In this document: positions 1-64,000 of the stretch, piece after piece | Layout of the letters: each line of letters opens with the position of its first letter | Numbering within the stretch: position 1 is the stretch's first letter | DNA from: Gemmatimonadota bacterium | GTDB lineage: Bacteria > Gemmatimonadota > Gemmatimonadetes > Longimicrobiales > Gaopeijiaceae | Reading direction: 5' to 3' | DNA: 64,000 nucleotides | Assembly (NCBI GenBank): GCA_030428885.1 | Contig: JAUIEJ010000001.1 | Coordinates: 496,001-560,000 of the forward strand | Notes under the pieces: model-generated | What the model was told of the DNA's origin: nothing | Database searches by the model: none | Seen by the model: the letters and a program-made list of their open reading frames with translations, nothing else | Translations under genes and position numbers: made by a program

Positions 1-338
1 TACACGGTGTCGGGCGCCAGGCAGAGGGCGTTGGGCGGGCAGAAGAAGTCCAGGACCAGCCGACTGCCGTCGCGGCGAACGAAGCCGTCCGACTCCCGTC
101 GGACCGTCTCGTCGTCCTGGAGCACCACCGACACCCGGGCCCAATCCCCCCGGTCGATACGGATCGTGTCGGCCACCCACGACTCACCGGCGATCTCCAC
201 GGGGAGGACGGCTCCGTCGATGTCCATGAGGGCGTAGGTGCCGTCTTCGGTGCCGGGGCCCGTCCCTTCGGAGCACGCCGCGAGGACACCGAACAGGGCA
301 GTGGTGAGCGTGAGGACGACGATGCGCGACGGGTGCAT
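1..338 (-). CDS. Lipoprotein, unknown function (partial, runs off left edge)
   Basis: The reading frame opens at an ATG at 338 and runs off the left edge, so only 112 codons are visible. The N-terminus is a typical lipoprotein signal: a basic start, a hydrophobic stretch and a lipobox ending LAAC with Cys22. After it comes a polar domain beginning GTEDGTYAL, followed by alternating beta-strand-like segments. The export and lipid anchoring are seen in the sequence; the function is unknown. Small lipoproteins with a GTYxL opening are common in Gemmatimonadota, and the one at 10023 has a similar layout. It is divergent from the lipoprotein at 477. Confidence 0.6.
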   Translation of the reverse strand, partial: MHPSRIVVLTLTTALFGVLAACSEGTGPGTEDGTYALMDIDGAVLPVEIAGESWVADTIRIDRGDWARVSVVLQDDETVRRESDGFVRRDGSRLVLDFFCPPNALCLAPDTV

Positions 339-476
339 GGGGGACTCCGGAGGGGGATCGATCGGTCGCTGCTGGAACGAGTCGTGTGCGTTCGTCGTGA
401 CAGGTGTGCAGATTCGGGCGGCTCATTCGTTCGAGGTATGAGACCTCGCCGACGCCCCTTCGACCCGGAGTCCCCC

Positions 477-827
477 GTGCCTTCCATCCGACCCTTCGCT
501 GCCGCTCTGGTTCTGAGCCTCGCCGGCTGCACCCTGGGAGGCACGGCCCCCGTCGACGACGGGGCCGTCACCGTCGAGGGCACCGTGACCGAGATCGTGG
601 ACCAGACGCCGGTGGACGGCGGCGTCACCATCGAATTGACCGTAGATGGCGGCGCCACCGAACGCCTGCTCTTCGGGTCCCTCTTCACCCAGCCTCCGCC
701 CAGCGAGGAACGGATCGCCCTCTACCAGCGCATCCAGGGGGCCGATGTGGGCAGTCGGGTCCGGGCCACGGGCGTTCGGAGCGACGAGGGCATCGAGCTC
801 ACGGACCTGAGAGTCCTCGACCCCTGA
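477..827 (+). CDS. Small lipoprotein, unknown function
   Basis: This encodes 116 residues from a GTG at 477. I prefer that start because it puts a compact lipoprotein signal (basic residue, hydrophobic run, LAGC lipobox at about residue 18) at the N-terminus and follows a GGAG about 8 bases upstream. The frame is also open from an ATG at 438, which would add a proline/arginine-rich leader. The mature part is short and rich in beta-prone Thr/Val, with the pattern VEGTVTEI...IELTVDGG...VRATGV, suggestive of a small OB-like or beta-sandwich fold. I do not recognise a family. Confidence 0.6.
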   Translation: MPSIRPFAAALVLSLAGCTLGGTAPVDDGAVTVEGTVTEIVDQTPVDGGVTIELTVDGGATERLLFGSLFTQPPPSEERIALYQRIQGADVGSRVRATGVRSDEGIELTDLRVLDP

Positions 828-873
828 CCCGGGGCGGCTGGCGCGCCGGCACCTCGTTGGTGCATCGTGGATC

Positions 874-1584
874 ATGGCCCACTATGCCGAAGCTGCCGAG
901 TACTACGACCTGCTCTATCGGACGCAGAAGGACTATGCGGCCGAGGCCCGTCTCCTCACCTGGGTGATCCAGTCCCGGAATCCCGAGGCCCGGACCCTGC
1001 TGGATGTGGGATGCGGCACCGGGGCCCACGCCCGGGCTCTCATCGACGCGGGCTTCGCCGTCGACGGGGTGGATCTCGAGCCCGCGTTCGTGCGGATCGC
1101 CGCCGAGAAATGCCCCGAGGGCCGCTTCCGCGTGGCGGACATGCTCCTTCTCGAGTCCGACCGGCGCTACGACGTGGTCACCTGCCTCTTCTCGGCCATC
1201 GGCTACGTGCGCACGGCGGAGGGACTGCAGGAGGCGGTGCGGCGCATGGGGACTCTCCTCGCGCCGGGGGGCACCCTGCTCGTGGATCCCTGGTTCGAGC
1301 CGGGCCAGCTCACCCACGGACGGATCACCACGCTGGTGGCGGAGGGGGAGGGCCATTCGGTGTGCCGCATGTCCCGGACCGTGGTGGAGGGCCGCATGTC
1401 CCGTCTGGAGTTCGAGTACCTGGTGGGTCGGGAGTCGGGCGTGGAGCGCCGCAGTGAACTCCACGAACTGGGGCTCTTCACCCAGGGCGAGATGGAAGAG
1501 GCCTTCTCCCGCGCCGGACTGGCCGTGGAGCGGCAGAGCGGGGCGCTCCGGACCCGGGGGCTCTACGTGGGATGGCGCGCATGA
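874..1584 (+). CDS. Class I SAM-dependent methyltransferase
   Basis: This 236-residue protein has a Rossmann-type methyltransferase core. Motif I, LLDVGCGTG, lies at residues 42-50 and binds S-adenosylmethionine. An acidic end of strand 2 (DGVDLEP) follows, and then a motif-II-like VVTCLFSAIGYV. The N-terminus AEYYDLLY is typical of small-molecule methyltransferases related to UbiE and of the methyltransferase 11/25 groups. The substrate cannot be read from the sequence. Its last 13 bases overlap the YqgE/AlgH gene, so the two are probably cotranscribed. Confidence 0.85.
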   Translation: MAHYAEAAEYYDLLYRTQKDYAAEARLLTWVIQSRNPEARTLLDVGCGTGAHARALIDAGFAVDGVDLEPAFVRIAAEKCPEGRFRVADMLLLESDRRYDVVTCLFSAIGYVRTAEGLQEAVRRMGTLLAPGGTLLVDPWFEPGQLTHGRITTLVAEGEGHSVCRMSRTVVEGRMSRLEFEYLVGRESGVERRSELHELGLFTQGEMEEAFSRAGLAVERQSGALRTRGLYVGWRA

Positions 1585-2123
1585 CGAGCCTCAAGGGGCG
1601 GCTGCTGGTGTCCAGCGGGGGGCTCTTCGACCCCAACTTCCGCCACACCGTGGTGCTCATCGGTGAACACAACGACGAGGGCGCCCTGGGTGTGGTTCTC
1701 AATCGACCCCTGGGGGTGAGCGTCGAAGACGCCGTTCCGCCGCTGGCTCGCCTGGTGGACCAGGGGACCGCGCTCTATCAGGGTGGCCCGGTTCAGCCCA
1801 CGAGTCCCGTGCTGCTGGCCGAGTTCGCCCACGTCGATCTGGCCGATCTTCCGGTCTTCGAGAACGTGGGGTTCCTGGTGGGCGACGTCCCCGCCGATCT
1901 CCGGCCCGGCGTGCTGCGGGCCCGGGTGTACGCCGGGTACTCGGGGTGGGGGCCGGGCCAGCTCGAACGGGAGATGACGGAGGACTCCTGGATCGTGGCC
2001 GAGCCCGTGGTGGACGACGTCTTCACCCGCGAGCCCGAGTCGCTGTGGAAGCGGATCCTGCAGCGCCAGGGTCCCGAGTACGAGCGGCTCTCGGAAATGC
2101 CCTTCGATCCCCGCATGAACTGA
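1572..2123 (+). CDS. YqgE/AlgH family protein (UPF0301)
   Basis: This encodes 183 residues, the usual length for UPF0301. The family signatures are clear: a GLFDPNFRHTVV-type opening near residue 17, then GALGVVLNRP, and in the second half RVYAGYSGWGPGQLE, where the aromatic/glycine cluster is highly conserved. The family is called YqgE or AlgH; AlgH was linked to alginate regulation in Pseudomonas but the biochemical role is unknown. The start at 1572 overlaps the methyltransferase; an ATG three codons on is equally possible. Confidence 0.88.
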   Translation: MARMTSLKGRLLVSSGGLFDPNFRHTVVLIGEHNDEGALGVVLNRPLGVSVEDAVPPLARLVDQGTALYQGGPVQPTSPVLLAEFAHVDLADLPVFENVGFLVGDVPADLRPGVLRARVYAGYSGWGPGQLEREMTEDSWIVAEPVVDDVFTREPESLWKRILQRQGPEYERLSEMPFDPRMN

Positions 2124-2226
2124 TCCGACCGCGACGCGGGAACGGTTTGGGGCCGTGGCTCGTATGGAACATCACGAGGGACGACGCCGGGTGGGGTGAC
2201 GACACACGCAGGGCCGTGGAGGGCAC

Positions 2227-2895
2227 ATGAGCGGGATCGGGTCCATGGTGTTCGAGGTGTTCCGAGGCGGGCTGTTCTGGCTCACCCAGGCGTGGGGCGG
2301 CAATCTGGCGGCCGCCATCGTCTCCTTCTCCGCCGTGGCCCGCCTGGCCGTGCTGCCCCTGTCCATCCGCGCGACCCTCCGGGCCCGGGCCCGGGCCCGG
2401 GCCATGAAAGTGCTCCAGCCCGAGCTCGAGGCGGTGCGGAAACGGTACGCCGACGACCCCCGCCGCCAGATCCAGGAGACCTCGGCGGTGTTCCAGCGCC
2501 ACGGGCTCTCCATGGTGGATCTGGGCCTCTTCAAGGGCGCGGCCCTCCAGGCGCCCATCTTCATCGGCGTCTTCCACGCCGTGCGGGCCGCCCTGGCGTC
2601 GCGCCTGGGCGAGCAGGGGGTGTGGTGGGTGGCGAGCCTGGCCCGCCCGGACCTGGGGATCGCGGTTCTGGTGTTCGCCCTGGTGGGGCTCGGCGCCGCC
2701 GCCGGGGCGTCGGACACCCAGCCCACCTGGACGTTGGCCCTGTCCGCCACACTCTCGGCCGTCATGGCGCTGACGCTGTCGGCGGGATTCGGTCTCTACC
2801 TGGCCACCAGCGGCGCCGTGGGCATCGTCCAGGGGCTGGCCGTGCGCCACATCGAAGCCCGGCGTCGGCTCGGCGCCGGCGAGGCCGACGCATGA
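2227..2895 (+). CDS. Short YidC/Oxa1-type membrane protein insertase
   Basis: This 222-residue polytopic membrane protein has the YidC/Oxa1 core. A first membrane segment is followed by ARLAVLPLSI, then a basic cytoplasmic helical hairpin (LRARARARAMKVLQPELEAVRKRYADD), then a hydrophobic segment that includes FKGAALQAPIFIGVFHAV, and two more membrane spans. YidC-family proteins insert and fold inner-membrane proteins. This one lacks the large periplasmic P1 domain of the Gram-negative YidC and resembles the short forms, so it may be a second, specialised insertase. The RARARARA run is encoded by a GGGCCC tandem repeat at 2380-2402. Its stop overlaps the next start (ATGA). Confidence 0.75.
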   Translation: MSGIGSMVFEVFRGGLFWLTQAWGGNLAAAIVSFSAVARLAVLPLSIRATLRARARARAMKVLQPELEAVRKRYADDPRRQIQETSAVFQRHGLSMVDLGLFKGAALQAPIFIGVFHAVRAALASRLGEQGVWWVASLARPDLGIAVLVFALVGLGAAAGASDTQPTWTLALSATLSAVMALTLSAGFGLYLATSGAVGIVQGLAVRHIEARRRLGAGEADA

Positions 2896-3179
2896 ACCGC
2901 CACGATGTGCCGGCCCTGGTGGGAATCGGCGTCGGCGCCGTCGTGTCGGGGGCGCTGACCCTGACGCTCTTCACGGGGCCCGCCGAGGTGGCCTCCCCGC
3001 GGAAGTCCATGGGGACGCCGGCCCCCTTCGAGGTGTTCGACCCGAGCCACGATGTGGACTTCGCCGTGATCCGGGTGGCCCCGGGGTGGCAACGGGGCGT
3101 GCGTATGTCGGGTCCCGAGAGCCCCGCCACCGGTTGGCACCGGGAGCGGCATCCGTCCCGGCATGGGGGTCACCGCTGA
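2892..3179 (+). CDS. Small membrane-anchored protein, unknown
   Basis: This encodes 95 residues starting with ATG in an ATGA overlap with the YidC-like gene, which argues that it is translated. Residues 8-30 form one hydrophobic membrane segment (VPALVGIGVGAVVSGALTLT). A polar tail of about 60 residues follows, with no recognisable domain. Tight coupling to an insertase suggests a partner or client in the membrane, but that is inference only. Confidence 0.5.
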   Translation: MNRHDVPALVGIGVGAVVSGALTLTLFTGPAEVASPRKSMGTPAPFEVFDPSHDVDFAVIRVAPGWQRGVRMSGPESPATGWHRERHPSRHGGHR

Positions 3180-3205
3180 CCGCTGCCCCGACGCCCCGGG
3201 CGGCG

Positions 3206-3961
3206 GTGACGGAGCAGCTCCGCTCCCTCGGTGTGGAGCCCGGCGGCGTCCTCCTGGTGCATACCTCGTTTCGGGCCGTGGCCCCCGTCGAAGGCGGACC
3301 CCGCGGACTCATCGAGGCCCTCATCGCCGCGGTGGGCCCCGACGGAACGGTGGTGATGCCCGGGTGGGGGCGGGGGGACGGCCCCTTCGACTCGGTGCGC
3401 ACCCCCGTGTCGCCCTCCCTCGGCGTCGTGCCCGCCACCTTCAAGGCGTACCCGGGGGTCGTGCGTAGCGGGCACCCCCACGCTTTCCTGGCCTTCGGGC
3501 CCCGAGCCGAGTTCGTGGTGGACGATCCCCTGCCCCTGCCGCCCCATCGCCTGGAGAGTCCGGTGGGGCGCGTGTACGAGGCCGACGGCCAGATCCTGCT
3601 CCTGGGCGTGAACCACGACGCCGACACCACGGTCCACCTGGCCGAACTCGAAGGGGGGGCGCCGTACCGGGTGCCCAAGCGATGCGTGGTACTCCGGGAG
3701 GGGCGGCCCGTGACGGTGGAGTACGGCGAGAACGACCACTGTTGCGAGCGGTTCGTGCTCGTGGACGAGTGGGTGAGGGCGGCCGGGGCGCAGCGCGAAG
3801 GCCCCGTGGGATCGGCCCAGGCCCGCCTGGTGCCGTCCCGGGCCGTCATGGAGGCGGTGGTGCCCCGGGTGCGGGCCGAGCCGCTGCTCTTCCTCCACGG
3901 TCCCGAGGCCCGGTGCGCCGAGTGCGACGCGGCCCGGGCCAGCGTACGTTCTCCGGCCTGA
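3206..3961 (+). CDS. AAC(3)-family N-acetyltransferase
   Basis: This belongs to the aminoglycoside 3-N-acetyltransferase family (antibiotic_NAT), which transfers acetyl from acetyl-CoA to an amino group. Family marks visible are LGVEPGGVLLVHTSF near residues 8-22, GPDGTVVMPGW at about 44-54, and the conserved GVNHDADTTVHLAE at about 134. Environmental members are often not resistance enzymes, so the substrate is open. The start is uncertain: the frame is open from a GTG at 3086, but a CTG at 3176 sits in a CTGA overlap with the preceding stop and would give 261 residues. The GTG at 3206 is the conservative choice. Confidence 0.8.
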   Translation: MTEQLRSLGVEPGGVLLVHTSFRAVAPVEGGPRGLIEALIAAVGPDGTVVMPGWGRGDGPFDSVRTPVSPSLGVVPATFKAYPGVVRSGHPHAFLAFGPRAEFVVDDPLPLPPHRLESPVGRVYEADGQILLLGVNHDADTTVHLAELEGGAPYRVPKRCVVLREGRPVTVEYGENDHCCERFVLVDEWVRAAGAQREGPVGSAQARLVPSRAVMEAVVPRVRAEPLLFLHGPEARCAECDAARASVRSPA

Positions 3962-3999
3962 GTGTGCCCCACCCCCGTTCCCACTCCCGGCGGCTCTCC

Positions 4000-4908
4000 A
4001 TGCCCTCGTCGTCGTTGCTCCCCTTTCGGTTCGCCGCCTCCCTGGCTGCGGCCATCGGCCTGGCCGTCGCGGCCTGCAATCCCGGTGGCGGCGGCGACGC
4101 CTCCGTGCAATTCGAGCCGGCCAGCGCTCCGGCCTCCGACATGGCCATGCCGGCACCGTCCCTCGCCCGTGAGGCGGAGTTCGGGGCTCAGGCCGGACGT
4201 CAGGACCCGCCTCAGGTCCAGGTCCCGTCCCGGCTGATCCGGAACGGGTCGATGCGCATCGAGGTCGACGATCTCGACGCCGCCATGGAGGCGGCCACGG
4301 CACTGGTCGGCGACGCGGACGGCTTCGTGGCCCAGAGCCAGATCCGGGAACAGGGACGCGACGGTGGCCGCGTGGCCGAGATCCTGCTCCGGGTGCCTGC
4401 GGCCTCGTTCGAAGCCGTGGTCAACGACCTCGGGGGCCTGGGCCGCGTCGTCTCGGAGTCGGTGAGTGTCACCGACGTCTCCCGGGAGTACTTCGATCTC
4501 GAGACCCGTCTGGCCGTGCGGGAGGAGACCGTTCAGCGGCTCCGGGATCTGGGGGAGCGGGGTGGCGATCTTCAGGAACTCCTGGCCATCGAGCGGGAGC
4601 TGGGACGGGCCGTGGAGGAACTGGAGAGCCTGAAGGGGCAGATCGTCTACTACGATCGCCGCATCGCCGAGTCGGATCTGAGCCTGTTCCTGGTGGAGCC
4701 CGGGGCGGTGATCTCCGACGGCGCCTTCCGCCCCGTGCGGGAGGCGCTCCGAGATGCCGCGGAGGTCTTCGCCCGCTCTCTGGCCAGCCTGGTGTACCTG
4801 GTGGTGTTCCTGGTGCCCTGGCTGGTGGTGGCGGCGGTGCTCTTCATGGGACTCCGGCTCGTCTGGAAGCGCCGGCGCGACCGCCGTGACCCCGAGGGCG
4901 CCTCGTGA
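4000..4908 (+). CDS. DUF4349 lipoprotein with C-terminal membrane anchor
   Basis: The protein has 302 residues. It begins with a lipoprotein signal (lipobox AVAAC, Cys26), followed by a low-complexity linker and then the DUF4349 core: LIRNGSMRIEVDDLD, VPAASFEAVVNDL and SVTDVSREYFDLETRL. A helical hairpin, probably coiled coil, follows at about 175-215 (LLAIERELGRAVEELESLKGQI). A transmembrane helix lies at about 260-289, and the tail is basic. DUF4349 proteins are envelope proteins of unknown role. Having both a lipobox and a C-terminal membrane span is normal for the family. It couples to the next gene by a GTGA overlap. Confidence 0.8.
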   Translation: MPSSSLLPFRFAASLAAAIGLAVAACNPGGGGDASVQFEPASAPASDMAMPAPSLAREAEFGAQAGRQDPPQVQVPSRLIRNGSMRIEVDDLDAAMEAATALVGDADGFVAQSQIREQGRDGGRVAEILLRVPAASFEAVVNDLGGLGRVVSESVSVTDVSREYFDLETRLAVREETVQRLRDLGERGGDLQELLAIERELGRAVEELESLKGQIVYYDRRIAESDLSLFLVEPGAVISDGAFRPVREALRDAAEVFARSLASLVYLVVFLVPWLVVAAVLFMGLRLVWKRRRDRRDPEGAS

Positions 4909-5627
4909 GCGGAGGCGACGGGGAAGGGGAGACGCTGAGGAGCTGGGCGCGGAGTGCCGGGGTCGCCTATCTGGCCATCATCGTCACCGGGATCTTCGCC
5001 GAGTTTTTCGTGCGCTCGGCCCTCATCGTCGACGGCGACGCCGGGGCCACGGCGGCGAACCTCGCCGCGGCCGGCGGGCGGTTCCGCCTGGGGATCGCCG
5101 CCGAGTTCGTCATGCTGGTGTGCGACGTCGGCCTGGCCGCCGCCCTCTACGTGGTGTTTCGCTCCGTGGACCGGAATCTGGCGCTGCTGGCGGCCTGCTT
5201 CCGCCTGACCCACGGCGCCGTGGTGGCGGTGAACCTCCTCAATGCCTGGGTGCCCCTGACCCTTGTGGGTGGCGGGGCGTGGACGGCCGCCTTCGAGCCG
5301 GCCCAGATCGATGCCCTGGTGGCCCTCCTCCTGGACACCCACGGTGTGGGGTATCAGATCGGGCTGCTCTTCTTCGGCGTCCACTGCCTTCTCATGGGCG
5401 TGTTGGTGGCGCGGTCGGGGTTCGTGCCCCGGGTGCTGGGCATCCTCCTGCTGGTGGCCGGTGCGGGCTACATCGTCGATACCCTGGGCCGCACCCTGCT
5501 CGTGGACTACGCCCGCTGGGAGTCGGTCTTCCTGGTCGTCGTCTTCGCCCCCGCCCTGGTGGCCGAGCTGTCGTTCGCCCTCTGGCTCACGATCCGCGGC
5601 GTGGATCCGAGGGGGCGACGCCGTTGA
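4905..5627 (+). CDS. DUF4386 family integral membrane protein
   Basis: This encodes 240 residues with about six predicted membrane helices. The pattern matches DUF4386: an N-terminal AYLAIIVTGIFAEFFVRSAL, then GIAAEFVMLVCDVGLAAALYVVF, GYQIGLLFFGVHCLLMGVLV and FVPRVLGILLLVAGAGYIVDTL. No catalytic role is known for this family. The start is a GTG overlapping the DUF4349 stop (GTGA), so the pair forms an envelope-protein operon. Confidence 0.8.
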   Translation: MSGGDGEGETLRSWARSAGVAYLAIIVTGIFAEFFVRSALIVDGDAGATAANLAAAGGRFRLGIAAEFVMLVCDVGLAAALYVVFRSVDRNLALLAACFRLTHGAVVAVNLLNAWVPLTLVGGGAWTAAFEPAQIDALVALLLDTHGVGYQIGLLFFGVHCLLMGVLVARSGFVPRVLGILLLVAGAGYIVDTLGRTLLVDYARWESVFLVVVFAPALVAELSFALWLTIRGVDPRGRRR

Positions 5628-5696
5628 TGCGGTGACGACCCTGGAAGGGCTATTCTGCAAGAGGGAACGGAAGCCCACTGCCCACCAGGACCCGCC

Positions 5697-6251
5697 ATGA
5701 CCGCAGCCCCCCCTCCAGCGCCCGAACCGGAGCCCCCGGTCCAGGTGGTGGTGGCCGACATCACGACCCTCGACGTCGATGTGGTGGTGAACGCGGCCAA
5801 CCACACCCTCCTGGGGGGCGGGGGGGTGGACGGGGCGATTCACCGCGCCGCCGGCCCCGGGTTGCTCGAGGAGTGCCGCGCCCTGGGAGGGGCCGAGCCC
5901 GGGGAGGTGAAGTTCACCGGTGGGTACGGGCTTCCGGCTCGGTTCGTGGCCCATGCCGTGGGCCCGGTCTGGGCCGGGGGCGACCGGCAGGAAGACGCCC
6001 TCCTGGCCCTGTGCTACCGTCGGGCGTTGGAGGAGACGTCGGCCCGGGGGCTGGCCTCCGTCGCCTTTCCCGCCATTTCCACCGGTGCCTACCGGTTTCC
6101 CCTGGAGCGAGCCGCGGCGGTGGCCGCCGGCAGCGTCGCCGACACACTCCGGGAGCTGAACCCCCGCCCCCGGGTGGTCTTCTGCTGCTTCTCCGAGTCC
6201 GATGCCCGCGTCTACGAACTGGCGGCCCGCCGCGAGGAGTTGATCCCATGA
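5697..6251 (+). CDS. Macro domain protein (ADP-ribose / O-acetyl-ADP-ribose hydrolase type)
   Basis: The 184 residues are essentially one macro domain. The ADP-ribose-binding features are plain: VVVNAANHTLLGGGGVDGAI at about 29-48 (Asn32 and Asn35 are the conserved asparagines and the glycine run is the phosphate loop), and later FPAISTGAYRFP. This is the MacroD/YmdB-like arrangement, whose members remove acetyl from O-acetyl-ADP-ribose or ADP-ribose from proteins. It starts a three-gene run with 4-base overlaps (lipoprotein and GNAT downstream). Confidence 0.9.
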   Translation: MTAAPPPAPEPEPPVQVVVADITTLDVDVVVNAANHTLLGGGGVDGAIHRAAGPGLLEECRALGGAEPGEVKFTGGYGLPARFVAHAVGPVWAGGDRQEDALLALCYRRALEETSARGLASVAFPAISTGAYRFPLERAAAVAAGSVADTLRELNPRPRVVFCCFSESDARVYELAARREELIP

Positions 6252-7039
6252 GACGAGTGCCCATGGCCGGGCCCCTGGCCCTGCTCGCGGTGGTCGGCTG
6301 CGGACCGTCCGAGCGGTCGTCGGTGGGCGATCCGTGGACCACCCTGGAGGGGTGGGACGAGTACGGGGAGTCGGCGGTGAACGTGGTGGGCTTCGTGGAG
6401 CACCAGGAGCTGGAGGGCGGCATGTGGCTCATTCGTGAGCCCACCGGGACAACCTGGTCCCCGGTGAACCTCCCCGAGGCCTTCCAGATCGAGGGGGCGG
6501 GGGTGGTGGCCGACGTGCGCCTGCGTCCCGACCTGCTGTCCATGGGCATGAACGGCGAACTCGTGGAGGTGCTCCGCATCCGCCACGGGGCGGTGCCCGA
6601 CGCCCCGAACGCCGCGGAGGGCGAGAGCCCTGCCGCGGTCGCCCAGGGGCCGGTGCCGGGCGGAAGGGCCTTCGGCGAATGGCGGGTGGTGGGTCACGTC
6701 ATGCCCGGGGTCAGCGCCATGAGCACGAGTCGCGCCGCCAGTTGGACGGGGCGTTCGCTGGAGTACGGGCCCCGATCGGCCCGTTCGCCCAACGGCGACT
6801 GCGTCGAGGCCTCGTTCACCGAGCGGGTGGTGAGCACCGATGGGTTGCTGTCGGGCCAGTACGGAGTCCCCGTGGAGACCGTGCCGCCCATGGCGGAGTT
6901 CGACGAGGTCACCGTCGTGGACGTCCTCTGCGAAGGCGCGTCGTGGGGGGCCGTGGGTCAGACCGTCATGGTGCTCGACGAGCGACGGGCCATGACGCCG
7001 TGGGACGGCGTGTTCTTCGAGTTGCGGCGGGTCCGGTGA
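6248..7039 (+). CDS. Lipoprotein, unknown function
   Basis: This encodes 263 residues from the ATG of an ATGA overlap with the macro-domain gene. A short lipoprotein signal ends in VVGC (about residue 18). The mature part contains two similar beta-rich halves: SAVNVVGFVEHQELEGGMWLI...VADVRLRPD and, later, VTVVDVLCEGASWGAVGQTVMVLDE. I see no known domain. The neighbours are a macro domain and a GNAT enzyme, which gives no clear clue. Confidence 0.6.
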   Translation: MRRVPMAGPLALLAVVGCGPSERSSVGDPWTTLEGWDEYGESAVNVVGFVEHQELEGGMWLIREPTGTTWSPVNLPEAFQIEGAGVVADVRLRPDLLSMGMNGELVEVLRIRHGAVPDAPNAAEGESPAAVAQGPVPGGRAFGEWRVVGHVMPGVSAMSTSRAASWTGRSLEYGPRSARSPNGDCVEASFTERVVSTDGLLSGQYGVPVETVPPMAEFDEVTVVDVLCEGASWGAVGQTVMVLDERRAMTPWDGVFFELRRVR

Positions 7040-7656
7040 ACCCCGGCGCCGTGGAGGTCCTGCGTCTCGGACCGGACCACGAAGCGCCCATCGTCGACGT
7101 CCTGGTGGACGCGTTCGGGAGGTACCCGGTGATCCGGCACGTCCTGGGGGACGATCACGGACCCCACCGGGTGCGGGCTCTGGTGCGCTTCTTCGTCGCC
7201 GCCCGCTTCATCCAGGGCGAGCCGGCCTTCGGAGTCCGGGTGGGAGGGACCCTGGCCGGTGTGGCCCTGGTGTCGTTTCCCGTGAGGAGGGCGGCGCCCA
7301 CGGCTCTGGGGAGCGCCCGGGACGCGGTCTGGCAGGAACTGGGGGAAGGGCCCCGATCCCGCTACGAAGCCTGCGGCCAGGTGTGGGCCCGGCTCCTTCC
7401 CGACGGGATGCGGGTCCACCTGAACATGCTGGGTGTCCGGGGCGTGCACCGCGGGCGGGGTCTGGCCCGGGCGCTACTGGACGAGGTGCACGGCCTGGCG
7501 GTGGACGTTCCGGGGTGTGTGGGGGTGTCGCTCACCACCGAGGACCCGGCGAACGTGCCCCTCTACGAGCACGTGGGCTACGAGGTGGTGGGCCGGTCGG
7601 AGATCGCGCCAGGCATGGACACCTGGGTCATGAATCGTCCGACCGGCCGTCGCTGA
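7036..7656 (+). CDS. GNAT family N-acetyltransferase
   Basis: This 206-residue protein starts at the GTG of a GTGA overlap. It has the GNAT fold: an N-terminal strand-helix (IVDVLVDAFGRYPVIRHVLG), a central LAGVALVSFP, then the acetyl-CoA-binding motif A as LNMLGVRGVHRGRGLARALLDEV (R/Q-x-x-G-x-G/A loop RGRGLA), and the C-terminal NVPLYEHVGYEVVG. The layout resembles GNATs with an upstream strand pair that act on small amines. The substrate is unknown. Confidence 0.82.
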   Translation: MNPGAVEVLRLGPDHEAPIVDVLVDAFGRYPVIRHVLGDDHGPHRVRALVRFFVAARFIQGEPAFGVRVGGTLAGVALVSFPVRRAAPTALGSARDAVWQELGEGPRSRYEACGQVWARLLPDGMRVHLNMLGVRGVHRGRGLARALLDEVHGLAVDVPGCVGVSLTTEDPANVPLYEHVGYEVVGRSEIAPGMDTWVMNRPTGRR

Positions 7657-7669
7657 ACCGACTCGAGGA

Positions 7670-9259
7670 TCAGTTCCCCACCTGCTGGACCCGCTGGAAC
7701 TCCGCCACGGCGTTGATGTGGTTGATGAGCGCCTGGAGCTCCGAGAGGCGAGCCGTGGTGAGGGAGTTCTGGGCCGTGACCAACTCGAAGTTGGTGGCCA
7801 CGCCCACCTCGAACCGCGCCAACTCGGCCGAAACGTTCTGCTCGGCCGCCACCCGGCTGCGCTGGGCCGCCTCGTACTGCAGGAAGGTGTTCTGCACGGC
7901 GAGCCCCGCCGACGTGACCTGGGTCACGATGCCCAGTTCTTGATTGCGCAGGGCCAGTTCCTGCTGCCGGAACTGGAGCCGGGCCCGCTCCAGGGCCGCG
8001 GCCTGGGAATTGGTGCCCAGGGGGTAGGAGGCGTTGAGGGAGAGATTCCAGGTCGGGGCCTCGAAGTCGGCGATGGACTGAAGGCCGTCGGTGTATCCGC
8101 CGGCCGCCACCAGCACCGGGTCACCCCCCAGGTCGCCCCGCTGGAAGAGATCCCCGCCCACCCCCGCCAGCGAGTAGGAGGCCGTGAGGTCGAGGGTGGG
8201 CAGCTTGTTGCTCCGGGAGACGTCGAGGTTGACCTCCGAGATGCGGAGCTGCTGCTCTTGCTGACGGATGTCGGTCCGCTGGGCCAGGGCGCGCTGGATG
8301 GCGTCGTCCAGGTCCACCTCGGTGTCCACCAGTGTGGGGAGATCCACCGGGTTGAGGGTGGCCGTGAGGAGGGGGTCGCCGGCGCCGTCCAGGAGGAGCT
8401 GCTTGAGGGCCAGTTCCCGATTCCGCCAGGTGATCTCGGCGTTGAGGAGCGCCTGCTGGGCGCTGGCCACCTGGGCCTCCGACTGGATGACCTGGAACTC
8501 GGTGGCCCGGCCCAGTTGCTGACGCACCTGGTTCTCGGCCAGGAGCTGCTCGGCCTGGGCGAGGCTGAGCCGCTGGATCTCGATCTGCTCGATGGCGGCC
8601 CGCAGCGACCAGTAGGCGTTCTGCACCTGGAGGACGATGTTGGCGGCCTGGGTCTCGAGCTGGAGATCGGTGATCTGGCTCTGGATCTGCTGCGTCCGGA
8701 GGGCCGCCCGCTGGTTGTCGATGCTGAACCCGGCCAGAAGGGGCTGGCTGTAGCTGAGGTTCAGCGACGAGCTGTAGCTGGGGTTCCGGGTGGCGAACGA
8801 GTTGTTGGTCTCGGTCCGGGCGTTGTTGAAATTGGCGCTGAACCGGCCTCCCGACCACGACAGGAGCTTCGAGACCGAGGTGTTGAAGGTGGCCCGCTCG
8901 CTGGTGATGGACGAGCCTCCGTCGAGCTGGCTCGTGGAGAGCGACGTGGAGTTGTTGAAGCCGAAGGTGCCGCTGAGCGTCGGGCTGAAGGCGGCCTGGG
9001 CGGAGCGCAGGTTGTAGTCCTGGATCACCGGGTTCAGCCGGGCGCTCTGGAGGTTCAGGTTGACCTCGAGGGCTCGATCGATGGCCTCCTGGAGCGTCAT
9101 GGAGGTCAGGGTCACGCCGGGGTCCGCCGGAGGGCGCGCCTCGCCCACCGTGTAGGGCTCCACCACACCCAGGGCGGGGTCCTGGGCTGCGCCGGACGAC
9201 GGGGCCAGGATCGCTCCCGCCAACAGGGCCGCGGCGAGTCTCTTCGAGTACGTCTGCAT
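7670..9259 (-). CDS. TolC-family outer-membrane efflux protein
   Basis: The protein has 529 residues with a Sec signal peptide of about 24 residues (basic start, then AAALLAGAILAPSSGAAQ). Two OEP (TolC) repeats follow, rich in coiled-coil heptads and ending near IVTQVTSAGLAVQNTFLQYEAAQ and NVSAELARFEVGVATNFELVTAQNSL. TolC-family trimers form the outer-membrane duct of tripartite efflux pumps and type I secretion. No membrane-fusion protein or inner-membrane pump lies next to it, so it is an orphan or shared channel. The ATG at 9259 was chosen because the signal peptide begins there. Confidence 0.88.
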   Translation of the reverse strand: MQTYSKRLAAALLAGAILAPSSGAAQDPALGVVEPYTVGEARPPADPGVTLTSMTLQEAIDRALEVNLNLQSARLNPVIQDYNLRSAQAAFSPTLSGTFGFNNSTSLSTSQLDGGSSITSERATFNTSVSKLLSWSGGRFSANFNNARTETNNSFATRNPSYSSSLNLSYSQPLLAGFSIDNQRAALRTQQIQSQITDLQLETQAANIVLQVQNAYWSLRAAIEQIEIQRLSLAQAEQLLAENQVRQQLGRATEFQVIQSEAQVASAQQALLNAEITWRNRELALKQLLLDGAGDPLLTATLNPVDLPTLVDTEVDLDDAIQRALAQRTDIRQQEQQLRISEVNLDVSRSNKLPTLDLTASYSLAGVGGDLFQRGDLGGDPVLVAAGGYTDGLQSIADFEAPTWNLSLNASYPLGTNSQAAALERARLQFRQQELALRNQELGIVTQVTSAGLAVQNTFLQYEAAQRSRVAAEQNVSAELARFEVGVATNFELVTAQNSLTTARLSELQALINHINAVAEFQRVQQVGN

Positions 9260-9287
9260 GGGGAACCCCTGAATATCGTTTGAACTC

Positions 9288-9303
9288 GTCCGCGGTTGCG
9301 GAC
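9288..9303. promoter_or_regulatory. Inverted repeat upstream of the tolC-like gene
   Basis: A perfect 6-base inverted repeat, GTCCGC-GGTT-GCGGAC, lies 29 bases upstream of the efflux gene start, in the divergent region shared with the selenoprotein gene. Its size and position fit a repressor operator, but no regulator is encoded beside it. The rest of the 230-base divergent region (9260-9489) shows no gene and no clear sigma-70 promoter. Confidence 0.3.
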
Positions 9304-9489
9304 GGTGGAATGTCGGGAGGGTGCGGGATCTCGTCCACAGAGGACCGCCGAGAGCCCCGAAGCGTTGAACGAACGAGGGCCGCCGGCTTGCCCGTGCCCG
9401 GACCGGGGCGACACGTTCCAGCCGGGTGCCGGGCCGCCCCCGGGGACGAGACGCCCGAGCCACCGGGAACGTTAAATCATGGAGGCGGA

Positions 9490-10086
9490 GTGGCCCACAT
9501 TCCCTACGTCGACTACGACCAGGCCCAGGGCCTGCTGGCCCGGCTGTACCGCACCTACGATCGAGGCGACGGGCGCCTGGACAACATCATCCGCATCCAC
9601 TCCCTCAATCCCCGCTCCCTGAGGGACCACGTGGAGCTGTACGCCCACCTCATGCGGGGGCGGTCGCCCCTGAGTCGGGTACGGCGCGAGATGCTGGCGG
9701 TGGCGGTCTCTTCCATCAACGACTGCTTCTACTGAATCAACCATCACGGGGCGGGCCTCCGTACGCTCACCGGCTCTCCGGATCTGTCCCGGGCTCTGGC
9801 CCTGGACCCCGACGGGGCCGAGGTTTCTCCGGCCGATCGCGCCATGCTCGACTACGCGGCGCGTCTCACCCGGCGTCCGGCCTCGGTCGGGGAGGCCGAC
9901 GTGGATCGGCTGAAAGACCACGGATTCGACGACACGGCCATTCTCGACATCTGTCAGGTCGTGGCCTACTACAACTACGTGAATCGCCTGGCCGACGGCC
10001 TCGGCGTGGAGTTGGAAGACGAGTGGACCGACGACGACCTGACCCTCACGCGCAGCGAATTCGACGCGCGGCACTCCGGGGCCTGA
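9490..10086 (+). CDS. AhpD-like (CMD family) peroxidase-related selenoprotein, UGA read as Sec82
   Basis: Read as one 198-residue frame with the in-frame TGA at 9733-9735 decoded as selenocysteine, this is an alkylhydroperoxidase D-like (carboxymuconolactone decarboxylase family) enzyme. The N-terminal part ends VAVSSINDCFY (Cys79). The TGA falls at residue 82, exactly where the CxxC motif of this family has its second cysteine, and the same frame continues INHHGAGL, the expected histidine-rich stretch after CxxC. It then runs about 115 further codons with family-like content (LDYAARLTRRPASV..VDRLKDHGFDD..ILDICQVVAYYNYVNRLADGLG). The GTG start at 9490 follows a GGAGG. Known members reduce peroxides. 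If the TGA were a true stop, two non-functional halves would result. SelA/B/C/D must be encoded elsewhere. Confidence 0.8.
9746..9762 (+). promoter_or_regulatory. Candidate bacterial SECIS hairpin
   Basis: Starting 11 bases after the TGA, ACGGGG (9746-9751) pairs with CTCCGT (9757-9762) around the loop CGGGC, with one G-U pair. The apical loop begins 17 bases after the TGA and has G as its second base. That matches the loose bacterial SECIS description (a short stem, a small loop with an early G, about 16-37 bases past the UGA). Being GC-rich, such hairpins also arise by chance, so this supports but does not prove recoding. Confidence 0.5.
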
Positions 10087-10535
10087 CCGTAGCCCTGGTG
10101 GCGGGCTCCGCGGCGTGCGGCGACACGAGTGGGCCGTCGGGCGCCGAAGGGCTGTCGCCGGGCACGTACACGGTGCGCTTCGAGGTGGCGACGACGGTGG
10201 CCACTCCCGAGCCCCTTCGGGGACGCCACGACTTCACCTTCCGGGTGCGGGAGCCGGCGGCGGCGGCGACCGACGTGGAGCTGGTCTCGTCTCGTCGGCT
10301 TCCGCCGGAGGACGCGCCGGCCGTCCACGACTACCTGCGCATCGACCCCTCCCTCCTGGTCATCGAAGACACCCGGTGGCAGATCCGGCTGCCCTACGTG
10401 GACGGAGACTTCAGCGTGTCCGTGACGTTGCGGGAAGCCGACAACGGGGGCATCTCCACCGGAGCCGGCTGCTACGGACGGGCCGGCGCCACGGCCTCGT
10501 ACCTGGGGTCGGGGTGTGTGATCGAGCGGGAATGA
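10023..10535 (+). CDS. Lipoprotein, unknown function
   Basis: This encodes 170 residues if started at the GTG at 10023, which gives an arginine-rich n-region, a hydrophobic LTVALVAGS and a lipobox SAAC (Cys34). This start overlaps the selenoprotein gene by 64 bases; no better start exists closer to the signal. The mature protein begins with LSPGTYTVRFEVATTV and appears all-beta with two cysteines near the C-terminus. It resembles in layout the partial lipoprotein at the left edge. Function unknown. Confidence 0.5.
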   Translation: MDRRRPDPHAQRIRRAALRGLTVALVAGSAACGDTSGPSGAEGLSPGTYTVRFEVATTVATPEPLRGRHDFTFRVREPAAAATDVELVSSRRLPPEDAPAVHDYLRIDPSLLVIEDTRWQIRLPYVDGDFSVSVTLREADNGGISTGAGCYGRAGATASYLGSGCVIERE

Positions 10536-11086
10536 GCGGAGACGGTCCCCGGCGCGTCATGGTCATCGGGTGCGGCGGGTCGGGGAAGTCGACTCTGTCC
10601 CGGGCGCTGGCCGAACGCACGGGGCTTCCCCTGGTGCATCTCGACGCCCGCTACTGGTCGTCGGGGTGGGTGCCCACCCCTGCGGCGGAGTGGCACGACC
10701 GGGTGGTCCACCTGGCCGCCGAACCGCGCTGGATTCTCGACGGCAACTACGGGGGCACTCTGGACCTTCGTCTGGCCCGGGCCGACACCGTGGTCTTTCT
10801 CGACGTGCCGGGCTGGCGCTGTCTGGGCCGGGTCGTGGCCCGTCGGCTCCGCCATCGAGGGCGCTCCCGCCCCTCCATGGCGCCCGGGTGCCCGGACCGC
10901 GTCACCCTCCAGTTCGTCTGGTGGATCCTCACCTATCGGCGACGCCGCAGACCCGGTATCCTGGCCCGACTGGCCGCCCTCGGACCCCGTGCCACGGCCC
11001 ACGTCCTGACGACGCCGGGCGACGTGCGCCGGTTCCTGCAACGGTTCGAGACCGGCGGCTCCACTCGAGGGGAAGGCCATGACTGA
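10532..11086 (+). CDS. FlaR-like P-loop kinase (topology modulation protein family)
   Basis: This 184-residue protein is an adenylate-kinase-like P-loop NTPase. Walker A is VIGCGGSGKSTLS near residues 11-23. It is followed by the LVHLDARYW and RWILDGNYGGTL patterns that mark the FlaR/topology-modulation group, and then TVVFLDVPGWRCLGRVVARRL. Its true substrate is unknown; the name comes from old plasmid genetics. It starts at the ATG of an ATGA overlap and runs 8 bases into the next gene. Confidence 0.8.
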   Translation: MSGDGPRRVMVIGCGGSGKSTLSRALAERTGLPLVHLDARYWSSGWVPTPAAEWHDRVVHLAAEPRWILDGNYGGTLDLRLARADTVVFLDVPGWRCLGRVVARRLRHRGRSRPSMAPGCPDRVTLQFVWWILTYRRRRRPGILARLAALGPRATAHVLTTPGDVRRFLQRFETGGSTRGEGHD

Positions 11087-11957
11087 ACGGTCGGTCCGGT
11101 ACCTGATGCGGGCGGCGGTGGGACTCCTTCTCTGGGGAGGGGGGGGCCTCGGGGCGCAGGAGGTGCGCCTCCAGGCCGTGGACGACGCCACCGGAGACCC
11201 CATCGCCAGCGTGGACGTGGCATTCGTCGACGCCGACGGGGGCACCGCGTGGCGCGGCACCACCGATGAGGCCGGTGCCGTTCGCGCCGAGCTGCCGAGG
11301 CCCGGCGTCTTCCGCATCCGGGCCACCCACCCGGGCTTCCAGCCGTGGGAATCGGAGGCCCTGGGGTTCGAGGAGGGGGCGGTGGTGGCCCTGGAACTTC
11401 GCATGGGACTCCGGGCCATCCCCCTGGACCCGCTGGTGGTGGTGGGGCGGCGCTCCCCGGAGGCCTTCCATCTCGAGGAATTCGAGGCGCGTCGGACCAA
11501 CCCCGCCGGACCGGGCGGCGTGTTCCTGACTCGGGCCGATATCGAGCGGCGCCCTCTGGCCTCGGCGAGCCAGATCGTCCAGGGCATCGCCGGGGTGACG
11601 GTCCAGCCCGTACTCACGGCCCAGAACCCCTTCGGCGAGCTCGACCGGGGACTCATCGTCCTGGGGGGCGGGCGGGGCGGTCGTGGGTGCCTGGCCAACG
11701 TGTGGGTCGACGGCGTGCAGGTTCGGCAGGGGCCGGCCTTCACGGTGGACGACCTGCTCCAGTCGGAGAATCTGGCCGGTGTGGAGATCTACCGCCGTGC
11801 CCTTCAGGCGCCGGCGGCCTACCAGACGGATCCGGACTGCGGCGTGGTGTTGTTCTGGACGCGGCGCCCCGACGACGGGGGCTCGTGGAGCGTGACCCGG
11901 ATCGCCGCCGGCGCGGCGGCGGTGTTGGGATTGCTCCTCTTCGGGTTCACGCGCTGA
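11079..11957 (+). CDS. Carboxypeptidase-regulatory-like plus TonB-plug-like protein
   Basis: The 292-residue protein has a signal peptide, a carboxypeptidase-D regulatory-like beta-sandwich at about 28-110 (VDDATGDPIASVDVAFVD...RIRATHPGFQPWES), and then a truncated TonB-receptor plug-like segment (FLTRADIERRPLASASQIVQGIAGVTV, VWVDGVQV, GVEIYRRALQAPAAYQ). No beta-barrel follows; instead there is a C-terminal hydrophobic stretch (IAAGAAAVLGLLLFGF). Stand-alone plug proteins of this type are frequent in Gemmatimonadota. The role is unknown, perhaps in outer-membrane nutrient uptake. Its end overlaps the convergent HD-GYP gene by 11 bases. Confidence 0.7.
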   Translation: MTERSVRYLMRAAVGLLLWGGGGLGAQEVRLQAVDDATGDPIASVDVAFVDADGGTAWRGTTDEAGAVRAELPRPGVFRIRATHPGFQPWESEALGFEEGAVVALELRMGLRAIPLDPLVVVGRRSPEAFHLEEFEARRTNPAGPGGVFLTRADIERRPLASASQIVQGIAGVTVQPVLTAQNPFGELDRGLIVLGGGRGGRGCLANVWVDGVQVRQGPAFTVDDLLQSENLAGVEIYRRALQAPAAYQTDPDCGVVLFWTRRPDDGGSWSVTRIAAGAAAVLGLLLFGFTR

Positions 11958-13317
11958 GGGACACGGCCACGGTGGCGTCGGGCGTCATCTCCCGAACCCA
12001 CCGCTCCAGGGCCGTCACCGCGTCGCCGTCGAAGGCCGTACCGGCCTCGCGCCGCAGGATTCCCAGCGCCTGGGTGGGCGCCATGCCCGCTCGGTAGGGT
12101 CGATCGGCCGTGAGGGCCTCGTAGACATCGGCCACCGCCACGATCCGCGACAGAAGGTCGAGCTGGCTGCCGTTCAGTCCCCAGGGATACCCTCCACCGT
12201 CCAGGCGCTCGTGATGCTGGGCCGCGGCCGGCGCCAGTTCGGCGAAGGCGGTGACGTGGCTCAGGATCTCCATGGAGTACCGGGGGTGCAGTCGCACTTC
12301 CGCGAACTCCGCTTCGGTGAGCTTGCCGGGTTTGTCCAGGATCCGATTGGAGATGCCCAGCTTGCCGATGTCGTGGAGAAGCCCGGCCCGATAGACCCGC
12401 TGCACGTCGGCGGCGGAGCACCCGAGCCCCCGGGCGATGTTGCGGCCGATGTCGGCCACGCCCTTGGAGTGGCGGTACGTGTAGGGGGTCTTGGCGTCGA
12501 TGATGTCGGCGAACGCTTCGGCCACCCGATCGAGGTCGCCGAACTCCACCCAGTGCACCCGATCGGCGGGCTCCTGACCCGAGAGGGCGGCGGGGCGATG
12601 GGCAGCGGCCACCTGCCTCCAGAAGGGCACGTTTCCGGCTTCGTCCAGGAGGACGTCCACGAGGCGGGGATCGAACCAGGTGCCTCGGCGCTCCACGAGC
12701 ATCCGGATCGTGGCGTCGACCCCCTGGCTTCGGAGGAACACCTCGCTGGTCTGGGCCAGGCCGCAGATGCGGGCCAGGAGGGGGATCTCCTCCTCCCGCA
12801 GACCCTCGGGATGCCCCTTGCCGTCCCAGTGCTCGTCCAGGGCCCGGATGGCCTCGGCGGTCGGGCCGGGGAAGCCCAGGTCGGTGACGATACCGGCGCC
12901 TCGCTCGCACCGGATCCGCATGAAATCCCGCGCCTGGTCGCCCACGCCCCGGGCGAACCCGGCCAGGTGCCGGAGCTTTTGCCACGGCGTGCCTCCCCGG
13001 GCGGCGTGACGAGCCACGTAGGTGGCGGCGGCGACGGTGTTCGACCAATCGGTGGTCTTGAGGGCCCGCTTCACCGTGCGGTCGTCGCTGCCGAAGGCCT
13101 CGGCCACCGGCGCGGCGTTGGCCGAGCAGCCCGCGTCCTTCAGGAGCAGGGCGTAGTAGAGGTGGGAGAGCGTGTCCGCGTCCAGGCCGACCTGCCGCCC
13201 CACGTGCATGCCCAGGAGGCACGAACGAATGGAGTGGCCCTGGGGCTGGCCCTCGGTCAGATCGAGGGCGTGGGACAACGACGCGACGACGTCGGAGAGA
13301 GGAAGTCGGTGGGGCAC
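11947..13317 (-). CDS. HD-GYP domain protein with degenerate N-terminal HD domain
   Basis: This encodes about 456 residues. The C-terminal half is a complete HD-GYP domain: HSKGVADIGRNIARGLG, LLHDIGKLGI, AAQHHERLDGGGYPWGL and VADVYEALTADRPYR, with the metal-binding HD and GYP signatures intact. HD-GYP enzymes hydrolyse cyclic di-nucleotides. The N-terminal half resembles a second HD domain in which the HD pair is KD (LLKDAGCSANAA). The GTG at 13317 is the first canonical start, but a CTG at 13335 lies 8 bases after GGAGGAG and is a better initiation context. There is no sensor or output domain. Confidence 0.8.
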   Translation of the reverse strand: MPHRLPLSDVVASLSHALDLTEGQPQGHSIRSCLLGMHVGRQVGLDADTLSHLYYALLLKDAGCSANAAPVAEAFGSDDRTVKRALKTTDWSNTVAAATYVARHAARGGTPWQKLRHLAGFARGVGDQARDFMRIRCERGAGIVTDLGFPGPTAEAIRALDEHWDGKGHPEGLREEEIPLLARICGLAQTSEVFLRSQGVDATIRMLVERRGTWFDPRLVDVLLDEAGNVPFWRQVAAAHRPAALSGQEPADRVHWVEFGDLDRVAEAFADIIDAKTPYTYRHSKGVADIGRNIARGLGCSAADVQRVYRAGLLHDIGKLGISNRILDKPGKLTEAEFAEVRLHPRYSMEILSHVTAFAELAPAAAQHHERLDGGGYPWGLNGSQLDLLSRIVAVADVYEALTADRPYRAGMAPTQALGILRREAGTAFDGDAVTALERWVREMTPDATVAVSLSA

Positions 13318-13523
13318 GGTGCGCAGTCGTGACAGGAGGGGGACTCCTCCACGCGTCGCAACCCCCGTGCCGGACCGGGTCGCGGAGGAGACGGGCGGGT
13401 CGGGAAGGCGAAACGTCGCCGCGGGATGCGACGAATCGCGACACGCCGCGCCGTCGGTGCCGGAGCGGCCCGGCGGCGGCCGTCGTGGATCTGCAAGGAC
13501 CGTGGCGAAATGCGGGTACGACA

Positions 13524-13553
13524 GAGGGCCCCGGGCGGTTGCCCGGGGCCCTC
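13524..13553 (-). terminator. Strong hairpin, probable terminator of the outer-membrane protein gene
   Basis: Perfect 13-base arms (GAGGGCCCCGGGC / GCCCGGGGCCCTC) close over a 4-base loop, 30 bases past the stop of the minus-strand gene at 13583. No T-tract follows on either strand, so it may end transcription weakly or protect the 3' end. The rest of the 13318-13523 interval contains no gene that I can support. Confidence 0.55.
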
Positions 13554-13582
13554 GTGCGAACGGACGGAAGGAGTTCCGTCGA

Positions 13583-14119
13583 TCAGCCGCCCATGGGGAA
13601 GCCGAGACCCGCCTCGATGACGAGACCCTCGCCGCCACCCAGCTCGAGACGTCCGCCGAGCATTCCGGTCAGCGAGTCTCCGAGACCGGTCATGATCCCG
13701 CCGCCGACGCTCAGTCCGATGTCGGTGCTGGATCCCAGGTCCCCGACGAATTCCTCACCCGGGCCCGAGTAGTCCACCGAGGCTCGCGCGATGTTCAGTC
13801 CGGCCGCCACGAACGGCTCGATGGAGCCCGAAATGGGGAACATGTACGAGAGTCCGCCGTTGATCTCGAAGTACTTCAGGTCGGCGCTGGCCCCCCCGAA
13901 CGAAGCGCCCTCATCCGGGAAGAAGTAGATGAACGAACCCCACAGACCGACCTGCTCATGGATGCTGGCCATGGGGGTCGTGAAGTGGGCTCCGACCCCG
14001 ATGTCGAAGTCGTCGTGGAAGGCGGCCATGGGCCCGAAGGTGAACTGGGCCTGGGCCTCGGACGACGCGCCGAACGTCACGGCGGCGGCGAGAAGGAGAC
14101 TGCCGAACAGTCGCTTCAT
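13583..14119 (-). CDS. Outer-membrane beta-barrel-like protein
   Basis: The 178 residues begin with a clear Sec signal (MKRLFGSLLLAAAVTFGASSEAQA). The mature part alternates short amphipathic strands and glycine-rich turns: FDIGVGAHFTTP, YFEINGGLSYMFP, IEPFVAAGLNIAR, IGLSVGGGIMTGL, GRLELGGGEGLVIEAGLGFP. This is the pattern of an eight-stranded outer-membrane barrel (OmpW/OmpA-like). It has its own promoter and terminator candidates, so it is probably a single, well-expressed unit. Confidence 0.7.
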   Translation of the reverse strand: MKRLFGSLLLAAAVTFGASSEAQAQFTFGPMAAFHDDFDIGVGAHFTTPMASIHEQVGLWGSFIYFFPDEGASFGGASADLKYFEINGGLSYMFPISGSIEPFVAAGLNIARASVDYSGPGEEFVGDLGSSTDIGLSVGGGIMTGLGDSLTGMLGGRLELGGGEGLVIEAGLGFPMGG

Positions 14120-14158
14120 ACTGTGCTCCCGTAGGGAAGGATGAGATATCGTCGGGGA

Positions 14159-14188
14159 AACATATGATTCCTTCATGTTGCCCGACAA
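14159..14188 (-). promoter_or_regulatory. Candidate sigma-70-like promoter of the outer-membrane protein gene
   Basis: On the minus strand, TTGTCG (14188-14183) and TATGTT (14164-14159) are separated by 18 bases. They lie upstream of a GGGAGC ribosome site and the ATG at 14119. The same 18-base spacing is seen at two other promoter candidates in this window. Confidence 0.4.
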
Positions 14189-14214
14189 GGCTGTTGTCCT
14201 GATGACGAACGCAA

Positions 14215-16056
14215 TCAGCCGCCGGCGTCCGTCATGAACGAAACGACGTTGCCGATGGTCGTTCCCCACGGATTCACCGCGATGGCCCGGACGTAGTACG
14301 TGAGGCCCGGGCTGAGGTTGTCCGCCAGGGTCTGTCGGAACACGTCGATGTTGCCCTCGCCCACCGCCAGGGGAGAGGTGGGAAACATCTCGGGAGGCGG
14401 CGTGGTGAACGTCATGTCGTAGCTCACCTCCCAGTACACCTGGGTGGGGGCGTTCAACGGGTTCACGAAGGCCGCCACGGTGGCCTGATCGAAACTCACG
14501 TTGCTGGCGGGGCGCGTGAGGACCAGGGGCGCGAGCCCGTGGAACCAGGTCAGGGGCGGGGTCCAGTCGGAGCACCCGTCGTCGTTGCACGCCCGCACCC
14601 GGTAGCGCTGTTCGCCGGTGATGGGAAAGTCGTCGTCGAAGGAACTGACGTCGGGGCCCACCGAACCGATGGGGTCGTAGACCCGGGCGGGCGGCGGCGG
14701 CGCCTCGCCCTGGGATCCCTCGTACTCCCACTCGATCTCGAAGCGGGTCTCGTTGTTGCTGTTGTCCTGCCACGACAGACGCACGCCCCCGATGTAGGTC
14801 CCGGTGAGGCCCGAGGGGGCCGTGGGAACGTCGGGGGTGGTGAACGAGACGATGTCGCCCTGGGACGTGCCCAGGCTATTGGTGGCCACGGCACGCACGT
14901 AGTAGGTAGTTCCGCCGGCCAGGCCGGTGACGGCCCGGACGACCTCGGTGGGCCCGGCCGATCCCGATACGGTGGACGGCGGCGTCACCGTGGGCGAGGC
15001 CAGGGTCGGATCGGTACCGTACTCGAAGACCACCGTGGTCGTGCTTCCCACCGGGTCGACCGTGGCCCGCAGGGTGGCGCCTCCGCCGGTGACTCCCGTG
15101 GGGGAAAGGGTGCTGACCGTCGGGCCGGGAGGCTGCACCGAGACCGTGGCCGCGCCCGACGCACCGTCCTCGCTGGCCCGGATGTCGGTGGCGCCCACGG
15201 CCACCGCGGTGACCACGCCCGTGGCCGAAACGGTGGCCACCAACGGGTCGTCGGAGGTCCACGAAGGCGTGCGTCCCGGCACCAGGTTGCCCCCGGCGTC
15301 CCGGAGAATCGCCGTGAGGTCGAGGGTGCCCCCGGGCCTCAGCGTGCTCGACGACGGGAGGACCTCCACGTCGGTGACCACGACGTCCACCTCGGCGTCC
15401 ACGGTGCTGGTGAGTCCGCCCACGCTGCCGCGAAGGGTTGCCGTGCCGTCGGCCACGGCTTCGGCGAACCACTGGGCGCCCACCTGCCGGACCACCACGA
15501 TGTCGGTGTCCTGGGAGGTCCAGGCGACCGCCACCCCCGGCACCACGTCGCCGGTGGCGAACACGCCGTATCCCTCCAGGTCGGCGGTCTGACCGAAGAT
15601 GGTGAAGACCGGCGGAGGGGTGAGGTCCACGCCGTGGACCACGGGGCTCAGGGAGATCGTGGCGATGGTCTCTTCGCCGGGCACCACCTCCACGGTGGTC
15701 GATCCCGTGAAGAGGTCGTCGGTGCCCCGACGCACGTCCACGCTCACCAGGGCCGACGCGGCTCCCGAGGGCAGGAAGACGTCGAGCCGGGTCTCGATGG
15801 AGCCGCCGCCGGCCGAGACCGGAATCGTCTCGCCCACCAGGGTCTCCCCGTCGACCCGGAGGTCCACGGCCAGATTGTCGGCGGCGTCGAAGGCCGCTCC
15901 GGCGCCGCCGCTCCCCGTTCCCTGGGCGAAGGTCAGAACGATGCCGGCTTCACCCTCCGTCGCCGGAGGGTGAAGCCATTCATCGCATCCCGTGGTCGTG
16001 ACCAGAAGAGCCGCCGCCAGGGCGGTGGCGGCTCGTGGCCGGAATGAGTGTCTCAG
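14215..16056 (-). CDS. Large FN3/Ig-like repeat surface lipoprotein, shorter paralogue
   Basis: This encodes about 613 residues. The signal is RHSFRPRAATALAAALLV then TTTGC, a lipobox. An N-terminal domain shared with the next gene follows (AFDAADNLAVDL...SVDVRRGTDDLFTG), then two Ig-like BIG2 units (PSSSTLRPGGTLDLTAIL, TWSDDPLVATVSATGVVTAV-type), one VDPxGxTTTVxFEYGTDP module, one FN3 domain (VRLSWQDNSNNETRFEI, YRVRACNDDGCSDW) and a last module. I place the start at CTG 16056: it overlaps the upstream stop as CTGA, follows GGGGGAG by 4 bases, and begins the signal exactly. The only canonical start, GTG 16110, overlaps by 58 bases with no ribosome site. Probably surface-exposed and adhesive. 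Confidence 0.7.
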   Translation of the reverse strand: MRHSFRPRAATALAAALLVTTTGCDEWLHPPATEGEAGIVLTFAQGTGSGGAGAAFDAADNLAVDLRVDGETLVGETIPVSAGGGSIETRLDVFLPSGAASALVSVDVRRGTDDLFTGSTTVEVVPGEETIATISLSPVVHGVDLTPPPVFTIFGQTADLEGYGVFATGDVVPGVAVAWTSQDTDIVVVRQVGAQWFAEAVADGTATLRGSVGGLTSTVDAEVDVVVTDVEVLPSSSTLRPGGTLDLTAILRDAGGNLVPGRTPSWTSDDPLVATVSATGVVTAVAVGATDIRASEDGASGAATVSVQPPGPTVSTLSPTGVTGGGATLRATVDPVGSTTTVVFEYGTDPTLASPTVTPPSTVSGSAGPTEVVRAVTGLAGGTTYYVRAVATNSLGTSQGDIVSFTTPDVPTAPSGLTGTYIGGVRLSWQDNSNNETRFEIEWEYEGSQGEAPPPPARVYDPIGSVGPDVSSFDDDFPITGEQRYRVRACNDDGCSDWTPPLTWFHGLAPLVLTRPASNVSFDQATVAAFVNPLNAPTQVYWEVSYDMTFTTPPPEMFPTSPLAVGEGNIDVFRQTLADNLSPGLTYYVRAIAVNPWGTTIGNVVSFMTDAGG

Positions 16057-19034
16057 CCGTCTCCCCCGAGGGTCGTGAAGGACTGCACGTTGGACAACGT
16101 CGTTCCCCACAGGTTCGACACCTCGGCCCGGACGTAGTAGGTCGTGACGTCGTCGGGCACGGTGAGCGTCAGGTTGACCGTCGTCTCGGTGGCGCCCGCC
16201 CCGGCGCTCAGGGGCGTGCCCGGGAGCACGAAGGAGGTGGCGAATCCGGCGTCGGTGGACACCCGGAACACCACCGTCGTGGCCGCCTGGAAGGGCGTGA
16301 CCCGGGCGGTGGCGTCACCGCTGACGATGCTGATGTTGGTGATGGGGTCGAGGGTCACGGCGGGCGCCAGGCCGAAGTAGGCCTGGGCCGGCGCGGACCA
16401 CGCCGAGCAACCGCCCAGGTTGCAGGCGCGCACACGGTACTGCACCAGGCCCGCAGGGGGTGCGGCGTCGGTGTACTGGACGACGTCACCCGCGACGGCG
16501 ATCACCGTCGGCGACCCCGAGCCCACGAGGAGTCGTTCCACTTCGAACCCGGTCTCGTCGGGGCTGTTGTCGGTCCAGTCGACCTGGAGTCCGGCGGCGC
16601 CCAGGGGCGTCACCGACGGGGCCGACGGTGCCGCGGGGGGCGGCGGCGGCGGAGCCGTGGTGAACGAGACGATGCCGCCCTGCTGCTGCCCTTGGGCGTT
16701 GGAGGCCACACCCCGCACGAAGTACTGGGTCGAGGGGACGAGCCCGCTCATGGCCACCACCACCTCACCTGCCGGATCGGTGCCGGCCACCACGGTGGAC
16801 GGTGACGTCGCGGCGCCGGTGAGGTTGGGATCGGTGCCTACCTGGAACTCCACGGTGGTGGCCGCTCCCCGGGGATCGACGAAGGCTCGCAGATCGGCGC
16901 CGTCGGGCAGGACGCCCTGGGGGGAGAGGGTGATGACCAGGGGACCGGGCACCACCGGCGCCACGTAGGTCAGCCAGGGGGAGAAGGGTGAGCACCCGGC
17001 CACGTTGCACGCCCGAACCCGGTACCGGAGGTCACCGGCCGGGGGGCCGAGGTCGATGAACGACGTCTGATCCGCGGCCGCGGTGAAGGCGGCCTGCTGG
17101 CCCGTGAGGACGGACTCGCGCTCGATCTCGAACCCGTCTTCGTCGGCGCTGGCGTCGTTCCAGCCGAGCCGCACGCTTCCGCCGCCGTTGTCGGAAGCCA
17201 TGAGACCGGTGGGGGTGGACGGGACGTTCAGGGTCTGGAACGAGAGGATGGCCCCCACGGCCTGGCCGCCGGCGTTCATGGCCACGGCGCGCACGTAGTA
17301 CGTGGCCCCGGGGAGTAGACCCGTGACGGGGGTGAAGACCGATCCCGCGAGCGTTCCGCTCACGGTGGAGACCGGCGACCGGTTCGGCTGGGCCAGGGCC
17401 GGATCCGTGTCGTACTCGAACTGCACGGAGGTGACGCGGCCCTTGGTGTCCACCACGGCCTCGAACACGGCGGATCCGAGGCCCGTGACCTGGGGCGGCC
17501 GGGTCGTGACCGCGGGACCGGGAATGCTGGGATCCCCGGGGGGCGGGGCGATGACCGGATCGGACCAGGCCGAGCACCCGTTGGCGTTGCACGCCCGCAC
17601 CCGGTAGGACTGGGTGCCGAAGGGAGGCATGGCATCGACGTAGGCGGTGATGTTGGGTCCCACCGAGCCGATCACCGAGGCGACGCCGTCGACCTGCCGC
17701 TCGATTTCGAAACGGGTTTCGTCGTCGCTGTTGTCGTCCCAGGCGAGGTGGATGCGCGACGTCAGATCCCGGCTCGCGGTGAGCCCGGAGGGGGCGTCGG
17801 GAGCCACCAGGGTGGTGAAGGTGAAGATGTCGCTCACCGTCCGGCCCAGGGCGTTCTCGGCGATGATGCGGAAGTAGTAGGTGGTCCCGTCCATGAGCTC
17901 CACGAGGGACCGCAGCACGGGCACGGGCCCTCCTGCGTCGGCCGGGACGGACGTGGGCGGGCTCAGGACGCCGTCGGAGAGGTCGGGCTGGACGCCGTAC
18001 TCGAACCAGACGGTGGTGGCGAGGCCCTTGGGATCCACCTGACCGACCACCGTGGCTCCGTTGGCGGTGACGCCCTGGCTCGACACGCCCCCGACGCCGG
18101 GGGCGGGATCGCGGACGGTGACCACGGCCAGGGCGCTGACCCCGTCGTGGATCGCCATGACGTCGGCCGAACCCAGACCCACGGCCGTCACGGCGCCATC
18201 GTCCGTCACCGTCACCACCGACGGGTCGGAGGACGTCCAGACCGAGGAACGGCCGGGAACGGGGTTCCCGGCGGCATCGAAGAGGAAGAGCTGGAGGGTG
18301 GAGGCCCCCCCGGGGGGGAGGGTCAGGGACGAGGGTACGAACTCGGCCGCCACCACCACGGCGTGGACCGGGGCGGGAACGGTGCGGACCGTGGCCTCGA
18401 AGCCGGCCTGCAGGGACCCCTCGCCGTCGGCGAGGGCCACGGCCTCGAACCCGCCGCCGTCCCGCTCCCGGACCGACAGCACGTCGGGCGTGAGGGACTG
18501 CCAGTTCACCGTGGCTCCGGGGATCGGGTCACCGGTGGCGAACACCACCTCGCCGTCCAGAGGCACGGCCTGGCCGAAGGTGTCGAACGACGGAATCGGA
18601 GGGAGGTCGAGGCCGGCCGCCACCGGGGTGAGGGCGACGGACACGTCGCTCTGACGGCCCGCCACGAGCTGGAATCGCGATTCCCCGACGAAGAGGTCGT
18701 CGGTGCCGCGCCGCACGTCGATCTCCAGGATGGCATCGGTGTCCCGCCCGGCGACGTCGACGTCGATGGGGACCTCCAGTGCCTCGCCGTCGGCGCTCAC
18801 CGACAGGGAGCGGTCGTACAGGACCCGGCCCGACCCCTCTTCCAGCACCCGCACGGAGAGGTTGTCGGCCTTGTCGAAGGCCGCCTGGGCCCCGTCGTCG
18901 ACCTGGAGGGCCCGGATGGCGACCCGGCTCCCCGCCGAGTCCGCGGCGGGATCGTGGAAGAACCCATCGGAACACGCGGCCATGCCCAGGCCGCACACCA
19001 CCACCCATCCACCCCGCGCGAGGGTGCGCATCAT
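16053..19034 (-). CDS. Giant FN3/Ig-like repeat surface lipoprotein
   Basis: This encodes 993 residues beginning with a lipoprotein signal (GMAAC lipobox near residue 21). The N-terminal domain (AFDKADNLSVRV...EIDVRRGTDDLFVG...FATGDPIPGATVNWQS) is paralogous to that of the shorter neighbour. BIG2 Ig-like units follow at about 235-310. Then come four copies of a roughly 100-residue module (VDPKGLATTVWFEYG, VDTKGRVTSVQFEYDTDP, VDPRGAATTVEFQVGTDP, TPFQAATTVVFRVSTD), interleaved with three FN3 domains, each with the signature D(D/A)(N/S)S(D/P)(D)ET/EDGFEIER and YRVRACNxxGCSxxS. Such proteins are usually surface adhesins or matrix components. Start and stop overlap both neighbours by 3-4 bases. 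Confidence 0.75.
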   Translation of the reverse strand: MMRTLARGGWVVVCGLGMAACSDGFFHDPAADSAGSRVAIRALQVDDGAQAAFDKADNLSVRVLEEGSGRVLYDRSLSVSADGEALEVPIDVDVAGRDTDAILEIDVRRGTDDLFVGESRFQLVAGRQSDVSVALTPVAAGLDLPPIPSFDTFGQAVPLDGEVVFATGDPIPGATVNWQSLTPDVLSVRERDGGGFEAVALADGEGSLQAGFEATVRTVPAPVHAVVVAAEFVPSSLTLPPGGASTLQLFLFDAAGNPVPGRSSVWTSSDPSVVTVTDDGAVTAVGLGSADVMAIHDGVSALAVVTVRDPAPGVGGVSSQGVTANGATVVGQVDPKGLATTVWFEYGVQPDLSDGVLSPPTSVPADAGGPVPVLRSLVELMDGTTYYFRIIAENALGRTVSDIFTFTTLVAPDAPSGLTASRDLTSRIHLAWDDNSDDETRFEIERQVDGVASVIGSVGPNITAYVDAMPPFGTQSYRVRACNANGCSAWSDPVIAPPPGDPSIPGPAVTTRPPQVTGLGSAVFEAVVDTKGRVTSVQFEYDTDPALAQPNRSPVSTVSGTLAGSVFTPVTGLLPGATYYVRAVAMNAGGQAVGAILSFQTLNVPSTPTGLMASDNGGGSVRLGWNDASADEDGFEIERESVLTGQQAAFTAAADQTSFIDLGPPAGDLRYRVRACNVAGCSPFSPWLTYVAPVVPGPLVITLSPQGVLPDGADLRAFVDPRGAATTVEFQVGTDPNLTGAATSPSTVVAGTDPAGEVVVAMSGLVPSTQYFVRGVASNAQGQQQGGIVSFTTAPPPPPPAAPSAPSVTPLGAAGLQVDWTDNSPDETGFEVERLLVGSGSPTVIAVAGDVVQYTDAAPPAGLVQYRVRACNLGGCSAWSAPAQAYFGLAPAVTLDPITNISIVSGDATARVTPFQAATTVVFRVSTDAGFATSFVLPGTPLSAGAGATETTVNLTLTVPDDVTTYYVRAEVSNLWGTTLSNVQSFTTLGGDG

Positions 19035-20131
19035 GGAGTGCCTCCGAATCGAAGCGCGAGACCGATCTCGACGCCGTTGAACCCCGTCTCGACGGCTTCC
19101 CGCACCTCGAGATTGCCCAGATGGGCGCGAACCGAGGGGACCCAGATGGTGGTGCCCACGGGCACCTCGGCGTCGAGTCCGATGCCGAGGTCGTAGCCCT
19201 GCTCCACCCCGTCGTCCCGGCGGAACAGTCGCCCTTCGATCCGGGGCTGGAGCAGAATCCCGCCCACGGGACTCCGCAGTCCGCCCCCGGCCAGGATCAG
19301 GTCCTGAGACGCCAGCGTACCGTCGTCGGACAGGAAGGTCCCGCGTTGCCGCGTGTGGAAGATCCCGTAGACGAGGCCGGTGGAGCGGGCGCCTACGGGG
19401 AATCCGAGGCTTCCCAGCAGCTCCAGGCGATTGCCGGAGCGGAAGAGATTGGCGTCGTCGGCCAGATCATCTTCGTGATGGTAGTAGCTGAACCGGAGCG
19501 TGCCCTTGGTGGCCGCGCCCAGGGTGCCGTCGAGGGCCGCCACGAGTCGGAGCACGTTGCCGGGACGGTAGGCGAAGGTCTCGGTCTCGAGCGGCGAGAA
19601 CTCCCGCCGCACGATGTAGGAGGCGGACAGTCCCACCCCCACCGAGCCCACGGCATGGGCCGTGGCCATGGAGAGGCCGGCGCCCCCGCCGGTGCCCCAG
19701 TTGGAGATGGCGAAGGGCAGCAGTTCCGATGCCACCGCCCCGGCCACCCGGGACTCGGAGAGGGACTGGGTCTCGACGCCCGTGGGGAGGAGCGCCACCG
19801 CCGACACGCTGGTGGCGCCGCCCCGACCGGCGAAGGTGAGGCTCACCTGGGTGTCGGTGAGTCCCTGGATCTCCAGCGTGCCCCGGGTGGGGTCTTCCAG
19901 TTCGCCCCGGGCCCAGGTTCCGGACACGCCCAGGGACACCCGGGACCCCAGGGCCGCCGTGCCGAAGAAGGGGAGCGCCGTGAGGGTGATGGACTCCACC
20001 GACGCCGCTTCCGGGTCGTCGAAGGAGTAGCGCTGGAGGAGTCCCCCCACGCCGAGTCCGGTGCTCTGGGAGGCTGCCGGGGAGGCCAGAGCGACCACGG
20101 CGACGACGGCGAGCCAGGCAGGGCGGTTCAT
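19031..20131 (-). CDS. Outer-membrane beta-barrel protein, operon partner of the FN3 lipoproteins
   Basis: The 366 residues begin with a signal peptide (WLAVVAVVALASPAASQ). The mature part is made almost entirely of alternating hydrophobic/polar strands with glycine-rich turns, ending in VEIGLALRFGGTP, a plausible barrel C-terminus. Segments such as GTLRFSYYHHEDDLADD and LVYGIFHTRQRGTFL look like long strand pairs. It resembles putative outer-membrane transporters of unknown substrate. ATGA overlaps on both sides tie it to the CsgG-like gene upstream and the giant lipoprotein downstream. Confidence 0.65.
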   Translation of the reverse strand: MNRPAWLAVVAVVALASPAASQSTGLGVGGLLQRYSFDDPEAASVESITLTALPFFGTAALGSRVSLGVSGTWARGELEDPTRGTLEIQGLTDTQVSLTFAGRGGATSVSAVALLPTGVETQSLSESRVAGAVASELLPFAISNWGTGGGAGLSMATAHAVGSVGVGLSASYIVRREFSPLETETFAYRPGNVLRLVAALDGTLGAATKGTLRFSYYHHEDDLADDANLFRSGNRLELLGSLGFPVGARSTGLVYGIFHTRQRGTFLSDDGTLASQDLILAGGGLRSPVGGILLQPRIEGRLFRRDDGVEQGYDLGIGLDAEVPVGTTIWVPSVRAHLGNLEVREAVETGFNGVEIGLALRFGGTP

Positions 20132-21432
20132 GAGCCGCCTCCGGGCCGGGGAATACGAATGAGGATGGAGCCGGACTGGGGTCCGATCTTCTCGCCGGGG
20201 CCGAGTTCCTCGAAGGGATCCCGGCCACCCACGTCGGGGATGATCCGTTCGATGGGGAGGTACGTGCCCCGGCGGTCCAGCCAGAGTTCCCAGGGGGACG
20301 GACGGAGGAGGTCGCCGCCCAGGGCCGCGACCTCGTCGGGATCGTCCTGTTCGGCTTCTTCCAGGTCGGTGGCTTCCTGGAGGGCCGTAGCCGCGTCCTC
20401 GAACTCGGGGTCGAGGCTCACCGCTTCCTCGAAGGCGAGGCGCGCGTCGGTGTATCGGCCTTCGTCCTGGGCCTCGAGGCCGGTGCCGAAGGCCAGGAGC
20501 GCCTGGAGGTTTTCGGTGCGCCGGCGTCCCACCTGCTCGCGCTCCGCAGCCGTGAGCTGGATGCCCATGGCGTCGAAGAGGCCCAGGGCCAGCGCGCCTT
20601 CCGCTTCGAAGAACCGATCCAGCGCTTCATCCACCTCCACCGGCGTGGGCGCGGCTTCGGGCGCCGCCGTCTCCAGGAGAGCCGCCGACAGGAGCAGTCG
20701 GGCGGCATCGCCGCCGACCTGGCCCTGGGCGACCCGCTCGGCCCCCAGCATGCGGCCTCCCCGGACGCCGGTGGCCGGGTCGACGTAGCCGGCGTCGGTG
20801 CGGGCGATCTCGTCGGCCAGGAGCTGGACTTCCACCCGCTCCAGGACGTCGATCCGCCCCGTGGCGGCCATGTCCGTGGCGAGCATGTGGGACAGGGCCC
20901 GGCTCAGGGAGCCCAGGGTGGCGTCCGATCCGACGAACGAGAAGGGGAAGATGGCCAGGGTCCCCTGGGTCGGTGCCCCCTGGGCCACGGCTGCTTCCTG
21001 GGCCAGAGCCTCGCGCACGCGCGATTCGACCAGTTGACGTCGCAGCCAGGTGATGCGCTTCTCGGCCTCCCGGGCCAGGGGCTGGGATCCGTCCACCGCC
21101 AGAAACCGCTCGTAGGCCGCGATGGCCTCGGCATACTGCCCGTCTTCTTCGAGGAGCGCCGCCCGCATGTGCAGGCTGGCGGGGTGGGTCGGAGACGAGG
21201 CCAGGGCACGGTCCACGACCTGGGACGCTTCGGCCGTCTCGCCTCCCGCCCGCAACGATGCGGCGAGACGCCAGGACAGATCGGGGTTGTCTGCGTCGGT
21301 CGCCAGGGCCATGCGGAGTTGTCCCGCGGCCTCCGGGGGGGGCGCGATCACGCCGCTCGGTTGGGTAGCACAACCGGCGAGGAGCGCGCCGAACACGAGA
21401 CCGGTGAAACACCGGCCGTTGATGAGCGGCAT
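20128..21432 (-). CDS. TPR lipoprotein with CsgG-like domain
   Basis: The protein has 434 residues. The lipobox LLAGC is at about residue 19. TPR helices follow (PDLSWRLAASLRAGG, PASLHMRAALLEEDGQYAEAIAAYERFL), then a CsgG/FlgO-type core (TLAIFPFSFVGSDATLGSLSRALSHMLATDMA...IDVLERVEVQLLADEIA...GRMLGAERVAQGQV), another TPR pair near 330-370, and a proline-rich tail. CsgG proteins form outer-membrane lipoprotein channels or accessory rings for curli and flagella. It is first in a four-gene operon with a barrel and two giant lipoproteins, so a role in building or exporting a surface structure is plausible. The upstream promoter supports the start at 21432. Confidence 0.75.
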   Translation of the reverse strand: MPLINGRCFTGLVFGALLAGCATQPSGVIAPPPEAAGQLRMALATDADNPDLSWRLAASLRAGGETAEASQVVDRALASSPTHPASLHMRAALLEEDGQYAEAIAAYERFLAVDGSQPLAREAEKRITWLRRQLVESRVREALAQEAAVAQGAPTQGTLAIFPFSFVGSDATLGSLSRALSHMLATDMAATGRIDVLERVEVQLLADEIARTDAGYVDPATGVRGGRMLGAERVAQGQVGGDAARLLLSAALLETAAPEAAPTPVEVDEALDRFFEAEGALALGLFDAMGIQLTAAEREQVGRRRTENLQALLAFGTGLEAQDEGRYTDARLAFEEAVSLDPEFEDAATALQEATDLEEAEQDDPDEVAALGGDLLRPSPWELWLDRRGTYLPIERIIPDVGGRDPFEELGPGEKIGPQSGSILIRIPRPGGGS

Positions 21433-21474
21433 GGGCGGGTCTGTACGAGGGGGGGCGGGGGGCATGGGGGCTCG

Positions 21475-21504
21475 AAGATAGGGGCGGCTCTCTCAGGGGG
21501 GCAA
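21475..21504 (-). promoter_or_regulatory. Candidate promoter of the CsgG/barrel/FN3-lipoprotein operon
   Basis: On the minus strand, TTGCCC (21504-21499) and TATCTT (21480-21475) are 18 bases apart, placing the transcript start near 21468, upstream of the ATG at 21432. The -35 box lies inside the inverted repeat at 21500-21519. Confidence 0.45.
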
Positions 21505-21519
21505 TGATGCGGTATTGCC
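21500..21519. promoter_or_regulatory. Inverted repeat between the two divergent CsgG-like genes
   Basis: GGCAAT and ATTGCC form perfect 6-base arms around 8 bases. The repeat overlaps the -35 of the minus-strand promoter and sits 79 bases before the plus-strand start, so one factor bound here could control both directions. No regulator is encoded adjacent. Confidence 0.4.
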
Positions 21520-21597
21520 ACAGCCGGGGGACCTGCTGAATGCTTAGGGGTAGGAGGTTGGACCCCATCCCGTCACCCCGCTCCTTCGGGAGGCCCC

Positions 21598-22311
21598 ATG
21601 CACCGTCGCCTGGTCCCCCTGCTCGCCCTTCTGACGGTGTTCGCCCTTCCCGGGGGCGCCGCCGGCCAGGATGAACAAGACCTTCGCCCCGGCATCGCGG
21701 TGATGCGGTTCGACAACGCGGGATCCCACGGGGGCGATGCGGAGGAAGGAGACTTCGAGGCCCTGGAAGTGGGACTCCAGGTCATGCTCGCCACCGAGTT
21801 GTCCCAGAATCCCGCCCTTCGGATCGTGGAGCGGAGCGCGGTGGAGAGCCTTCTCGATGAGCAGGAGCTCGGGACCGAGGGTCGGGTCGAGCCGGCGACC
21901 GCCGCCGAGATCGGCCGCCTCGTGGGGGCCCGCTACATGGTGATGGGGAGCTTCGTCGACGTCTTCAGTCAGGTGCGCATGGACGCCCGGATCGTGGACG
22001 TGGAGACGGGCGAGCTGGTCCGGGCCCGGGGTGTGCAGGACCGGCGGGAGCAGATCTACGACATCCTCATCGAGCTGGCCGACGCCATCACGGAGGGCCT
22101 GGAACTGCCCAGCCTTCCCGAGGACGTGGCGGCTCAGCGCCAGGAGCAGGAGTCGCCGCCGATCCCGGCCGTGATCCTCTACTCCCGGGCGATCCGAGCG
22201 GAGGACGCCGGGCGCACCGACGAGGCCCGGGAACTCCTGGAGCGGGTCACCACCGACTGGCCCGACTTCACCCAGGCCCGGGAGCGCCTGGAGCAGTTGC
22301 CTACGGGGTGA
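21598..22311 (+). CDS. Secreted CsgG/FlgO-like protein
   Basis: The 237 residues begin with a signal peptide (PLLALLTVFALPGGAAGQ) and no lipobox. The CsgG-like core is IAVMRFDNAG...LQVMLATELSQNPALRIVERSAVESLLDEQEL...GRLVGARYMVMGSFVDVFSQVRMDARIVDVETGELV. A C-terminal TPR-like pair follows (LYSRAIRAEDAGRTDEARELLERV). It is divergent from the lipoprotein CsgG homologue at 20128 and convergent, 5 bases apart, with the FHA/protease gene. It probably works in the periplasm with the CsgG-type lipoprotein, as auxiliary factors do in other CsgG systems; this is inference. Confidence 0.75.
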   Translation: MHRRLVPLLALLTVFALPGGAAGQDEQDLRPGIAVMRFDNAGSHGGDAEEGDFEALEVGLQVMLATELSQNPALRIVERSAVESLLDEQELGTEGRVEPATAAEIGRLVGARYMVMGSFVDVFSQVRMDARIVDVETGELVRARGVQDRREQIYDILIELADAITEGLELPSLPEDVAAQRQEQESPPIPAVILYSRAIRAEDAGRTDEARELLERVTTDWPDFTQARERLEQLPTG

Positions 22312-22316
22312 GGCGG

Positions 22317-23663
22317 TCAGTCCCGCAGGAAGGCGGCGATCCGGAAGCCGGGAACGGCCACGAGACGACGGTCTCCCGGGGCTGAGGACGCCCCCACCAG
22401 GACCCCCATCACCCGGCCGTCTTCGCCCACCACCGGGCTGCCGCTGGCCCCGGCGGCGCCCCATCCTTCCAGGGTGAGCCAGTCGTCCTGAAGGCCCGCC
22501 ACGGCGCCCGCCATGGCCACGGCCCGGGGCGGCGGGCCGTCGGCAGGGGCCGGGGTCGCCCCCGGGAAGCCCACCAGGAGCACCGGAGTGCCCACCGCCA
22601 GGGTGTCGGGACGGGGATTGATGCCGGCGATGCTCCGGTTGGCCCCCACGAGTCGCCGGGCCTGGAGAAGCGCCAGGTCGACCTCGTCGGAGGCCCGAAT
22701 CAACTCGGCGGGCCAGGTCTGGGTGCTTCCCGAGAATTGGACGCCGATGCGCACCGCCCTCTCGCCTCCGTCGGGATCCGACACGGCGTGGCGGTTGGTG
22801 AGGATCCGACCGTCGGTGGACACGGCAAACCCGGTGGAGATGGTGCGTCGGCCGTCTGCGAACTCGGCGTATACCATGACCACGGCGGGCCGGATGGCAG
22901 CCAGCAGTCCCACGGCATCGAGGTCCGCGGCGCGGCGCTGCCCCGACACGGTGGCCGTGGCGGCGTCGATCTGGGCGCGCAGGCGGGCGAGTTCCACCGG
23001 ATCGGGGCGGCCCGAGCGGGCCATGGCCTCGAGTTCGGACTGGAGTTCCCGCACCCGGGACTCGGACGCCGAGAGGGCGTCGGCGAGGCCGTCGATCTCG
23101 CCCTCCAGGGCAGCCACCGCCTGGCGTCCCGCGGCCAGGGCGCTGTCGGTGCGAGCCACCAGGGCCGCCCGCTCCTGCTCCCACGCCTCCATGGCCGACG
23201 CCCGGCCAAGGGTCGACAGGGTCACGGCGGCCACGGCCCCCACCACCACCACGGCCAGGAGAGCCATGAGGACGTGGTTGCGCCGGGCGAGACCCCGGGC
23301 GGCGTCGTCGGGGGGCGGGGCGTGGGGGCCGGCCACCACCTCCACCTCGGGGCCCTCCCATCCGAACCGGATGCGCTGACCGACCCGGACCCGGACCGGC
23401 GCCTCCACCCGGGCCCCGTCGACCCAGGTGCCGTTGCGGCTTCCGAGATCGCTGATCCACCACTCGCTTCCCCTGCGCTCGAAGCGGGCGTGGAGGGCCG
23501 ACACGTGGAGGTCGGTGCCGGGATCGAAGCGCAGTCCCGTGCTCTCGGCCCGTCCCACGTCCACCCGGGCCTCGGGGAACCGTCGCATCTCGCCGGCCCG
23601 CCCGCCGGTCCAGATCCGCAGGTGGAGGGCCGGCGCCGACGAGTCCGGGGTCCCGCCGCTCAG
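22317..23663 (-). CDS. FHA domain, membrane anchor, coiled coil and trypsin-like protease fusion
   Basis: The 448 residues contain, in order, an FHA phosphothreonine-binding domain (about 13-110: LHLRIW, VDVGRAESTG, SALHARF, DLGSRNGTWVDG), a transmembrane helix (VLMALLAVVVVGAVAAVTL), a coiled coil of about 90 residues, and a trypsin/HtrA-like protease domain. The protease has His in ILTNRHAVSD, Asp in EVDLALL and Ser in GASGSPVVG. FHA proteins of T6SS loci bind threonines phosphorylated by PpkA; a fused protease is unusual. The first ATG (23588) would cut off the first FHA strand, so I place the start at CTG 23663. That codon overlaps the phosphatase stop (CTGA) and follows GGAGG by 4 bases. 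Confidence 0.78.
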   Translation of the reverse strand: MSGGTPDSSAPALHLRIWTGGRAGEMRRFPEARVDVGRAESTGLRFDPGTDLHVSALHARFERRGSEWWISDLGSRNGTWVDGARVEAPVRVRVGQRIRFGWEGPEVEVVAGPHAPPPDDAARGLARRNHVLMALLAVVVVGAVAAVTLSTLGRASAMEAWEQERAALVARTDSALAAGRQAVAALEGEIDGLADALSASESRVRELQSELEAMARSGRPDPVELARLRAQIDAATATVSGQRRAADLDAVGLLAAIRPAVVMVYAEFADGRRTISTGFAVSTDGRILTNRHAVSDPDGGERAVRIGVQFSGSTQTWPAELIRASDEVDLALLQARRLVGANRSIAGINPRPDTLAVGTPVLLVGFPGATPAPADGPPPRAVAMAGAVAGLQDDWLTLEGWGAAGASGSPVVGEDGRVMGVLVGASSAPGDRRLVAVPGFRIAAFLRD

Positions 23664-24586
23664 AAGTCCTCCATGGACAGCAACTGGCGCCCCACCACCT
23701 CACCCGAGACCGGGGGTGGGAGGGCGTCGCCGTCGAAGCGGGCCAGGATCACGGTGATGTTGTCCGGGCCGCCTCGGGCGTTGGCCCATTCCACCAGTTC
23801 GGTGCCCGCCGCCGCCAGCGAGGTACGATGGGCCAGGGCCCGACGGATCTCGGTGTCTTCGACCTCTCCCGACAGGCCGTCGGAGCAGAGCAGCACCACG
23901 TCGCCCCGACGCAGGGGCTGGTGGGTGAGTTCGACGTCCACCGCGGGGGCGCTTCCCAGGGCCTGGAGGATCAGGTTCGCCCGGCGGTCGGTCCGGGCCT
24001 CGGTGGCGTCCAGTGCCCCCGATTCCTGGAGCATCTGGACCACCGACTGATCCCGGGTGAGCTGGGTGAGGACGTCCTCCCGGAAGAGGTACGCCCGGGA
24101 GTCGCCCACCTGACCGAGGATCAGGTGGCTGTCCAGGACCCCCACGGCGGTGGCCGTGGTGCCCATGCCCCCCAACTCCGCCTCCCGCTGGGCCCGGGAG
24201 TGGATCAGGGTGTTGGCCTGCTCCAGGGCGGCCGCCAGGTGCTGGGCGAAGGTCTTGGGCACCAGGCGCCGCTCGTCCCCCCACTGGGTGCTCATGATCC
24301 CGTGGACCACCCGAGTGGCGATGCCGCTGGCGGTGGCTCCCCCGGCCGCTCCCCCCATGCCGTCGGCCACCAGGAGCAGGGCGCCCCGGGGGCCCACCTC
24401 GAAGCTTTCGGGGCCGTGCAGCCCCGCCCGATCGTCGCCCCCGTAGAGGAGGGGACCGTCGGGATTGCGGCCGTCCAGGCTCGCCACCAGGAACTGGTCC
24501 TGGTTTTCGGTGCGCTTCCGCCCGGGGTCGGTGACGGCCAGGACTTCGATGCGGAGGGATCGGCCCGGGAGCAGGTCGCCGTTCAC
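23660..24586 (-). CDS. PP2C-family Ser/Thr phosphatase (PppA/Stp type)
   Basis: This encodes 308 residues from the GTG of a GTGA overlap with the kinase. The metal-binding PP2C motifs are all present: KRTENQDQFLV, LLVADGMGGAAGG, GMGTTATAVGVL, GQVGDSRAYL, LLCSDGLSGEVED and GGPDNITVIL. It dephosphorylates Ser/Thr residues and would oppose the adjacent kinase. In characterised T6SSs the PppA phosphatase switches off the system by removing the phosphate on the FHA partner. The kinase, phosphatase and FHA genes are translationally coupled in that order. Confidence 0.9.
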   Translation of the reverse strand: MNGDLLPGRSLRIEVLAVTDPGRKRTENQDQFLVASLDGRNPDGPLLYGGDDRAGLHGPESFEVGPRGALLLVADGMGGAAGGATASGIATRVVHGIMSTQWGDERRLVPKTFAQHLAAALEQANTLIHSRAQREAELGGMGTTATAVGVLDSHLILGQVGDSRAYLFREDVLTQLTRDQSVVQMLQESGALDATEARTDRRANLILQALGSAPAVDVELTHQPLRRGDVVLLCSDGLSGEVEDTEIRRALAHRTSLAAAGTELVEWANARGGPDNITVILARFDGDALPPPVSGEVVGRQLLSMEDF

Positions 24587-26253
24587 GGGCGCCCCCCCAG
24601 GAGCTCGAGAAAGGTCCGGTATCCTTCGTCGCCGGGATCGAGTTGCACCGCCCGCCGGGCCCACGGGAGGGCCTCCGTCGCCCGGTCCTCCATGCCGTAG
24701 CGCTGCGCCAGGACGAAGGCGGCGTACGCCCGCACCGAACCCGGCAGTTCGGCGGTGTCCCAGACCCGGGTGGCGCTGTCGGCGACGGCGGCCAGGGTAG
24801 GGGCGGAGATGTCGCCCAGGAGAAGGTCCTCCTGGCGCGCCAGCAGGGCCCGGGCGCCGTCGGCGGTGAGGGCCGCGGGCGTGACCGGGGGCGTGGTCGG
24901 GGTGGTCCCGGTGGTCGGGGGCGTCACGGGATCCGGGGGCGGCGGCTCGCTTCGTTCCGGATCGGCGCCTCCCGATCCCGACGACGGCGTCACCGTCGCT
25001 CCGCCCCCTTCCGTGGGGCCGTCGGGGGAGGGGTCGTTTTCGCCGTCGGAGGAGGCCTCGCCGGGTCCCTGGGCCGAGGTCGGGGCGCCGACGGCCGGCG
25101 TCGACGTGGCCGACCCCGGATCGTCGGAGCCACCGAGCCACTGGACGAGACCGAACCCGCCGGCGACCACCACCAGGGCGCCCACGGCCAGGGGAGCGAA
25201 CCGGCGCAGGGGCGAGGAAGCGCCGGAGGCGACCCGGGCGCCCACCGGCGCCTCGCCGACCCGGGTGGCGGGGACCGACTCGGCGCCGACGCCCGCCGGG
25301 GCCGCCGGCGATCCCGGCGCGTGGGACGGCGCCGCGCCGCTGCCGGTGCGGGCGCCTCGGACGAGGCCCGCCACGAAGGCCCCGGCCGACGGGGGCCGAT
25401 CTTCCCGCCGGCGCTGAAGCCCGTGGTCCACGGCGTCCTGGACGCCCTCGGGCACCACCAGGTCGGCGGCGATCTCCGAGATGCGCAGCGCGTCCTGGGT
25501 GAGGCGCTCCACCATGAGGTTCTGCGTCGTGGACGACCGGACCGGCAGCCGGCCGGTGATCATGCGGACGAAGAGGAGCGCCAGGGAATAGACGTCGCTG
25601 CGCAGATCCAGGGCGTCACCCGTGAGCTGCTCCGGGCTCATGTACTCGGGGGTGCCCACCACGAAGCCGGTGCGGGTGACTTCGGCCTCCTCTCCGTCGG
25701 ACGACCCCTTGGCGATGTCGAAGTCCACCACCTTCACCACGTCCCGGCCGGTGCGGTCGGTGACGAGCATGACGTTGCCGGGCTTCAGGTCCCGGTGGAC
25801 GATGCCCATGTGGTGGGCCGCATCCAGCGCTTCGCCGATCTGCCGGGTGATGTCGAGGCCGCGGCGAAGGGGCAGTCTCCCTTCGGCGTCCAGCACGTCC
25901 GACAGCGATACGCCGTCGATGAACTCCATGGCCAGGAACTGGTGGCCGTCGTCGGTGTCGCCGAAGTCGTAGACCGTGCAGACGTTCGGGTGGTTGATGG
26001 CCGAGACGTTGCGAGCTCCCCGGAGGAACCGATCGGCGGCACCGGGCTCGGCCGCCACCCCCGCCTTCAGGACCTTGATGGCGTCGAGCCGCCCGAAGCG
26101 CAGGTGTTCGCCCAGGTAGACCGATCCCATGGCGCCGGCGCCGAGCTGCCGGACGATGCGGTACCGACCCGCCAGGACCGTTCCCACCAGGGGATCGGCG
26201 GGCGTCGGGGAGGGGTCGGAGGACTCGGTCGGGGGCGGGGGAGCGTCGGCCAA
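24583..26253 (-). CDS. Membrane Ser/Thr protein kinase (PpkA-like) with TPR-like sensor
   Basis: The 556 residues begin with a Hanks-type kinase domain at about 28-295: glycine loop GAGAMG 38-43, Lys60, catalytic HRDLKPGN 153-160 with Asp155, activation segment VGTPEYMSPEQL. The magnesium motif reads DFD (177-179) instead of DFG. A long Pro/Ala/Gly linker, one membrane helix (about 360-380) and a periplasmic Ser/Pro-rich region follow, ending in a helical TPR-like module (AYAAFVLAQRYGMEDRATEALPWARRAVQLDPGDEGY). The context (tssM upstream, PP2C and FHA downstream) makes this the kinase of the T6SS threonine-phosphorylation pathway. Confidence 0.85.
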   Translation of the reverse strand: MADAPPPPTESSDPSPTPADPLVGTVLAGRYRIVRQLGAGAMGSVYLGEHLRFGRLDAIKVLKAGVAAEPGAADRFLRGARNVSAINHPNVCTVYDFGDTDDGHQFLAMEFIDGVSLSDVLDAEGRLPLRRGLDITRQIGEALDAAHHMGIVHRDLKPGNVMLVTDRTGRDVVKVVDFDIAKGSSDGEEAEVTRTGFVVGTPEYMSPEQLTGDALDLRSDVYSLALLFVRMITGRLPVRSSTTQNLMVERLTQDALRISEIAADLVVPEGVQDAVDHGLQRRREDRPPSAGAFVAGLVRGARTGSGAAPSHAPGSPAAPAGVGAESVPATRVGEAPVGARVASGASSPLRRFAPLAVGALVVVAGGFGLVQWLGGSDDPGSATSTPAVGAPTSAQGPGEASSDGENDPSPDGPTEGGGATVTPSSGSGGADPERSEPPPPDPVTPPTTGTTPTTPPVTPAALTADGARALLARQEDLLLGDISAPTLAAVADSATRVWDTAELPGSVRAYAAFVLAQRYGMEDRATEALPWARRAVQLDPGDEGYRTFLELLGGRP

Positions 26254-26257
26254 CGGA

Positions 26258-26872
26258 TCACCCCGTGGCGGAAGGCGACGGACCCGGTGCTCCGGGGTCT
26301 CCGCAGTTGGGGTCCCGCTCGGCGATCTCCTCGAAGCGCACCCGGGCCGGGTCGTGCCGGGGCACCGACACGATCTCCAGGGGGAACGCCTGGAGGGTGG
26401 ATCGCCCGCACCCGCGGATCGTGCGCACCTCCACCAGGAGCACCTCGATGGTGCCCCCCTCGGCGGTGGTCTCGGGGCGGATGCCCACGCGCTCGACCCG
26501 GATGCGGTCTTCGGTGGTCATGCGCCCGGCACCCACCACCACGACCATGCGGCTGGAGAAGTCCACGGCGGGTGCCGGCGGGGGAGAGGACTGACGGGAG
26601 GTGGCGCGCCCCCACGCCTCCTGGTACGCCGCTTCGGTGTCGGCCACGATGCGCACCGAGTCGGCGATGCCGCCCCGGTCGCCGTAGTAGAGGCGATCGC
26701 GCTGCTCCACCGGAGCGGGGGGTGGGGGCGGAGTGTATGCCTGGGGACCGGGACCGCCGGACGATCCTCCCCCGCAGGCTGCCAGGGCCACCAGAGCGGC
26801 GGCGAGGACGATCCGAGGGGGGGCGAAGGCGCCGGCACGCCGGGCGACGAAGGTTGGGTCGATTCGAGTCAT
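26258..26872 (-). CDS. Lipoprotein with PrcB-like domain, encoded directly after tssM
   Basis: The 204-residue protein has a lipobox LAAC near residue 33, a Gly/Pro linker, then a region like the C-terminal domain of PrcB-type proteins (AYQEAWGRATS, VDFSSRMVVVVGAGR, DRIRVERVGI, TIEVLLVEVRTIRGCGRS, PLEIVSVPRHDPARVRFEEI). Two cysteines in the domain could pair. It overlaps the tssM stop (ATGA) and is 4 bases before the kinase. No canonical TssJ, the outer-membrane lipoprotein that binds TssM, is visible in the cluster, so this protein may take that place. The family match is by eye and moderate. Confidence 0.55.
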   Translation of the reverse strand: MTRIDPTFVARRAGAFAPPRIVLAAALVALAACGGGSSGGPGPQAYTPPPPPAPVEQRDRLYYGDRGGIADSVRIVADTEAAYQEAWGRATSRQSSPPPAPAVDFSSRMVVVVGAGRMTTEDRIRVERVGIRPETTAEGGTIEVLLVEVRTIRGCGRSTLQAFPLEIVSVPRHDPARVRFEEIAERDPNCGDPGAPGPSPSATG

Positions 26873-29800
26873 CGGACGATCCGGGATACGCAGTTCAGGC
26901 CGTCGAGGACCCCGCGGCGGAAGATCGGCGGGGAATCGGTGAGCCTCAGCTCGGCCCGCAGGGCCTGGCCGGCTCCCGTGTTGGTCCACTCGAGCCGGTA
27001 GGCGTCCCCGCCGAGATCCGTCCAGTCGGCGGTCTCGAACAGTCGGAACAATGCCCACGTTCCGGGGCGCGGCGAAAGGAGGGACACGTCTTCGTCGCCG
27101 ATGCGGGCCAAGACCTCGGCCTCCCGGGCCTCGGCGCCGATCCACACGAAGGTCTCGCTTCCCTGGTTCGTGGGCCGGGTCTCCTGGCGCACGTTGTCGA
27201 CCCGCACCGTGATGGACGAGAGCACCTGGGTGTTCTCGGGGGTCATGGCGAAGCTCACCCGGGGCTCACCCCGATCGAAGAGGGCCTCGGAGATGGCCAG
27301 GGCCTGGTCCAGGAAGGCGACGAAGGCATCGGTGGGACGGGGGTCGGCGCTCCGGTTCTCCACCACCCGGTTGTTGCGCTGGGTCAGGAGTCCCCGTTCC
27401 TCGAGGCTCGCGATGTAGTCGGAGAGGAGGCTTTCTCCGGGCTTGAGGGCCTCCATGAGGTCGTCCATGGAGACCTCGTTGGGAGCCGTGCGCTCGAAGG
27501 GGTACCCCGCCAGGAGTCGGTTGAAGTCGCTGCAGAACGAGGCGCCCTCGCCGTTCAGGCGGGCGTCGCCGAAGTTGCCCAGGAGGCCCCGGGATCGATC
27601 CAGGGGCTGCTCCAGCAGTCGGCGCACCGCCGAGCCGGCCCGGCGCGCCAGGTCGGGCTCCAGGAGGAACTGGTCGGCCATGGCCACCACCGCCCCCTCG
27701 CCGTCCTGCACCGCCCGGTTGGCGCCCTGGACCGCTCCCTGATCGTCGGGGCTCTGCTGGACCTCTTCCACGGCGTCGCCCAGCGACCGCAGCGCCTGGA
27801 CGTAGGCGTCGTTGGACTCCCGCACCAGCCGCGGATCCTCGTCGGGCTCGCCGCCGTCTTCGGCGGGAGGGGGCGCCGGATAGATGGAGAGGAGCGGCTG
27901 GAAGGCCTCGGGGAGGGGCCGGGTGTTGCGGGCCACCAGGGCGATGGAGCCCAGAAGGGGCGAGTCGGCGTCGGAGAGGCCGTCGAGGCGCTGGGCAGCG
28001 TCGGCCACGCTCCGGAAGGGCACCACCTGCGTGGCCTCCAGGAAGCGGACCCATTCGTCGGCGTACTCGGCCCGGTAGCGCGCCTTCACCGTGTCGCCCA
28101 GGGCCTCGATGTTGGTGAGGGCCTGGGTCTGCTCGCCCAGGACCCACTCCTCGCCCTGGAGCATCTCGGCGGCGTCCACCGCCTGGACCCACTCGTAGGC
28201 GCCCACCGTGAAGTGGGGTTCCACCACCTCGTCGTTCTGGAGAAGGCCCTGGGACCCGGGGACGTGGGTGGCCAGACGGATCTCCTCGCCGCGGGTCGCC
28301 GCCGCCCCCAGGAGCTGGGCGTAGAACTGGTCCACCCCGGACATGCTCCGGAGGAACCGCCGCGACCGCTCCACCGTGGCCCCTTCCGGCGCCGTCTCCA
28401 GGGGGTTGCCGTCCTGGATCACCTGGCCGTAGAAGGTGAACTGGCGGCGGAGCAGTCCCTCCCACTCCTCGTCCCGGATCCGGGCCGCGTCCCAGTTCGC
28501 CAGGACGGCGTCGGGAAGGAACGGCACGGTGCTCCTGGTCGGGTGGTCGGTCGTGATGAGGTAGGCCTTCAACGCGTCGTACGTGGGCCGGAACTCGGTG
28601 GACTCGTCGGGGGCGTCGGGAAGCCCCGTCAGGCGGTCCAGGAGCAGGCGCCGCCCCTCGCCCCCCAGGGCCGTCTCGAAGGCCCTCAGATAGACCAGGA
28701 GGCCCGGGTCGAAGGCCCGTTCACCGGCGTAGAGGCCCCACCGTAGTCCCATGGGGACGCCGTCGGTGCGATAGGCCCGGATGGCCGCCAGCTCGGCGCG
28801 GAGCGTATCGAGGCGCTCCACCACTTCCCGGGAGGGAATGGCCGAGCGCTGGATCTCGGAATTCTCCACGACGGCGGAGGCGGCTTCGACTCGCCCGATC
28901 ATCTTCCGGTTGCCCCGGAACGAGAGGACGAGGCCCACGATCCACACCAGCCCCACGAGTCCCACCGCCGTGAGGAGGCCCCGCCGCAGCACGTCGACCC
29001 GGGCGCCTCCGCTGGTCCGGACCCGGGCCACTTCGTCGGGCATGAGCACCGACTGGAAGAAGGGCTTCAGGAACGCCCAGTCGGGGACGCGGCGCGTGCG
29101 GCCGCTGGAGGTCCGCTGGGCCGCCGCGGCCTGGACCTGGGCCAGGTCGAACACCTGGGTGGCGCCCATGGACGAGGGGTCGGAGGCCGTGGGCGCCGCC
29201 GGGGCCGCTGCGCCGGGCTCGTCGACCATGAGGGCCCGGACCCCGGTGAAGTGGAAACCTCGGAGGAACGGGCTGCGGCCCAACTGACTGGGACGGCACA
29301 GCTCCACCAGGAACCGCCGCAGGTGGCCGTGGAGCTTCTCCAGTTCCCGGGGAAACTCGTAGACCCCGGCCTGCACCTCGGCGTCGCGCTCGCGCTGGAG
29401 GAACTCGCGCCGCTTGAGCCGCAGGGCGTGGATCAGCTCGCCCAGGTACCGGTCCACTCGGGCGCCCTCCGCCTCGGCGTGGGGGGCGGCTCCCGGATCG
29501 GCCAGGGGCAGCGTGGCCCCCAGCGCCTGGGCCGCCTCCCGCTCCCCCAGGGTTCGGACGAAGTCGTCGTAGTAGGGAACACGGTCGGCCCGGGTGAAGA
29601 GCACGTACACCGGGAGTTGGATGCCCAGGGCCTCCGACGCCTCCACCAGGCGCTCCCGGAGCTTGCGGGCCAGGGCCGTCACCGACTCGGCGGCGCCGGG
29701 TTGGGTGAACTCGTCGCAGCCGACGCAGACCAGGGCCACCCGGGGGGCCTGACGCTCCAGGCCGATGGCGGCCCGGAAGCGGGCGGGCTGGGTGTGGGAG

Positions 29801-30327
29801 AGCAGCGCCTCCCACTTCTCGGCGTCGTCCAGCAGCGCCCCCCCGGCCTCGACGAACACCGTGTCGTCGGCGTACCAGAGATTGGCGATCTCGGTGGGAG
29901 CCACCGCGTCGCCCTGGTGGGTGTCGCCCTCCAGCAACTCGGTGTTCAGCCCCGACTCCACCACCACGGTGGTCTTGCTGGCGCCCCGGGGGCCCAGGAC
30001 CAGGACGGTGGGGAGCTTCCGGAGGTTCTTCTCCTGGGCCTTGGGGCTGGCGGCCAGACGCTTGCGGGCCGCCTTGAAGATGGCGCCGAGCTTGTCCTCC
30101 CGGGCCGCCGCCTTCTCGCCCCGGATCCGACCCTTCCACTGCTTGGAGAGGAAGCGGAACACCACCGCCGCCGCCACCATGCCGAAGGCCAGGAGGGCCA
30201 TCCGGATCCGAAAGACGGCCTGAGGCGGAACGGCGTCGCCCAGCACCAGGCCCACCACCCAGGCCAGGAGGCCGAAGACGGCCAGGGTGAGGGCGGTGAG
30301 AAGCCAGACTCTGAGGCGGGTCCGCAT
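26869..30327 (-). CDS. tssM: T6SS membrane-complex protein TssM (IcmF)
   Basis: The 1152 residues match TssM/IcmF in size and layout. Two N-terminal membrane helices lie at about 8-30 and 40-60, a cytoplasmic NTPase-like domain carries GPRGASKTT at 112-120 (Ser replaces the glycine before the lysine of the usual P-loop), and a third membrane helix lies near 455-475 (GLLTAVGLVGLVWIVGLVL). The long periplasmic region ends in a beta-rich domain that in other systems contacts TssJ. TssM spans the envelope and with TssL forms the docking complex for the baseplate. It lies 18 bases after tssL. Confidence 0.93.
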   Translation of the reverse strand: MRTRLRVWLLTALTLAVFGLLAWVVGLVLGDAVPPQAVFRIRMALLAFGMVAAAVVFRFLSKQWKGRIRGEKAAAREDKLGAIFKAARKRLAASPKAQEKNLRKLPTVLVLGPRGASKTTVVVESGLNTELLEGDTHQGDAVAPTEIANLWYADDTVFVEAGGALLDDAEKWEALLSHTQPARFRAAIGLERQAPRVALVCVGCDEFTQPGAAESVTALARKLRERLVEASEALGIQLPVYVLFTRADRVPYYDDFVRTLGEREAAQALGATLPLADPGAAPHAEAEGARVDRYLGELIHALRLKRREFLQRERDAEVQAGVYEFPRELEKLHGHLRRFLVELCRPSQLGRSPFLRGFHFTGVRALMVDEPGAAAPAAPTASDPSSMGATQVFDLAQVQAAAAQRTSSGRTRRVPDWAFLKPFFQSVLMPDEVARVRTSGGARVDVLRRGLLTAVGLVGLVWIVGLVLSFRGNRKMIGRVEAASAVVENSEIQRSAIPSREVVERLDTLRAELAAIRAYRTDGVPMGLRWGLYAGERAFDPGLLVYLRAFETALGGEGRRLLLDRLTGLPDAPDESTEFRPTYDALKAYLITTDHPTRSTVPFLPDAVLANWDAARIRDEEWEGLLRRQFTFYGQVIQDGNPLETAPEGATVERSRRFLRSMSGVDQFYAQLLGAAATRGEEIRLATHVPGSQGLLQNDEVVEPHFTVGAYEWVQAVDAAEMLQGEEWVLGEQTQALTNIEALGDTVKARYRAEYADEWVRFLEATQVVPFRSVADAAQRLDGLSDADSPLLGSIALVARNTRPLPEAFQPLLSIYPAPPPAEDGGEPDEDPRLVRESNDAYVQALRSLGDAVEEVQQSPDDQGAVQGANRAVQDGEGAVVAMADQFLLEPDLARRAGSAVRRLLEQPLDRSRGLLGNFGDARLNGEGASFCSDFNRLLAGYPFERTAPNEVSMDDLMEALKPGESLLSDYIASLEERGLLTQRNNRVVENRSADPRPTDAFVAFLDQALAISEALFDRGEPRVSFAMTPENTQVLSSITVRVDNVRQETRPTNQGSETFVWIGAEAREAEVLARIGDEDVSLLSPRPGTWALFRLFETADWTDLGGDAYRLEWTNTGAGQALRAELRLTDSPPIFRRGVLDGLNCVSRIVR

Positions 30328-30345
30328 GCGACGGCTCTCCCGGCG

Positions 30346-31062
30346 TCAGCCCGCGACCGCGAGGGATTCGATCCCCCCCACGGCGCCGGACAGGAGGAAG
30401 CGGAACAGGATCAGGAGTACGATGGTGAGGACCAGCGACGAAATCGCCACCAGGGCGAAGGTCCGCAGCCAGGGGTCCCGGGGCGGGACCGGCACCTCGG
30501 CGGGGAGGCCCGCGGAGGGGGCCAGGGGTTCGGGACCCTGGCGGATCCGGGCGATCTTCTGCCCCACCTCGGCCACCAGGGCCCGGAGGTCGCCGTGTTC
30601 GGTGGATCCGAAGCGTCCTCGGAAGCCCAGGAGCAGGCAGAGGTGATACACCTCCAGCGTGTCGGCGAGTTCGGTGGAGTCCTGCCGCCCCAGGAGATCG
30701 TGGAGATGGCGGAAGAAGGTCTCGCCGGCCATGTGGTCGCCGAAGATCTCCTCCTGCAGCGGCTGGCGCGCCCAGTCGGCGAACATGGCCTGGGGGCTGT
30801 TCAGGACCGACTCGTCCAGGAACGCCACGAAGGCGTAGATGGCCCGCTTCACGAGGTCGGGGGAGTACCCGGCCTGGCGGGCCTCCCGATCCGAGGCCGC
30901 CAGCAGCGATTTCATGCGGGTGCGGAACTGGCCCGCGTCGGCGGCGACCTGACGCCCGGTGCGCACCCGCACGGTGACGGTGAAGGCGTCCTGGAGGGCG
31001 TGGGCCAGGCGACCGCGGTGGGCCGGGAGGCCCGGGGCCGGAGGTGCGTCGGTGGGGGCCAT
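30346..31062 (-). CDS. tssL: T6SS membrane-complex protein TssL (DotU type)
   Basis: This encodes 238 residues with the DotU core: AIYAFVAFLDESVLNS, WARQPLQEEIFGDHMAGETFF, LADTLEVYHLCLLLGFRGRF, and a single C-terminal membrane anchor at about 205-228. It lacks a peptidoglycan-binding OmpA-like extension. TssL joins TssM in the inner membrane and contacts the TssK baseplate adaptor. It follows tssK1 by 7 bases and precedes tssM by 18. Confidence 0.93.
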   Translation of the reverse strand: MAPTDAPPAPGLPAHRGRLAHALQDAFTVTVRVRTGRQVAADAGQFRTRMKSLLAASDREARQAGYSPDLVKRAIYAFVAFLDESVLNSPQAMFADWARQPLQEEIFGDHMAGETFFRHLHDLLGRQDSTELADTLEVYHLCLLLGFRGRFGSTEHGDLRALVAEVGQKIARIRQGPEPLAPSAGLPAEVPVPPRDPWLRTFALVAISSLVLTIVLLILFRFLLSGAVGGIESLAVAG

Positions 31063-31069
31063 GGTCAGC

Positions 31070-32413
31070 TCAGTCGACGAGGACGGCGAATTCGTAGCGG
31101 GCGGCCCCGAGGGCCTCGGGGGTGTAGAGCCCGATCTCCCCGGTGTCCACCACCGAACTCCAGCAGGGGTCGGTGCGCTCCACCCGGAAGTAGCGGTGGC
31201 CCACCTTGGGCGACAGCGCCGACGGGGGGGATTCGACGTAGGTCAGCCCCATGCCCGGATACGCCTCCTTTACCAGGCGCACGATGTGTTTCGCCGAGCA
31301 GACCTTGGCGAGACGGGGCACGCCGGCGGCGAGCTCCGGGGCGGGCCCGTCGGGGCGCACCACGAGCCACCACTCGGCGGTGGGGGCCAGGCAGCGGCGG
31401 TCGTCCACCGTGCCCTTGGAGAACGACGGCTGGACCGGCTCCAGGGGGATGACGGCGGCTCCCGTGGGGAGCACCACGTCGAGGTTGCGCCGGATGTGAC
31501 GCACGAGTCCGTCGAAGGTGCGCTCGAGGTCGGTGTGGTCGTACGCCGGCAGGTCGGCGATGGACGCCGTGGCCGTGAAGGTGCAGAGGGCGCCGCCCAG
31601 GCGGGCGAGTTCCAGGTACAGCTCCTCGGGATGGCCCGTGCGGGTGGCCAGGAGGTGCCGGAGGGGCGGCAGGGCCGAGTGGAGCGCGTGGGAAAACCAG
31701 AACCCGGCGATGTCGGAGCCCGCGTAGCTCGACGTGTCGCCGCCGGCGCTGCCCCGGGTGGCCGACAACGTCCGGGTCTTCTCCTCGATGAGCTCCACGA
31801 CGCGGCGCAGCCGGTCCACGAGTCCCCGGCACCCCCGGAGCTGGAGCACCGGCGGGATGAAGGCGGGGTCGTAGATGAAGTGACCCGAGCCGTCGCGTCG
31901 AATGCGGCCGAAGGGCAATCCGATCCAGTCCTCCGGAAGGTCCACGTCCAGAACGATCCGGAGGTTCTTGATCCCCACCTTCACGCGCGACGAGGTGCCG
32001 CCGGTGGTGTCGTCCACCACGTCGACCTCTCCCACACGGTAGCGGGCCGCCGCGGCGTCCTCGGCGGTGCAGTTGGCACCTTCGGGGCGGTACGGGGGCA
32101 CCGCGAGCATCACCACGTGGGACTCCCGGGTGGGGGAGAACCGCTCCCGGACCTCCAGGGGCACCGGAGCCGGATCCTCGGGGATCTGCACGGCCAGTCC
32201 GTCGGGGAAGACGGCCTTGAGGCGAAGGATCGAGACGGTGCCGTTGAGAAGCGCCTCGTCGTCGAGTTCCGACGTGACGACGCCCCAGGGGGTGGGGAAG
32301 AGGGTCTCGAGGGCGAACGACGTCGAGTCCTCGAAGTACCGGCTCTGCAACTGGAAATGGTGCTGAGCGAGGTGCATGCCTTCGCTCCAGACCACCGGCG
32401 ACAGGTTGCGCAT
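31070..32413 (-). CDS. tssK: T6SS baseplate adaptor TssK, copy 1
   Basis: The protein has 447 residues, the usual TssK length. Signatures include the N-terminal PVVWSEGMHLAQHHFQLQSRYFEDS, LNGTVSILRLKAVFPDGLAVQIP, and the C-terminal shoulder and head region (AYDHTDLERTFDGLVRHI, VESPPSALSPKVGHRYFRVER). TssK trimers link the baseplate to TssL/TssM. The ATG at 32413, preceded by GGAG, begins directly before the conserved motif; the frame is open to 32515. It heads the minus-strand arm of the cluster and is paralogous to the gene at 34066. Confidence 0.92.
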   Translation of the reverse strand: MRNLSPVVWSEGMHLAQHHFQLQSRYFEDSTSFALETLFPTPWGVVTSELDDEALLNGTVSILRLKAVFPDGLAVQIPEDPAPVPLEVRERFSPTRESHVVMLAVPPYRPEGANCTAEDAAAARYRVGEVDVVDDTTGGTSSRVKVGIKNLRIVLDVDLPEDWIGLPFGRIRRDGSGHFIYDPAFIPPVLQLRGCRGLVDRLRRVVELIEEKTRTLSATRGSAGGDTSSYAGSDIAGFWFSHALHSALPPLRHLLATRTGHPEELYLELARLGGALCTFTATASIADLPAYDHTDLERTFDGLVRHIRRNLDVVLPTGAAVIPLEPVQPSFSKGTVDDRRCLAPTAEWWLVVRPDGPAPELAAGVPRLAKVCSAKHIVRLVKEAYPGMGLTYVESPPSALSPKVGHRYFRVERTDPCWSSVVDTGEIGLYTPEALGAARYEFAVLVD

Positions 32414-32574
32414 CGCGCTCCGGGAGGGGTTGAAGGGCCGAGGCTCGGCGGACGCGCGCGTCCGGGCGTTTGCCCTGGATCGCGCCATAGCCATAATCTT
32501 ACGACTCCCGCCCACGGAGGGACAGCCGCCGCCGGCGGGTGTCCTCCGCCCCTCGCCTTCCCCTCGCCCCCTCC
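32414..32574. promoter_or_regulatory. Divergent intergenic region between tssK1 and the GEFTRxF protein
   Basis: These 161 bases separate two divergent genes. The only AT-rich island is at about 32485-32503 (CATAGCCATAATCTTACGA), which offers TAATCT on the plus strand and TAAGAT on the minus strand as -10-like boxes. I cannot assign convincing -35 boxes, so this is only the probable location of the promoters. Confidence 0.3.
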
Positions 32575-34284
32575 ATGCAACGGGACGAGTTCGAAGCCCG
32601 GTATCGGCTCCTCCAGACCGCGTCGCGATCCGGGGGTGCCATCACCCACCACGCCCTCAGCCCCGAGGGGGCCGTGGTCATGGTGCACGTGTACGATGGC
32701 GACCCCGACGACGTCGCGGCGTTGGAGCGCCGTACGGCCGTCGCCCTGGAGGCCGGCGACTCCCGGATCCTGGAGCGCCTCGAGGTCGATGGGCACCCGG
32801 TGGTGGTCACCCGGTTCATCATGGATTTCGAGGGACTGGAGCGCTGGCTCCCGCCGGACCACGGGGCCGGGGCGCCCCCGTCGCCGGCGCCCACCGAACC
32901 CCCCTCGGCCCCCGGGGGCGACGGCCCGGGCGAGTTCACCCGGGCGTTCGGCGCCGTGGACGTCCCGTCATCGGCCCCCGCGGACGCGTCTCCGTCCCCC
33001 CCTCCGCCCGCGCCCTCCGGCGACGCGGCGCCGGGAGAGTTCACCCAGATGTTCCGGGCCGCCGACGCCGAAGCGCCGGCGCCCCCGGCGGCCGGGAGCC
33101 CGGCCCCCGAGACCCCGGCGTCCGAACCGGGCGAGTTCACCCGGATGTTCCGGGCCGCCGACGTGCCCGAGGAACCCGGACCGACCCCCCCGCCTCCGGC
33201 GACGCCCCCGTCTCCTCCGCCGGCTTCGTCCGAGCCCGGGGAGTTCACCCGGCAGTTCGGCGCGCTGGATCGACCCGCGTCCCCGCCCGAGGGGCCGCCG
33301 TCCACGCCGACCCCGGCTCCGCCCCCGGCCTCCCGAGAGCCCGGCGAGTTCACGCGTCAGTTCGGTGCGCTGGACCGGCCGACCGGGTCGCCCGAGGCCG
33401 ACGCCCCGCCCCCCGGAGCCGAACAGGCGGGCATGGGGGAATTCACCCGGCAGTTCGGGGCGTTTCCCTCGCCGCCCCCGCCGCCGTCCGCCCCCGCCGG
33501 GGGGACGGGAGCCGGGGGCGACCCACCGGCACCCCGCTACGACACGGCCGGGGGATTCGATCCGGCGCCGGAACCCGACTTCGGCCTCGGGGCCGGGTCG
33601 TCGCCGTCGCCTCCGCCCACGGATCTGCCCGAACCCCGGTATTCCCGGCCCGACCCCGCGCCGCCGCCCATGGCCGAGCCCGCCGAGCCGGCCCCGGGCG
33701 ACAGCGGATTCCCCTTCGACGGGCTGGGCGGGGACTATTCGGACCGGCTCTACGCGCCGCCGGGCTCCCCGCCCCCGCCGGTGGCACCGCCCCCCGTCCC
33801 CGAGCCGGAGGCGGACGCCGACACGGGCCCCGGGGAGTACACCCGGATCATCCAGGGCATTCGACTGCCCGAGGCCGAGCCCGTGGAGGCCGCTCCCGCG
33901 GCGCCCGCCGCCCCCGCTCCGACCCCTGCGCCGGCTCCCGCCGACGACGCACCGCCCTCCACGAAGGCCTTCGTGTGGATCCTGGTGGCCATCGTGCTCC
34001 TGGCCGTGGCCCTCGTGGTGGTGATCGTGATCACCGCCCGGCCGGCGGCCGACGCCGCCGACCCGTCAGCGCTGCCGGGGGAGCAGCAGGACGAGCTCGC
34101 CCTCGGCGGCGGGGAAGTCGGAGGGGAGGTAGACCGCCACGTTGCGGGCCCGCCGCACGGCGTCCCACTCCTGGCCGGTCCGCTCCAGGCGGAAATACTG
34201 GTAGTCCAGCTTGATGGGGAGCGACCCCGGGGGCTCGGTGACGTGACGGAGTCCCACACCGGGCAGCGCCTGGCGGATCAGTAG
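32575..34284 (+). CDS. GEFTRxF-repeat membrane protein with kinase-N-lobe-like domain
   Basis: The 569 residues have three parts. Residues 1-93 look like a degenerate protein-kinase N-lobe (RYRLLQTASRSGGAITHHAL, AVVMVHVYDG, VDGHPVVVTRFIMDFEGLERWL) with no catalytic lobe. A long Pro/Ala/Gly-rich region follows, carrying seven evenly spaced copies of a motif: GEFTRAF 119, GEFTQMF 154, GEFTRMF 186, GEFTRQF 222, 257 and 288, and GEYTRII 420. A membrane helix lies at about 465-489. The last about 73 residues are antisense to the end of tssK2. The central threonines would be natural targets for the kinase and FHA protein encoded nearby, but that is inference. I do not know a characterised homologue. 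Confidence 0.75.
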   Translation: MQRDEFEARYRLLQTASRSGGAITHHALSPEGAVVMVHVYDGDPDDVAALERRTAVALEAGDSRILERLEVDGHPVVVTRFIMDFEGLERWLPPDHGAGAPPSPAPTEPPSAPGGDGPGEFTRAFGAVDVPSSAPADASPSPPPPAPSGDAAPGEFTQMFRAADAEAPAPPAAGSPAPETPASEPGEFTRMFRAADVPEEPGPTPPPPATPPSPPPASSEPGEFTRQFGALDRPASPPEGPPSTPTPAPPPASREPGEFTRQFGALDRPTGSPEADAPPPGAEQAGMGEFTRQFGAFPSPPPPPSAPAGGTGAGGDPPAPRYDTAGGFDPAPEPDFGLGAGSSPSPPPTDLPEPRYSRPDPAPPPMAEPAEPAPGDSGFPFDGLGGDYSDRLYAPPGSPPPPVAPPPVPEPEADADTGPGEYTRIIQGIRLPEAEPVEAAPAAPAAPAPTPAPAPADDAPPSTKAFVWILVAIVLLAVALVVVIVITARPAADAADPSALPGEQQDELALGGGEVGGEVDRHVAGPPHGVPLLAGPLQAEILVVQLDGERPRGLGDVTESHTGQRLADQ

Positions 34285-35418
34285 TTCGATCCGGTCTCCC
34301 GACGTCATCTTCACCAGTTGAGGCACCCGGCGGGCCAACTCGGGGCCGTCGAGTTCGGAGCGGAGCGCCAGGTACATCTCGGTGGCGCCCAGATACCGCT
34401 CCTCGTCCAGGGCCACCGCCTGGATGTGGGGTTGGGTGGGCCGGAGGGGGAGGGCCACGTGGGTCGACGGCACCACCGTGGCCAGGAGCGTGCGGATCAG
34501 GTCGTCGAGCCGTTCGAAGCTCGCCTGGAGGTCCCGGTGGTCGTACGCCGGAAGGTCGGCGGGATCCACGTCGGGCGAGAAGGTGGTGAGGGCCCCCGCC
34601 AGGGCCGACCAGGTGCGGAAGAGGTCGAGGGGGTGTCCTTCGCCGCTGTCCAGGAAGTGGCGGATCAGGGGCAGGTGGGCGTTGACCGTGTAGAGCAACC
34701 AGAAGCTCGCCACGTCGAACTGGCTGAAGTCCGCCAGGAACTCGCTGCGCTGGCGGCGGAGTCCCTTCAGGGTCGAGCTCCGGGCCGTCATGATCTCCAC
34801 GAGGCGACGGTTGAGCGACACCAGGTGGGGGCTCGCGGCGTGGTTCACCACCGGGGGCACGAAATTGGGATCGGCCACCACCTCCCCCGATTCGTCCCGT
34901 ACCAGGCGGGCCACGGGGAGGGTCATGAGGCCCTCGATGCGCTCCTCCTCGCCGATGAGGCGGAGGTTCTTCCGGCCCACCAGAATCGCCTTCTCGCCGT
35001 CACCGGTGGTGTCGTCCCGGCGGTAGACCATCTCGGCGTCGAAGCGGGCGTCGCTGCCCCGGGTCATGGCCACGTTGGTGCCGCCGGACTTCCACTCGGC
35101 GATGGCCAGGTGGACCAGCCCCGAAGAGGCCTTCTCGGGAAGCACTTCCTCGATGCTCCGGGCCGCCGGGGCCGGGTCGGATCCGGGCACGTCGAAGGCC
35201 AGTCCGTCGGGAAAGACCCCCCGGGCCTCGTCCAGGCCCACCATGCCGTCCAGAAGGGCCTCGGAGTCGAGGGTCATGGACGCGAACCCCCATCGCCAGG
35301 CCGCCACCGCGGAGAGCCGAAACGCGACCAGATCTTCCAGGAAGCGGTCCTGCACCTGGAGGTGCTGCGGAGACAGGAGGACGCCCTTGGTCCACAGCAC
35401 GGGCTGCATCTGTCGCAT
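34066..35418 (-). CDS. tssK: T6SS baseplate adaptor TssK, copy 2
   Basis: This encodes 450 residues, clearly TssK: PVLWTKGVLLSPQHLQVQDRFLED, GVFPDGLAFDVP, FDVASFWLLYTVNAHLPLIRHFL, AYDHRDLQASFERLDDLIRTLL, TEPPGSLPIKLDYQYFRLER, and an end like copy 1 (VAVYLPSDF). It differs widely from copy 1, so the duplication is old. It is transcribed divergently from tssB and convergently with the GEFTRxF gene, whose 3' end overlaps it by 219 bases. Two TssK types could build mixed baseplate wedges or serve two adaptors. Confidence 0.92.
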   Translation of the reverse strand: MRQMQPVLWTKGVLLSPQHLQVQDRFLEDLVAFRLSAVAAWRWGFASMTLDSEALLDGMVGLDEARGVFPDGLAFDVPGSDPAPAARSIEEVLPEKASSGLVHLAIAEWKSGGTNVAMTRGSDARFDAEMVYRRDDTTGDGEKAILVGRKNLRLIGEEERIEGLMTLPVARLVRDESGEVVADPNFVPPVVNHAASPHLVSLNRRLVEIMTARSSTLKGLRRQRSEFLADFSQFDVASFWLLYTVNAHLPLIRHFLDSGEGHPLDLFRTWSALAGALTTFSPDVDPADLPAYDHRDLQASFERLDDLIRTLLATVVPSTHVALPLRPTQPHIQAVALDEERYLGATEMYLALRSELDGPELARRVPQLVKMTSGDRIELLIRQALPGVGLRHVTEPPGSLPIKLDYQYFRLERTGQEWDAVRRARNVAVYLPSDFPAAEGELVLLLPRQR

Positions 35419-35548
35419 GGGGTTCGCCGGGTCTCGGGAAGACGGGTTCGGATCCGCGCTACCTGCGCAAGCTCGACCGGACCCTGCGTCCGGGGCAAGG
35501 GGCCGTCGGCGGCGTCCTCGACGAAACGTCGCAATCTCGTAATCCAGC

Positions 35549-35578
35549 TTGACTTCCGAAGGGACGGCCGCCTATGGT
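35549..35578 (+). promoter_or_regulatory. Candidate promoter of the tssB operon
   Basis: TTGACT (35549-35554) and TATGGT (35573-35578) are separated by 18 bases, 65 bases before the tssB ATG, in the region divergent from tssK2. This is the best sigma-70-like match seen in the window and would drive tssB through vgrG. Confidence 0.5.
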
Positions 35579-35642
35579 CGCCTTCTGGGCGGCACTCTCG
35601 CCCCCGCGTCCCCACCCGAAACCCATCGGAGGCACCCCGGCG

Positions 35643-36170
35643 ATGGCGGAAAGCATTCAGGACAAGTTGAAGAGGGTCCGAGCACCTCGGGTCAACATCG
35701 AGTACAAGGTGGAGACCGGGGGGGCGATCGAGATGCGCCAGCTCCCCTTCGTCATGGGAATCCTCGGCGATTTCACGGGGCAACCCGAGGAGCCCCTCGA
35801 GCGGTTGAAGGACCGGAAGTTCACCGAGGTGAATCCGGACAACTTCGACGAGGTGCTGGCGAGCATGAAGCCCCACCTCGCCTTCTCCGTCGACAACACG
35901 CTGAGCGACGATCCCGAGGCCGGTAAGCTCAGCGTCGACCTCCGCTTCCAGGAGCTCGACGACTTCGATCCCGACCGGGTGGCCCAGCAGATCCCCGCAC
36001 TCCGCAAGCTCCTGGAGCTTCGCCAGCAGCTCGCCGACGTCCGGGGCAGCCTCCAGGGCAACGACAAGCTGGAGGAGATCCTCCAGGCCACGCTGAGCGA
36101 CGAGGGCAAGCTGGCTCAGCTCAAGGACGAGATCGGAAGCGAGCCCGGCGAGGAGGATTCCGATGGCTGA
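35643..36170 (+). CDS. tssB: T6SS contractile sheath small subunit TssB (VipA)
   Basis: This encodes 175 residues with the TssB pattern: RAPRVNIEYKVETGGAIEMRQLPFVMGILGDFTG, KFTEVNPDNFDEVLASMKP, LRFQELDDFDPDRVAQQIPALRKLLELRQQL. TssB and TssC assemble the contractile sheath around the Hcp tube. The ATG at 35643 follows GGAGG by 10 bases. The gene overlaps tssC by 8 bases, as expected for subunits needed in equal amounts. Confidence 0.94.
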   Translation: MAESIQDKLKRVRAPRVNIEYKVETGGAIEMRQLPFVMGILGDFTGQPEEPLERLKDRKFTEVNPDNFDEVLASMKPHLAFSVDNTLSDDPEAGKLSVDLRFQELDDFDPDRVAQQIPALRKLLELRQQLADVRGSLQGNDKLEEILQATLSDEGKLAQLKDEIGSEPGEEDSDG

Positions 36171-37644
36171 GGCCCAGAAGGACGCCGCACAGGCGCAGGA
36201 GACCACCGAGGAAGTCGGCCTCCTCGACCAGATCGTCGAGCGGGGGCGCTTCGGGTCGGCCGAGGCCGCTCAGCAGAAGGGTCGGGGCCTCATCAAGCGC
36301 TTCGTGTCGGAAGTGCTGGAGGGCTCCATCACCGTCTCGGCCGACGTCGAGACGATGCTGAACAGCCGCATCGCCCAGATCGACGCCATCGTGTCGAAGC
36401 AGCTCCGGGAAGTCATGCACAACCCCGAGTTCCAGAAGCTCGAGGGCACCTGGCGGGGGCTGAAGTACCTGCTGGGTCAGAGCGAGACCGGGGTGATGTT
36501 GAAGCTCAAGATCTTCAACGTCTCGAAGAAGGAGCTTCTGAAGGACCTGCAGAAGGCCCCCGAGTTCGACCAGAGCGCCCTCTTCAAGAAGGTCTACGAA
36601 GAGGAGTACGGGGTGTTCGGTGGACACCCGTTCGGCGCCCTCATGGGCGACTACCACTTCGGGCGGTCGGGTCAGGACATCGAGCTGCTGCAGAAGATCT
36701 CCGAGGTGGCCGCCGCCGCCCATGCGCCGTTCATCACCGGCGCCGGCGCCGAGATGTTCAACCTCGAGGACTACACGCAGCTCGATCAGCCCCGGGATCT
36801 GGCCAAGATCTTCGACACCACCGAGTACGCGAAGTGGAAGGCGTTCCGCGACAGCGAGGACTCGCGCTACGTGGCCCTCGCCCTTCCGCGCATGCTCCTC
36901 CGCGAGCCCTACGGCAGCAGCACCGTGCCGGTGGAGGCCTTCAACTACGAGGAAGAGGTCGACGGTACGCATCACGGCCAGTACCTGTGGGGCAACGCCG
37001 CCTGGGCCCTGGGAGCCCGGGTCACGCAGGCGTTCTCCATGTACGGGTGGTGCGCCACCATCCGCGGCGTGGAGAGCGGTGGTCTGGTGGAAGGCCTCCC
37101 GGTCCACAACTTCAAGACCGGGGCCGGCGACATCGCCATGAAGTGCCCCACCGAGACCCAGATTTCCGACCGCCGGGAGAAGGAGCTCGCCGACCTGGGC
37201 TTTGCGCCCCTGGTGCACTGCAAGGGCACACCCAACGCGGCCTTCTTCAGCGTGCAGTCGGCCCAGAAGCCCAAGCTGTACGATTCCGACGCCGCGTCGG
37301 CCAACGCCCGGCTCTCGGCCCAGTTGCCCTACATCTTCGCCGTGTCGCGGTTCGCTCACTACCTCAAGGTGATGATGCGCGACAAGATCGGCGGGTACAC
37401 GAGCCGCGGGGAGATCGAGTCGTTCCTGAACCAGTGGATTTCGAACTACGTGGTGTCCAACGACGACGCCGCCTTCTCGGTGAAGGCGGAACGCCCCCTG
37501 CGGGAGGCCCGCGTCGACGTGGTCGAGATTCCCGGCAAGCCCGGCGCGTTCAGTGCCGTGGCCTACCTGCGTCCCCACTTCCAGCTCGACGAACTCAGCG
37601 TCTCCATGCGCCTGGTCGCCGAACTGCCGCAGGCCGCGGGATGA
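36163..37644 (+). CDS. tssC: T6SS contractile sheath large subunit TssC (VipB)
   Basis: The 493 residues match TssC throughout: NPEFQKLEGTWRGLKYLL, EEYGVFGGHPFGALMGDYHFG, SRYVALALPRMLLREPYG, WALGARVTQAFSMYGWCATIRGVE, PTETQISDRREKELADLGFAPLVHCKG, and the C-terminal REARVDVVEIPGKPGAFSAVAYLRPHFQLDELSVSMRLVAELP. It forms the sheath with TssB and is recycled by ClpV. A hairpin after the stop separates it from hcp. Confidence 0.95.
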   Translation: MAEAQKDAAQAQETTEEVGLLDQIVERGRFGSAEAAQQKGRGLIKRFVSEVLEGSITVSADVETMLNSRIAQIDAIVSKQLREVMHNPEFQKLEGTWRGLKYLLGQSETGVMLKLKIFNVSKKELLKDLQKAPEFDQSALFKKVYEEEYGVFGGHPFGALMGDYHFGRSGQDIELLQKISEVAAAAHAPFITGAGAEMFNLEDYTQLDQPRDLAKIFDTTEYAKWKAFRDSEDSRYVALALPRMLLREPYGSSTVPVEAFNYEEEVDGTHHGQYLWGNAAWALGARVTQAFSMYGWCATIRGVESGGLVEGLPVHNFKTGAGDIAMKCPTETQISDRREKELADLGFAPLVHCKGTPNAAFFSVQSAQKPKLYDSDAASANARLSAQLPYIFAVSRFAHYLKVMMRDKIGGYTSRGEIESFLNQWISNYVVSNDDAAFSVKAERPLREARVDVVEIPGKPGAFSAVAYLRPHFQLDELSVSMRLVAELPQAAG

Positions 37645-37680
37645 CCTCGGGGCCGACGGAATCGGGCCCCCGATGAAAAA

Positions 37681-37702
37681 GAGGCGACGGCTTCGTCGCT
37701 TC
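37681..37702 (+). terminator. Hairpin between tssC and hcp
   Basis: GAGGCGACG and CGTCGCTTC pair (one G-U) around GCTT, immediately after an A-run (GATGAAAAA). No T-tract follows, so partial termination or an RNA-processing site is more likely than a full terminator. Either would help set the usual excess of hcp transcript over the sheath genes. Confidence 0.35.
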
Positions 37703-37753
37703 CCGTTGTACAGCACCTGAATTCATCTCCACCACTACACTCCGGAGGACACG

Positions 37754-38248
37754 ATGGCGTTCGATGCGTATCTCAAGCTGGAAGGACTCGAGGGCGAGTC
37801 GGAGCGGAAGGATCACGAGGGTGAGATCGAGATCTACTCCTTCTCGTTCGGTGCGGCGAACCCCGCTTCGATCTCGGGAAGCACCAAGGGTGCCGGCGTC
37901 GGCAAGGGCACGATCTCGAGCTTCAACATCATGAAGACGACCGACACGACCAGCCCGGTCATGTTCCAGAACTGCATGCAGGGCAAGCACTGGCCCACGG
38001 CCACGGTGACCCTCAACAAGTCCGGCGGAGACGCGGCCCTGCCGTTCCTCATCTTCGAGTTCAAGGAAGTCTACTGCTCGTCGCTCCAGTGGTCGGGCGG
38101 CACGGGCGGCGACGACCGTCCCATGGAGTCGGCTTCCTTCGACTTCGGGGCCGTGAAGGTCACGTACTCGCAGCAGGACGAGAAGGGCGCTGCGGCCAAG
38201 AAGCCCACCGGATCGTGGAACGTCCGGACGCAGACGAAGGACTTCTGA
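37754..38248 (+). CDS. hcp: T6SS tube protein Hcp (TssD)
   Basis: This encodes 164 residues of the Hcp1 family: AFDAYLKLEGLEGESERKDHEGEIEIYSFSFG, FNIMKTTDTTSPVMFQNCMQGKHWPTATVTL, LIFEFKEVYCSSLQWSG, ESASFDFGAVKVTYSQQD. Hcp hexamers stack into the tube pushed out by the sheath and can carry small effectors in the lumen. A strong GGAGG lies 7 bases before the ATG. There is no C-terminal effector extension. Confidence 0.95.
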   Translation: MAFDAYLKLEGLEGESERKDHEGEIEIYSFSFGAANPASISGSTKGAGVGKGTISSFNIMKTTDTTSPVMFQNCMQGKHWPTATVTLNKSGGDAALPFLIFEFKEVYCSSLQWSGGTGGDDRPMESASFDFGAVKVTYSQQDEKGAAAKKPTGSWNVRTQTKDF

Positions 38249-38260
38249 GCCTGTGACCAC

Positions 38261-38962
38261 GTGACTCCCGAACAGCTCTACGAGGCAGGACGCCTCGACG
38301 ACGCGATCGAGGAGTTGGGCGGACGGCTCCGGGAATCCCCGCTGGATTCCCGGAGCCGGACGTTTCTCTTCGAACTGCTCTGCTACAACGGCGATTTCGA
38401 CCGGGCCGAGAAGCACCTCGATTTCCTGGCCGACCAGAGTGAAGACGCCCGCATGGGCGGCTTCTTCCTGAAGACGGCCATCCATGCCGCGCGCGAGCGG
38501 ATCGAGATGTTCGAGACCGGGGCCTTTCCGGCGCTGGGCGAGCCTCCGGCCCCACCGGCGGGAACGCTGAACGGCACCCCGTTCTCCACCATCGAAGACC
38601 TGGATCCCCGCCTGGGCGCGCGCCTCGAGATCTTCGCGGCGGGTCAGTACATGTGGATCCCCTTCAAGCACATCGCCCGGCTGGCGGTGGAACAGCCCGA
38701 GAAGCTTCGGGACCGGCTGTGGTGCACCGCTCGGATTCAGACCGGCCCCGAGCTGGAAGACCTGGATCTCGGCGAGATCCTGCTGCCGGTCGTGACCCCC
38801 CTCGCCTTCCAGCACGAGGATCCCCTGGTCCGCCTGGGGCACACCACCGTCGCCGTCACGGACGACCGTGGGGAGCGGCCCGAAGGCGCCCGGATCCTCC
38901 TCGTCGACGACGAACCCGTGCACCTCCTCGACGTGCGGGAGCTGGTCATCACCTCTGCCTGA
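38261..38962 (+). CDS. tagJ: T6SS accessory protein TagJ (ImpE/SciE)
   Basis: The 233 residues match the ImpE/SciE/TagJ family: an N-terminal TPR-like pair (PEQLYEAGRLDDAIEELGGRL, RTFLFELLCYNGDFDRAEKHLD) and the C-terminal PFSTIEDLDPRLGARLEIFAAGQYMWIPFKHIARLAVEQPEKLRDRLW. TagJ binds the sheath protein TssB and ClpV and occurs only in some T6SS subtypes. It starts at GTG 38261, 12 bases after hcp. Confidence 0.88.
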   Translation: MTPEQLYEAGRLDDAIEELGGRLRESPLDSRSRTFLFELLCYNGDFDRAEKHLDFLADQSEDARMGGFFLKTAIHAARERIEMFETGAFPALGEPPAPPAGTLNGTPFSTIEDLDPRLGARLEIFAAGQYMWIPFKHIARLAVEQPEKLRDRLWCTARIQTGPELEDLDLGEILLPVVTPLAFQHEDPLVRLGHTTVAVTDDRGERPEGARILLVDDEPVHLLDVRELVITSA

Positions 38963-38969
38963 CGTGGCC

Positions 38970-40781
38970 ATGCCCGACATCGAGGCGTTCCTGGAGCCGA
39001 TCTCGGAGTCGGCACCCACCGGCGAGGACATTCGCTACGACATCGTCTACGACCAGGTCCGGGAGGCCCGGGAGGCCGACCCCCTGGCCGAGCCTCCCGT
39101 GATCCCCGACTTCCGCGAAGTGCGGAAGATCGCCGAGGACGTGCTCAAGACCCGGTGCAAGCACCTCCAGATCGCGGCGTGGCTCGCCGAGGCCTGGACC
39201 CATCTGGAGGGGGTGCCGGGCATGGTGGCCGGCGTGACCCTCCAGCGCCGGCTCCTGGAGGAATTCTGGGACGGCGTGTTTCCCGAGATCGACGAAGACG
39301 ACGGCGACCTGTCGTTCCGGGCGGCGCCGGTCCAGTGGGTGGCCGGTTACCTGGGGCCGAGCCTGCAGTCCGTGCCCCTGACGAACTCGGGCCTCACCAT
39401 CATCGAGTTCCAGCAGGGTCGGTCGGTGGGGTACGAGGAGGACCTGGGGGGCGACTACGAGAAGACCCAGGCGCGGCAGGCCGAGATCGATCTGGGCAAG
39501 CTCCCGCCCGAGGAGTTCGACGCGGCGGTGGACTCCACCCCGAAGGCCTTCTACAAGGCCCTCATGGCCGACCTGGGCGCCGTCACCGAGGCGGTCGACG
39601 CCCTGGACACCCTGGCCGAGGAGCGGTTCCAGGAGCTGGATCCCGACGACGCCCCGAGTTTCCGGACCCTGAAGGAGGAGATCGCCGCTCTGCAGCGGGT
39701 CGTGAAACCGATCCTCGACAAGAAGCTCGAGGAGGACCCCGATCCCATCGTCGAGACCCTCGAGGACGACGCCGGAGACATGGGCGCGGTCGAGGTGGGC
39801 GAGGACGGCGGCGTGCCCATCGAGCCCGTGTCCCGTCGCGACGCCGGGATCCGGGTGGCCGCCGTGGCGCGCTTCCTGCGCCAGAACGACCCCCACGATC
39901 CCGCGGCGTACCTCATGATTCGGGGCATGCGCTGGGGCGAGCTGCGAAAGGGCGGGGCGTCGGTGGACCCCCGGCTGCTGGAGGCGCCGCCTACGGCCAC
40001 CCGCACCCGGCTCAAGGGGCTCCTCCTGGACAACAAGTGGGAGGCGCTCCTGGAGAACGCCGAAGACGTCATGGCCTCGCCCTTCGGTCGCGGATGGCTC
40101 GATCTCCAGCGCTACGTCTTCACCGCGCTGGACGGCCTGGGGGCGGGCTACGATCAGGTGGAGGCGTCGCTGAAGGGGGCGCTCCGCTCCCTCCTCATCG
40201 ACCTGCCGTCGCTTCCGGACCTGACCCTCATGGACGACACGCCCACGGCCAATCGCGAGACCCGGCAGTGGCTTCAGGAGGAAGGTCTCCTGGGACCCCT
40301 CACCGAGGAGGAGCAGGCCCGGATGCAGGCGGGTTCGGCCGTCTCCGTGGCGTCGGTCCGGGACGTCTCGGAGCGGGCTCGGGAGCGGGTTCGCGCGGGC
40401 CAGCCCCAGAAGGCCATCGAGCTCCTCATGCAGGCCGCCGACCAGGAGCGTAGCGAGCGGGGCCGTTCGCTCCGGCGGGCCGAGGCCGCGGGCGTCATGG
40501 TGGATCACGACCTGGCGCCGGTGGCCATGCCGATCCTCCGGGACGTCATGGCCCGCATCGAGGAGTTCCGCCTCGAGGAGTGGGAGTCCCCCGAGACCGT
40601 GGCCGTGCCCATGGCCATGTTGTACAAGTGCATCGACCGCATGGGGGGCGACGAGTCGGAGAAACAGGAGCTCTACCTGCGCGTGTGCCGCCTGGATCCC
40701 ATGCAGGCGATCCTCTTCACCCAGGACGAGGGTTCGGCCGACGACGCCGTAGAGACCGACGGTGAGTTCGAGGAATCCTGA
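38970..40781 (+). CDS. tssA: T6SS cap protein TssA (ImpA N-terminal type)
   Basis: The 603 residues begin with the ImpA_N domain (EAFLEPISESAPTGEDIRYDIVYDQVREARE, KTRCKHLQIAAWLAEAWTHLEGV, LEEFWDGVFPE). An acidic helical linker and a second helical region follow (RRDAGIRVAAVARFLRQNDPHDPAAYLMIRGMRWGEL), and the end resembles a C-terminal VasJ/EvpK-type domain (VMARIEEFRLEEWESPETVAVPM). TssA primes and caps sheath growth. A GTG two codons upstream is an alternative start. It overlaps tssE by 20 bases. Confidence 0.87.
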   Translation: MPDIEAFLEPISESAPTGEDIRYDIVYDQVREAREADPLAEPPVIPDFREVRKIAEDVLKTRCKHLQIAAWLAEAWTHLEGVPGMVAGVTLQRRLLEEFWDGVFPEIDEDDGDLSFRAAPVQWVAGYLGPSLQSVPLTNSGLTIIEFQQGRSVGYEEDLGGDYEKTQARQAEIDLGKLPPEEFDAAVDSTPKAFYKALMADLGAVTEAVDALDTLAEERFQELDPDDAPSFRTLKEEIAALQRVVKPILDKKLEEDPDPIVETLEDDAGDMGAVEVGEDGGVPIEPVSRRDAGIRVAAVARFLRQNDPHDPAAYLMIRGMRWGELRKGGASVDPRLLEAPPTATRTRLKGLLLDNKWEALLENAEDVMASPFGRGWLDLQRYVFTALDGLGAGYDQVEASLKGALRSLLIDLPSLPDLTLMDDTPTANRETRQWLQEEGLLGPLTEEEQARMQAGSAVSVASVRDVSERARERVRAGQPQKAIELLMQAADQERSERGRSLRRAEAAGVMVDHDLAPVAMPILRDVMARIEEFRLEEWESPETVAVPMAMLYKCIDRMGGDESEKQELYLRVCRLDPMQAILFTQDEGSADDAVETDGEFEES

Positions 40782-41244
40782 TCTCGCCATCCGCCCTTCG
40801 GTCCTCGATCGGCTGATCGGGGAGGCCGGGGCGGGAGGGACGCGTTCGTACGGAACGGTGGCCATGGTGAAGGCCGCGGTGCTCCGGGACCTGGAGTGGC
40901 TGCTCAACACGCGGCGCATCTACACCGGTGTGGGCGACGGTCGACCCGAACTGGAGAAGTCCCTCTACCGATACGGCCTCATGGACGTGTCGTCGTTGGA
41001 GCGAGGCTCCACCGTGTCGGCCAATCTCCTGGCGAGGGACATCGCCGAGTCCATCCGGACCTTCGAGCCCCGCCTCTCCCAGGTAAAGGTCACGGCGGTG
41101 ATGGACGACGACCCCAACTCCCGGGTCCTCCACTTCCTGGTGGAGGCCATGCTGGACGTGGAGCCCGAACCGGTGCCCATCGCCTTCGACACGCGCCTCG
41201 AAGTGGGTCGGGGACAGTTCCGGGTGGAGGACGACCATGTCTGA
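40762..41244 (+). CDS. tssE: T6SS baseplate protein TssE (gp25-like)
   Basis: This encodes 160 residues from a GTG inside the tssA end. The gp25/GPW lysozyme-like fold is recognisable: SYGTVAMVKAAVLRDLEWLLNTRR, SLYRYGLMDVSSLE, LLARDIAESIRTFEPRLSQVKVTAV, DTRLEV. TssE is a baseplate wedge component that starts the sheath. It overlaps tssF by 8 bases. Confidence 0.92.
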   Translation: MSSRNPDLAIRPSVLDRLIGEAGAGGTRSYGTVAMVKAAVLRDLEWLLNTRRIYTGVGDGRPELEKSLYRYGLMDVSSLERGSTVSANLLARDIAESIRTFEPRLSQVKVTAVMDDDPNSRVLHFLVEAMLDVEPEPVPIAFDTRLEVGRGQFRVEDDHV

Positions 41245-43054
41245 CGAACTCCTGAACTACTACGAAGCCGAGCTCAGCTTCCTGCGTCGGTCCGGGGCCG
41301 CCTTCGCCCGGCGGTACGAGTCCGTGGCGTCGCGGCTGGGGCTCGAGGCCGCCAAGTGCGACGACCCCCACGTGGAGCGGCTCCTGGAGGGGGCGGCGTT
41401 CCTGGCGGGCCGCATCCACCGGCGGCTGGACGACGACGCCCCGGAGCTGAGCGAGGCGCTCCTCTCGGTGGCCTACCCCCAGTACGTGCGCCCCATCCCC
41501 TCCCTGGCTCTCGTGCAGATGCACCTGGACCCCGACCAGGGGAAGGTGACCTCGGGCTACACCGTGCCGGCGGGACAGGAGCTGTACTCCCGACGGGTCG
41601 ACGGCGTGGCCTGCCGGTTCCGGACCGGGTACGAGACCACCCTCTGGCCGCTGACGGTGGACGAGGCGTCGTGGGTGCCGGTCCAGGGCCTGGGCTTCCG
41701 GGTCCCCCGGGGGGTGGTGGGCGGATTCCGGATCCGCCTCTCGTCGGTGGCTGAGGTGCCCCTGGGCCAGTTGGAACTCGGCACGCTGCGGTTCTTCCTC
41801 CACGGGGACGGCAGCCTGCCCTACACCGTGTACGAACTGCTGCTGGCCAGCGCCGAAGAGGTGGTCATCCGCCCCACGGGTGGGAGCGACCTGCGTCGCC
41901 CGGGACGCATCGAGCCCGTGGGGTTCGAGCCCGAACAGGGGCTGCTGCCTCACCCCCACCGCTCGTTCCTGCCGTACCGGTTTCTCCAGGAGTACTTCTC
42001 GTTCCCCGAGAAGTACCTGTTCGTGGACCTCCACGGCCTGGAGGGCGTGAGAGGGGAGGCATGGGACGGCGGGTTCGAGGTGGTGATCCCCATCCGCACC
42101 TTCGAGCGGTCGGAACGGCAGCGGACTCTGGAGCACGGGGTCACGGCCGACCTCTTCCGTCTCGGGTGCGTGCCCATCGTGAATCTCTTCCGGCACACCT
42201 CCGAGCCCGTGCTCCTGTCCCATCGGCGCATGGAGTACCCGGTGGTGGCCGATGCCCGAAACCGCTCCACCACCCGCATCTACTCGGTGGAGGCGGTGAA
42301 GGCGGCGGTGGGGGACCGGCAGATCGAGTTCGAACCGCTCCACGGGGCGCCGGCGGGTCGGCGGGAGGGCCACCGGCAACGGATCCTCTGGCACGCCCGC
42401 CGACGGAGTGCGGGCGAGGCCGGGGGCGCCGCCGACGTGGTGGTGGCCTTCGCCGACGCCGAGGCCCGCATGGTGCGGCCGGGGCTCGACAGCGTCTCGG
42501 CCGATCTGGTGTGCTACAACGGCACGCTCCCGGCGCGTCTGCCCTTCGGCGACGAGCGGGGCGACTTCGAGATGGCGGGCAGCGGGCCGTGGGAACGCAT
42601 CGTCACGGTGGTGAAGCCCACCGAGCCGGTGCTGGCCCCCCTGGGGCGTCGCCAGATGTGGCGTCTCATCTCCCAGCTCGCCGTCAACTACGTGTCGCTG
42701 GTGGACCACGGGCCCGGGCCGCTCCAGGAGTTGCTTCAACTCCACAACGCCGCGTCTCGCCCCGGGAGCGACGGCCAGATCCGGGGCCTCATCGGCCTGG
42801 AGGGACGGCCGGGACACGCCCGGATCGACACCGCCCACGGCCCCACCTTCGTGCGGGGCACCCGGGTGTCGCTGACCCTCGACGAAGAGGCCTTCACGGG
42901 CGGCGGCGCCTACCTCTTCGCCAGTGTGGTGGAGCGATTCCTGGGCCTGTCGGTGACGGTCAACAGCTTCGCCCAGGTCACGGCCCACACGAGCCAGCGC
43001 CGGGTGCCGTTGGGGCGGTGGCCCGCCCGATCGGGACGGAAGGTGCTGCTGTGA
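41237..43054 (+). CDS. tssF: T6SS baseplate protein TssF
   Basis: The 605 residues are a typical TssF: LLNYYEAELSFLRRSGAAFARRYE at the N-terminus, ERLLEGAAFLAGRIHRRLDDDAPELSEALLSVAYPQYVRPIPSL, PVGFEPEQGLLPHPHRSFLPYRFLQEYFSFPEKYLF, CVPIVNLFRHTSEPVLL, and TAHTSQRRVPLGRWPARSGRK at the end. TssF with TssG and TssK builds the baseplate wedge. It overlaps tssG by 4 bases (GTGA). Confidence 0.95.
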   Translation: MSDELLNYYEAELSFLRRSGAAFARRYESVASRLGLEAAKCDDPHVERLLEGAAFLAGRIHRRLDDDAPELSEALLSVAYPQYVRPIPSLALVQMHLDPDQGKVTSGYTVPAGQELYSRRVDGVACRFRTGYETTLWPLTVDEASWVPVQGLGFRVPRGVVGGFRIRLSSVAEVPLGQLELGTLRFFLHGDGSLPYTVYELLLASAEEVVIRPTGGSDLRRPGRIEPVGFEPEQGLLPHPHRSFLPYRFLQEYFSFPEKYLFVDLHGLEGVRGEAWDGGFEVVIPIRTFERSERQRTLEHGVTADLFRLGCVPIVNLFRHTSEPVLLSHRRMEYPVVADARNRSTTRIYSVEAVKAAVGDRQIEFEPLHGAPAGRREGHRQRILWHARRRSAGEAGGAADVVVAFADAEARMVRPGLDSVSADLVCYNGTLPARLPFGDERGDFEMAGSGPWERIVTVVKPTEPVLAPLGRRQMWRLISQLAVNYVSLVDHGPGPLQELLQLHNAASRPGSDGQIRGLIGLEGRPGHARIDTAHGPTFVRGTRVSLTLDEEAFTGGGAYLFASVVERFLGLSVTVNSFAQVTAHTSQRRVPLGRWPARSGRKVLL

Positions 43055-44049
43055 GTCGCGACGAACTGCTCCGCGTCCTGGAGGAGCATGCGGCGGGAAT
43101 GGACCTGCTTCAGGCCGTGCGCCTGCTCGAGGCCCTGCACCCCGAGCGCACCCGGGTCGGAGAGTGGTCCGAGCCCGAGTCGGAGGTCGTCCACTTCTCG
43201 GTTCGCCCGTCCATCGCGTTCCCTCCCGGCGACGTGCATGTCCACGAGGCGGACGAGGGGCATCCCGATCGCCTCGTGGTCAACCTCTTCGGGTTGATCG
43301 GGCCCGACGGCGTTCTGCCCCACGTCTACACCCAGTTGGTGGCGGACCAGCTCCGGAAGGGCAACCCGGCGCTCCGGGACTTCCTGGACATCTTCCAGCA
43401 CCGATTTCTGTCGCTGCTGGTCCGCACCCTTCGGAAGACCACGCCGGCGCTGGCCCGGGAGGCCGGAGGCCCCGACGCCGATCGCCTCCGCAACCACCTG
43501 CTGGACTTCGCCGGCCTCGTGGCGGAATGGGGCGATCACGGGGGCATGTCGCCCGACGACATCGCCCCCTTCGCGGCCCTTCCGGGCCCTCAGCGCAGGA
43601 GCACCTTCGCCCTGGAACTCCTGGTGGAGGGACGGTTCGGGGTACCCGTGGAAGTGGAGCCTTTCGTGGGCGCATGGGTGCGGCTCTCCGAGGAGGACCT
43701 CTGCGATCTGGGCTCCGACATGGATTCGACGCGACTCGGGCAGGGGGCGGTGGTGGGGGACGAGTTCTGGGATCCCCATGCTCGGGTGCGCATTCGCCTG
43801 GGACCTCTGGACCGGGCCACCTTCGATTCCTTCCTCCCGGGAGGAGTCCACCATGAAAAACTCCGGGACCTCTGTCGCTTCTTCGTACACGACCAGTTCG
43901 TGGTGGAAGCGTGTCTGGTCCTGGAGAAGAACGACGTGCCCGATTGCGTCGTGTCGGACGAGCGGGACGGCCCCAGCCTGGGGTGGTCCACGTGGCTTCG
44001 GACCCGGCCGATGGAACGGGATCCGGACGAGACCCTTCTCACCCTCTGA
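43051..44049 (+). CDS. tssG: T6SS baseplate protein TssG
   Basis: This encodes 332 residues from the GTG of the GTGA overlap with tssF. The family pattern is clear: DLLQAVRLLEALHPERTRVGEWSEPESEVVHFSVRPSIAFPPGDV, VNLFGLIGPDGVLPHVYTQLVADQLRKGNPALRDFLDIFQHRFLSLLVR, VGDEFWDPHARVRIRLGPLDRATFDSFLPGG, LGWSTWLRTRP at the C-terminus. TssG pairs with two TssF to form the wedge core. Confidence 0.94.
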   Translation: MSRDELLRVLEEHAAGMDLLQAVRLLEALHPERTRVGEWSEPESEVVHFSVRPSIAFPPGDVHVHEADEGHPDRLVVNLFGLIGPDGVLPHVYTQLVADQLRKGNPALRDFLDIFQHRFLSLLVRTLRKTTPALAREAGGPDADRLRNHLLDFAGLVAEWGDHGGMSPDDIAPFAALPGPQRRSTFALELLVEGRFGVPVEVEPFVGAWVRLSEEDLCDLGSDMDSTRLGQGAVVGDEFWDPHARVRIRLGPLDRATFDSFLPGGVHHEKLRDLCRFFVHDQFVVEACLVLEKNDVPDCVVSDERDGPSLGWSTWLRTRPMERDPDETLLTL

Positions 44050-44060
44050 GCACACCACCG

Positions 44061-46838
44061 ATGAACGTCGATCTCCGAGCCCTGATCGCCCGACTCAACC
44101 CCACCACACGCGGAGCGGTGGAGGCAGCCGCGGGGCTGTGCCTCTCCCGGACCCACTACGACGTGGAGGTGGAGCACTACCTCCTGAAGCTCCTGGATCA
44201 TCCCGAAGGCGACTTCCTGGCGATCCTGAAGCGGTTCGAGGTGGACCGTTCGGCGCTGGCCAAGCAGCTCACGGCGGCCCTGGACCGGCTCAAGACCGGA
44301 AACGCCCGGACGCCGTCGCTGAGTCCCGGGCTCGTGCGCATGCTCACCGACGCCTGGACCCTGGGTTCGCTGGACCACGGCGCCGGTCAGGTGCGGTCGG
44401 GACATTCGATCCTGGCCATGGTCCTGGACGCCGACCTCCGGCGGCAGGTCACCGAGGCGGCCCGGGCCCTGGAGCGGATCCACCCCGAGGCCCTTCGCAA
44501 CGAGTTCGCCTCCATCGTGGAGGGCACGTCGGAGGACGTGCATGCGCCCCTGGCCACCGGCGGCGGCGCCGCCGCGGGCCCGGGTCGACCGGCGGCCGGG
44601 GGTCCCACACCCAACCTGGACCAGTTCACGGTCAACCTGACCCAGCGTGCGAAGGACGGTCATCTCGACCCCGTCCTGGGGCGGGACATGGAGATCCGGC
44701 AGGTCGTGGACATCCTGACCCGGAAGCGCCAGAACAACCCGATCCTCGTGGGTGAGGCCGGGGTGGGGAAGACGGCGGTGGTGGAGGGCTTCGCCATGCG
44801 GATTGCCGAGGGCGACGTGCCCCCGCCGCTCCGCAACGTGACGATCCGGAGCCTGGATCTGGCCCTGCTCCAGGCCGGCGCGGGGGTGAAGGGCGAGTTC
44901 GAGAACCGCCTCAAGGGCCTCATCGAAGAGGTGAAGGGATCGGAGACGCCCATCATCCTCTTCATCGACGAAGCCCACACCATGATCGGAGCCGGCGGTA
45001 CGGCGGGGCAGGGAGACGCAGCCAACCTCCTGAAGCCGGCCCTGGCCCGGGGCGAGTTGCGGACCCTCGCCGCCACCACCTGGTCGGAGTACAAGAAGTA
45101 CTTCGAGAAGGACCCGGCCCTGGCCCGGCGCTTCCAGCTCATCAAGGTGGAGGAGCCCTCGGAGGACCAGTGCCTGGTCATGATGCGGGGCATCGTGCCG
45201 CACCTGGAGCGACACCACAGCGTTCGGATCCTCGATCGGGGACTCGACGCCGCCGTCCGGCTCTCCAACCGCTACCTCCCGGACCGCCAGTTGCCCGACA
45301 AGGCCGTGAGCGTCCTGGACACGGCCTGCGCCCGGCTCTCCCTGAGCCAGAACGCCACGCCGGCCTCCATCGAGGACGCCGAGCGGCGCCTGGCCGATCT
45401 CCAGGTCCAGGAGCGGGTGCTCCGCCGCGAGGAGGCCACGGGGGGGGACCACGGCGAGCGCCTCGCCGCCATCGCCGAAGAGACCGCCGCGGTCACCGAG
45501 CGACTCCAGGGTCTGCGCGCCCGGTGGGAGAAGGAGATGGAGCTGGTGGGCCGGATCCGGTCGGTTCGGGAGGAACTGGAAGGGCGGATCGACGGCGGTG
45601 GCGTTCGGACGGCCAGCAAGCCCGAGGGCGAGGGGGCGGCGGCCGAGGAAGCCGCGGCCGAGGGCGACGAGGGCGCGTCGGAGACGCCCCTGGCCGCCGA
45701 CGACGCCTATCGGGGCGAGATCGCCGAGCTGTCCGACGACGATCTGCGCGAGCGCCTCAAGGCCCTCATGGACGAACTCGAGGCAGTGCAGGGCGAGGAC
45801 GGGCTGGTGCCCGTGTTCGTCGACGCCGAGCTGGTGGGCCGGGTGATCTCCGGCTGGACCGGGATCCCCGTGGGCAAGATGATGCGCGACCAGATCACCA
45901 TGGCCCTGGAACTCGAAGCGCGCCTCGGGGAGCGGATCATCGGGCAGGACCACGCCCTGGAGGTCATCAGCCAGCGCATCCGCACGTCCCGGGCGGGCAT
46001 CGACGACCCCCAGAAGCCCGTGGGCGTGTTCCTCCTCGTGGGACCCAGCGGCGTTGGAAAGACCGAGACGGCCCTGAGTCTGTCCGATCTCATGTTCGGC
46101 GGTGAGGAGAACGTCATCACCATCAACATGTCGGAGTTCCAGGAAGCCCACACGGTCTCGACCCTGAAGGGTTCGCCTCCGGGTTACGTGGGCTACGGCG
46201 AGGGCGGCGTCCTCACCGAGGCCGTGCGCCGACGCCCCTACTCGGTGGTGCTGCTCGACGAGATCGAGAAGGCCCACCCCGACGTGCTGGAGCTCTTCTT
46301 CCAGGTCTTCGACAAGGGCCGCATGGAAGACGGCGAAGGGCGGCTCATCGACTTCAAGAACACCATCATCGTGCTCACCAGCAACGCGGGCACGGACACC
46401 CTCATGAAGCTCACGGCCGATCCGGAGACCATGCCCGGACCGCAGGGGCTCGTGAAGGCCCTCAAGCCCGAACTCGACAAGACCTTCCAGCCGGCCTTCC
46501 TGGGCCGCACGGTCATCATTCCCTACTTCCCCCTCCGCGACGCGGCGCTGCGCACCATCATCGGTCTGAAGATGAACAAGGTGCGCCGCCGTCTGCAGGA
46601 TGCCCACGGTGTGGGACTGGTGGTGGACGAGCCGGTCATGGACGCCATCGCCGACCGGTGCACCGAGGTCGAGAGCGGAGCGCGCAACATCGACAACATT
46701 CTCACCAACACGGTCATGCCCGACGTGTCGCGCCTGATCCTGAACTGGCTCATGGACGAGTCCCGTCCCGGCGCCATCCAGGTGTCGGTGGGCGACGGCG
46801 GGCGGTTCGAATACGCCGGCGTAGACGCCGAGAGCTGA
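44061..46838 (+). CDS. clpV: T6SS AAA+ ATPase TssH (ClpV)
   Basis: The 925 residues have the ClpB/ClpV layout. The N-domain (LNPTTRGAVEAAAGLCLSRTHYDVEVEHYLLKLL) is followed by AAA module 1 with GEAGVGKT at 231-238 and LFIDEAH, a middle coiled-coil domain with an added acidic insert near 525-560, and AAA module 2 with GPSGVGKT at 661-668, LLDEIEKAHPD and the ClpV-type C-terminus. ClpV disassembles the contracted TssB/TssC sheath for recycling. It lies 11 bases after tssG and 19 before vgrG. The N-domain start (NPTTRxAVExAA) is specific for ClpV rather than ClpB. Confidence 0.95.
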   Translation: MNVDLRALIARLNPTTRGAVEAAAGLCLSRTHYDVEVEHYLLKLLDHPEGDFLAILKRFEVDRSALAKQLTAALDRLKTGNARTPSLSPGLVRMLTDAWTLGSLDHGAGQVRSGHSILAMVLDADLRRQVTEAARALERIHPEALRNEFASIVEGTSEDVHAPLATGGGAAAGPGRPAAGGPTPNLDQFTVNLTQRAKDGHLDPVLGRDMEIRQVVDILTRKRQNNPILVGEAGVGKTAVVEGFAMRIAEGDVPPPLRNVTIRSLDLALLQAGAGVKGEFENRLKGLIEEVKGSETPIILFIDEAHTMIGAGGTAGQGDAANLLKPALARGELRTLAATTWSEYKKYFEKDPALARRFQLIKVEEPSEDQCLVMMRGIVPHLERHHSVRILDRGLDAAVRLSNRYLPDRQLPDKAVSVLDTACARLSLSQNATPASIEDAERRLADLQVQERVLRREEATGGDHGERLAAIAEETAAVTERLQGLRARWEKEMELVGRIRSVREELEGRIDGGGVRTASKPEGEGAAAEEAAAEGDEGASETPLAADDAYRGEIAELSDDDLRERLKALMDELEAVQGEDGLVPVFVDAELVGRVISGWTGIPVGKMMRDQITMALELEARLGERIIGQDHALEVISQRIRTSRAGIDDPQKPVGVFLLVGPSGVGKTETALSLSDLMFGGEENVITINMSEFQEAHTVSTLKGSPPGYVGYGEGGVLTEAVRRRPYSVVLLDEIEKAHPDVLELFFQVFDKGRMEDGEGRLIDFKNTIIVLTSNAGTDTLMKLTADPETMPGPQGLVKALKPELDKTFQPAFLGRTVIIPYFPLRDAALRTIIGLKMNKVRRRLQDAHGVGLVVDEPVMDAIADRCTEVESGARNIDNILTNTVMPDVSRLILNWLMDESRPGAIQVSVGDGGRFEYAGVDAES

Positions 46839-46857
46839 TCCACCCGGAGGTCCGACG

Positions 46858-48942
46858 ATGAACTATTCCCAGAAGGCTCGGCCCATGCGGGTCGACACGC
46901 CCCTCCCCGAGGACACGTTGCTCCTCGAGGCCTTCGAGGCCGAAGAGGGTCTGTCGCGGCCGTACCTCTACACGTTGGACCTCCTCTCCGAGGACCCCGA
47001 GGTGGATCCCGCCGAGCTTCTCCGGAAGCCGGCGCTGGTGTCCATCGCCGCCGAGCCCGAGCAGGATCCGTTCCTCACCCACGGGCTGATCCGCTCGTTC
47101 GTGCAGCTCGACATGGCCGAAGGCCTGGCTCGATACCGGGCCGAGGTGGTGCCGGCGTTCTGGTTCCTGACCCAGACGGTGGACTGCAAGATCTTCCAGA
47201 ACATGACGGTCCTGGAGATCGTGGCCGACGTGCTGGAAAACGCGGGGTCCGTCGGCGCCGTGAAGCACCTGAACCGGTGCAGCCGGAGTTATCCCAAGCG
47301 GGAGTTCTGCGTCCAGTATCGGGAGAGCGCCTTCAACTTCGTCTCCCGGCTGCTGGAAGACGAAGGCATCTTCTACTGGTTCGAACACACGGAGAGCGAC
47401 CACACCCTCGTCCTGGCCGACGGCCACACCACCTTCAAGCCCCTGCCCCAGTACGACGCCCTGCGAATGGACCCCAAGGGGGCTCCGGGAGAACAGGTGG
47501 TGCGTTCGTTCGTGCACGAGCACGGCGTGGGGAGCTACGAGGTGATGCTCCTGGACTACGACCCCCTCCAGCCTTCGCTGAAGCTCGACGGCACCGAGCG
47601 GGGAAGCGACGTCCAGATCGATCCGGTGTTCGACTATCCGGGGCTCTTCACCGTCAAGAACGACGGGGAATACCTGGCCCGGGTCGAGTTGGAACGGAGG
47701 GAGAAGGGGCGTCACAAGGTCACGGGCACGTCGTCGGTCCGGGGACTCCGGTCGGGCTTCGTGGTGGAGACGGAGGGGCACGTCCGGAGTTCGTCGAACC
47801 GGAGCTACTACCTCGATCGCATTCGGCACAGCGCCCACAGCGGGGCCTTTCGGGCGTGGAACGAGGCGGGGTTCCACTACAGCAACGAGTTCACGGCCTT
47901 TCCCGACGACCTTCCCTTCCGGGCGGATCGGGCGGCCCGGCGTCCCATCGTCCGGGGCACCCAGACCGCCATGGTGGTGGGGAAGAAGGGCGAGGAGGTC
48001 TGGGTCGACGAGCACGGGCGGGTGAAGGTCCAGTTCCATTGGGACAAGTACGGCAAACACGACGAGAACAGCTCGTGCTGGATCCGGGTGGCCACCCAGA
48101 CCGCCGGGAAGAACTGGGGGCACATCGAGATTCCCCGCATCGGCCACGAGGTGATCGTGGACTTCCTGGAGGGCAACCCCGACCGGCCCATCATCGTGGG
48201 GAGCGTGTACAACGCCGAGGCCAAGCCCCCCTACCCTCTGCCCGAGAAGGGGGTCGTGTCGGGGATCAAGACCCGGAGTTCGAAGGGTGGCGGCGGCTAC
48301 AACGAGCTCATCATGGATGACGAGAAGGACAAGGAACTCATCCGGATGCACGCCCAACGCAATCACCAGGAGAAGGTGCTGCGGGACGAGAGCCGCTGGA
48401 TCGGCCAGCACCAGGTCGAGCTCATCAAGGGGTCACGGGGAGCCCAGATCGAGGGCGAGTCCAAGATCTCCATGGACGAGACCAAGGAACTGGGCGACGT
48501 GAAGACCGACGGGAAGTGGGACAAGCCCGTGGGCGACGTCCTGGTGGTGGACTCCAACCGTTTCGTCCACGTGAAGAAGGAGCAGGACGTGGAGGCCGAC
48601 AAGGGCCATTCCCTGACCGTGCTTCAGGGCGACATCGTCGAGACGGCCAAGCAGGGCGACATCACCACCGAGGCCAAGATGGGCGACATCACCACCGTGG
48701 CGAAGATGGGTGACATCACCATCAAGGCGAGCCTCGGCGAGATCACCATCGAAGCCATGAAGAAGATCACCCTCAAGTGCGGTGTGTCGAAGCTGGTGAT
48801 GGAGCCGACCTCCATCAAACTCTCGGGCGTCCAGGCCGAGATGAAGGGGCAGGCCACCGCCGAGGTCTCGGCGGCCGCCATGACCACCGTGAAGGGGTCG
48901 GCCATGGTGCAGGTGCAGGGCGGAATCGTGAAGATCAACTGA
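46858..48942 (+). CDS. vgrG: T6SS spike protein VgrG (TssI)
   Basis: The 694 residues have the gp27/gp5-like VgrG core: LLLEAFEAEEGLSRPYLYTLDLLSED, SYPKREFCVQYRESAFNFVSRLLEDEGIFYWFEH, then the OB-fold segment (GKKGEEVWVDEHGRVKVQFHWDKYGKHDENSSCWIRVATQTAGKNWG, PRIGHEVIVDFLEGNPDRPIIVGSVYNAEA) and a beta-helix needle with repeats GDIxTxAKxGDIT near 585-630. It stops soon after the needle, so there is no C-terminal effector domain. The tip would need a separate PAAR protein, which is not in this window. Confidence 0.95.
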   Translation: MNYSQKARPMRVDTPLPEDTLLLEAFEAEEGLSRPYLYTLDLLSEDPEVDPAELLRKPALVSIAAEPEQDPFLTHGLIRSFVQLDMAEGLARYRAEVVPAFWFLTQTVDCKIFQNMTVLEIVADVLENAGSVGAVKHLNRCSRSYPKREFCVQYRESAFNFVSRLLEDEGIFYWFEHTESDHTLVLADGHTTFKPLPQYDALRMDPKGAPGEQVVRSFVHEHGVGSYEVMLLDYDPLQPSLKLDGTERGSDVQIDPVFDYPGLFTVKNDGEYLARVELERREKGRHKVTGTSSVRGLRSGFVVETEGHVRSSSNRSYYLDRIRHSAHSGAFRAWNEAGFHYSNEFTAFPDDLPFRADRAARRPIVRGTQTAMVVGKKGEEVWVDEHGRVKVQFHWDKYGKHDENSSCWIRVATQTAGKNWGHIEIPRIGHEVIVDFLEGNPDRPIIVGSVYNAEAKPPYPLPEKGVVSGIKTRSSKGGGGYNELIMDDEKDKELIRMHAQRNHQEKVLRDESRWIGQHQVELIKGSRGAQIEGESKISMDETKELGDVKTDGKWDKPVGDVLVVDSNRFVHVKKEQDVEADKGHSLTVLQGDIVETAKQGDITTEAKMGDITTVAKMGDITIKASLGEITIEAMKKITLKCGVSKLVMEPTSIKLSGVQAEMKGQATAEVSAAAMTTVKGSAMVQVQGGIVKIN

Positions 48943-48955
48943 CGCGGAGGCAGCC

Positions 48956-49567
48956 ATGTCGACCCACACGCCATCCGACGAGCGCCCCGACGCCACCGCC
49001 CTGGCCGCCGATCTGGCCCAACGGGCCGAAGTGGAGGCCGAGGCCCTGGTCCTGCTCCGGGACGGAGAGGGCCCGAAGGAGTTCTTCCAGCGCCTGGTGG
49101 AGGCGGGGCACTCCCAGGACGCCGTGCGCTTTCTCGCCCACAATCTCCCGCCCCACGCGGCGGTGTGGTGGGGGTGGGGATGTGCGCTCCAGTCGGCCGG
49201 CGAGCCCGTGCCCGACGCCCGGAAGCCCTGCATCGAGGCCACCCGGGCCTGGCTGTCCGAGCCCTCCGAGGCGCGGCGGGTGGAAGCGGGAGACGTGGCC
49301 CATGCGGTGAAGAAGCCCGACGCCACCACCCTGGCCGCCCTGGCCGCATTCATGACCGCCGGTCCGCCGCCGGGCCCGGGCCAGCCCCCCTCGCCGGCCC
49401 CTCCCGACGTGGCGGCCAAGCTCGCCGCGGGGGCCGTGACCCTGGCCGCCGTGGACGAAGATCCCGAGGCCATGGAGGGTCACCTCTCCCGGTATCTGAA
49501 CCAGGGGCTCGAGGTCGCCCGCAAGGCCGGGATCTGGGGGGAGGCCGACCCCGACGCCTCGGGGTAG
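48956..49567 (+). CDS. DUF6931 family protein, T6SS-associated
   Basis: This encodes 203 residues, 13 bases after vgrG with a GCGGAGG ribosome site. It contains AVRFLAHNLPPHAAVWWGWGCALQ, ACIEATRAWLSEPSEARR-type text (PCIEATRAWLSEPSEARRVEAG), TLAALAAFMTAGPPPGPGQPP and KLAAGAVTLAAV, matching my recollection of DUF6931, a helical family found next to T6SS genes in several phyla. The role is unknown; its place after vgrG suggests a tip- or cargo-related helper. It is the last gene of the plus-strand arm. Confidence 0.65.
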   Translation: MSTHTPSDERPDATALAADLAQRAEVEAEALVLLRDGEGPKEFFQRLVEAGHSQDAVRFLAHNLPPHAAVWWGWGCALQSAGEPVPDARKPCIEATRAWLSEPSEARRVEAGDVAHAVKKPDATTLAALAAFMTAGPPPGPGQPPSPAPPDVAAKLAAGAVTLAAVDEDPEAMEGHLSRYLNQGLEVARKAGIWGEADPDASG

Positions 49568-49574
49568 GCGTCTC

Positions 49575-49853
49575 GTGCGGGAGTTCCTGAAGCTGGCGCC
49601 CTTCCGCAATGCGGTGCTGATCCGAGGGGCCGTGGTGTGGGTGGGGGTGCGGATCTTCGCCGGTGCCGGCGGGGTGGCCGACGCCAACGTACTTCAGGAG
49701 GCCTTCATCCTCCTGGTGGTGGGCGGCCTCGTCCTGGGGGACGCCCGGCGCCGCAACGAAGACCTCTTCCTGGCCAACCTGGGCATTCCCCGGTGGCCGG
49801 TGGGGGTGCTGGGGGCCCTGGGCGCCCTCCCCCTGGAACTGCTGGCGCCGTGA
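49575..49853 (+). CDS. Small three-helix membrane protein, ABC-transporter partner candidate
   Basis: This encodes 92 residues from GTG 49575. Hydrophobic segments at about 14-30, 40-55 and 73-90 suggest two or three membrane helices, with a charged cytoplasmic loop DARRRNEDLFLANLG between the last two. It overlaps the ABC ATPase start by 4 bases (GTGA). A permease of this size would be much smaller than usual, so it may be a membrane anchor for the ATPase. No family recognised. Confidence 0.6.
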   Translation: MREFLKLAPFRNAVLIRGAVVWVGVRIFAGAGGVADANVLQEAFILLVVGGLVLGDARRRNEDLFLANLGIPRWPVGVLGALGALPLELLAP

Positions 49854-50599
49854 CCGTCGACCCCGTGCACCGGGAGGGGCCCGCCGCGGAGGCGCCGGTC
49901 CTGGAGGTGGACGGGGTGGGGAAGGCGTTCGGACGCCGGGACGTGCTCCGCGCCGCCGGGCTCCGGGTGCGGCCCGGGCGAATCACCGCGCTGCTGGGCC
50001 GGAACGGGGTCGGCAAGTCCACCCTCTTCCGCATCGTGGTGGGGCGGGTGCGGGCCGACTACGGCCGGGTGTTGTTCCGAGGGCGTTACCGCCCCCGCCC
50101 GGCCCTGTCCCGGCTGTCCCGGGAGGGCCTCATGTACCTGGCCCAGGAATCGGCCCTCACGCCCCACTTCACCCTGGGGCAGCACCTCGACGCGTTCGCC
50201 CGCCGGTGGGGCGGTGGAGAACGGATTCCCGGGCTCCTGGCCGACCTGCGCCTGGACGCCCACCGGGAATCCCGGCCCCGGAAGCTCTCGGGCGGCGAAC
50301 GCCAGCGGGCCTCATTGGCCCTGGCCCTGTTGCGCCGGCCCGTCTGCCTCCTGGCCGACGAACCCTTTGCCGGGGTGGCACCCGGCGACCGGCCCGCCGT
50401 GGGGGGCGCCCTCCGCCGCCTGGCCGAAGAGGGGTGCGGCCTGGCGGTGTCGGGCCACGACGTGGACGACCTCCTGGCGGTGGCCCACGACGTGGTGTGG
50501 ATGACCGGGGGCACCACCCACCAACTGGGCCCCCCGGAGAAAGCGGTGAAGCACCACGGCTTCCGGCGGGACTACCTGGGGCCCAACCGGGGGAAGTAG
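49850..50599 (+). CDS. ABC transporter ATP-binding protein
   Basis: The 249 residues contain all ABC ATPase motifs: Walker A GRNGVGKST, Q-loop region LMYLAQESALTP, signature LSGGERQRAS, Walker B VCLLADEPFAG and H-loop GLAVSGHDVDDLL. The overall form resembles LptB/LivF-type or lone CcmA-like ATPases. The only coupled partner is the 92-residue membrane protein. A MerR/TipAS regulator is encoded convergently, 10 bases away. Confidence 0.85.
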   Translation: MTVDPVHREGPAAEAPVLEVDGVGKAFGRRDVLRAAGLRVRPGRITALLGRNGVGKSTLFRIVVGRVRADYGRVLFRGRYRPRPALSRLSREGLMYLAQESALTPHFTLGQHLDAFARRWGGGERIPGLLADLRLDAHRESRPRKLSGGERQRASLALALLRRPVCLLADEPFAGVAPGDRPAVGGALRRLAEEGCGLAVSGHDVDDLLAVAHDVVWMTGGTTHQLGPPEKAVKHHGFRRDYLGPNRGK

Positions 50600-50609
50600 G
50601 CGCCCCGGC

Positions 50610-51368
50610 TCAGTCGTCGGTGGGGGTGGCCCGGATGCGCTCGGCCTCCATGGCCGTGCCCAGGAACTCCCACACGTCGGGGCGCATGTGGATGCCCCGA
50701 TCGGTCAGGGGGCGGGCCCCTTCGGACTCGTACATGGCCTGGAGCGACCGCTCGATGCCCGGATCGTCGCCGGTGAACTCGGAAATGAGCCCCCGGGCCT
50801 GGCGCGCCAGGGCCACCACCCGGGGATGGGTGGGCGGCAGTTCGGCGTCCACCGCCTCCCCGAGCTGGTCGAAGATCTCTATCCACTGGGCCTGAACCTC
50901 GGCCAGGCGTCCCAGCCCCATGTCGTCGGCCCGTTCCGCCAGCGTTTCGAGCTGCTCGGAGGTGTAGAAGCGCTCGAAGGTCAGGGTCTCGTGGATCGTG
51001 ACCAGCCACTCGTCGACGTCCACGTCGGTGTCGTCGAGGCGCTTCCGGATGCGCCGCAGCCGGTCCCGCTGCTCCATGGCGGTGAGGATCTCCTCGTCCA
51101 GGTGATCGAGGTGGGCGTCCAGCACCACCGGGAGGGGAGGGTCGTCGTTTTCGAGGCAGCGGGCGATGTCGTCGAGGGAGAGTCCGAGCCTCCGGAGAGA
51201 GGCCACATGCTGCAGCTTCCGGACCTCGGCGGGACCGTAGAGCCGGTATCCGGCCGGGGTGCGGGCCGCGGGACGCAGAAGCCCGATCTGGTCGTAGTGA
51301 TGGAGCGTCCGAACCGTGAGCCCGGTCCGTTCCGCCAGTTCCCCCACGGTGAGATGGTCGGCCGCCAT
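50610..51368 (-). CDS. MerR-family regulator with TipAS antibiotic-binding domain
   Basis: This encodes 252 residues. The N-terminal MerR winged helix (TVGELAERTGLTVRTLHHYDQIGLLRPAARTPAGYRLYGPAEVRKLQHV) is followed by a dimerisation helix and a C-terminal TipAS-like domain (FTSEQLETLAERAD-type text FYTSEQLETLAERADDMG, AEVQAQWIEIFDQLGEAVDAELPPTHPRVVALARQARGLISEFTGDDPGIERSLQAMYE). TipAL-type regulators bind thiopeptides or other drugs and switch on transport genes. It is 1 base from the cysteine-cluster gene upstream. Confidence 0.85.
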   Translation of the reverse strand: MAADHLTVGELAERTGLTVRTLHHYDQIGLLRPAARTPAGYRLYGPAEVRKLQHVASLRRLGLSLDDIARCLENDDPPLPVVLDAHLDHLDEEILTAMEQRDRLRRIRKRLDDTDVDVDEWLVTIHETLTFERFYTSEQLETLAERADDMGLGRLAEVQAQWIEIFDQLGEAVDAELPPTHPRVVALARQARGLISEFTGDDPGIERSLQAMYESEGARPLTDRGIHMRPDVWEFLGTAMEAERIRATPTDD

Positions 51369-51369
51369 G

Positions 51370-51756
51370 TCAGAGATCCGTCACCCAGGCCGTCAGGACC
51401 AGGTCCGGGTCCTCCTGACGCCGCCGCTCGGAGGCGAGGAAGTCGTAGTACCCGCACCGGCCCGAGCCCGGATACTCGCGGCAGGCCGCGGGCCGGTGCT
51501 CGTAGATGGTGCACCGGCGGGTCTCGGAGTCCAGGAACCGGCAGCTCGTATCGAAGATGGGGTCGTCCTTGTGGCGGAGTACCTGTTCACCTTCCTCGCC
51601 CCCCTTCTTGGTGAACCGCCGCCGGGCCTGGGCCGGCGTGAGTTCGAACCGCCGGGCCAGGCGCTCGATGTCGGCGTCGGTGACGGGAATGCGCGGGTAG
51701 GTACAGCAGTACCCGGGGCACTTCAGGCAGTTGTACTGGGCGCGGGGCGTGCTCAT
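51370..51756 (-). CDS. YkgJ-type cysteine-cluster protein
   Basis: The 128 residues carry the CxxCxxxCC-type cluster (Cys10, Cys13, Cys17 and Cys18 in YNCLKCPGYCC) and the later RFLDSETRRCTIYEHRPAACREYPG, which together define the YkgJ/UPF0153 family, thought to bind zinc or an Fe-S cluster. The target and reaction are unknown. It is upstream of, and almost touching, the MerR gene. Confidence 0.82.
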   Translation of the reverse strand: MSTPRAQYNCLKCPGYCCTYPRIPVTDADIERLARRFELTPAQARRRFTKKGGEEGEQVLRHKDDPIFDTSCRFLDSETRRCTIYEHRPAACREYPGSGRCGYYDFLASERRRQEDPDLVLTAWVTDL

Positions 51757-51796
51757 CCCTTCAAGATGCCCTGCGGCGGACCCGTCCGACAGTAGC

Positions 51797-53029
51797 TCAT
51801 CCGTCCAGGATGTCGGCCACCCCCGCCACCAGCCGGTCCACCTCGTCGGCGGTGGTGTAGATGGCCACGCCGGCCCGCACCAGGCCGTGGGGCTCGAGCC
51901 CCAGGTCCTCCACCACCGAGGTGGCGTAGAAGTCGCCGTGGGAGGTGAACACGCCGTGGTGGTCCGAGAGGTGGCGGGTGACCTGGGCCGCCGGCGTCCC
52001 GTCCACCGTGAACGCCAGGGTCGAGGTGCGGGGCGTGCCGGGGCGGGGGCCGTGGAGGGTCACGCCGTCCAGCGCCTCGAGGCCGGTCCAGAGGCGCGCC
52101 AGCAGCGTGTCGGCCCGGGCCTCCAGCGCCGCGAAGGCCGTCTCGAGGCGCTCCCGGAGGGTGCCCTCGCCGGGGCCCGCCAGGTCGGCGAGGAACTCCA
52201 CGGCCGCCGCCGCCCCCACCATGGCCTCGTGGGAGAGGGTGCCCGTTTCGAACCGCTCTCCACCCGCGTCGCCGGCGCAGGGCAGCCGGGGCGGATCCAG
52301 GCGGGCGGCGGTCTCGGCCGCCACGTGGAGCACGCCCAGGTGGGGGCCGTAGAACTTGTAGGGGGAGCAGGCCAGGGCGTCGCACCCCAGGGCGCGGACG
52401 TCGGGAAGGGCGTGGGGAGCCGAGTGGACCGCATCGACGAAGGTGAACGCCCCGGCCTCCCGGGCTCGGGCCACCAGGGGGGCCACGTCGGTCACGGTGC
52501 CCAGGGCGTTGGACGCCGCCCCCAGGGCCACGACCCGGGTGCGCGGACCCAGGGCGTCGTGGAACGCGTCCACGTCGAGGCGCCCGGTCGCCGGATCGAA
52601 GGGCACTTCCCGCACCACCAACTCCAGGTCCCGAGCCAGGTCCTTCCACGGGGCGACGTTGGCCTGGTGGTCGAGTCGGGTCACCACGACCTCGTCGCCG
52701 GCCCGGAGTCCCCGACCCACCGCACGGGAGAGGTGGTAGGTGAGGGTGGTCATGTTGGCCCCGAAGGCCACTTCTTCCGGGTCGCCGTTCAGGAACGCGG
52801 CCACGACCCCCCGTGCCCCCTCCAGGAGGGCGTCGGTTTCGGCGCTGGTGGCGTACTCCCAGTGGGTGTTGGCGTTGTGGCGCAGCAGGTAGCGGGTCAT
52901 GGCCGCCGGCACCGCCGAGGGCACCTGGGTGCCCCCCGGTCCATCGAAGTACGCGGCGGGCCGCCCGGCCTGAAGCCGATCGAGGGCGGGAAAATGACTG
53001 CGGATCTCGGCGACGTCGGCGACGGGCAC
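51797..53029 (-). CDS. Cysteine-desulfurase-like class V aminotransferase
   Basis: This encodes about 410 residues in the PLP-dependent class V aminotransferase fold, close to the group called cysteine desulfurase-like. Visible marks are AAYFDGPGGTQVPSAV, HWEYATSAETDALLEGAR, ANMTTLTYHLSRAV, LDHQANVAPWKDLA, TFVDAVHSAPHALPDV with the PLP aspartate and histidine, and the Schiff-base lysine in ACSPYKFYGPHLGVL. The exact substrate is unknown and no Fe-S scaffold genes are next to it. GTG 53029 is chosen because it opens the conserved region; the frame is open to 53188. Confidence 0.8.
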   Translation of the reverse strand: MPVADVAEIRSHFPALDRLQAGRPAAYFDGPGGTQVPSAVPAAMTRYLLRHNANTHWEYATSAETDALLEGARGVVAAFLNGDPEEVAFGANMTTLTYHLSRAVGRGLRAGDEVVVTRLDHQANVAPWKDLARDLELVVREVPFDPATGRLDVDAFHDALGPRTRVVALGAASNALGTVTDVAPLVARAREAGAFTFVDAVHSAPHALPDVRALGCDALACSPYKFYGPHLGVLHVAAETAARLDPPRLPCAGDAGGERFETGTLSHEAMVGAAAAVEFLADLAGPGEGTLRERLETAFAALEARADTLLARLWTGLEALDGVTLHGPRPGTPRTSTLAFTVDGTPAAQVTRHLSDHHGVFTSHGDFYATSVVEDLGLEPHGLVRAGVAIYTTADEVDRLVAGVADILDG

Positions 53030-53178
53030 GGCGGGTCTCGGATCGAGGGGACACGGGCGACGCCGAAGTGTGAGCGAGAACCGGGGCGGGAGCAACGTGC
53101 GCACTCCGCGTGTTCCCGGGGGTAGAGACGCCGTCCCGGCTCCCGCCGGCGAACCGACCCCCCCTGCGACCCCGACCC

Positions 53179-53736
53179 ATGACCCCATCCGACTCCCGTT
53201 CCGACATGGCCACCCTCGGCGGTGGCTGCTTCTGGTGCCTCGAGGCCGTCTACCAGGAAGTGGTGGGGGTGGACTCGGTGGTCTCGGGCTACGCCGGGGG
53301 CCACGTGTCCGATCCCGACTACCGCCAGGTCTGCACGGGCACCACGGGCCACGCCGAGGTGGTGCGCGTCACCTTCGACCCGTCGAAGGTGGAGTACGCC
53401 GATCTGCTCCGGATCTTCTTCACCATCCACGATCCCACGACGCCCGACCGCCAGGGCTACGACACGGGTCCCCAGTACCGGTCGTTCATCATGACCCACT
53501 CGCCGGAGCAGGCCGAAGCGGCCCGGACGGTGATGAGGGAAGTGACGGAGGCCGGGTGGTACGACGATCCGCTGGTGACCGAGGTGGTGGAGGACGGCCC
53601 GTTCCACCCGGCGGAGGTGGAGCACCAGAACTACTACCGCGACAATCCCAACCAGCGGTATTGCCAGGCGGTGGTGGCGCCGAAGGTGGCCAAGTGGCGG
53701 GCCACGTACGGCGCCCGCCTCCGACGCCCGTCGTGA
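53179..53736 (+). CDS. msrA: Peptide methionine-S-sulfoxide reductase MsrA
   Basis: The 185 residues are a full MsrA. The catalytic GCFWC is at residues 16-20 (Cys17), followed by GYAGGHVSDPDYRQVCTGTTGHAEVVRVTFDP, the conserved HDPTTPDRQGYDTGPQYRS, and a second cysteine near the C-terminus (NQRYCQAVV) that likely resolves the sulfenic acid. It reduces methionine sulfoxide using thioredoxin. An internal ATG at 53206 is an alternative start. It overlaps the next gene by GTGA. Confidence 0.93.
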   Translation: MTPSDSRSDMATLGGGCFWCLEAVYQEVVGVDSVVSGYAGGHVSDPDYRQVCTGTTGHAEVVRVTFDPSKVEYADLLRIFFTIHDPTTPDRQGYDTGPQYRSFIMTHSPEQAEAARTVMREVTEAGWYDDPLVTEVVEDGPFHPAEVEHQNYYRDNPNQRYCQAVVAPKVAKWRATYGARLRRPS

Positions 53737-54668
53737 TCCGGGGGGGCGCGATCCTCGTGGCGGCGGCGCTGGTGACGGGGGACCCCGTGGCGGGCCAGGA
53801 GCCCTACACCTGGTCGGAGTTCCGGTCCGTGGAACGGGTGGAGCCCCATGGCCGCATCGCCTGGGGCGAAGGGCCCCACGCCTTCGGGGAACTGTACCGC
53901 CCCGGGGGACCCGGTCCCCACCCCGTGGTGGTGTTGATCCACGGAGGCTGCTGGAGGTCCATCGCCGACGTGTCGTACGTGAGCCGTCTCGGGCGGTCCC
54001 TGGCCGAAGCCGGCTGGGTGGTGTGGAGCCTGGAGTTCCGGCGGATCGATCAGGACGGAGGCGCCTGGCCCGGCATCCTGGAAGACGTGGCCGCCGGCGC
54101 CGACCACCTGCGGGCCCTGGCCCCGGAGTTCGATCTCGATCTGGAGCGGGTGGTGGCCGTGGGGCATTCGTCGGGGGGGCACCTGGCCCTGTGGCTGGCG
54201 GGGCGCCGGCGGCTTCCCGCCGACGCCCCGGGCGGCCCGCGGCTGCGCCGGGACGACCCGCTCCCCGTGGCCGGGGTCGTGGGGTTGGCCGCCATCGCCG
54301 ACCTCGTGGACTTCCACCACCGGGGTGGGGGCGGGTGCGGGCCCGCCAGTGTGGAGTCGCTTCTCGACGCTCCCCTGGCCGAGGCGGCGACGCGCCTGTC
54401 GCTCACCTCTCCGGACGCCCTGCTCCCCCTGGGAGTCCCCCAGTTGCTGGTCACGGGTGCCCTCGACGAAACGGTTCCCGCCGACCACGGGGCCGCCTGG
54501 GTGGACGCGGCGCGGGCCGCCGGAGACGATGCCCGCTTGCTCACACCCGCCGGAGCCGGTCATTTCGAGGTGGTCGCACCGTGGACGGATCCGTACGGCA
54601 GCGTCTGGCCCGAGATCCGGGCCTTCCTCGAGACCCTTCGGTCCTCCCCTGGAGCCCCGCCGTCATGA
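53733..54668 (+). CDS. Exported alpha/beta hydrolase (esterase/peptidase-like)
   Basis: This encodes 311 residues from the GTG of a GTGA overlap with msrA. A signal peptide (ILVAAALVTGDPVAGQ) is followed by an alpha/beta hydrolase fold: oxyanion HGGCW, nucleophile GHSSGGHLALWLAG, then the Asp in VTGALDETVP and the His in AGHFEVV. It resembles BD-FAE/arylformamidase-like esterases. The substrate is not predictable. Confidence 0.8.
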   Translation: MIRGGAILVAAALVTGDPVAGQEPYTWSEFRSVERVEPHGRIAWGEGPHAFGELYRPGGPGPHPVVVLIHGGCWRSIADVSYVSRLGRSLAEAGWVVWSLEFRRIDQDGGAWPGILEDVAAGADHLRALAPEFDLDLERVVAVGHSSGGHLALWLAGRRRLPADAPGGPRLRRDDPLPVAGVVGLAAIADLVDFHHRGGGGCGPASVESLLDAPLAEAATRLSLTSPDALLPLGVPQLLVTGALDETVPADHGAAWVDAARAAGDDARLLTPAGAGHFEVVAPWTDPYGSVWPEIRAFLETLRSSPGAPPS

Positions 54669-55156
54669 ACAGTTGGATCGGCCTCGTCGTCGCCCTCGTG
54701 GTTCCCCAGGTCGTGGGGGTCGCCGCAGGCGCCGCCACCGCCCGGAGCATCCGGGATTGGTATCCCCGCCTCACCAAGCCGGGCTTCACGCCGCCGAACT
54801 GGCTCTTCGGCCCCGCCTGGTTCGTGCTCTACATCCTCATGGGCGTGGCCTCCTGGCAGGTCTGGCGGGCGGGATTCGAGACCGAGGGCGTGTGGATCGC
54901 CCTGGTGGTGTACGGCGTCCATCTGCTCCTCAACGGCCTCTGGTCGATCCTGTTCTTCGGCGCCCGTCGGCCCGACTGGGCCCTGGCCGAGGTGGTCTTT
55001 CTCTGGGGGTCGGTGGTGGCGTCGGCCTGGCTGTTCTTCCAGGTGGACGGCGTGGCCGGGATCCTCATGCTTCCCTACGTCGCGTGGGTGACCTTCGCGG
55101 CGATCCTCAACGGCGCCATCGTGCGGCTGAATCCGGGATTCGGATCGGGCGCGTAG
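54665..55156 (+). CDS. tspO: TspO/MBR family tryptophan-rich sensory protein
   Basis: The 163 residues have five membrane helices and the TspO hallmarks: WYPRLTKPGFTPPNWLFGPAWFVLYILMGVASWQVW, the tryptophan-rich LLLNGLWSILFFGARRPDWALAEV, and YVAWVTFAAILNGAIVRLN at the end. TspO binds porphyrins and cholesterol-like ligands and is linked to oxidative and light stress. It is coupled by ATGA to the hydrolase gene. Confidence 0.93.
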   Translation: MNSWIGLVVALVVPQVVGVAAGAATARSIRDWYPRLTKPGFTPPNWLFGPAWFVLYILMGVASWQVWRAGFETEGVWIALVVYGVHLLLNGLWSILFFGARRPDWALAEVVFLWGSVVASAWLFFQVDGVAGILMLPYVAWVTFAAILNGAIVRLNPGFGSGA

Positions 55157-55209
55157 GGCCCTCTCCCGCCGGCGGAAAGGCTGTGGCGACCTGTTGCGCC
55201 CGTGCCGCG

Positions 55210-55238
55210 TTTCCATCCGGGGATCCGCGTGCTATGAT
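55210..55238 (+). promoter_or_regulatory. Candidate promoter of the double-HTH gene
   Basis: TTTCCA (55210-55215) and TATGAT (55233-55238) are 17 bases apart, 43 bases before the ATG, with GAAGGAGG as ribosome site further down. The -10 box is a near-perfect consensus, unusual in this GC-rich window. Confidence 0.5.
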
Positions 55239-55280
55239 GTCCACGACGTGACAACCATCACTTCGAAGGAGGGTGCGCCT

Positions 55281-55718
55281 ATGCCCAAGCCCCCCGGCGC
55301 CCTCGTGGTGAAGTGGCGGGACCTCGCAGCATCTGGGAAGTCGTACGCGGAAATCGCTCGGCGATACACCAAGTACTCGGCGGATCAGGTGCGGCATTAC
55401 TGCCTGGGGACGTCCGGCAAACACCTGCCGGGTCCGCTCCAGTCGCCCGGTCGTTGGAACGGCCGGAACGTCTGGCTCCAGGGAGAACGGTCTCCGCACG
55501 CGGAACTGACGAAGGCGCAGGCAGTGGCAGTCCTGGACGACTGGGACGAAGAGAAGGACCGTTGGGGAACCGCAGGGTCGGAATGGGCCCGGAAGTTGAG
55601 AGTCTCCCCCAGCACGATTCACATGCTCCGCCGCGGGGAGACCTGGCGGCATCTGGAGCATCCGAATCAAGGGCGGAAGCCCAAGAAGAAGAAGGGCAAG
55701 CGCGGTCGCGCGAAGTAG
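55281..55718 (+). CDS. Small basic protein with two HTH-like segments, putative DNA-binding
   Basis: The 145 residues contain two helix-turn-helix-like segments: SYAEIARRYTKYSADQVRHYCLG near 17-40, and AGSEWARKLRVSPSTIHMLRRGETWRHL near 100-127. The second resembles the HTH repeats found in homing-endonuclease and phage proteins. A strongly basic tail (KPKKKKGKRGRAK) follows. There is no nuclease motif. Its base composition is visibly lower in GC than its neighbours and it has its own promoter and a strong GAAGGAGG site, so it may be acquired. I do not know a characterised homologue. Confidence 0.6.
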   Translation: MPKPPGALVVKWRDLAASGKSYAEIARRYTKYSADQVRHYCLGTSGKHLPGPLQSPGRWNGRNVWLQGERSPHAELTKAQAVAVLDDWDEEKDRWGTAGSEWARKLRVSPSTIHMLRRGETWRHLEHPNQGRKPKKKKGKRGRAK

Positions 55719-55780
55719 CCCGGACGGGGAGTGGAGGTCCGCGCCCCCGGGCCGGGCCTCCCTCCACCTCCCCCGCCGAC

Positions 55781-56467
55781 ATGACGACTTCCGCCGGGTT
55801 CACCGACGCGACGTTCTCCTTTCTCGCCGATCTGGCGGAGAACAACACCCGGGAGTGGTTCGAAGAACACCGGGATCGTTACCTGCACGATCTCATCGAG
55901 CCGTCCCAGCAGTTCATCCTGGCGGTGGGGGAGGAGCTGGATCGGCTGAGTCCGTCGCTCCGGGCCGACCCCCGGCGGGTCGGGGGCTCCATGTTCCGGA
56001 TCCACCGGGACCTGCGGTTCTCCAAGGACAAGACCCCCTACAAGACCCATGCGGGGATCCAGTTCCGCCACTCGGCGGGGAAGGACGCCCACGCGCCGGG
56101 TCTCTACGTCCACGTGGAGCCGGAGAACTGCTTCGTGGGCCTCGGCGTGTGGCGCCCGGCATCGGCTCCGTTGCGGGCGATCCGGACGGCCCTCGTCGAT
56201 GCCCCGGAGCGATGGCGCGCCGCGGTGGATGCCCTCTCCCAGGAAGGCTTCGCCCTGGCGGGGGACTCCTTGAAGCGCATCCCCCGGGGGTTCGACGGCG
56301 AGCACCCCCTGGCCGACGACCTGAGGCGGAAGGACTTCATCGCGGTGGCCGAGCTGGAGCGGGGGCGGGTGGTGTCTCCCGACTTCGCCCGGGACGTGGT
56401 GGACTCGGCCATGGCCGGGCAGCCCCTGCTGCACCTGGTCTGCGACGCCCTGGACGTAGCGCGGTGA
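55781..56467 (+). CDS. DUF2461 (TIGR02453) family protein
   Basis: The 228 residues match this family well: TFSFLADLAENNTREWFEEHRDRYLHDLIEP, MFRIHRDLRFSKDKTPYKTHAGIQFRH, GLYVHVEPENCFVGLGVWRPASAPLRAIR, GDSLKRIPRGFDGEHPLADDLRRKDFIA. The family has a conserved acidic/Lys core but no proven activity. It is 63 bases after the double-HTH gene. Confidence 0.85.
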   Translation: MTTSAGFTDATFSFLADLAENNTREWFEEHRDRYLHDLIEPSQQFILAVGEELDRLSPSLRADPRRVGGSMFRIHRDLRFSKDKTPYKTHAGIQFRHSAGKDAHAPGLYVHVEPENCFVGLGVWRPASAPLRAIRTALVDAPERWRAAVDALSQEGFALAGDSLKRIPRGFDGEHPLADDLRRKDFIAVAELERGRVVSPDFARDVVDSAMAGQPLLHLVCDALDVAR

Positions 56468-56489
56468 CGGCGGCGGGTCCGGCTCGGGC

Positions 56490-57347
56490 ATGACCGCACG
56501 GCCCCCTCGGGAGGTGGTGCGAGTCGAGGTGGACACGGGGCTGAGCCTTCGGGCCGAGATCTGGGGCCGGGGCGCGGGCCGCGAGGCCCCCCCTCTCGTG
56601 CTGGTCCACGGGTTCATGGGATCGGCCCCGGCGTGGGGTGAACTTCCGGCCCGCCTGGCCCGGACCCGCACGGTGGTGGTTCCCGAACTGCCCGGCCACG
56701 GGGGGAGCGACCGCCCCGGCGATCCGGAGGTGTACCGGGTCCCCCGGGTGGCGGCCCTGCTGGCACGTCTCGCTTCCGCCCTGGCGCTGGACCCGGCCGA
56801 CTGGCTCGGCTATTCCATGGGCGGGCGCATCGTCCTCGCCGGGGTGGCGGAAGGGCACCTGGCACCCCGGCGCGCCATCCTGGAATCGGCGTCGCCGGGG
56901 CTGGCCGACGCCGGTGACCGGGCCCGACGCCGAGCCCTGGACGAAGACCGGGCGGCCGCCCTGGAGAGGGACGGGATCGGCGCCTTCGTGGACGGGTGGC
57001 TGGAGCTGCCCCTCTTCGCCACCCAGCGCCGGCTGCCGGCCCCGGTCCGGGCCCGGGAGCGCCGCCGGCGGCTGGGCGCCGATCCGGCGGCGCTGGCGGC
57101 GTGCCTCCGGCGGGGCGGGACCGGAACCCAACCGTCCTACTGGGACTCCCTGGGGGCGGTGACCTCCCCCACGCTGCTCCTCACGGGTTCGCTGGACGAG
57201 AAGTTCGAGGCCCTGGCCCGGAGGATGGCCGAGGCCCTTCCCCGGGCCCGGAGGATCGCGGTGGCCGGCGCGGGCCACGCGGTCCACCTCGAGGATCCCC
57301 GGGCGTGGCAGGCGGCGGTGGAGGGGTTTCTGGGCCCGGCCGACTGA
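56490..57347 (+). CDS. MenH-like alpha/beta hydrolase (SHCHC synthase type)
   Basis: The 285 residues form a cytoplasmic alpha/beta hydrolase. LVHGFMGSAPAWGELPARL carries the oxyanion HGF, PELPGHGGSDRP follows, the nucleophile is in LGYSMGGRIVLAG, and LLTGSLDEKFEALARRM plus AGHAVHLEDP carry the Asp and His. The GFMGS and GYSMGGR forms are characteristic of MenH, which makes SHCHC in menaquinone synthesis. No other men gene is present here, so a related hydrolase is possible. Confidence 0.7.
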   Translation: MTARPPREVVRVEVDTGLSLRAEIWGRGAGREAPPLVLVHGFMGSAPAWGELPARLARTRTVVVPELPGHGGSDRPGDPEVYRVPRVAALLARLASALALDPADWLGYSMGGRIVLAGVAEGHLAPRRAILESASPGLADAGDRARRRALDEDRAAALERDGIGAFVDGWLELPLFATQRRLPAPVRARERRRRLGADPAALAACLRRGGTGTQPSYWDSLGAVTSPTLLLTGSLDEKFEALARRMAEALPRARRIAVAGAGHAVHLEDPRAWQAAVEGFLGPAD

Positions 57348-57408
57348 AGAAGGGCCCGGAACGGCCCGTAGGACATGGACGAAGTCGCACCTGGACACGG
57401 GAGACGGA

Positions 57409-57918
57409 ATGCGCCGCCTGCTGGACCGACTGAACGCCCTCCTGGCCCTGGGGATCGTGGGCTACGCCGTGTGGGCCTGGCCCCGCCTTCCCGAGCGGAT
57501 TCCGGCCCACTTCGGCCCCGACGGGGCCCCGGACCGCTGGACCGACACCACGTTGGCGTCGTGGTTCTTCCTGCCGGTGGTGGCGGTGGCGTGCTGGGCC
57601 CTGGTGCTCGGAGGGCGGGAGTGGATGGTGCGCCGACCCCGGACCATGAACCTCCCGTCGGGGCAGTCGCTGGAGGATTTCCCCGAAGAAGTCCGGCCGG
57701 CGATTCTGGAGTACATGCGCGGGTTCATGGCGCTGGTGGGGCTGGAGCTTCTCACCATCTTCGGCCTGATCGTGCTGGGGAGTCACCGTACGGCCATGGG
57801 CGGCGACGGCCAGGGCTACATCCTGGCCGTCCTCGCCCTGGCCGTCCTGTCGGGTCCGGTGCTCCTGGTGACGTTCTTCCTGGGCTTCCAGAGGGTCACT
57901 CGGAACGCAGGACCCTGA
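57409..57918 (+). CDS. DUF1648-like integral membrane protein
   Basis: The 169 residues have about four membrane helices and the DUF1648 mark AWPRLPERIPAHFGPDGAPDRWTD near residues 24-47, seen in SdpI-like membrane proteins. The function is unknown for this form. Its 3' end overlaps that of the convergent ADOP permease gene by 23 bases. Confidence 0.7.
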   Translation: MRRLLDRLNALLALGIVGYAVWAWPRLPERIPAHFGPDGAPDRWTDTTLASWFFLPVVAVACWALVLGGREWMVRRPRTMNLPSGQSLEDFPEEVRPAILEYMRGFMALVGLELLTIFGLIVLGSHRTAMGGDGQGYILAVLALAVLSGPVLLVTFFLGFQRVTRNAGP

Positions 57919-60577
57919 CGGGGTCCACCCGGGCGGCCCGCCGGGCCGGGAGCCACGACGCCGCCGTGGCCACCAGGGCGAAGACCGCGGCGGCGCCGCC
58001 CAGGGACACCGGGTCCGCCGGCCCCACGCCCAGCAGCGCCCCGGCCAGGGCCGCCCCCGCCCCCACGGCGAGGAGGAGTCCCACCACCAGTCCCACCGAC
58101 GTCAGGCGGAGACCGTCGGCCACGATGGACGCCTGGAGGCGGGCGGCGTCGGCGCCCAGGGCCAGGCGCAGTCCCATTTCCCGGGTGCGCCGCTGGACCG
58201 TGAAGGTGACCAGTCCGTAGATGCCCAGGGCGGCCAGCCCCAGGGCCACCAGCCCGAAGGCTCCCAGGAAGCCCGATCCCAGGGCCCACACGCCGGTGGA
58301 TTCCAGGACGACGTCGGGCATGGCCCGGAGGGTGAGGGGGAGCTCCGGGTCCACGGCCCGGAAGAGAGCCCGCACCGGACCGGTGAGCGTGGCGGCGTCG
58401 ACCCCGGCTTCGGTCCGGATGGCGAGGAACCGTCGCCGGGTGGTCGTGCCCTCGAGGATCCGGTACACGTGGGGGCGCGGGGCACCCACCACGCCGTCGA
58501 AGTAGACGTCGTCCACCACCCCCCGCACCACCGCCCGGACCGGGTCGTCGCCCGACCCGTAGACCAGGGTGCTCCCCACCGCCGTTCCCCGGGGCCAGAG
58601 GTCGTCGGCCAGGCGCCGGCTCACCACCACGCCGGGAGCGTTCCCCGCGGCCTCGGCGTCGCCCGCCTCGAAGGGTCGGCCCTCGGACACCGGGATGCCC
58701 ATGGCGGCGAAGTAGCCGGGGCCCGCACGGCTCGTGTAGGCCGACGGCCGGTCTTCCACGGGCTGGTCTTCGCCGTCGGGAGTGGTGTAGCGGACCGGGA
58801 CCGTCTCGTGGTTCAGGGGAATGTGACTCACCGTTCCCACCGATGCGACGCCGGGCAGGGAGGCGAGGCGCGCCGTGACGTCGTCGTAGTAGGCGGCGAG
58901 GGCGGCGGCGTCGGGGTAGGTTGCCTCGGCCGGGGTCAGGGTCGCCACCAGGAGCCCGTCGGGGTCGAAGCCCAGGTCGGTGTCCATGGCGTGGGCGAAG
59001 CTCCGCACCATGAGGCCCGTGGTGGCCACCAGGACCACGGCCAGGGTCACCTGCACCACCACCAGGGCCCGGCGGGTCCGGGACGCCCCCCGGCCCGAGC
59101 CCACGGCGCCTCCGGCGCTCCGGAGCACGCCCGCCAGCCCCCGCCGGGCCGCGTGCCAGGCCGGGGCGAGGCCGAAGGCCAGGGGGGTGGCCAGGGTGAG
59201 GAGGGTGCTGAAGAGCAGGACCGTGCGGTCCACCCCCACGTCGCCCACGCGGTAGAGGTCGGCGGGCAGGATGCCGCCCACCAGCCGCATGCCCATCACG
59301 GCCAGCCCCACCCCCAGGAGGCCGCCCAGCACGGCCAGGGTGACGCTCTCGGCCAGGAGCTGCCGGACCAGCCGACCCCGGCCCGCGCCCACGGCCGCCC
59401 GTACCGCCACCTCCCGCTCCCGGGCCTCGGCCCGGGCCAGGGTGAGGGACGCCACGTTGACGCAGGCCACCAGGAGCACCAGCGCCACCGCCGCGATGAG
59501 GATCCAGAAGCCGGGGCGCAGGATGGCCCACGCGAAGTTGAGAGCCTCCCGGAGGGGCTTCACCGAGAGGGTCTCGTACGACCCGTCGGTCTCGGGATAC
59601 GCCGCCGCCAGGTCGGCCTGGATGGCGCTGATCTCCGCCCGGGCCGCCTCGGGCGTCCATCCGTCGGCGAGGCGTCCCACGGCCAGGCTGTTCTGGAAGC
59701 TGCGGTCCGCCGCCCGGGGGTCGCCCCGGAAGGGCAGCCAGAGGTCGATGGCGTTGAAGGGGAAGTTGAAGTCGGGAGGCATGACGCCCACCACCGTGTG
59801 GGGGGTGCCGTCCAGTCGGACCACCGACCCCACGGCGTCGGGGTCGGCTCCGAGGCGCCGCGTCCAGAGACCGTGGGAGATCACCACCACGTCGGCTGCG
59901 CCGTCGGCCGCGTCGGCGGGCCCCAGGGTGCGCCCCCGGGCGGCGTCCATGCCCAGCAGGCCGAAGAGGTCGGCGCTCATGTGGGCCGACGAGGCCCGGA
60001 CCGCGCCCTCGTCGCCGGTGAGATTGGCCGAGCCGTAGACGTAGTACTCCAGGTCGTCGAAGGCCCGGGTGCGGTCCTCCAGGTCGGCGATCTGGGCCGG
60101 AGAGAACCGCCCCAGGTCCCACCCTTCGAGGCGGTCCACGCCGCCCACGGCCACCAGTTCACGGGGCTCGTGGTACGGAAGGGCCCGGACCAGGTAGGGG
60201 TTCATGAGGCTGAACACCAGCGTGTTCAGGGCGATGCCCACCGCCAGGGTGGCCACCACCACACCGGCGTAGGTGGGCGCCCGGCGCAGGGTGCGCAGGG
60301 CGTAGCGAACGTCCTGGGCGAGCTCGTCCATTCGTCGTCCTCTCCTCTTCCCGGCCCGTGCCCGGGCGTGTTCGTCGGTGCAGACGGCCCGGGTGACCTC
60401 CAGGTCGCCGAAGCGGCGCTCCGCTTCGGCTCGGGCCTCGGTTTCGGTCCATCCGTCCCGGGTCAGTTCCTCGACGCAGCGGTCCAGGTGGTAGGCGAGT
60501 TCCTCGTCCACCTCGGCCCGGGCGTCGCTCCGGTTCCCGGCCTCGCGGCGAAAGGTCCGGCGGTGCGGCTCCTTCAC
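57896..60577 (-). CDS. ADOP-type (MacB/FtsX) large permease, unit 1
   Basis: This encodes about 893 residues. An N-terminal cytoplasmic segment (EVDEELAYHLDRCVEELTRDGWTETEARAEAERRFGDLE) is characteristic of the acidobacterial duplicated orphan permeases. A MacB periplasmic core and FtsX-type helices follow, then a second copy of both (GASRTRRALVVVQVTLAVVLVATTGLMVRSF, ending ASWLPARRAARVDPVRVL). No ABC ATPase is next to it, as is usual for this orphan group. The substrate is unknown. It starts at the GTG of a GTGA overlap with its PadR gene, which probably regulates it. Confidence 0.88.
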   Translation of the reverse strand: MKEPHRRTFRREAGNRSDARAEVDEELAYHLDRCVEELTRDGWTETEARAEAERRFGDLEVTRAVCTDEHARARAGKRRGRRMDELAQDVRYALRTLRRAPTYAGVVVATLAVGIALNTLVFSLMNPYLVRALPYHEPRELVAVGGVDRLEGWDLGRFSPAQIADLEDRTRAFDDLEYYVYGSANLTGDEGAVRASSAHMSADLFGLLGMDAARGRTLGPADAADGAADVVVISHGLWTRRLGADPDAVGSVVRLDGTPHTVVGVMPPDFNFPFNAIDLWLPFRGDPRAADRSFQNSLAVGRLADGWTPEAARAEISAIQADLAAAYPETDGSYETLSVKPLREALNFAWAILRPGFWILIAAVALVLLVACVNVASLTLARAEAREREVAVRAAVGAGRGRLVRQLLAESVTLAVLGGLLGVGLAVMGMRLVGGILPADLYRVGDVGVDRTVLLFSTLLTLATPLAFGLAPAWHAARRGLAGVLRSAGGAVGSGRGASRTRRALVVVQVTLAVVLVATTGLMVRSFAHAMDTDLGFDPDGLLVATLTPAEATYPDAAALAAYYDDVTARLASLPGVASVGTVSHIPLNHETVPVRYTTPDGEDQPVEDRPSAYTSRAGPGYFAAMGIPVSEGRPFEAGDAEAAGNAPGVVVSRRLADDLWPRGTAVGSTLVYGSGDDPVRAVVRGVVDDVYFDGVVGAPRPHVYRILEGTTTRRRFLAIRTEAGVDAATLTGPVRALFRAVDPELPLTLRAMPDVVLESTGVWALGSGFLGAFGLVALGLAALGIYGLVTFTVQRRTREMGLRLALGADAARLQASIVADGLRLTSVGLVVGLLLAVGAGAALAGALLGVGPADPVSLGGAAAVFALVATAASWLPARRAARVDPVRVLRSE

Positions 60578-60936
60578 GGCGACCCCCCGGCGCCCACGTC
60601 CGGGTCGGGGGCCAGGATCCGGAGCACGCCATCGACGTAGCGGCGGAAGTCCCGCTCCTCCACCGCGAGGCGGCGCTGCCCCTTGGCGGTCAGTCGGTAG
60701 AAGCGGGCCCGCCGGTTGTTGTCCGAACGTCCCCACTCGCCCTCGATGAGGCCCTGGCGGGCCATGCGATGCAGGGCCTGGTAGAGGGCGGCGTCCTGGA
60801 CCTCCACCACTCCGTCGGAGCGGTCCAGGAGCCGACGGGAGAGGGCGAATCCGTGGAGCGGCTCGTCGGCCAGGGTCCGGAGGATCACCAGTTCCACCGT
60901 GCCGGGGAGCACCGTGCGTTCCTGCTTGGGCGACAT
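60574..60936 (-). CDS. PadR-family regulator of the unit-1 permease
   Basis: The 120 residues carry the PadR winged helix: LPGTVELVILRTLADEPLHGFALSRRLLD, VQDAALYQALHRMARQGLIEGEWGRSDNNRRARFYRLTAKGQRRLAVE. PadR proteins repress their target until a ligand binds. It precedes and overlaps the permease gene, the standard ADOP arrangement. An inverted repeat covers the region just upstream of its ATG. Confidence 0.9.
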   Translation of the reverse strand: MSPKQERTVLPGTVELVILRTLADEPLHGFALSRRLLDRSDGVVEVQDAALYQALHRMARQGLIEGEWGRSDNNRRARFYRLTAKGQRRLAVEERDFRRYVDGVLRILAPDPDVGAGGSP

Positions 60937-60941
60937 CTCAT

Positions 60942-60954
60942 CTCACTTGGTGAG
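60942..60954 (-). promoter_or_regulatory. Inverted repeat just upstream of PadR unit 1
   Basis: CTCAC-TTG-GTGAG is a perfect palindrome placed 5 bases before the PadR ATG (60936). This could be an autoregulatory operator blocking translation or transcription start. It lies in the 163-base divergent region up to 61099, which shows no gene. Confidence 0.35.
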
Positions 60955-61099
60955 GGGAGCGGGACGTGCACTCCTACGCACGGCGGCCTCCGGGGGTTTC
61001 GTCGTGTATTCCGCAGTGGGGGGGGTGGCGTCCGGGCGGGGCCCGGGAATACTCTTTCATCATGCCTCATCAGCCTCCCCTCCCCGTGTGGGGCACCCC

Positions 61100-61798
61100 G
61101 TGACCGACGACGTCCGGCCCCTGGAGATCCTGGTGGTCGACGACCAGCCCGAGGTCGTCGACGTGATCCGCCAGGGCCTGGAGCAGGAAGGCTACCGGGT
61201 GTCGTCGGCGGGTACCGGCGAGAAGGGCCTGGAGATGGCGTCGGCCGGGTCGTTCGACGTGGTGATCCTCGACGTGATCCTGCCGGGCATCGACGGCTTC
61301 GAAGTGGCTCGCGAGCTGCGGGACCGGGGCATCACCACCCCGATCCTCATGCTCACCCAGAAGGACACCGAAGAGGACGTCATCCACGGGCTGGAGGAAG
61401 GCGCCGACGCCTACCTCCCCAAGCCGTTCCGCATCGGCGAACTCCAGGCCCACCTCCGGGCCCTGAAGCGTCGGGTGGGCATGGAGGCGAACACGGTCCT
61501 GGCCTTCCAGGACCTGGAGCTCGATCGGGTGAAGCGGGAGGTGCGCCGCGGCGGACGCGACGTGCCCCTCACCAACATCGAGCTCAAGCTCCTGGAGACC
61601 CTCATGCTCCGGCCCGGCCGGACGTTCTCCAAGGAGGAGCTGCTGCGGCTCGTGTGGGGCCTCACTTTCGACCCGGGGACCGGGGTGGTGAACGTCCACC
61701 TGGGCAACCTCCGGGGGAAGCTCGAGGCCGGTGGGGAGGCCCGGGTGATCCAGACCGTCCGAGGACGGGGCTACCGTCTGGCCGAAGCCGACCATTGA
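61100..61798 (+). CDS. OmpR-family response regulator (orphan)
   Basis: The 232 residues comprise an N-terminal receiver domain (LVVDDQPEVVDVI, phospho-acceptor Asp in VVILDVILPGIDGF, PILMLTQKD, Lys in YLPKPFR) and a C-terminal winged helix (VRRGGRDVPLTNIELKLLETLMLRPGRTFSKEELLRLVWG, HLGNLRGKLE, IQTVRGRGYRL). No histidine kinase lies next to it. A GTG at 61100 is the preferred start. It couples to the phosphoesterase gene by a TTGA overlap. Confidence 0.88.
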   Translation: MTDDVRPLEILVVDDQPEVVDVIRQGLEQEGYRVSSAGTGEKGLEMASAGSFDVVILDVILPGIDGFEVARELRDRGITTPILMLTQKDTEEDVIHGLEEGADAYLPKPFRIGELQAHLRALKRRVGMEANTVLAFQDLELDRVKREVRRGGRDVPLTNIELKLLETLMLRPGRTFSKEELLRLVWGLTFDPGTGVVNVHLGNLRGKLEAGGEARVIQTVRGRGYRLAEADH

Positions 61799-62286
61799 GT
61801 CCGCAGGACGCCGCCCCCGGGGGGATCCGCATCGGGGTCGTCAGCGACACCCACGGGCTCCTGCGCCCCGAGGTCGTCCCCCTCCTCCAGGGCTGCGCCC
61901 TGATCCTCCACGCCGGCGACGTGGGGGACCCGGCGATCCTGGAGACCCTGGCCCAGGTGGCGCCGGTGCGGGCCGTGCGGGGAAACGTCGACGGCGGCGC
62001 TCTCGCGGCCCTTCCCCTCACCGACGCCGTGGAGGTGGCGGGGCACGTCGTCTACATGGTCCACATTCCCGAGGACCTGGACGTCGATCCCCGGGCCGCC
62101 GGCGTCTCGGTGGTGATCCACGGCCACACCCATCGCCCCCGCAACGAGCGCATGGACGGGGTGCTCTTCCTCAACCCCGGCAGCGCCGGGCCTCGCCGTT
62201 TCTCCCTGCCCGTGACCCTGGCCATTCTCCACCTGGGGCCCGACGGCGCCGAGGCGGAGTTCGTGGACCTGGCGCCCGGCCCGTAA
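61795..62286 (+). CDS. YfcE/MJ0936-type metallophosphoesterase
   Basis: This encodes 163 residues from a TTG in a TTGA overlap with the response-regulator stop. The calcineurin-like metal ligands are all present: GVVSDTHGLL, LHAGDVGD, VRGNVDG, MVHIPEDL and VIHGHTHRP. Members hydrolyse phosphodiesters such as cyclic nucleotides. Coupling to a response regulator is unusual and may hint at signalling, but the substrate is unknown. Confidence 0.85.
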   Translation: MSPQDAAPGGIRIGVVSDTHGLLRPEVVPLLQGCALILHAGDVGDPAILETLAQVAPVRAVRGNVDGGALAALPLTDAVEVAGHVVYMVHIPEDLDVDPRAAGVSVVIHGHTHRPRNERMDGVLFLNPGSAGPRRFSLPVTLAILHLGPDGAEAEFVDLAPGP

Positions 62287-62307
62287 CCCTCCTTCCTCGG
62301 CCCTTCC

Positions 62308-62772
62308 GTGCCCGACTCCTTCCCCGTCCGGCGTCTCCAGACGCTGCTCCACGACGAAATTCCCCTGGCCCGGGAGATGGGGGCCGAGGTCGTGTCGTGG
62401 ACCGACCAGGGGCTGGCCATCGTGGCGCCCCTGGGCCCCAACACCAACCACCACGGCACCTTCTTCGGCGGATCGGCCTCGGCCCTGGGCATCCTGGCCG
62501 GGTGGAGCCTGGTGCACCTCCTGGTGCTGGAGGCGGGCCTGGAAGCCGACATCGTGATCCAGCGGGTGGCGGTGCGGTATTCCTCGCCGGCCCCGGGTCC
62601 CATGGTCGCCCGGGCCCTTCCCCCCGATCCGTTGGCCTGGCGGCGGTTCGCCTCCGGATATCGCCGCAACGGACTGGCCCGGCTCCGGGTGCGGGTGCAG
62701 TTGATCTGCGAGGATCGGGTGGTGGCCACCCTCGACGCCGCGTACGCCGCCGTCGGTCCGGAGTCCCCTTGA
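62308..62772 (+). CDS. YiiD C-terminal-type thioesterase
   Basis: The 154 residues match the YiiD_C hot-dog thioesterase: FPVRRLQTLLHDEIPLAREMGAEVV, NTNHHGTFFGGSASALGILAGWSLVHLLVLEAGLEADIVIQRVAVRYSSPAPGPM. The NHHGTFFGGS stretch is characteristic. It probably hydrolyses acyl-CoA or acyl-carrier thioesters. The start is GTG 62308. The next gene is a PadR regulator. Confidence 0.78.
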   Translation: MPDSFPVRRLQTLLHDEIPLAREMGAEVVSWTDQGLAIVAPLGPNTNHHGTFFGGSASALGILAGWSLVHLLVLEAGLEADIVIQRVAVRYSSPAPGPMVARALPPDPLAWRRFASGYRRNGLARLRVRVQLICEDRVVATLDAAYAAVGPESP

Positions 62773-62817
62773 CATCTTAGGGGATTGTCGGGAGTTTCCC
62801 CATGACATCTTATGGGA
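62770..62817 (+). promoter_or_regulatory. Direct repeat, candidate PadR operator of unit 2
   Basis: TGACATCTTAGGGGA (62770-62784) and TGACATCTTATGGGA (62803-62817) differ at one base of 15 and begin 33 bases apart, about three helical turns. They lie just upstream of the PadR gene at 62842; the first copy includes a TTGACA (62769-62774). The pair is a good candidate for the operator of this regulator. Confidence 0.5.
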
Positions 62818-62841
62818 CTCCCTCGAGCCGACGTGGCCGCC

Positions 62842-63183
62842 ATGACGCGCATGGACCTTCTCCAGGGGACGCTCGACGTCCTCGTCCTCCGGACCCTCAC
62901 CGGAGGCCCCCGCCACGGGTACGACATCGCCCGGGCCATCAAGCGGCTGTCGGAGGACGTGCTCCAGGTGGAGGAGGGGGCGCTCTACCCCGCGCTCCAT
63001 CGCCTCCGGGCCAAGGGGTGGGTGGAGTCGGAGTGGGGCCGGTCCGAGAAGAACCGCCGCGCCAAGTTCTACGAACTCACGCCGGCGGGGCGGGAGGCCC
63101 TGGCGGCGGAGGCGCTCCAGTGGGACCGCTACTCCCAGGCGGTGGGGCGGGTCCTGGCCGACGCCCCCCGGGAGGGGGCGTGA
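62842..63183 (+). CDS. PadR-family regulator of the unit-2 permease
   Basis: This encodes 113 residues from the ATG at 62842, giving the usual opening MTRMDLLQGTLDVLVLRTL. It continues HGYDIARAIKRLSEDVLQVEEGALYPALHRLRAKGWVESEWGRSEKNRRAKFYELTPAGREAL. The frame is also open from ATG 62812, but that would put the start inside the second operator-like repeat. It overlaps the permease start by 4 bases (GTGA). Confidence 0.9.
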   Translation: MTRMDLLQGTLDVLVLRTLTGGPRHGYDIARAIKRLSEDVLQVEEGALYPALHRLRAKGWVESEWGRSEKNRRAKFYELTPAGREALAAEALQWDRYSQAVGRVLADAPREGA

Positions 63184-64000
63184 GCCGGGGGCGCCTCGAC
63201 CGTCTGCGGGCCATCTTCGGGCGGGAGCGGGTGGAGCAGGACGTGGACGAGGAGTTCGCCGCCCACATCGAGCACCGCATCGACGACCTCACCGAGGCCG
63301 GGGTGGACCCGGAGGAGGCCCGAGCCCGGGCCGAGGCCGAGTTCGGCGACCGGGCGAGGCTCCGCCGGGCCACGGTCCAGGCGGGGTCGACGGCGGGTCC
63401 CCGAGGGACGCGGGGCCCCGGGGGGAGCGTGCGGCGGGAGGTGGAGTGGGCCCTGCGTCAGCTCCGCCGGGCCCCGGGCTTCGCCGGCGTGGCGAGCCTG
63501 ACCCTCATGCTGGGGATCGGGGCGGCGGTGGCCATCGTGAGCGTGGTCCGGGCCGTCGTGCTGGATCCACTCCCCTTCTCCGAGCCCCACGACCTGGTGG
63601 CCCTGGAGATGCGCACACCGGCCGGGGATCCGTTCTCCACCGCCGAGCCGGCGTTCCTCGACTGGCGGGAACGCATGGGCACGCTGACCGACGTGGGGGC
63701 CTACGCGGGACGCACCGAAACCCTCCGCAGCCCCGGTGAGCCCCGGGCCGTGGTGCGGGGGTACGCCAACGCGGGCCTTCTCGAGATGCTGGGGGTCGAG
63801 CCGGCGGTGGGGCGTCTCTTCACCGCCGACGAAGACCGTCCCGGCGAACCGGCGCCCGTGGCCCTCCTGGGGCGGGAACTCTGGATCGAACGGTTCGGCG
63901 GCGCCCCCGACGCCGTGGGCCGCACCGTGGACATGGACGGCCGGGTCCTGGAGGTGGTGGGGGTCCTGCCCGAGGCCGTGCACGTGCTCTTCGGCGGTCC
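63180..64000 (+). CDS. ADOP-type (MacB/FtsX) permease, unit 2 (partial, runs off right edge)
   Basis: 273 codons are visible from the GTG of the GTGA overlap. The N-terminal ADOP segment is clear (VEQDVDEEFAAHIEHRIDDLTEAGVDPEEARARAEAEFGD), followed by the first membrane helix (FAGVASLTLMLGIGAAVAIVSVVRAVVLDPLPFSEPHDLV) and the start of the MacB periplasmic core (EMLGVEPAVGRLFTADEDRPGEPAPVALLGRELWIERFGG). The rest lies outside the window. It is a second PadR/ADOP unit, distinct in sequence from unit 1. Confidence 0.88.
   Translation, partial: MSRGRLDRLRAIFGRERVEQDVDEEFAAHIEHRIDDLTEAGVDPEEARARAEAEFGDRARLRRATVQAGSTAGPRGTRGPGGSVRREVEWALRQLRRAPGFAGVASLTLMLGIGAAVAIVSVVRAVVLDPLPFSEPHDLVALEMRTPAGDPFSTAEPAFLDWRERMGTLTDVGAYAGRTETLRSPGEPRAVVRGYANAGLLEMLGVEPAVGRLFTADEDRPGEPAPVALLGRELWIERFGGAPDAVGRTVDMDGRVLEVVGVLPEAVHVLFGG

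Follow-up and report, generated by a model that had tools for sequence, protein, structure and literature searches.

The window analysed here is a 64,000-nucleotide stretch of a Gemmatimonadota genome (G000, contig C2, positions 496001-560000; assembly of 5.39 Mb in 23 contigs, 95% complete) whose nearest relatives in named collections carry the labels Gemmatimonadetes/Longimicrobiales. One frame runs on its forward strand from a GTG at 9490 to a TGA stop at 10084-10086, with an in-frame TGA at 9733-9735 as its single interruption; the coordinates given in the preliminary description for this frame and its sole break are exact. As encoded, the motif at the active site reads Cys79-Phe-Tyr-[TGA], and close homologues begin to align at the first or second residue of the window protein. 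The gene is flanked by a divergent TolC-type gene (7670-9463) and, on the other side, by an open reading frame (orf) that ends at 10535. This downstream orf (10087-10535) has no obvious in-frame ATG start, gave no Pfam match and may encode a lipoprotein (ALVAGSAACG); it is conserved at a related locus, L050 (69% over 139 aa). The features of the locus are as follows.

9481-9485, forward strand: GGAGG, probable ribosome-binding site judged from the sequence, 4 bases 5' of GTG 9490
9490-10086, forward strand: predicted AhpD-like (TIGR01926) selenoprotein gene, 198 residues with selenocysteine (Sec) at position 82, stop codon included
9688-9690, forward strand: Glu67, invariant, equivalent to Glu36 of PA0269 and Glu118 of Mycobacterium tuberculosis AhpD (PMC3141380)
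9724-9726, forward strand: Cys79, which opens the CxxU motif, TGC or TGT in all homologues
9733-9735, forward strand: UGA, codon 82, predicted to encode Sec
9745-9747, forward strand: His86, invariant, equivalent to His55 of PA0269 and His137 of M. tuberculosis AhpD (PMC3141380)
9746-9762, forward strand: probable bacterial SECIS hairpin (codon constraint, covariation, fold), 10 nt after the UGA

A long open frame is by itself weak evidence in DNA as GC-rich as this, where chance frames of 200-369 aa occur on both strands in overlap with the gene. The case rests on the homology found on either side of the TGA. In joined form, the protein matches TIGR01926 (peroxidase-related/AhpD-like) over profile positions 9-177 of 178 with 150.4 bits (cut-off 81.8), and the read-through product matches the Pfam CMD family with 39.5 bits (cut-off 23). 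The solved structure 3c1l (Mlr4105) aligns with the joined protein on both sides of the TGA (E 8e-35) and has Cys opposite it, as do the other closest solved structures, which are likewise "peroxidase-related" proteins. TGA stands at the aligned codon, with Cys three codons before it, in 110 of 110 homologous loci that cover the site, a count that says nothing of how frequent the Cys form is because these loci, the window's own included, are those that match the window protein best. They come from records labelled Gemmatimonadota, Chloroflexi, Acidobacteria, KSB1, Planctomycetes and others. All ten homologues without an internal stop that were checked have TGC or TGT at this codon, so the UGA aligns with Cys, as had been proposed, and an unrelated residue was never seen among the 110 TGA loci and the 10 Cys homologues. 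When the window gene was compared with five relatives, dN was markedly lower than dS both before and after the TGA (about 0.23-0.30 against 0.7-1.25 downstream of it).

These data bear on whether the TGA reflects an error in sequencing, or a recent nonsense mutation that has turned the gene of an ordinary Cys protein into a pseudogene. Such a reading could draw on the draft state of the assembly, with its 23 contigs, and on the existence of Cys homologues, but it must contend with a TGA that recurs at this codon in 110 loci from several phyla, with purifying selection downstream of the TGA and with constrained synonymous sites directly 3' of it. A sequencing error is excluded because the identical TGA is present in loci from independent assemblies, which make up most of the set, and the conservation of the codon refutes the pseudogene reading as well; we regard either as exceedingly improbable.

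Several further observations concern the distribution of the codon. Some loci were listed with two TGAs, which raised the idea of a UxxU motif; this was rejected, as the first Cys was always TGC or TGT in those inspected and the extra TGA lay elsewhere or beyond the aligned part. One Cys homologue (L134, genome G142) groups in the tree with the Sec proteins L175 and L176 (support 100/99), which suggests a change from Sec to Cys or the reverse. Several genomes of the window's family, such as G303, G287 and G118, contain a second TGA-containing paralogue, roughly 40-47% identical; the window genome has a single copy at E 1e-25.

The genome that carries the window also encodes the machinery for Sec. 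One tRNA-Sec (selC) scored over the cut-off (74.5 bits, gathering 47), with a TCA anticodon on which ARAGORN agrees, and SelB (317 bits, cut-off 242), SelA (519 bits, cut-off 268) and SelD (355 bits, cut-off 125) were found as well; selA, selB, selC and selD are thus all present above their cut-offs, in keeping with the preliminary description. The SelD gene (L017:1501-2439, contig C15) has an in-frame TGA of its own, within SHGAG-U-ACK, and is a second predicted selenoprotein.

The sequence just 3' of the UGA probably forms a bacterial SECIS element, as judged from a conserved stem, codon constraint and some covariation. The hairpin has a six-pair stem (9746-9751 with 9757-9762) and the apical loop CGGGC (9752-9756). 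The codons that follow the UGA, GGR GCG GGN CTY CGT, are conserved far above what the protein needs: among close relatives, GCG encodes Ala +6 in 33/33 and CGT encodes Arg +9 in 30/33, whereas all four codons occur at Ala +22 and CGT accounts for 1/27 at Arg +23. In 27 diverse sequences, 88% of stem cells were paired, compared with 30-51% when the stem was slid, although the figure of 88% is not unbiased because the sequences were hand-picked and clades with another hairpin were left out. Two stem pairs show changes on both sides in this set, and the fourth pair is C-G instead of G-C in 13 sequences of the larger set; in the full set of 110 loci, the six pairs are retained in 77-98%. The motif is absent from the Cys homologues. 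In single-sequence folding, the energy of the hairpin was no better than that of shuffles (z about 0), and no Rfam family matched the window, which leaves the SECIS unsupported by known RNA families. RF00031 matched nowhere in the genome, controls included, but this null is uninformative here because we take RF00031 to be a model of the eukaryotic SECIS. At six loci with the same UGA (L065, L068 and L071, from Chloroflexi/Anaerolineae, and L107, L116 and L123), the likely hairpin lies further downstream and differs in sequence; the position of the SECIS seems to vary from clade to clade.

Could the UGA be translated as one of the standard amino acids, for instance Trp, or serve as a regulated stop, with no Sec involved? 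The unexceptional stability of the hairpin would fit such readthrough. In the stop-free homologues, though, the aligned residue is the catalytic Cys and never Trp; the genome has the full Sec machinery, its SelD has a TGA too, and the codon constraint is consistent with a SECIS. We therefore judge readthrough of this kind highly improbable. Almost certainly, the in-frame UGA is a Sec codon that stands in for the second cysteine of a peroxidase-type, AhpD-like protein, and Sec is very likely inserted at codon 82.

An AlphaFold2 model built from 43 sequences (pLDDT 96.2) has 2pfx, 3c1l, 6k40 and 2prr as its best PDB matches and predicts an AhpD-like, all-helical fold for the window protein. Five positions, E67, C79, Y81, C/U82 and H86, are invariant among the 43 aligned proteins, and at a constant offset of 31 they correspond to E36, C48, Y50, C51 and H55 of PA0269 from Pseudomonas aeruginosa (PDB 2O4D), where Glu36, Cys48, Tyr50, Cys51 and His55 form a relay for protons (PMC3141380). 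PA0269 and Mlr4105 (3C1L) share their fold with the window protein but have Cys at the second position of the motif, where the window protein would have Sec. The active-site logic of Glu, CxxC and His is also that of M. tuberculosis AhpD, whose motif lies elsewhere in the chain and which has His132 instead of Tyr (PMC3141380); against the model of this type, AhpD proper (TIGR00777), the window protein scored only 18.7 bits (cut-off 191.95). It shares the CFYU motif and the AhpD-like domain with the (seleno)proteins of AhpD_rel_CFYUT (NF041238), a longer model of 357 positions, but is not a member because it scored 60.2 bits against a cut-off of 175.

Collectively, the TIGR01926 match, the Sec machinery, the TGA conserved opposite Cys, the probable SECIS and the mapping of the relay residues identify the protein as a CxxU selenoprotein, and thereby bear out the Cys79-x-x-Sec82 motif that had been proposed. 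Proteins of this kind are not new, since TIGR01926 CxxU selenoproteins are already in the literature: CxxU AhpD-like selenoproteins were predicted in 2005 from Sargasso Sea data (27 sequences, COG2128; PMC1088965) and again from GOS data (299 sequences; PMC2398784), and "AhpD-like protein, TIGR01926, CxxU" is an entry in a 2026 review (PMC13188914). By these sources, the known proteins (TIGR01926/COG2128) share with ours the family model, the CxxU motif with Sec second and widespread Cys homologues. The differences lie in the host, a Gemmatimonadota, a phylum not named in the available text of the 2026 review (PMC13188914), and in the hut operon of the relatives, which goes unmentioned in the accessible parts of PMC1088965, PMC2398784 and PMC13188914. 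A link of hut genes with AhpD or selenoproteins was not found in the open-access papers searched.

What is new here is the position of the gene in its relatives. In a tree of 70 proteins, the window copy falls in a clade of 40 rows (support 100/97), and in 33 of these 40 members the gene lies directly upstream of hutH. The order is the Sec-AhpD gene, then hutH (histidine ammonia-lyase) and hutU (urocanase), with hutF (formimidoylglutamate deiminase) convergent to them (e.g., Sec-AhpD-hutH-hutU at L144:5612-10180, L145-L147 and L149), and the stop codon of the AhpD gene often shares four bases with the start of hutH, as ATGA or GTGA. The seven members without hutH adjacency come from genomes G391, G264, G192 and G339, in which hutH gave no match at the threshold used, and from the window, L050 and L051, which form a clade of their own (98/86) and have the TolC-type neighbour in common. 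The window organism has its hutH and hutU on contig C18 (L151, G000:C18:358000-367466), with a HutF-like gene nearby and no AhpD match in that region. Most simply, the window gene would derive from a gene of the hut operon and have moved since, with the direction of the move resting on a tree that is unrooted within the clade and has some weak inner branches. At a Chloroflexi-labelled locus (L053), hutU lies just upstream of the Sec-AhpD copy. A more distant Sec-AhpD homologue sits in a conserved cluster together with trpF and further genes at seven loci (L094, L096, L098, L102, L103, L110 and L113) from some Gemmatimonadota.

The explanation that we favour, with a probability of roughly 93%, is that of a Sec-containing AhpD-like oxidoreductase whose UGA is decoded by SelB and the hairpin, with AhpD-type chemistry and a hut-linked ancestry. 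The product would be a 198-residue, all-helical, AhpD-like (TIGR01926) thiol/selenol oxidoreductase with the active site Cys79-Phe-Tyr-Sec82, and the UGA would be translated as Sec by the SelB and tRNA-Sec of the genome, with the assistance of the hairpin. By analogy with AhpD, a Glu67/Tyr81/His86 relay may activate the Sec82 selenolate, which would reduce a hydroperoxide or an oxidised partner; Cys79 would then resolve the selenenyl intermediate, and a thiol reductant would reopen the resulting Cys79-Sec82 bond. Peroxidase or selenol-disulfide chemistry is likely on these grounds, and it is plausible that part of the organism's peroxide defence is selenium-dependent. Against the peroxidase part stands the weak, cysteine-dependent peroxidase activity of PA0269 (PMC3141380), and against the hut part the absence of hut linkage in the window organism itself. 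Because the gene heads the hut operon in relatives and the window gene belongs to that clade, its ancestral task was probably tied to histidine breakdown, e.g., clearing peroxides formed there.

A present role linked to histidine catabolism is possible, and the gene neighbourhood of the relatives points to such a role, narrower than peroxide defence. We consider it an even bet that the Sec protein has a general part in peroxide defence, as an AhpC reductase or thiol-disulfide oxidoreductase, and that its hut neighbours in relatives reflect no more than convenient co-expression: M. tuberculosis AhpD serves AhpC (PMC3141380), other neighbours such as trpF occur beyond the clade in some Gemmatimonadota, and the window copy and those of the hutH-less genomes persist outside hut. 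The overlap or close spacing with hutH is nevertheless retained across many genera, which argues for a specific hut link, and no ahpC was found among the scanned window genes adjoining the selenoprotein gene. We put forward more tentatively, at somewhat longer than even odds, that Sec-AhpD is a dedicated part of histidine catabolism in this Gemmatimonadota family, translated in coupling with hutH, and that it removes a hydroperoxide derived from an intermediate or maintains an enzyme of the pathway in its reduced state. Among the intermediates, imidazolonepropionate is readily oxidised by air.

Taken together, these results confirm a selenoprotein gene that standard annotation likely splits or truncates at the UGA. 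The near-constant position before hutH in relatives gives an AhpD-like selenoprotein a concrete, testable physiological setting. If the dedicated role in the hut pathway is true, histidine use in this family would be selenium-dependent.

Follow-up and report, generated by a model that had tools for sequence, protein, structure and literature searches.

An FHA domain joined to a DegS/HtrA-like protease in a T6SS operon of a Gemmatimonadota bacterium

The operon and the fusion protein

The stretch of DNA analysed here (the window, 64,000 nucleotides) contains the T6SS core genes TssA, B, C, E, F, G, H, K, L and M, Hcp and VgrG, together with ImpE. Behind tssM, on the minus strand, lie genes for a lipoprotein, a Ser/Thr kinase, a PP2C phosphatase and, in the last place, a protein in which an FHA domain and a trypsin-like protease are fused:

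21598-22311, plus strand: CsgG/LpoB-like gene, convergent (Pfam CsgG, 4.7e-18)
22317-23663, minus strand: fusion of FHA domain, transmembrane helix, coiled coil and HtrA-like protease, 448 aa, probable CTG start
22320-22919, minus strand: DegS/HtrA-like protease domain, residues 249-448 (Pfam, alignment, fold and profile)
22443-22445, 22677-22679 and 22788-22790, minus strand: codons of the protease triad, respectively Ser407, Asp329 and His292
22926-23216, minus strand: long helical segment, residues 150-246, predicted to form a coiled coil (AlphaFold2 helices)
23217-23273, minus strand: single transmembrane helix, residues 131-149 (hydropathy and charge balance)
23334-23627, minus strand: FHA domain (Pfam, AlphaFold2 strands, conserved phosphothreonine-site residues, GarA-like by profile)
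23660-24586, minus strand: PP2C-type Ser/Thr phosphatase in PppA-like position (Pfam PF13672, 3.7e-13)
24583-26253, minus strand: Ser/Thr kinase in PpkA-like position, with one transmembrane helix and a predicted periplasmic tail (Pfam PF00069, 3.7e-41)
25258-25272, minus strand: juxtamembrane PATRV motif of the kinase (Thr330), candidate phospho-docking site
26258-26872, minus strand: conserved lipoprotein between tssM and the kinase (alignment of relatives)
26869-30327, minus strand: TssM (Pfam)
30346-31062, minus strand: TssL (DotU; Pfam)
31070-32515, minus strand: TssK, copy 2 (Pfam)
34066-35418, minus strand: TssK, copy 1 (Pfam)
35574-48942, plus strand: remaining T6SS genes, i.e., TssB, TssC, Hcp, ImpE, TssA, TssE, TssF, TssG, TssH (ClpV) and VgrG

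The ends of these genes overlap at tssM and the lipoprotein (ATGA), at the kinase stop and the GTG start of the phosphatase, and at the phosphatase stop and the start of the fusion (CTGA, 23660-23663). The CsgG-like gene is convergent with the fusion gene, with 5 bases between them; along with TPR/CsgG-like and beta-barrel-like genes, it belongs to a segment (19031-22311) that many host-order loci carry alongside the fusion. The phosphatase matches the NCBIfam Stp1 model with E-value 1.6e-61, yet stays below the cut-off of that model, and the kinase extends for 186 aa beyond its transmembrane helix. The lipoprotein has no Pfam match; its relatives share a conserved Cys pair in addition to the lipobox Cys. 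TssJ (PF12790) gave no match above cut-off in any of the five genomes searched, and the lipoprotein is a possible stand-in for TssJ or a possible substrate of the protease. The T6SS cluster has two TssK paralogues, both retained in related loci (e.g., L172, L176, L247 and L253), and immediately after vgrG lies a DUF6931 gene (48956-49567; PF22011, E-value 5.3e-37), possibly a T6SS companion.

The open frame of the fusion runs from stop to stop at 22317-23699, and its GC content by codon position (0.78/0.58/0.89) is coding-like and matches that of the neighbour genes. There is no ATG, GTG or TTG upstream of CTG 23663 within the frame, and a protein begun at the first ATG (23588) would lack the initial FHA strand, a conserved element among relatives; CTG 23663 is, therefore, the likely start codon. 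It is preceded by GGAGG, and the same CTGA overlap of start and stop is found in genomes G003 and G004.

Two Pfam domains are found in this one frame, both above the curated cut-offs: FHA (PF00498) at residues 35-101, with E-value 8e-15, and Trypsin_2 (PF13365) at residues 277-421, with E-value 6.5e-19. No PDZ domain was matched by Pfam, and the 448-residue chain stops with the protease domain. An AlphaFold2 model, built from the window protein and 25 sequences from related loci (mean pLDDT 86.4), predicts a β-structured FHA fold, helices at residues 131-216 and 222-246, and a β-structured protease domain. The predicted fold of residues 249-448 aligns with DegP, DegS and DegQ (VIA-align) with Z of about 25 and rmsd of 1.9-2.3 over about 180 residues. 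Profile comparison places the FHA part nearest to GarA and OdhI, and the protease nearest to enzymes of HtrA type.

In the alignment of 48 relatives, the window protein included, the phosphothreonine-site residues Gly37, Arg38, Ser55, His58 and Asn77 of the FHA domain are kept in 47/47 rows that cover the region. The catalytic His292 is found in all 48 rows and Ser407 in all 47 with sequence at that position, while Asp329 is conserved in 44/48; the remaining rows (L036, L153, L157 and L159) have Glu at this column and Asp immediately before it. The fusion of domains is real and conserved, and the protein is probably active, to judge from its sequence. The hydrophobic helix that separates the two domains is flanked by more positive charge on the FHA side in 36 of the 44 rows that remain when four rows with tandem FHA or without FHA are omitted; in seven rows the flanks are equal, and in one the balance is opposite. 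This is what would be expected if FHA were cytoplasmic and the protease periplasmic, so that we predict a single-pass protein of the inner membrane. Two relatives fit the reading favored below less well and count against it: L030 has no clear transmembrane helix, and in L035 the coiled coil is replaced by an Ala/Pro-rich stretch.

The first-pass annotation had proposed an FHA-protease fusion, an HtrA-like enzyme with His, Asp and Ser in place, the kinase-phosphatase-FHA gene order, and membership in a T6SS operon, all of which are borne out by the Pfam matches, the overlapping gene ends and the structural comparison. The proposed topology, with FHA inside and the protease outside, stands as a prediction. 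A predicted trypsin fold and homologues with both domains, on which that proposal depended, were also found.

Occurrence with and without a T6SS

We surveyed 154 genomes of the host order with a profile of the fusion (E ≤ 1e-25) and with TssC (PF05943). The fusion was detected in 25 genomes and TssC in 35; 24 genomes have both, one has the fusion only, 11 have TssC only, and 118 have neither. A T6SS is thus found in 24/25 genomes with the fusion as opposed to 11/129 others (Fisher p 1e-18, with relatedness not corrected), which is the recurrence in other T6SS genomes that the first-pass annotation had suggested looking for. The single genome with the fusion only, G137, encodes a relative with tandem FHA domains.

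The gene neighborhood is likewise repeated. TssM lies within the examined stretch in 14 of the 24 host-order loci (window included), with nine others cut by contig ends; in L031, TssM is absent from the stretch, although TssC sits on the same contig. The gene immediately upstream of the fusion codes for PP2C in 20 of the 23 loci where this place is visible; the three loci without PP2C beside the fusion (L031, L032 and L033) count against the preferred reading. The CsgG-like gene is near the fusion in 21/24 loci, and contig ends truncate the other three.

The notion that every T6SS of the host order has the fusion was rejected in view of the 11 TssC-only genomes. Ten of these were examined (G146 was left out). 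Eight have a more distant T6SS, with TssC 55-61% identical to that of the window and nothing in the stretch that matches a kinase, FHA or a protease; in the other two (G031 and G048) TssC is 80 and 78% identical, and the contigs, of 9 and 6 kb, end too soon. Among plasmid records, two match the fusion query, and none covers 80% of it.

Beyond the host order the picture is different. In a draw of 395 genomes from the phylum, the profile is found in 137 and TssC in 53; outside the host order, the corresponding numbers are 120 and 29, with only 12 genomes having both. In 11 of these 12, the listed places are on different contigs or lie 379 kb from each other; for G241 the place is not listed. We examined 20 stand-alone loci (L146-L165, of which L160 is only 7 kb long) from three families of the class. 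No T6SS match was seen in them; PP2C adjoins the fusion in all 20 and a kinase is seen in 19. The cassette consists here of a zinc-ribbon double-FHA gene, a zinc-ribbon kinase, PP2C and the FHA-protease, and nearby are MurQ (18/20), AnmK (17/20) and the double-FHA gene (17/20). None of the latter three is found in 28 host-order stretches, and in the window's own genome MurQ is located elsewhere (C19). An AmiB-like amidase is also near the cassette in L147. The fusion is, therefore, not a speciality of T6SS, because this cassette occurs widely across the class in the absence of such a system; the T6SS framing of the first-pass annotation holds for the host order and does not cover the family as a whole.

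Several further relatives were seen. In L038, L040 and L140, all from Gemmatimonadota, two FHA domains precede the protease, and no TssC match was found in the tandem-FHA genomes G137, G431 and G432. A protein of Planctomycetota (L048, 9905-11740) has the succession of FHA, transmembrane helix, coiled coil and trypsin domain, and is encoded beside a kinase with an FHA domain of its own. There is a T6SS on the same contig, with its nearest gene about 24 kb away and another FHA gene and kinase closer to it, so we count this locus neither for nor against a link with T6SS.

In the midpoint-rooted tree of the fusion (L037, which has no FHA part, was dropped), a branch supported at 100/99 sets the 23 host-order rows apart. 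The T6SS-linked members are a single clade, and five stand-alone rows of family f4 adjoin it (97/94). Such nesting favors, as far as the tree goes, the stand-alone form having come first. In the kinase tree, the kinases of the host order, those of the stand-alone cassettes and three kinases that neighbor a T6SS in family f5 cluster together, away from the 25 others in the window's own genome (support moderate, 89/85); the host-order kinases split into two groups, with L031 and L172 divergent. In the f5 genomes G170, G211 and G266 a kinase, with neither PP2C nor the fusion, lies close to a same-type T6SS (no kinase was seen in G215), so that the tie of the kinase to T6SS is older or wider than that of the fusion.

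Candidate phosphothreonines and the proposed mechanism

The FHA domain may be expected to dock on a phosphothreonine, and several places for it were considered. The scheme assumed in the first-pass annotation as classical, in which PpkA phosphorylates a stand-alone FHA protein, is too narrow: according to PMC3953482, it is TssL that the kinase of Agrobacterium phosphorylates, and the phosphothreonine so formed is bound by Fha. A scheme in the manner of Fha1, with the phosphate on the FHA protein, was rejected as the default assumption, since the alignment of relatives shows no conserved Thr in the cytoplasmic linker of the fusion. An N-terminal phosphothreonine of TssL, as in Agrobacterium, is also unsupported, as the TssL tail has no conserved Thr in 14 aligned rows.

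A recurrent Thr motif is found in the kinase, between the kinase domain and the transmembrane helix. The pattern P.T[RKQ][VILM] occurs there in 23 of 36 cassette kinases (11/17 in the host order and 12/19 stand-alone), compared to a mean of 0.5 and a maximum of 3 in 2000 shuffles. It was devised on these very rows, which counts against the preferred reading. In a second set of 20 new loci, 19 of which yielded a linker with a transmembrane helix, the unchanged motif was found in eight kinases (shuffled mean 0.3, maximum 3), and 11/19 are without the strict form; the rows are mutually related, so that shuffles overstate their independence. The strict motif is present in 0/21 other own-genome kinases with a transmembrane helix, and a looser form,.T[RKQ][VILM], in 17/19 cassette kinases of the second set versus 2/21 of these controls. 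We regard the Thr of this motif as a candidate docking site for FHA, one that offers a residue-level test of the scheme.

In the reading that we consider most likely, the FHA domain is the means by which the kinase recruits or activates the periplasmic protease. The phosphate would be carried by a Thr, most probably that of the kinase's juxtamembrane linker (PxTRV), or else by a subunit of the T6SS membrane complex; the cytoplasmic FHA domain of the fusion would bind the resulting phosphothreonine; and docking would bring the DegS-like protease to the kinase and the membrane complex, recruiting it or clustering it via the coiled coil. PP2C would be the off switch that reverses the signal, and in the host order the output would be coupled to the T6SS membrane complex. 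The lipoprotein at 26258-26872, the kinase tail and TssM are candidate substrates. To this joint explanation, i.e., phosphothreonine docking that recruits or clusters the protease, reversal by PP2C and a tie to the T6SS membrane complex, we assign a probability of about one half. The identity of the bound phosphothreonine, the control of the protease by binding, the substrate, the regulation and the direction of signalling, and hence phospho-controlled proteolysis across the membrane, are what we infer from the observed domains, active-site residues, gene order and co-occurrence.

The direction of signalling could also be reversed. The protease domain or the coiled coil may sense damage or a substrate, with FHA only tethering the protein, as a scaffold, to the phosphorylated T6SS membrane complex, like stand-alone Fha proteins, for which such a role in T6SS is described in PMC3953482. 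The fusion does occupy the position of the FHA gene in the operon, and is the sole one of five FHA places in its genome that lies on this contig; the catalytic Ser and His, however, would be superfluous for a pure scaffold, and they are kept in all examined members with sequence there. We consider such outside-in signalling unlikely. Somewhat better founded, albeit still doubtful, is an envelope-stress module that is merely housed in the T6SS operon, monitoring the cell wall with no role for the protease in T6SS firing. It would account for the position beside MurQ and AnmK outside the host order and for the fact that 120 of the 137 profile genomes in the phylum draw are outside that order and mostly devoid of TssC; set against it are the overlapping gene ends from tssM and the lipoprotein and from the kinase through the fusion, and the finding that only 1/25 host-order genomes with the fusion, that of the tandem-FHA relative, is without T6SS. 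Chance neighborhood or mis-assembly, with the fusion functionally unrelated to kinase or T6SS, is contradicted by the recurrence of the gene order in three families of the host order and in three further families without T6SS; nothing was seen in its favor, and it is extremely improbable.

These observations can be combined in a tentative evolutionary scenario, which we rate as possible but doubtful: a wall-surveillance cassette, usually found in Gemmatimonadota beside peptidoglycan-recycling genes, may on a single occasion have been taken up into the T6SS operon of one order, where sensing of periplasmic wall damage or attack would be coupled to T6SS firing via phospho-docking that regulates proteolysis across the inner membrane. 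The T6SS-free sister cassette hints that the pathway may derive from cell-wall signalling. The presence of the fusion gene in a T6SS operon suggests a link between this weapon and regulated proteolysis in the envelope. If the preferred reading is true, post-translational control of T6SS includes periplasmic proteolysis under the direction of a phosphate mark in the cytoplasm, which is not a known step of the PpkA-PppA-Fha pathway.

Comparison with known systems

No description of a membrane fusion of FHA and trypsin domains was found in the PMC literature searched, and the known systems each share only some of its features. In gene content it resembles the PpkA-PppA-Fha pathway, which also has a kinase with a membrane helix, a PP2C phosphatase and an FHA protein encoded beside the genes of the T6SS membrane complex; the window FHA domain, moreover, has intact phosphothreonine-binding residues, as do its relatives. 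The differences are that the FHA protein of the window is membrane-anchored and bears a predicted periplasmic protease, and that the kinase shows no vWA match. TagH (TIGR03354) similarly has an FHA domain within a T6SS locus; the fusion, however, scores 22.8 bits against the cut-off of 120.25.

On the protease side, DegS is a membrane-anchored enzyme, and the fusion resembles the DegS/HtrA proteins in its predicted trypsin-like fold, His-Asp-Ser triad and N-terminal anchor. It differs from them in having no PDZ domain and a cytoplasmic FHA domain in front, and it scores well below the cut-offs of the NCBIfam families TIGR02037 (23.9 of 416.2 bits) and TIGR02038 (17.7 of 422.95 bits), as well as of MarP (NF033740; 28.7 of 250 bits). 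Fusion of FHA to the membrane peptidase PrsW, mentioned in PMC3482391, is another case of a phosphopeptide-binding domain joined to a membrane peptidase, but PrsW is a multi-pass enzyme of another kind.

In the LapD-LapG system, a signal in the cytoplasm is relayed across the inner membrane to control a periplasmic protease, as we propose for the fusion. The signal there is c-di-GMP and the protease is a separate protein, whereas here the signal would be phosphothreonine, and its reader and the protease are parts of one polypeptide chain.
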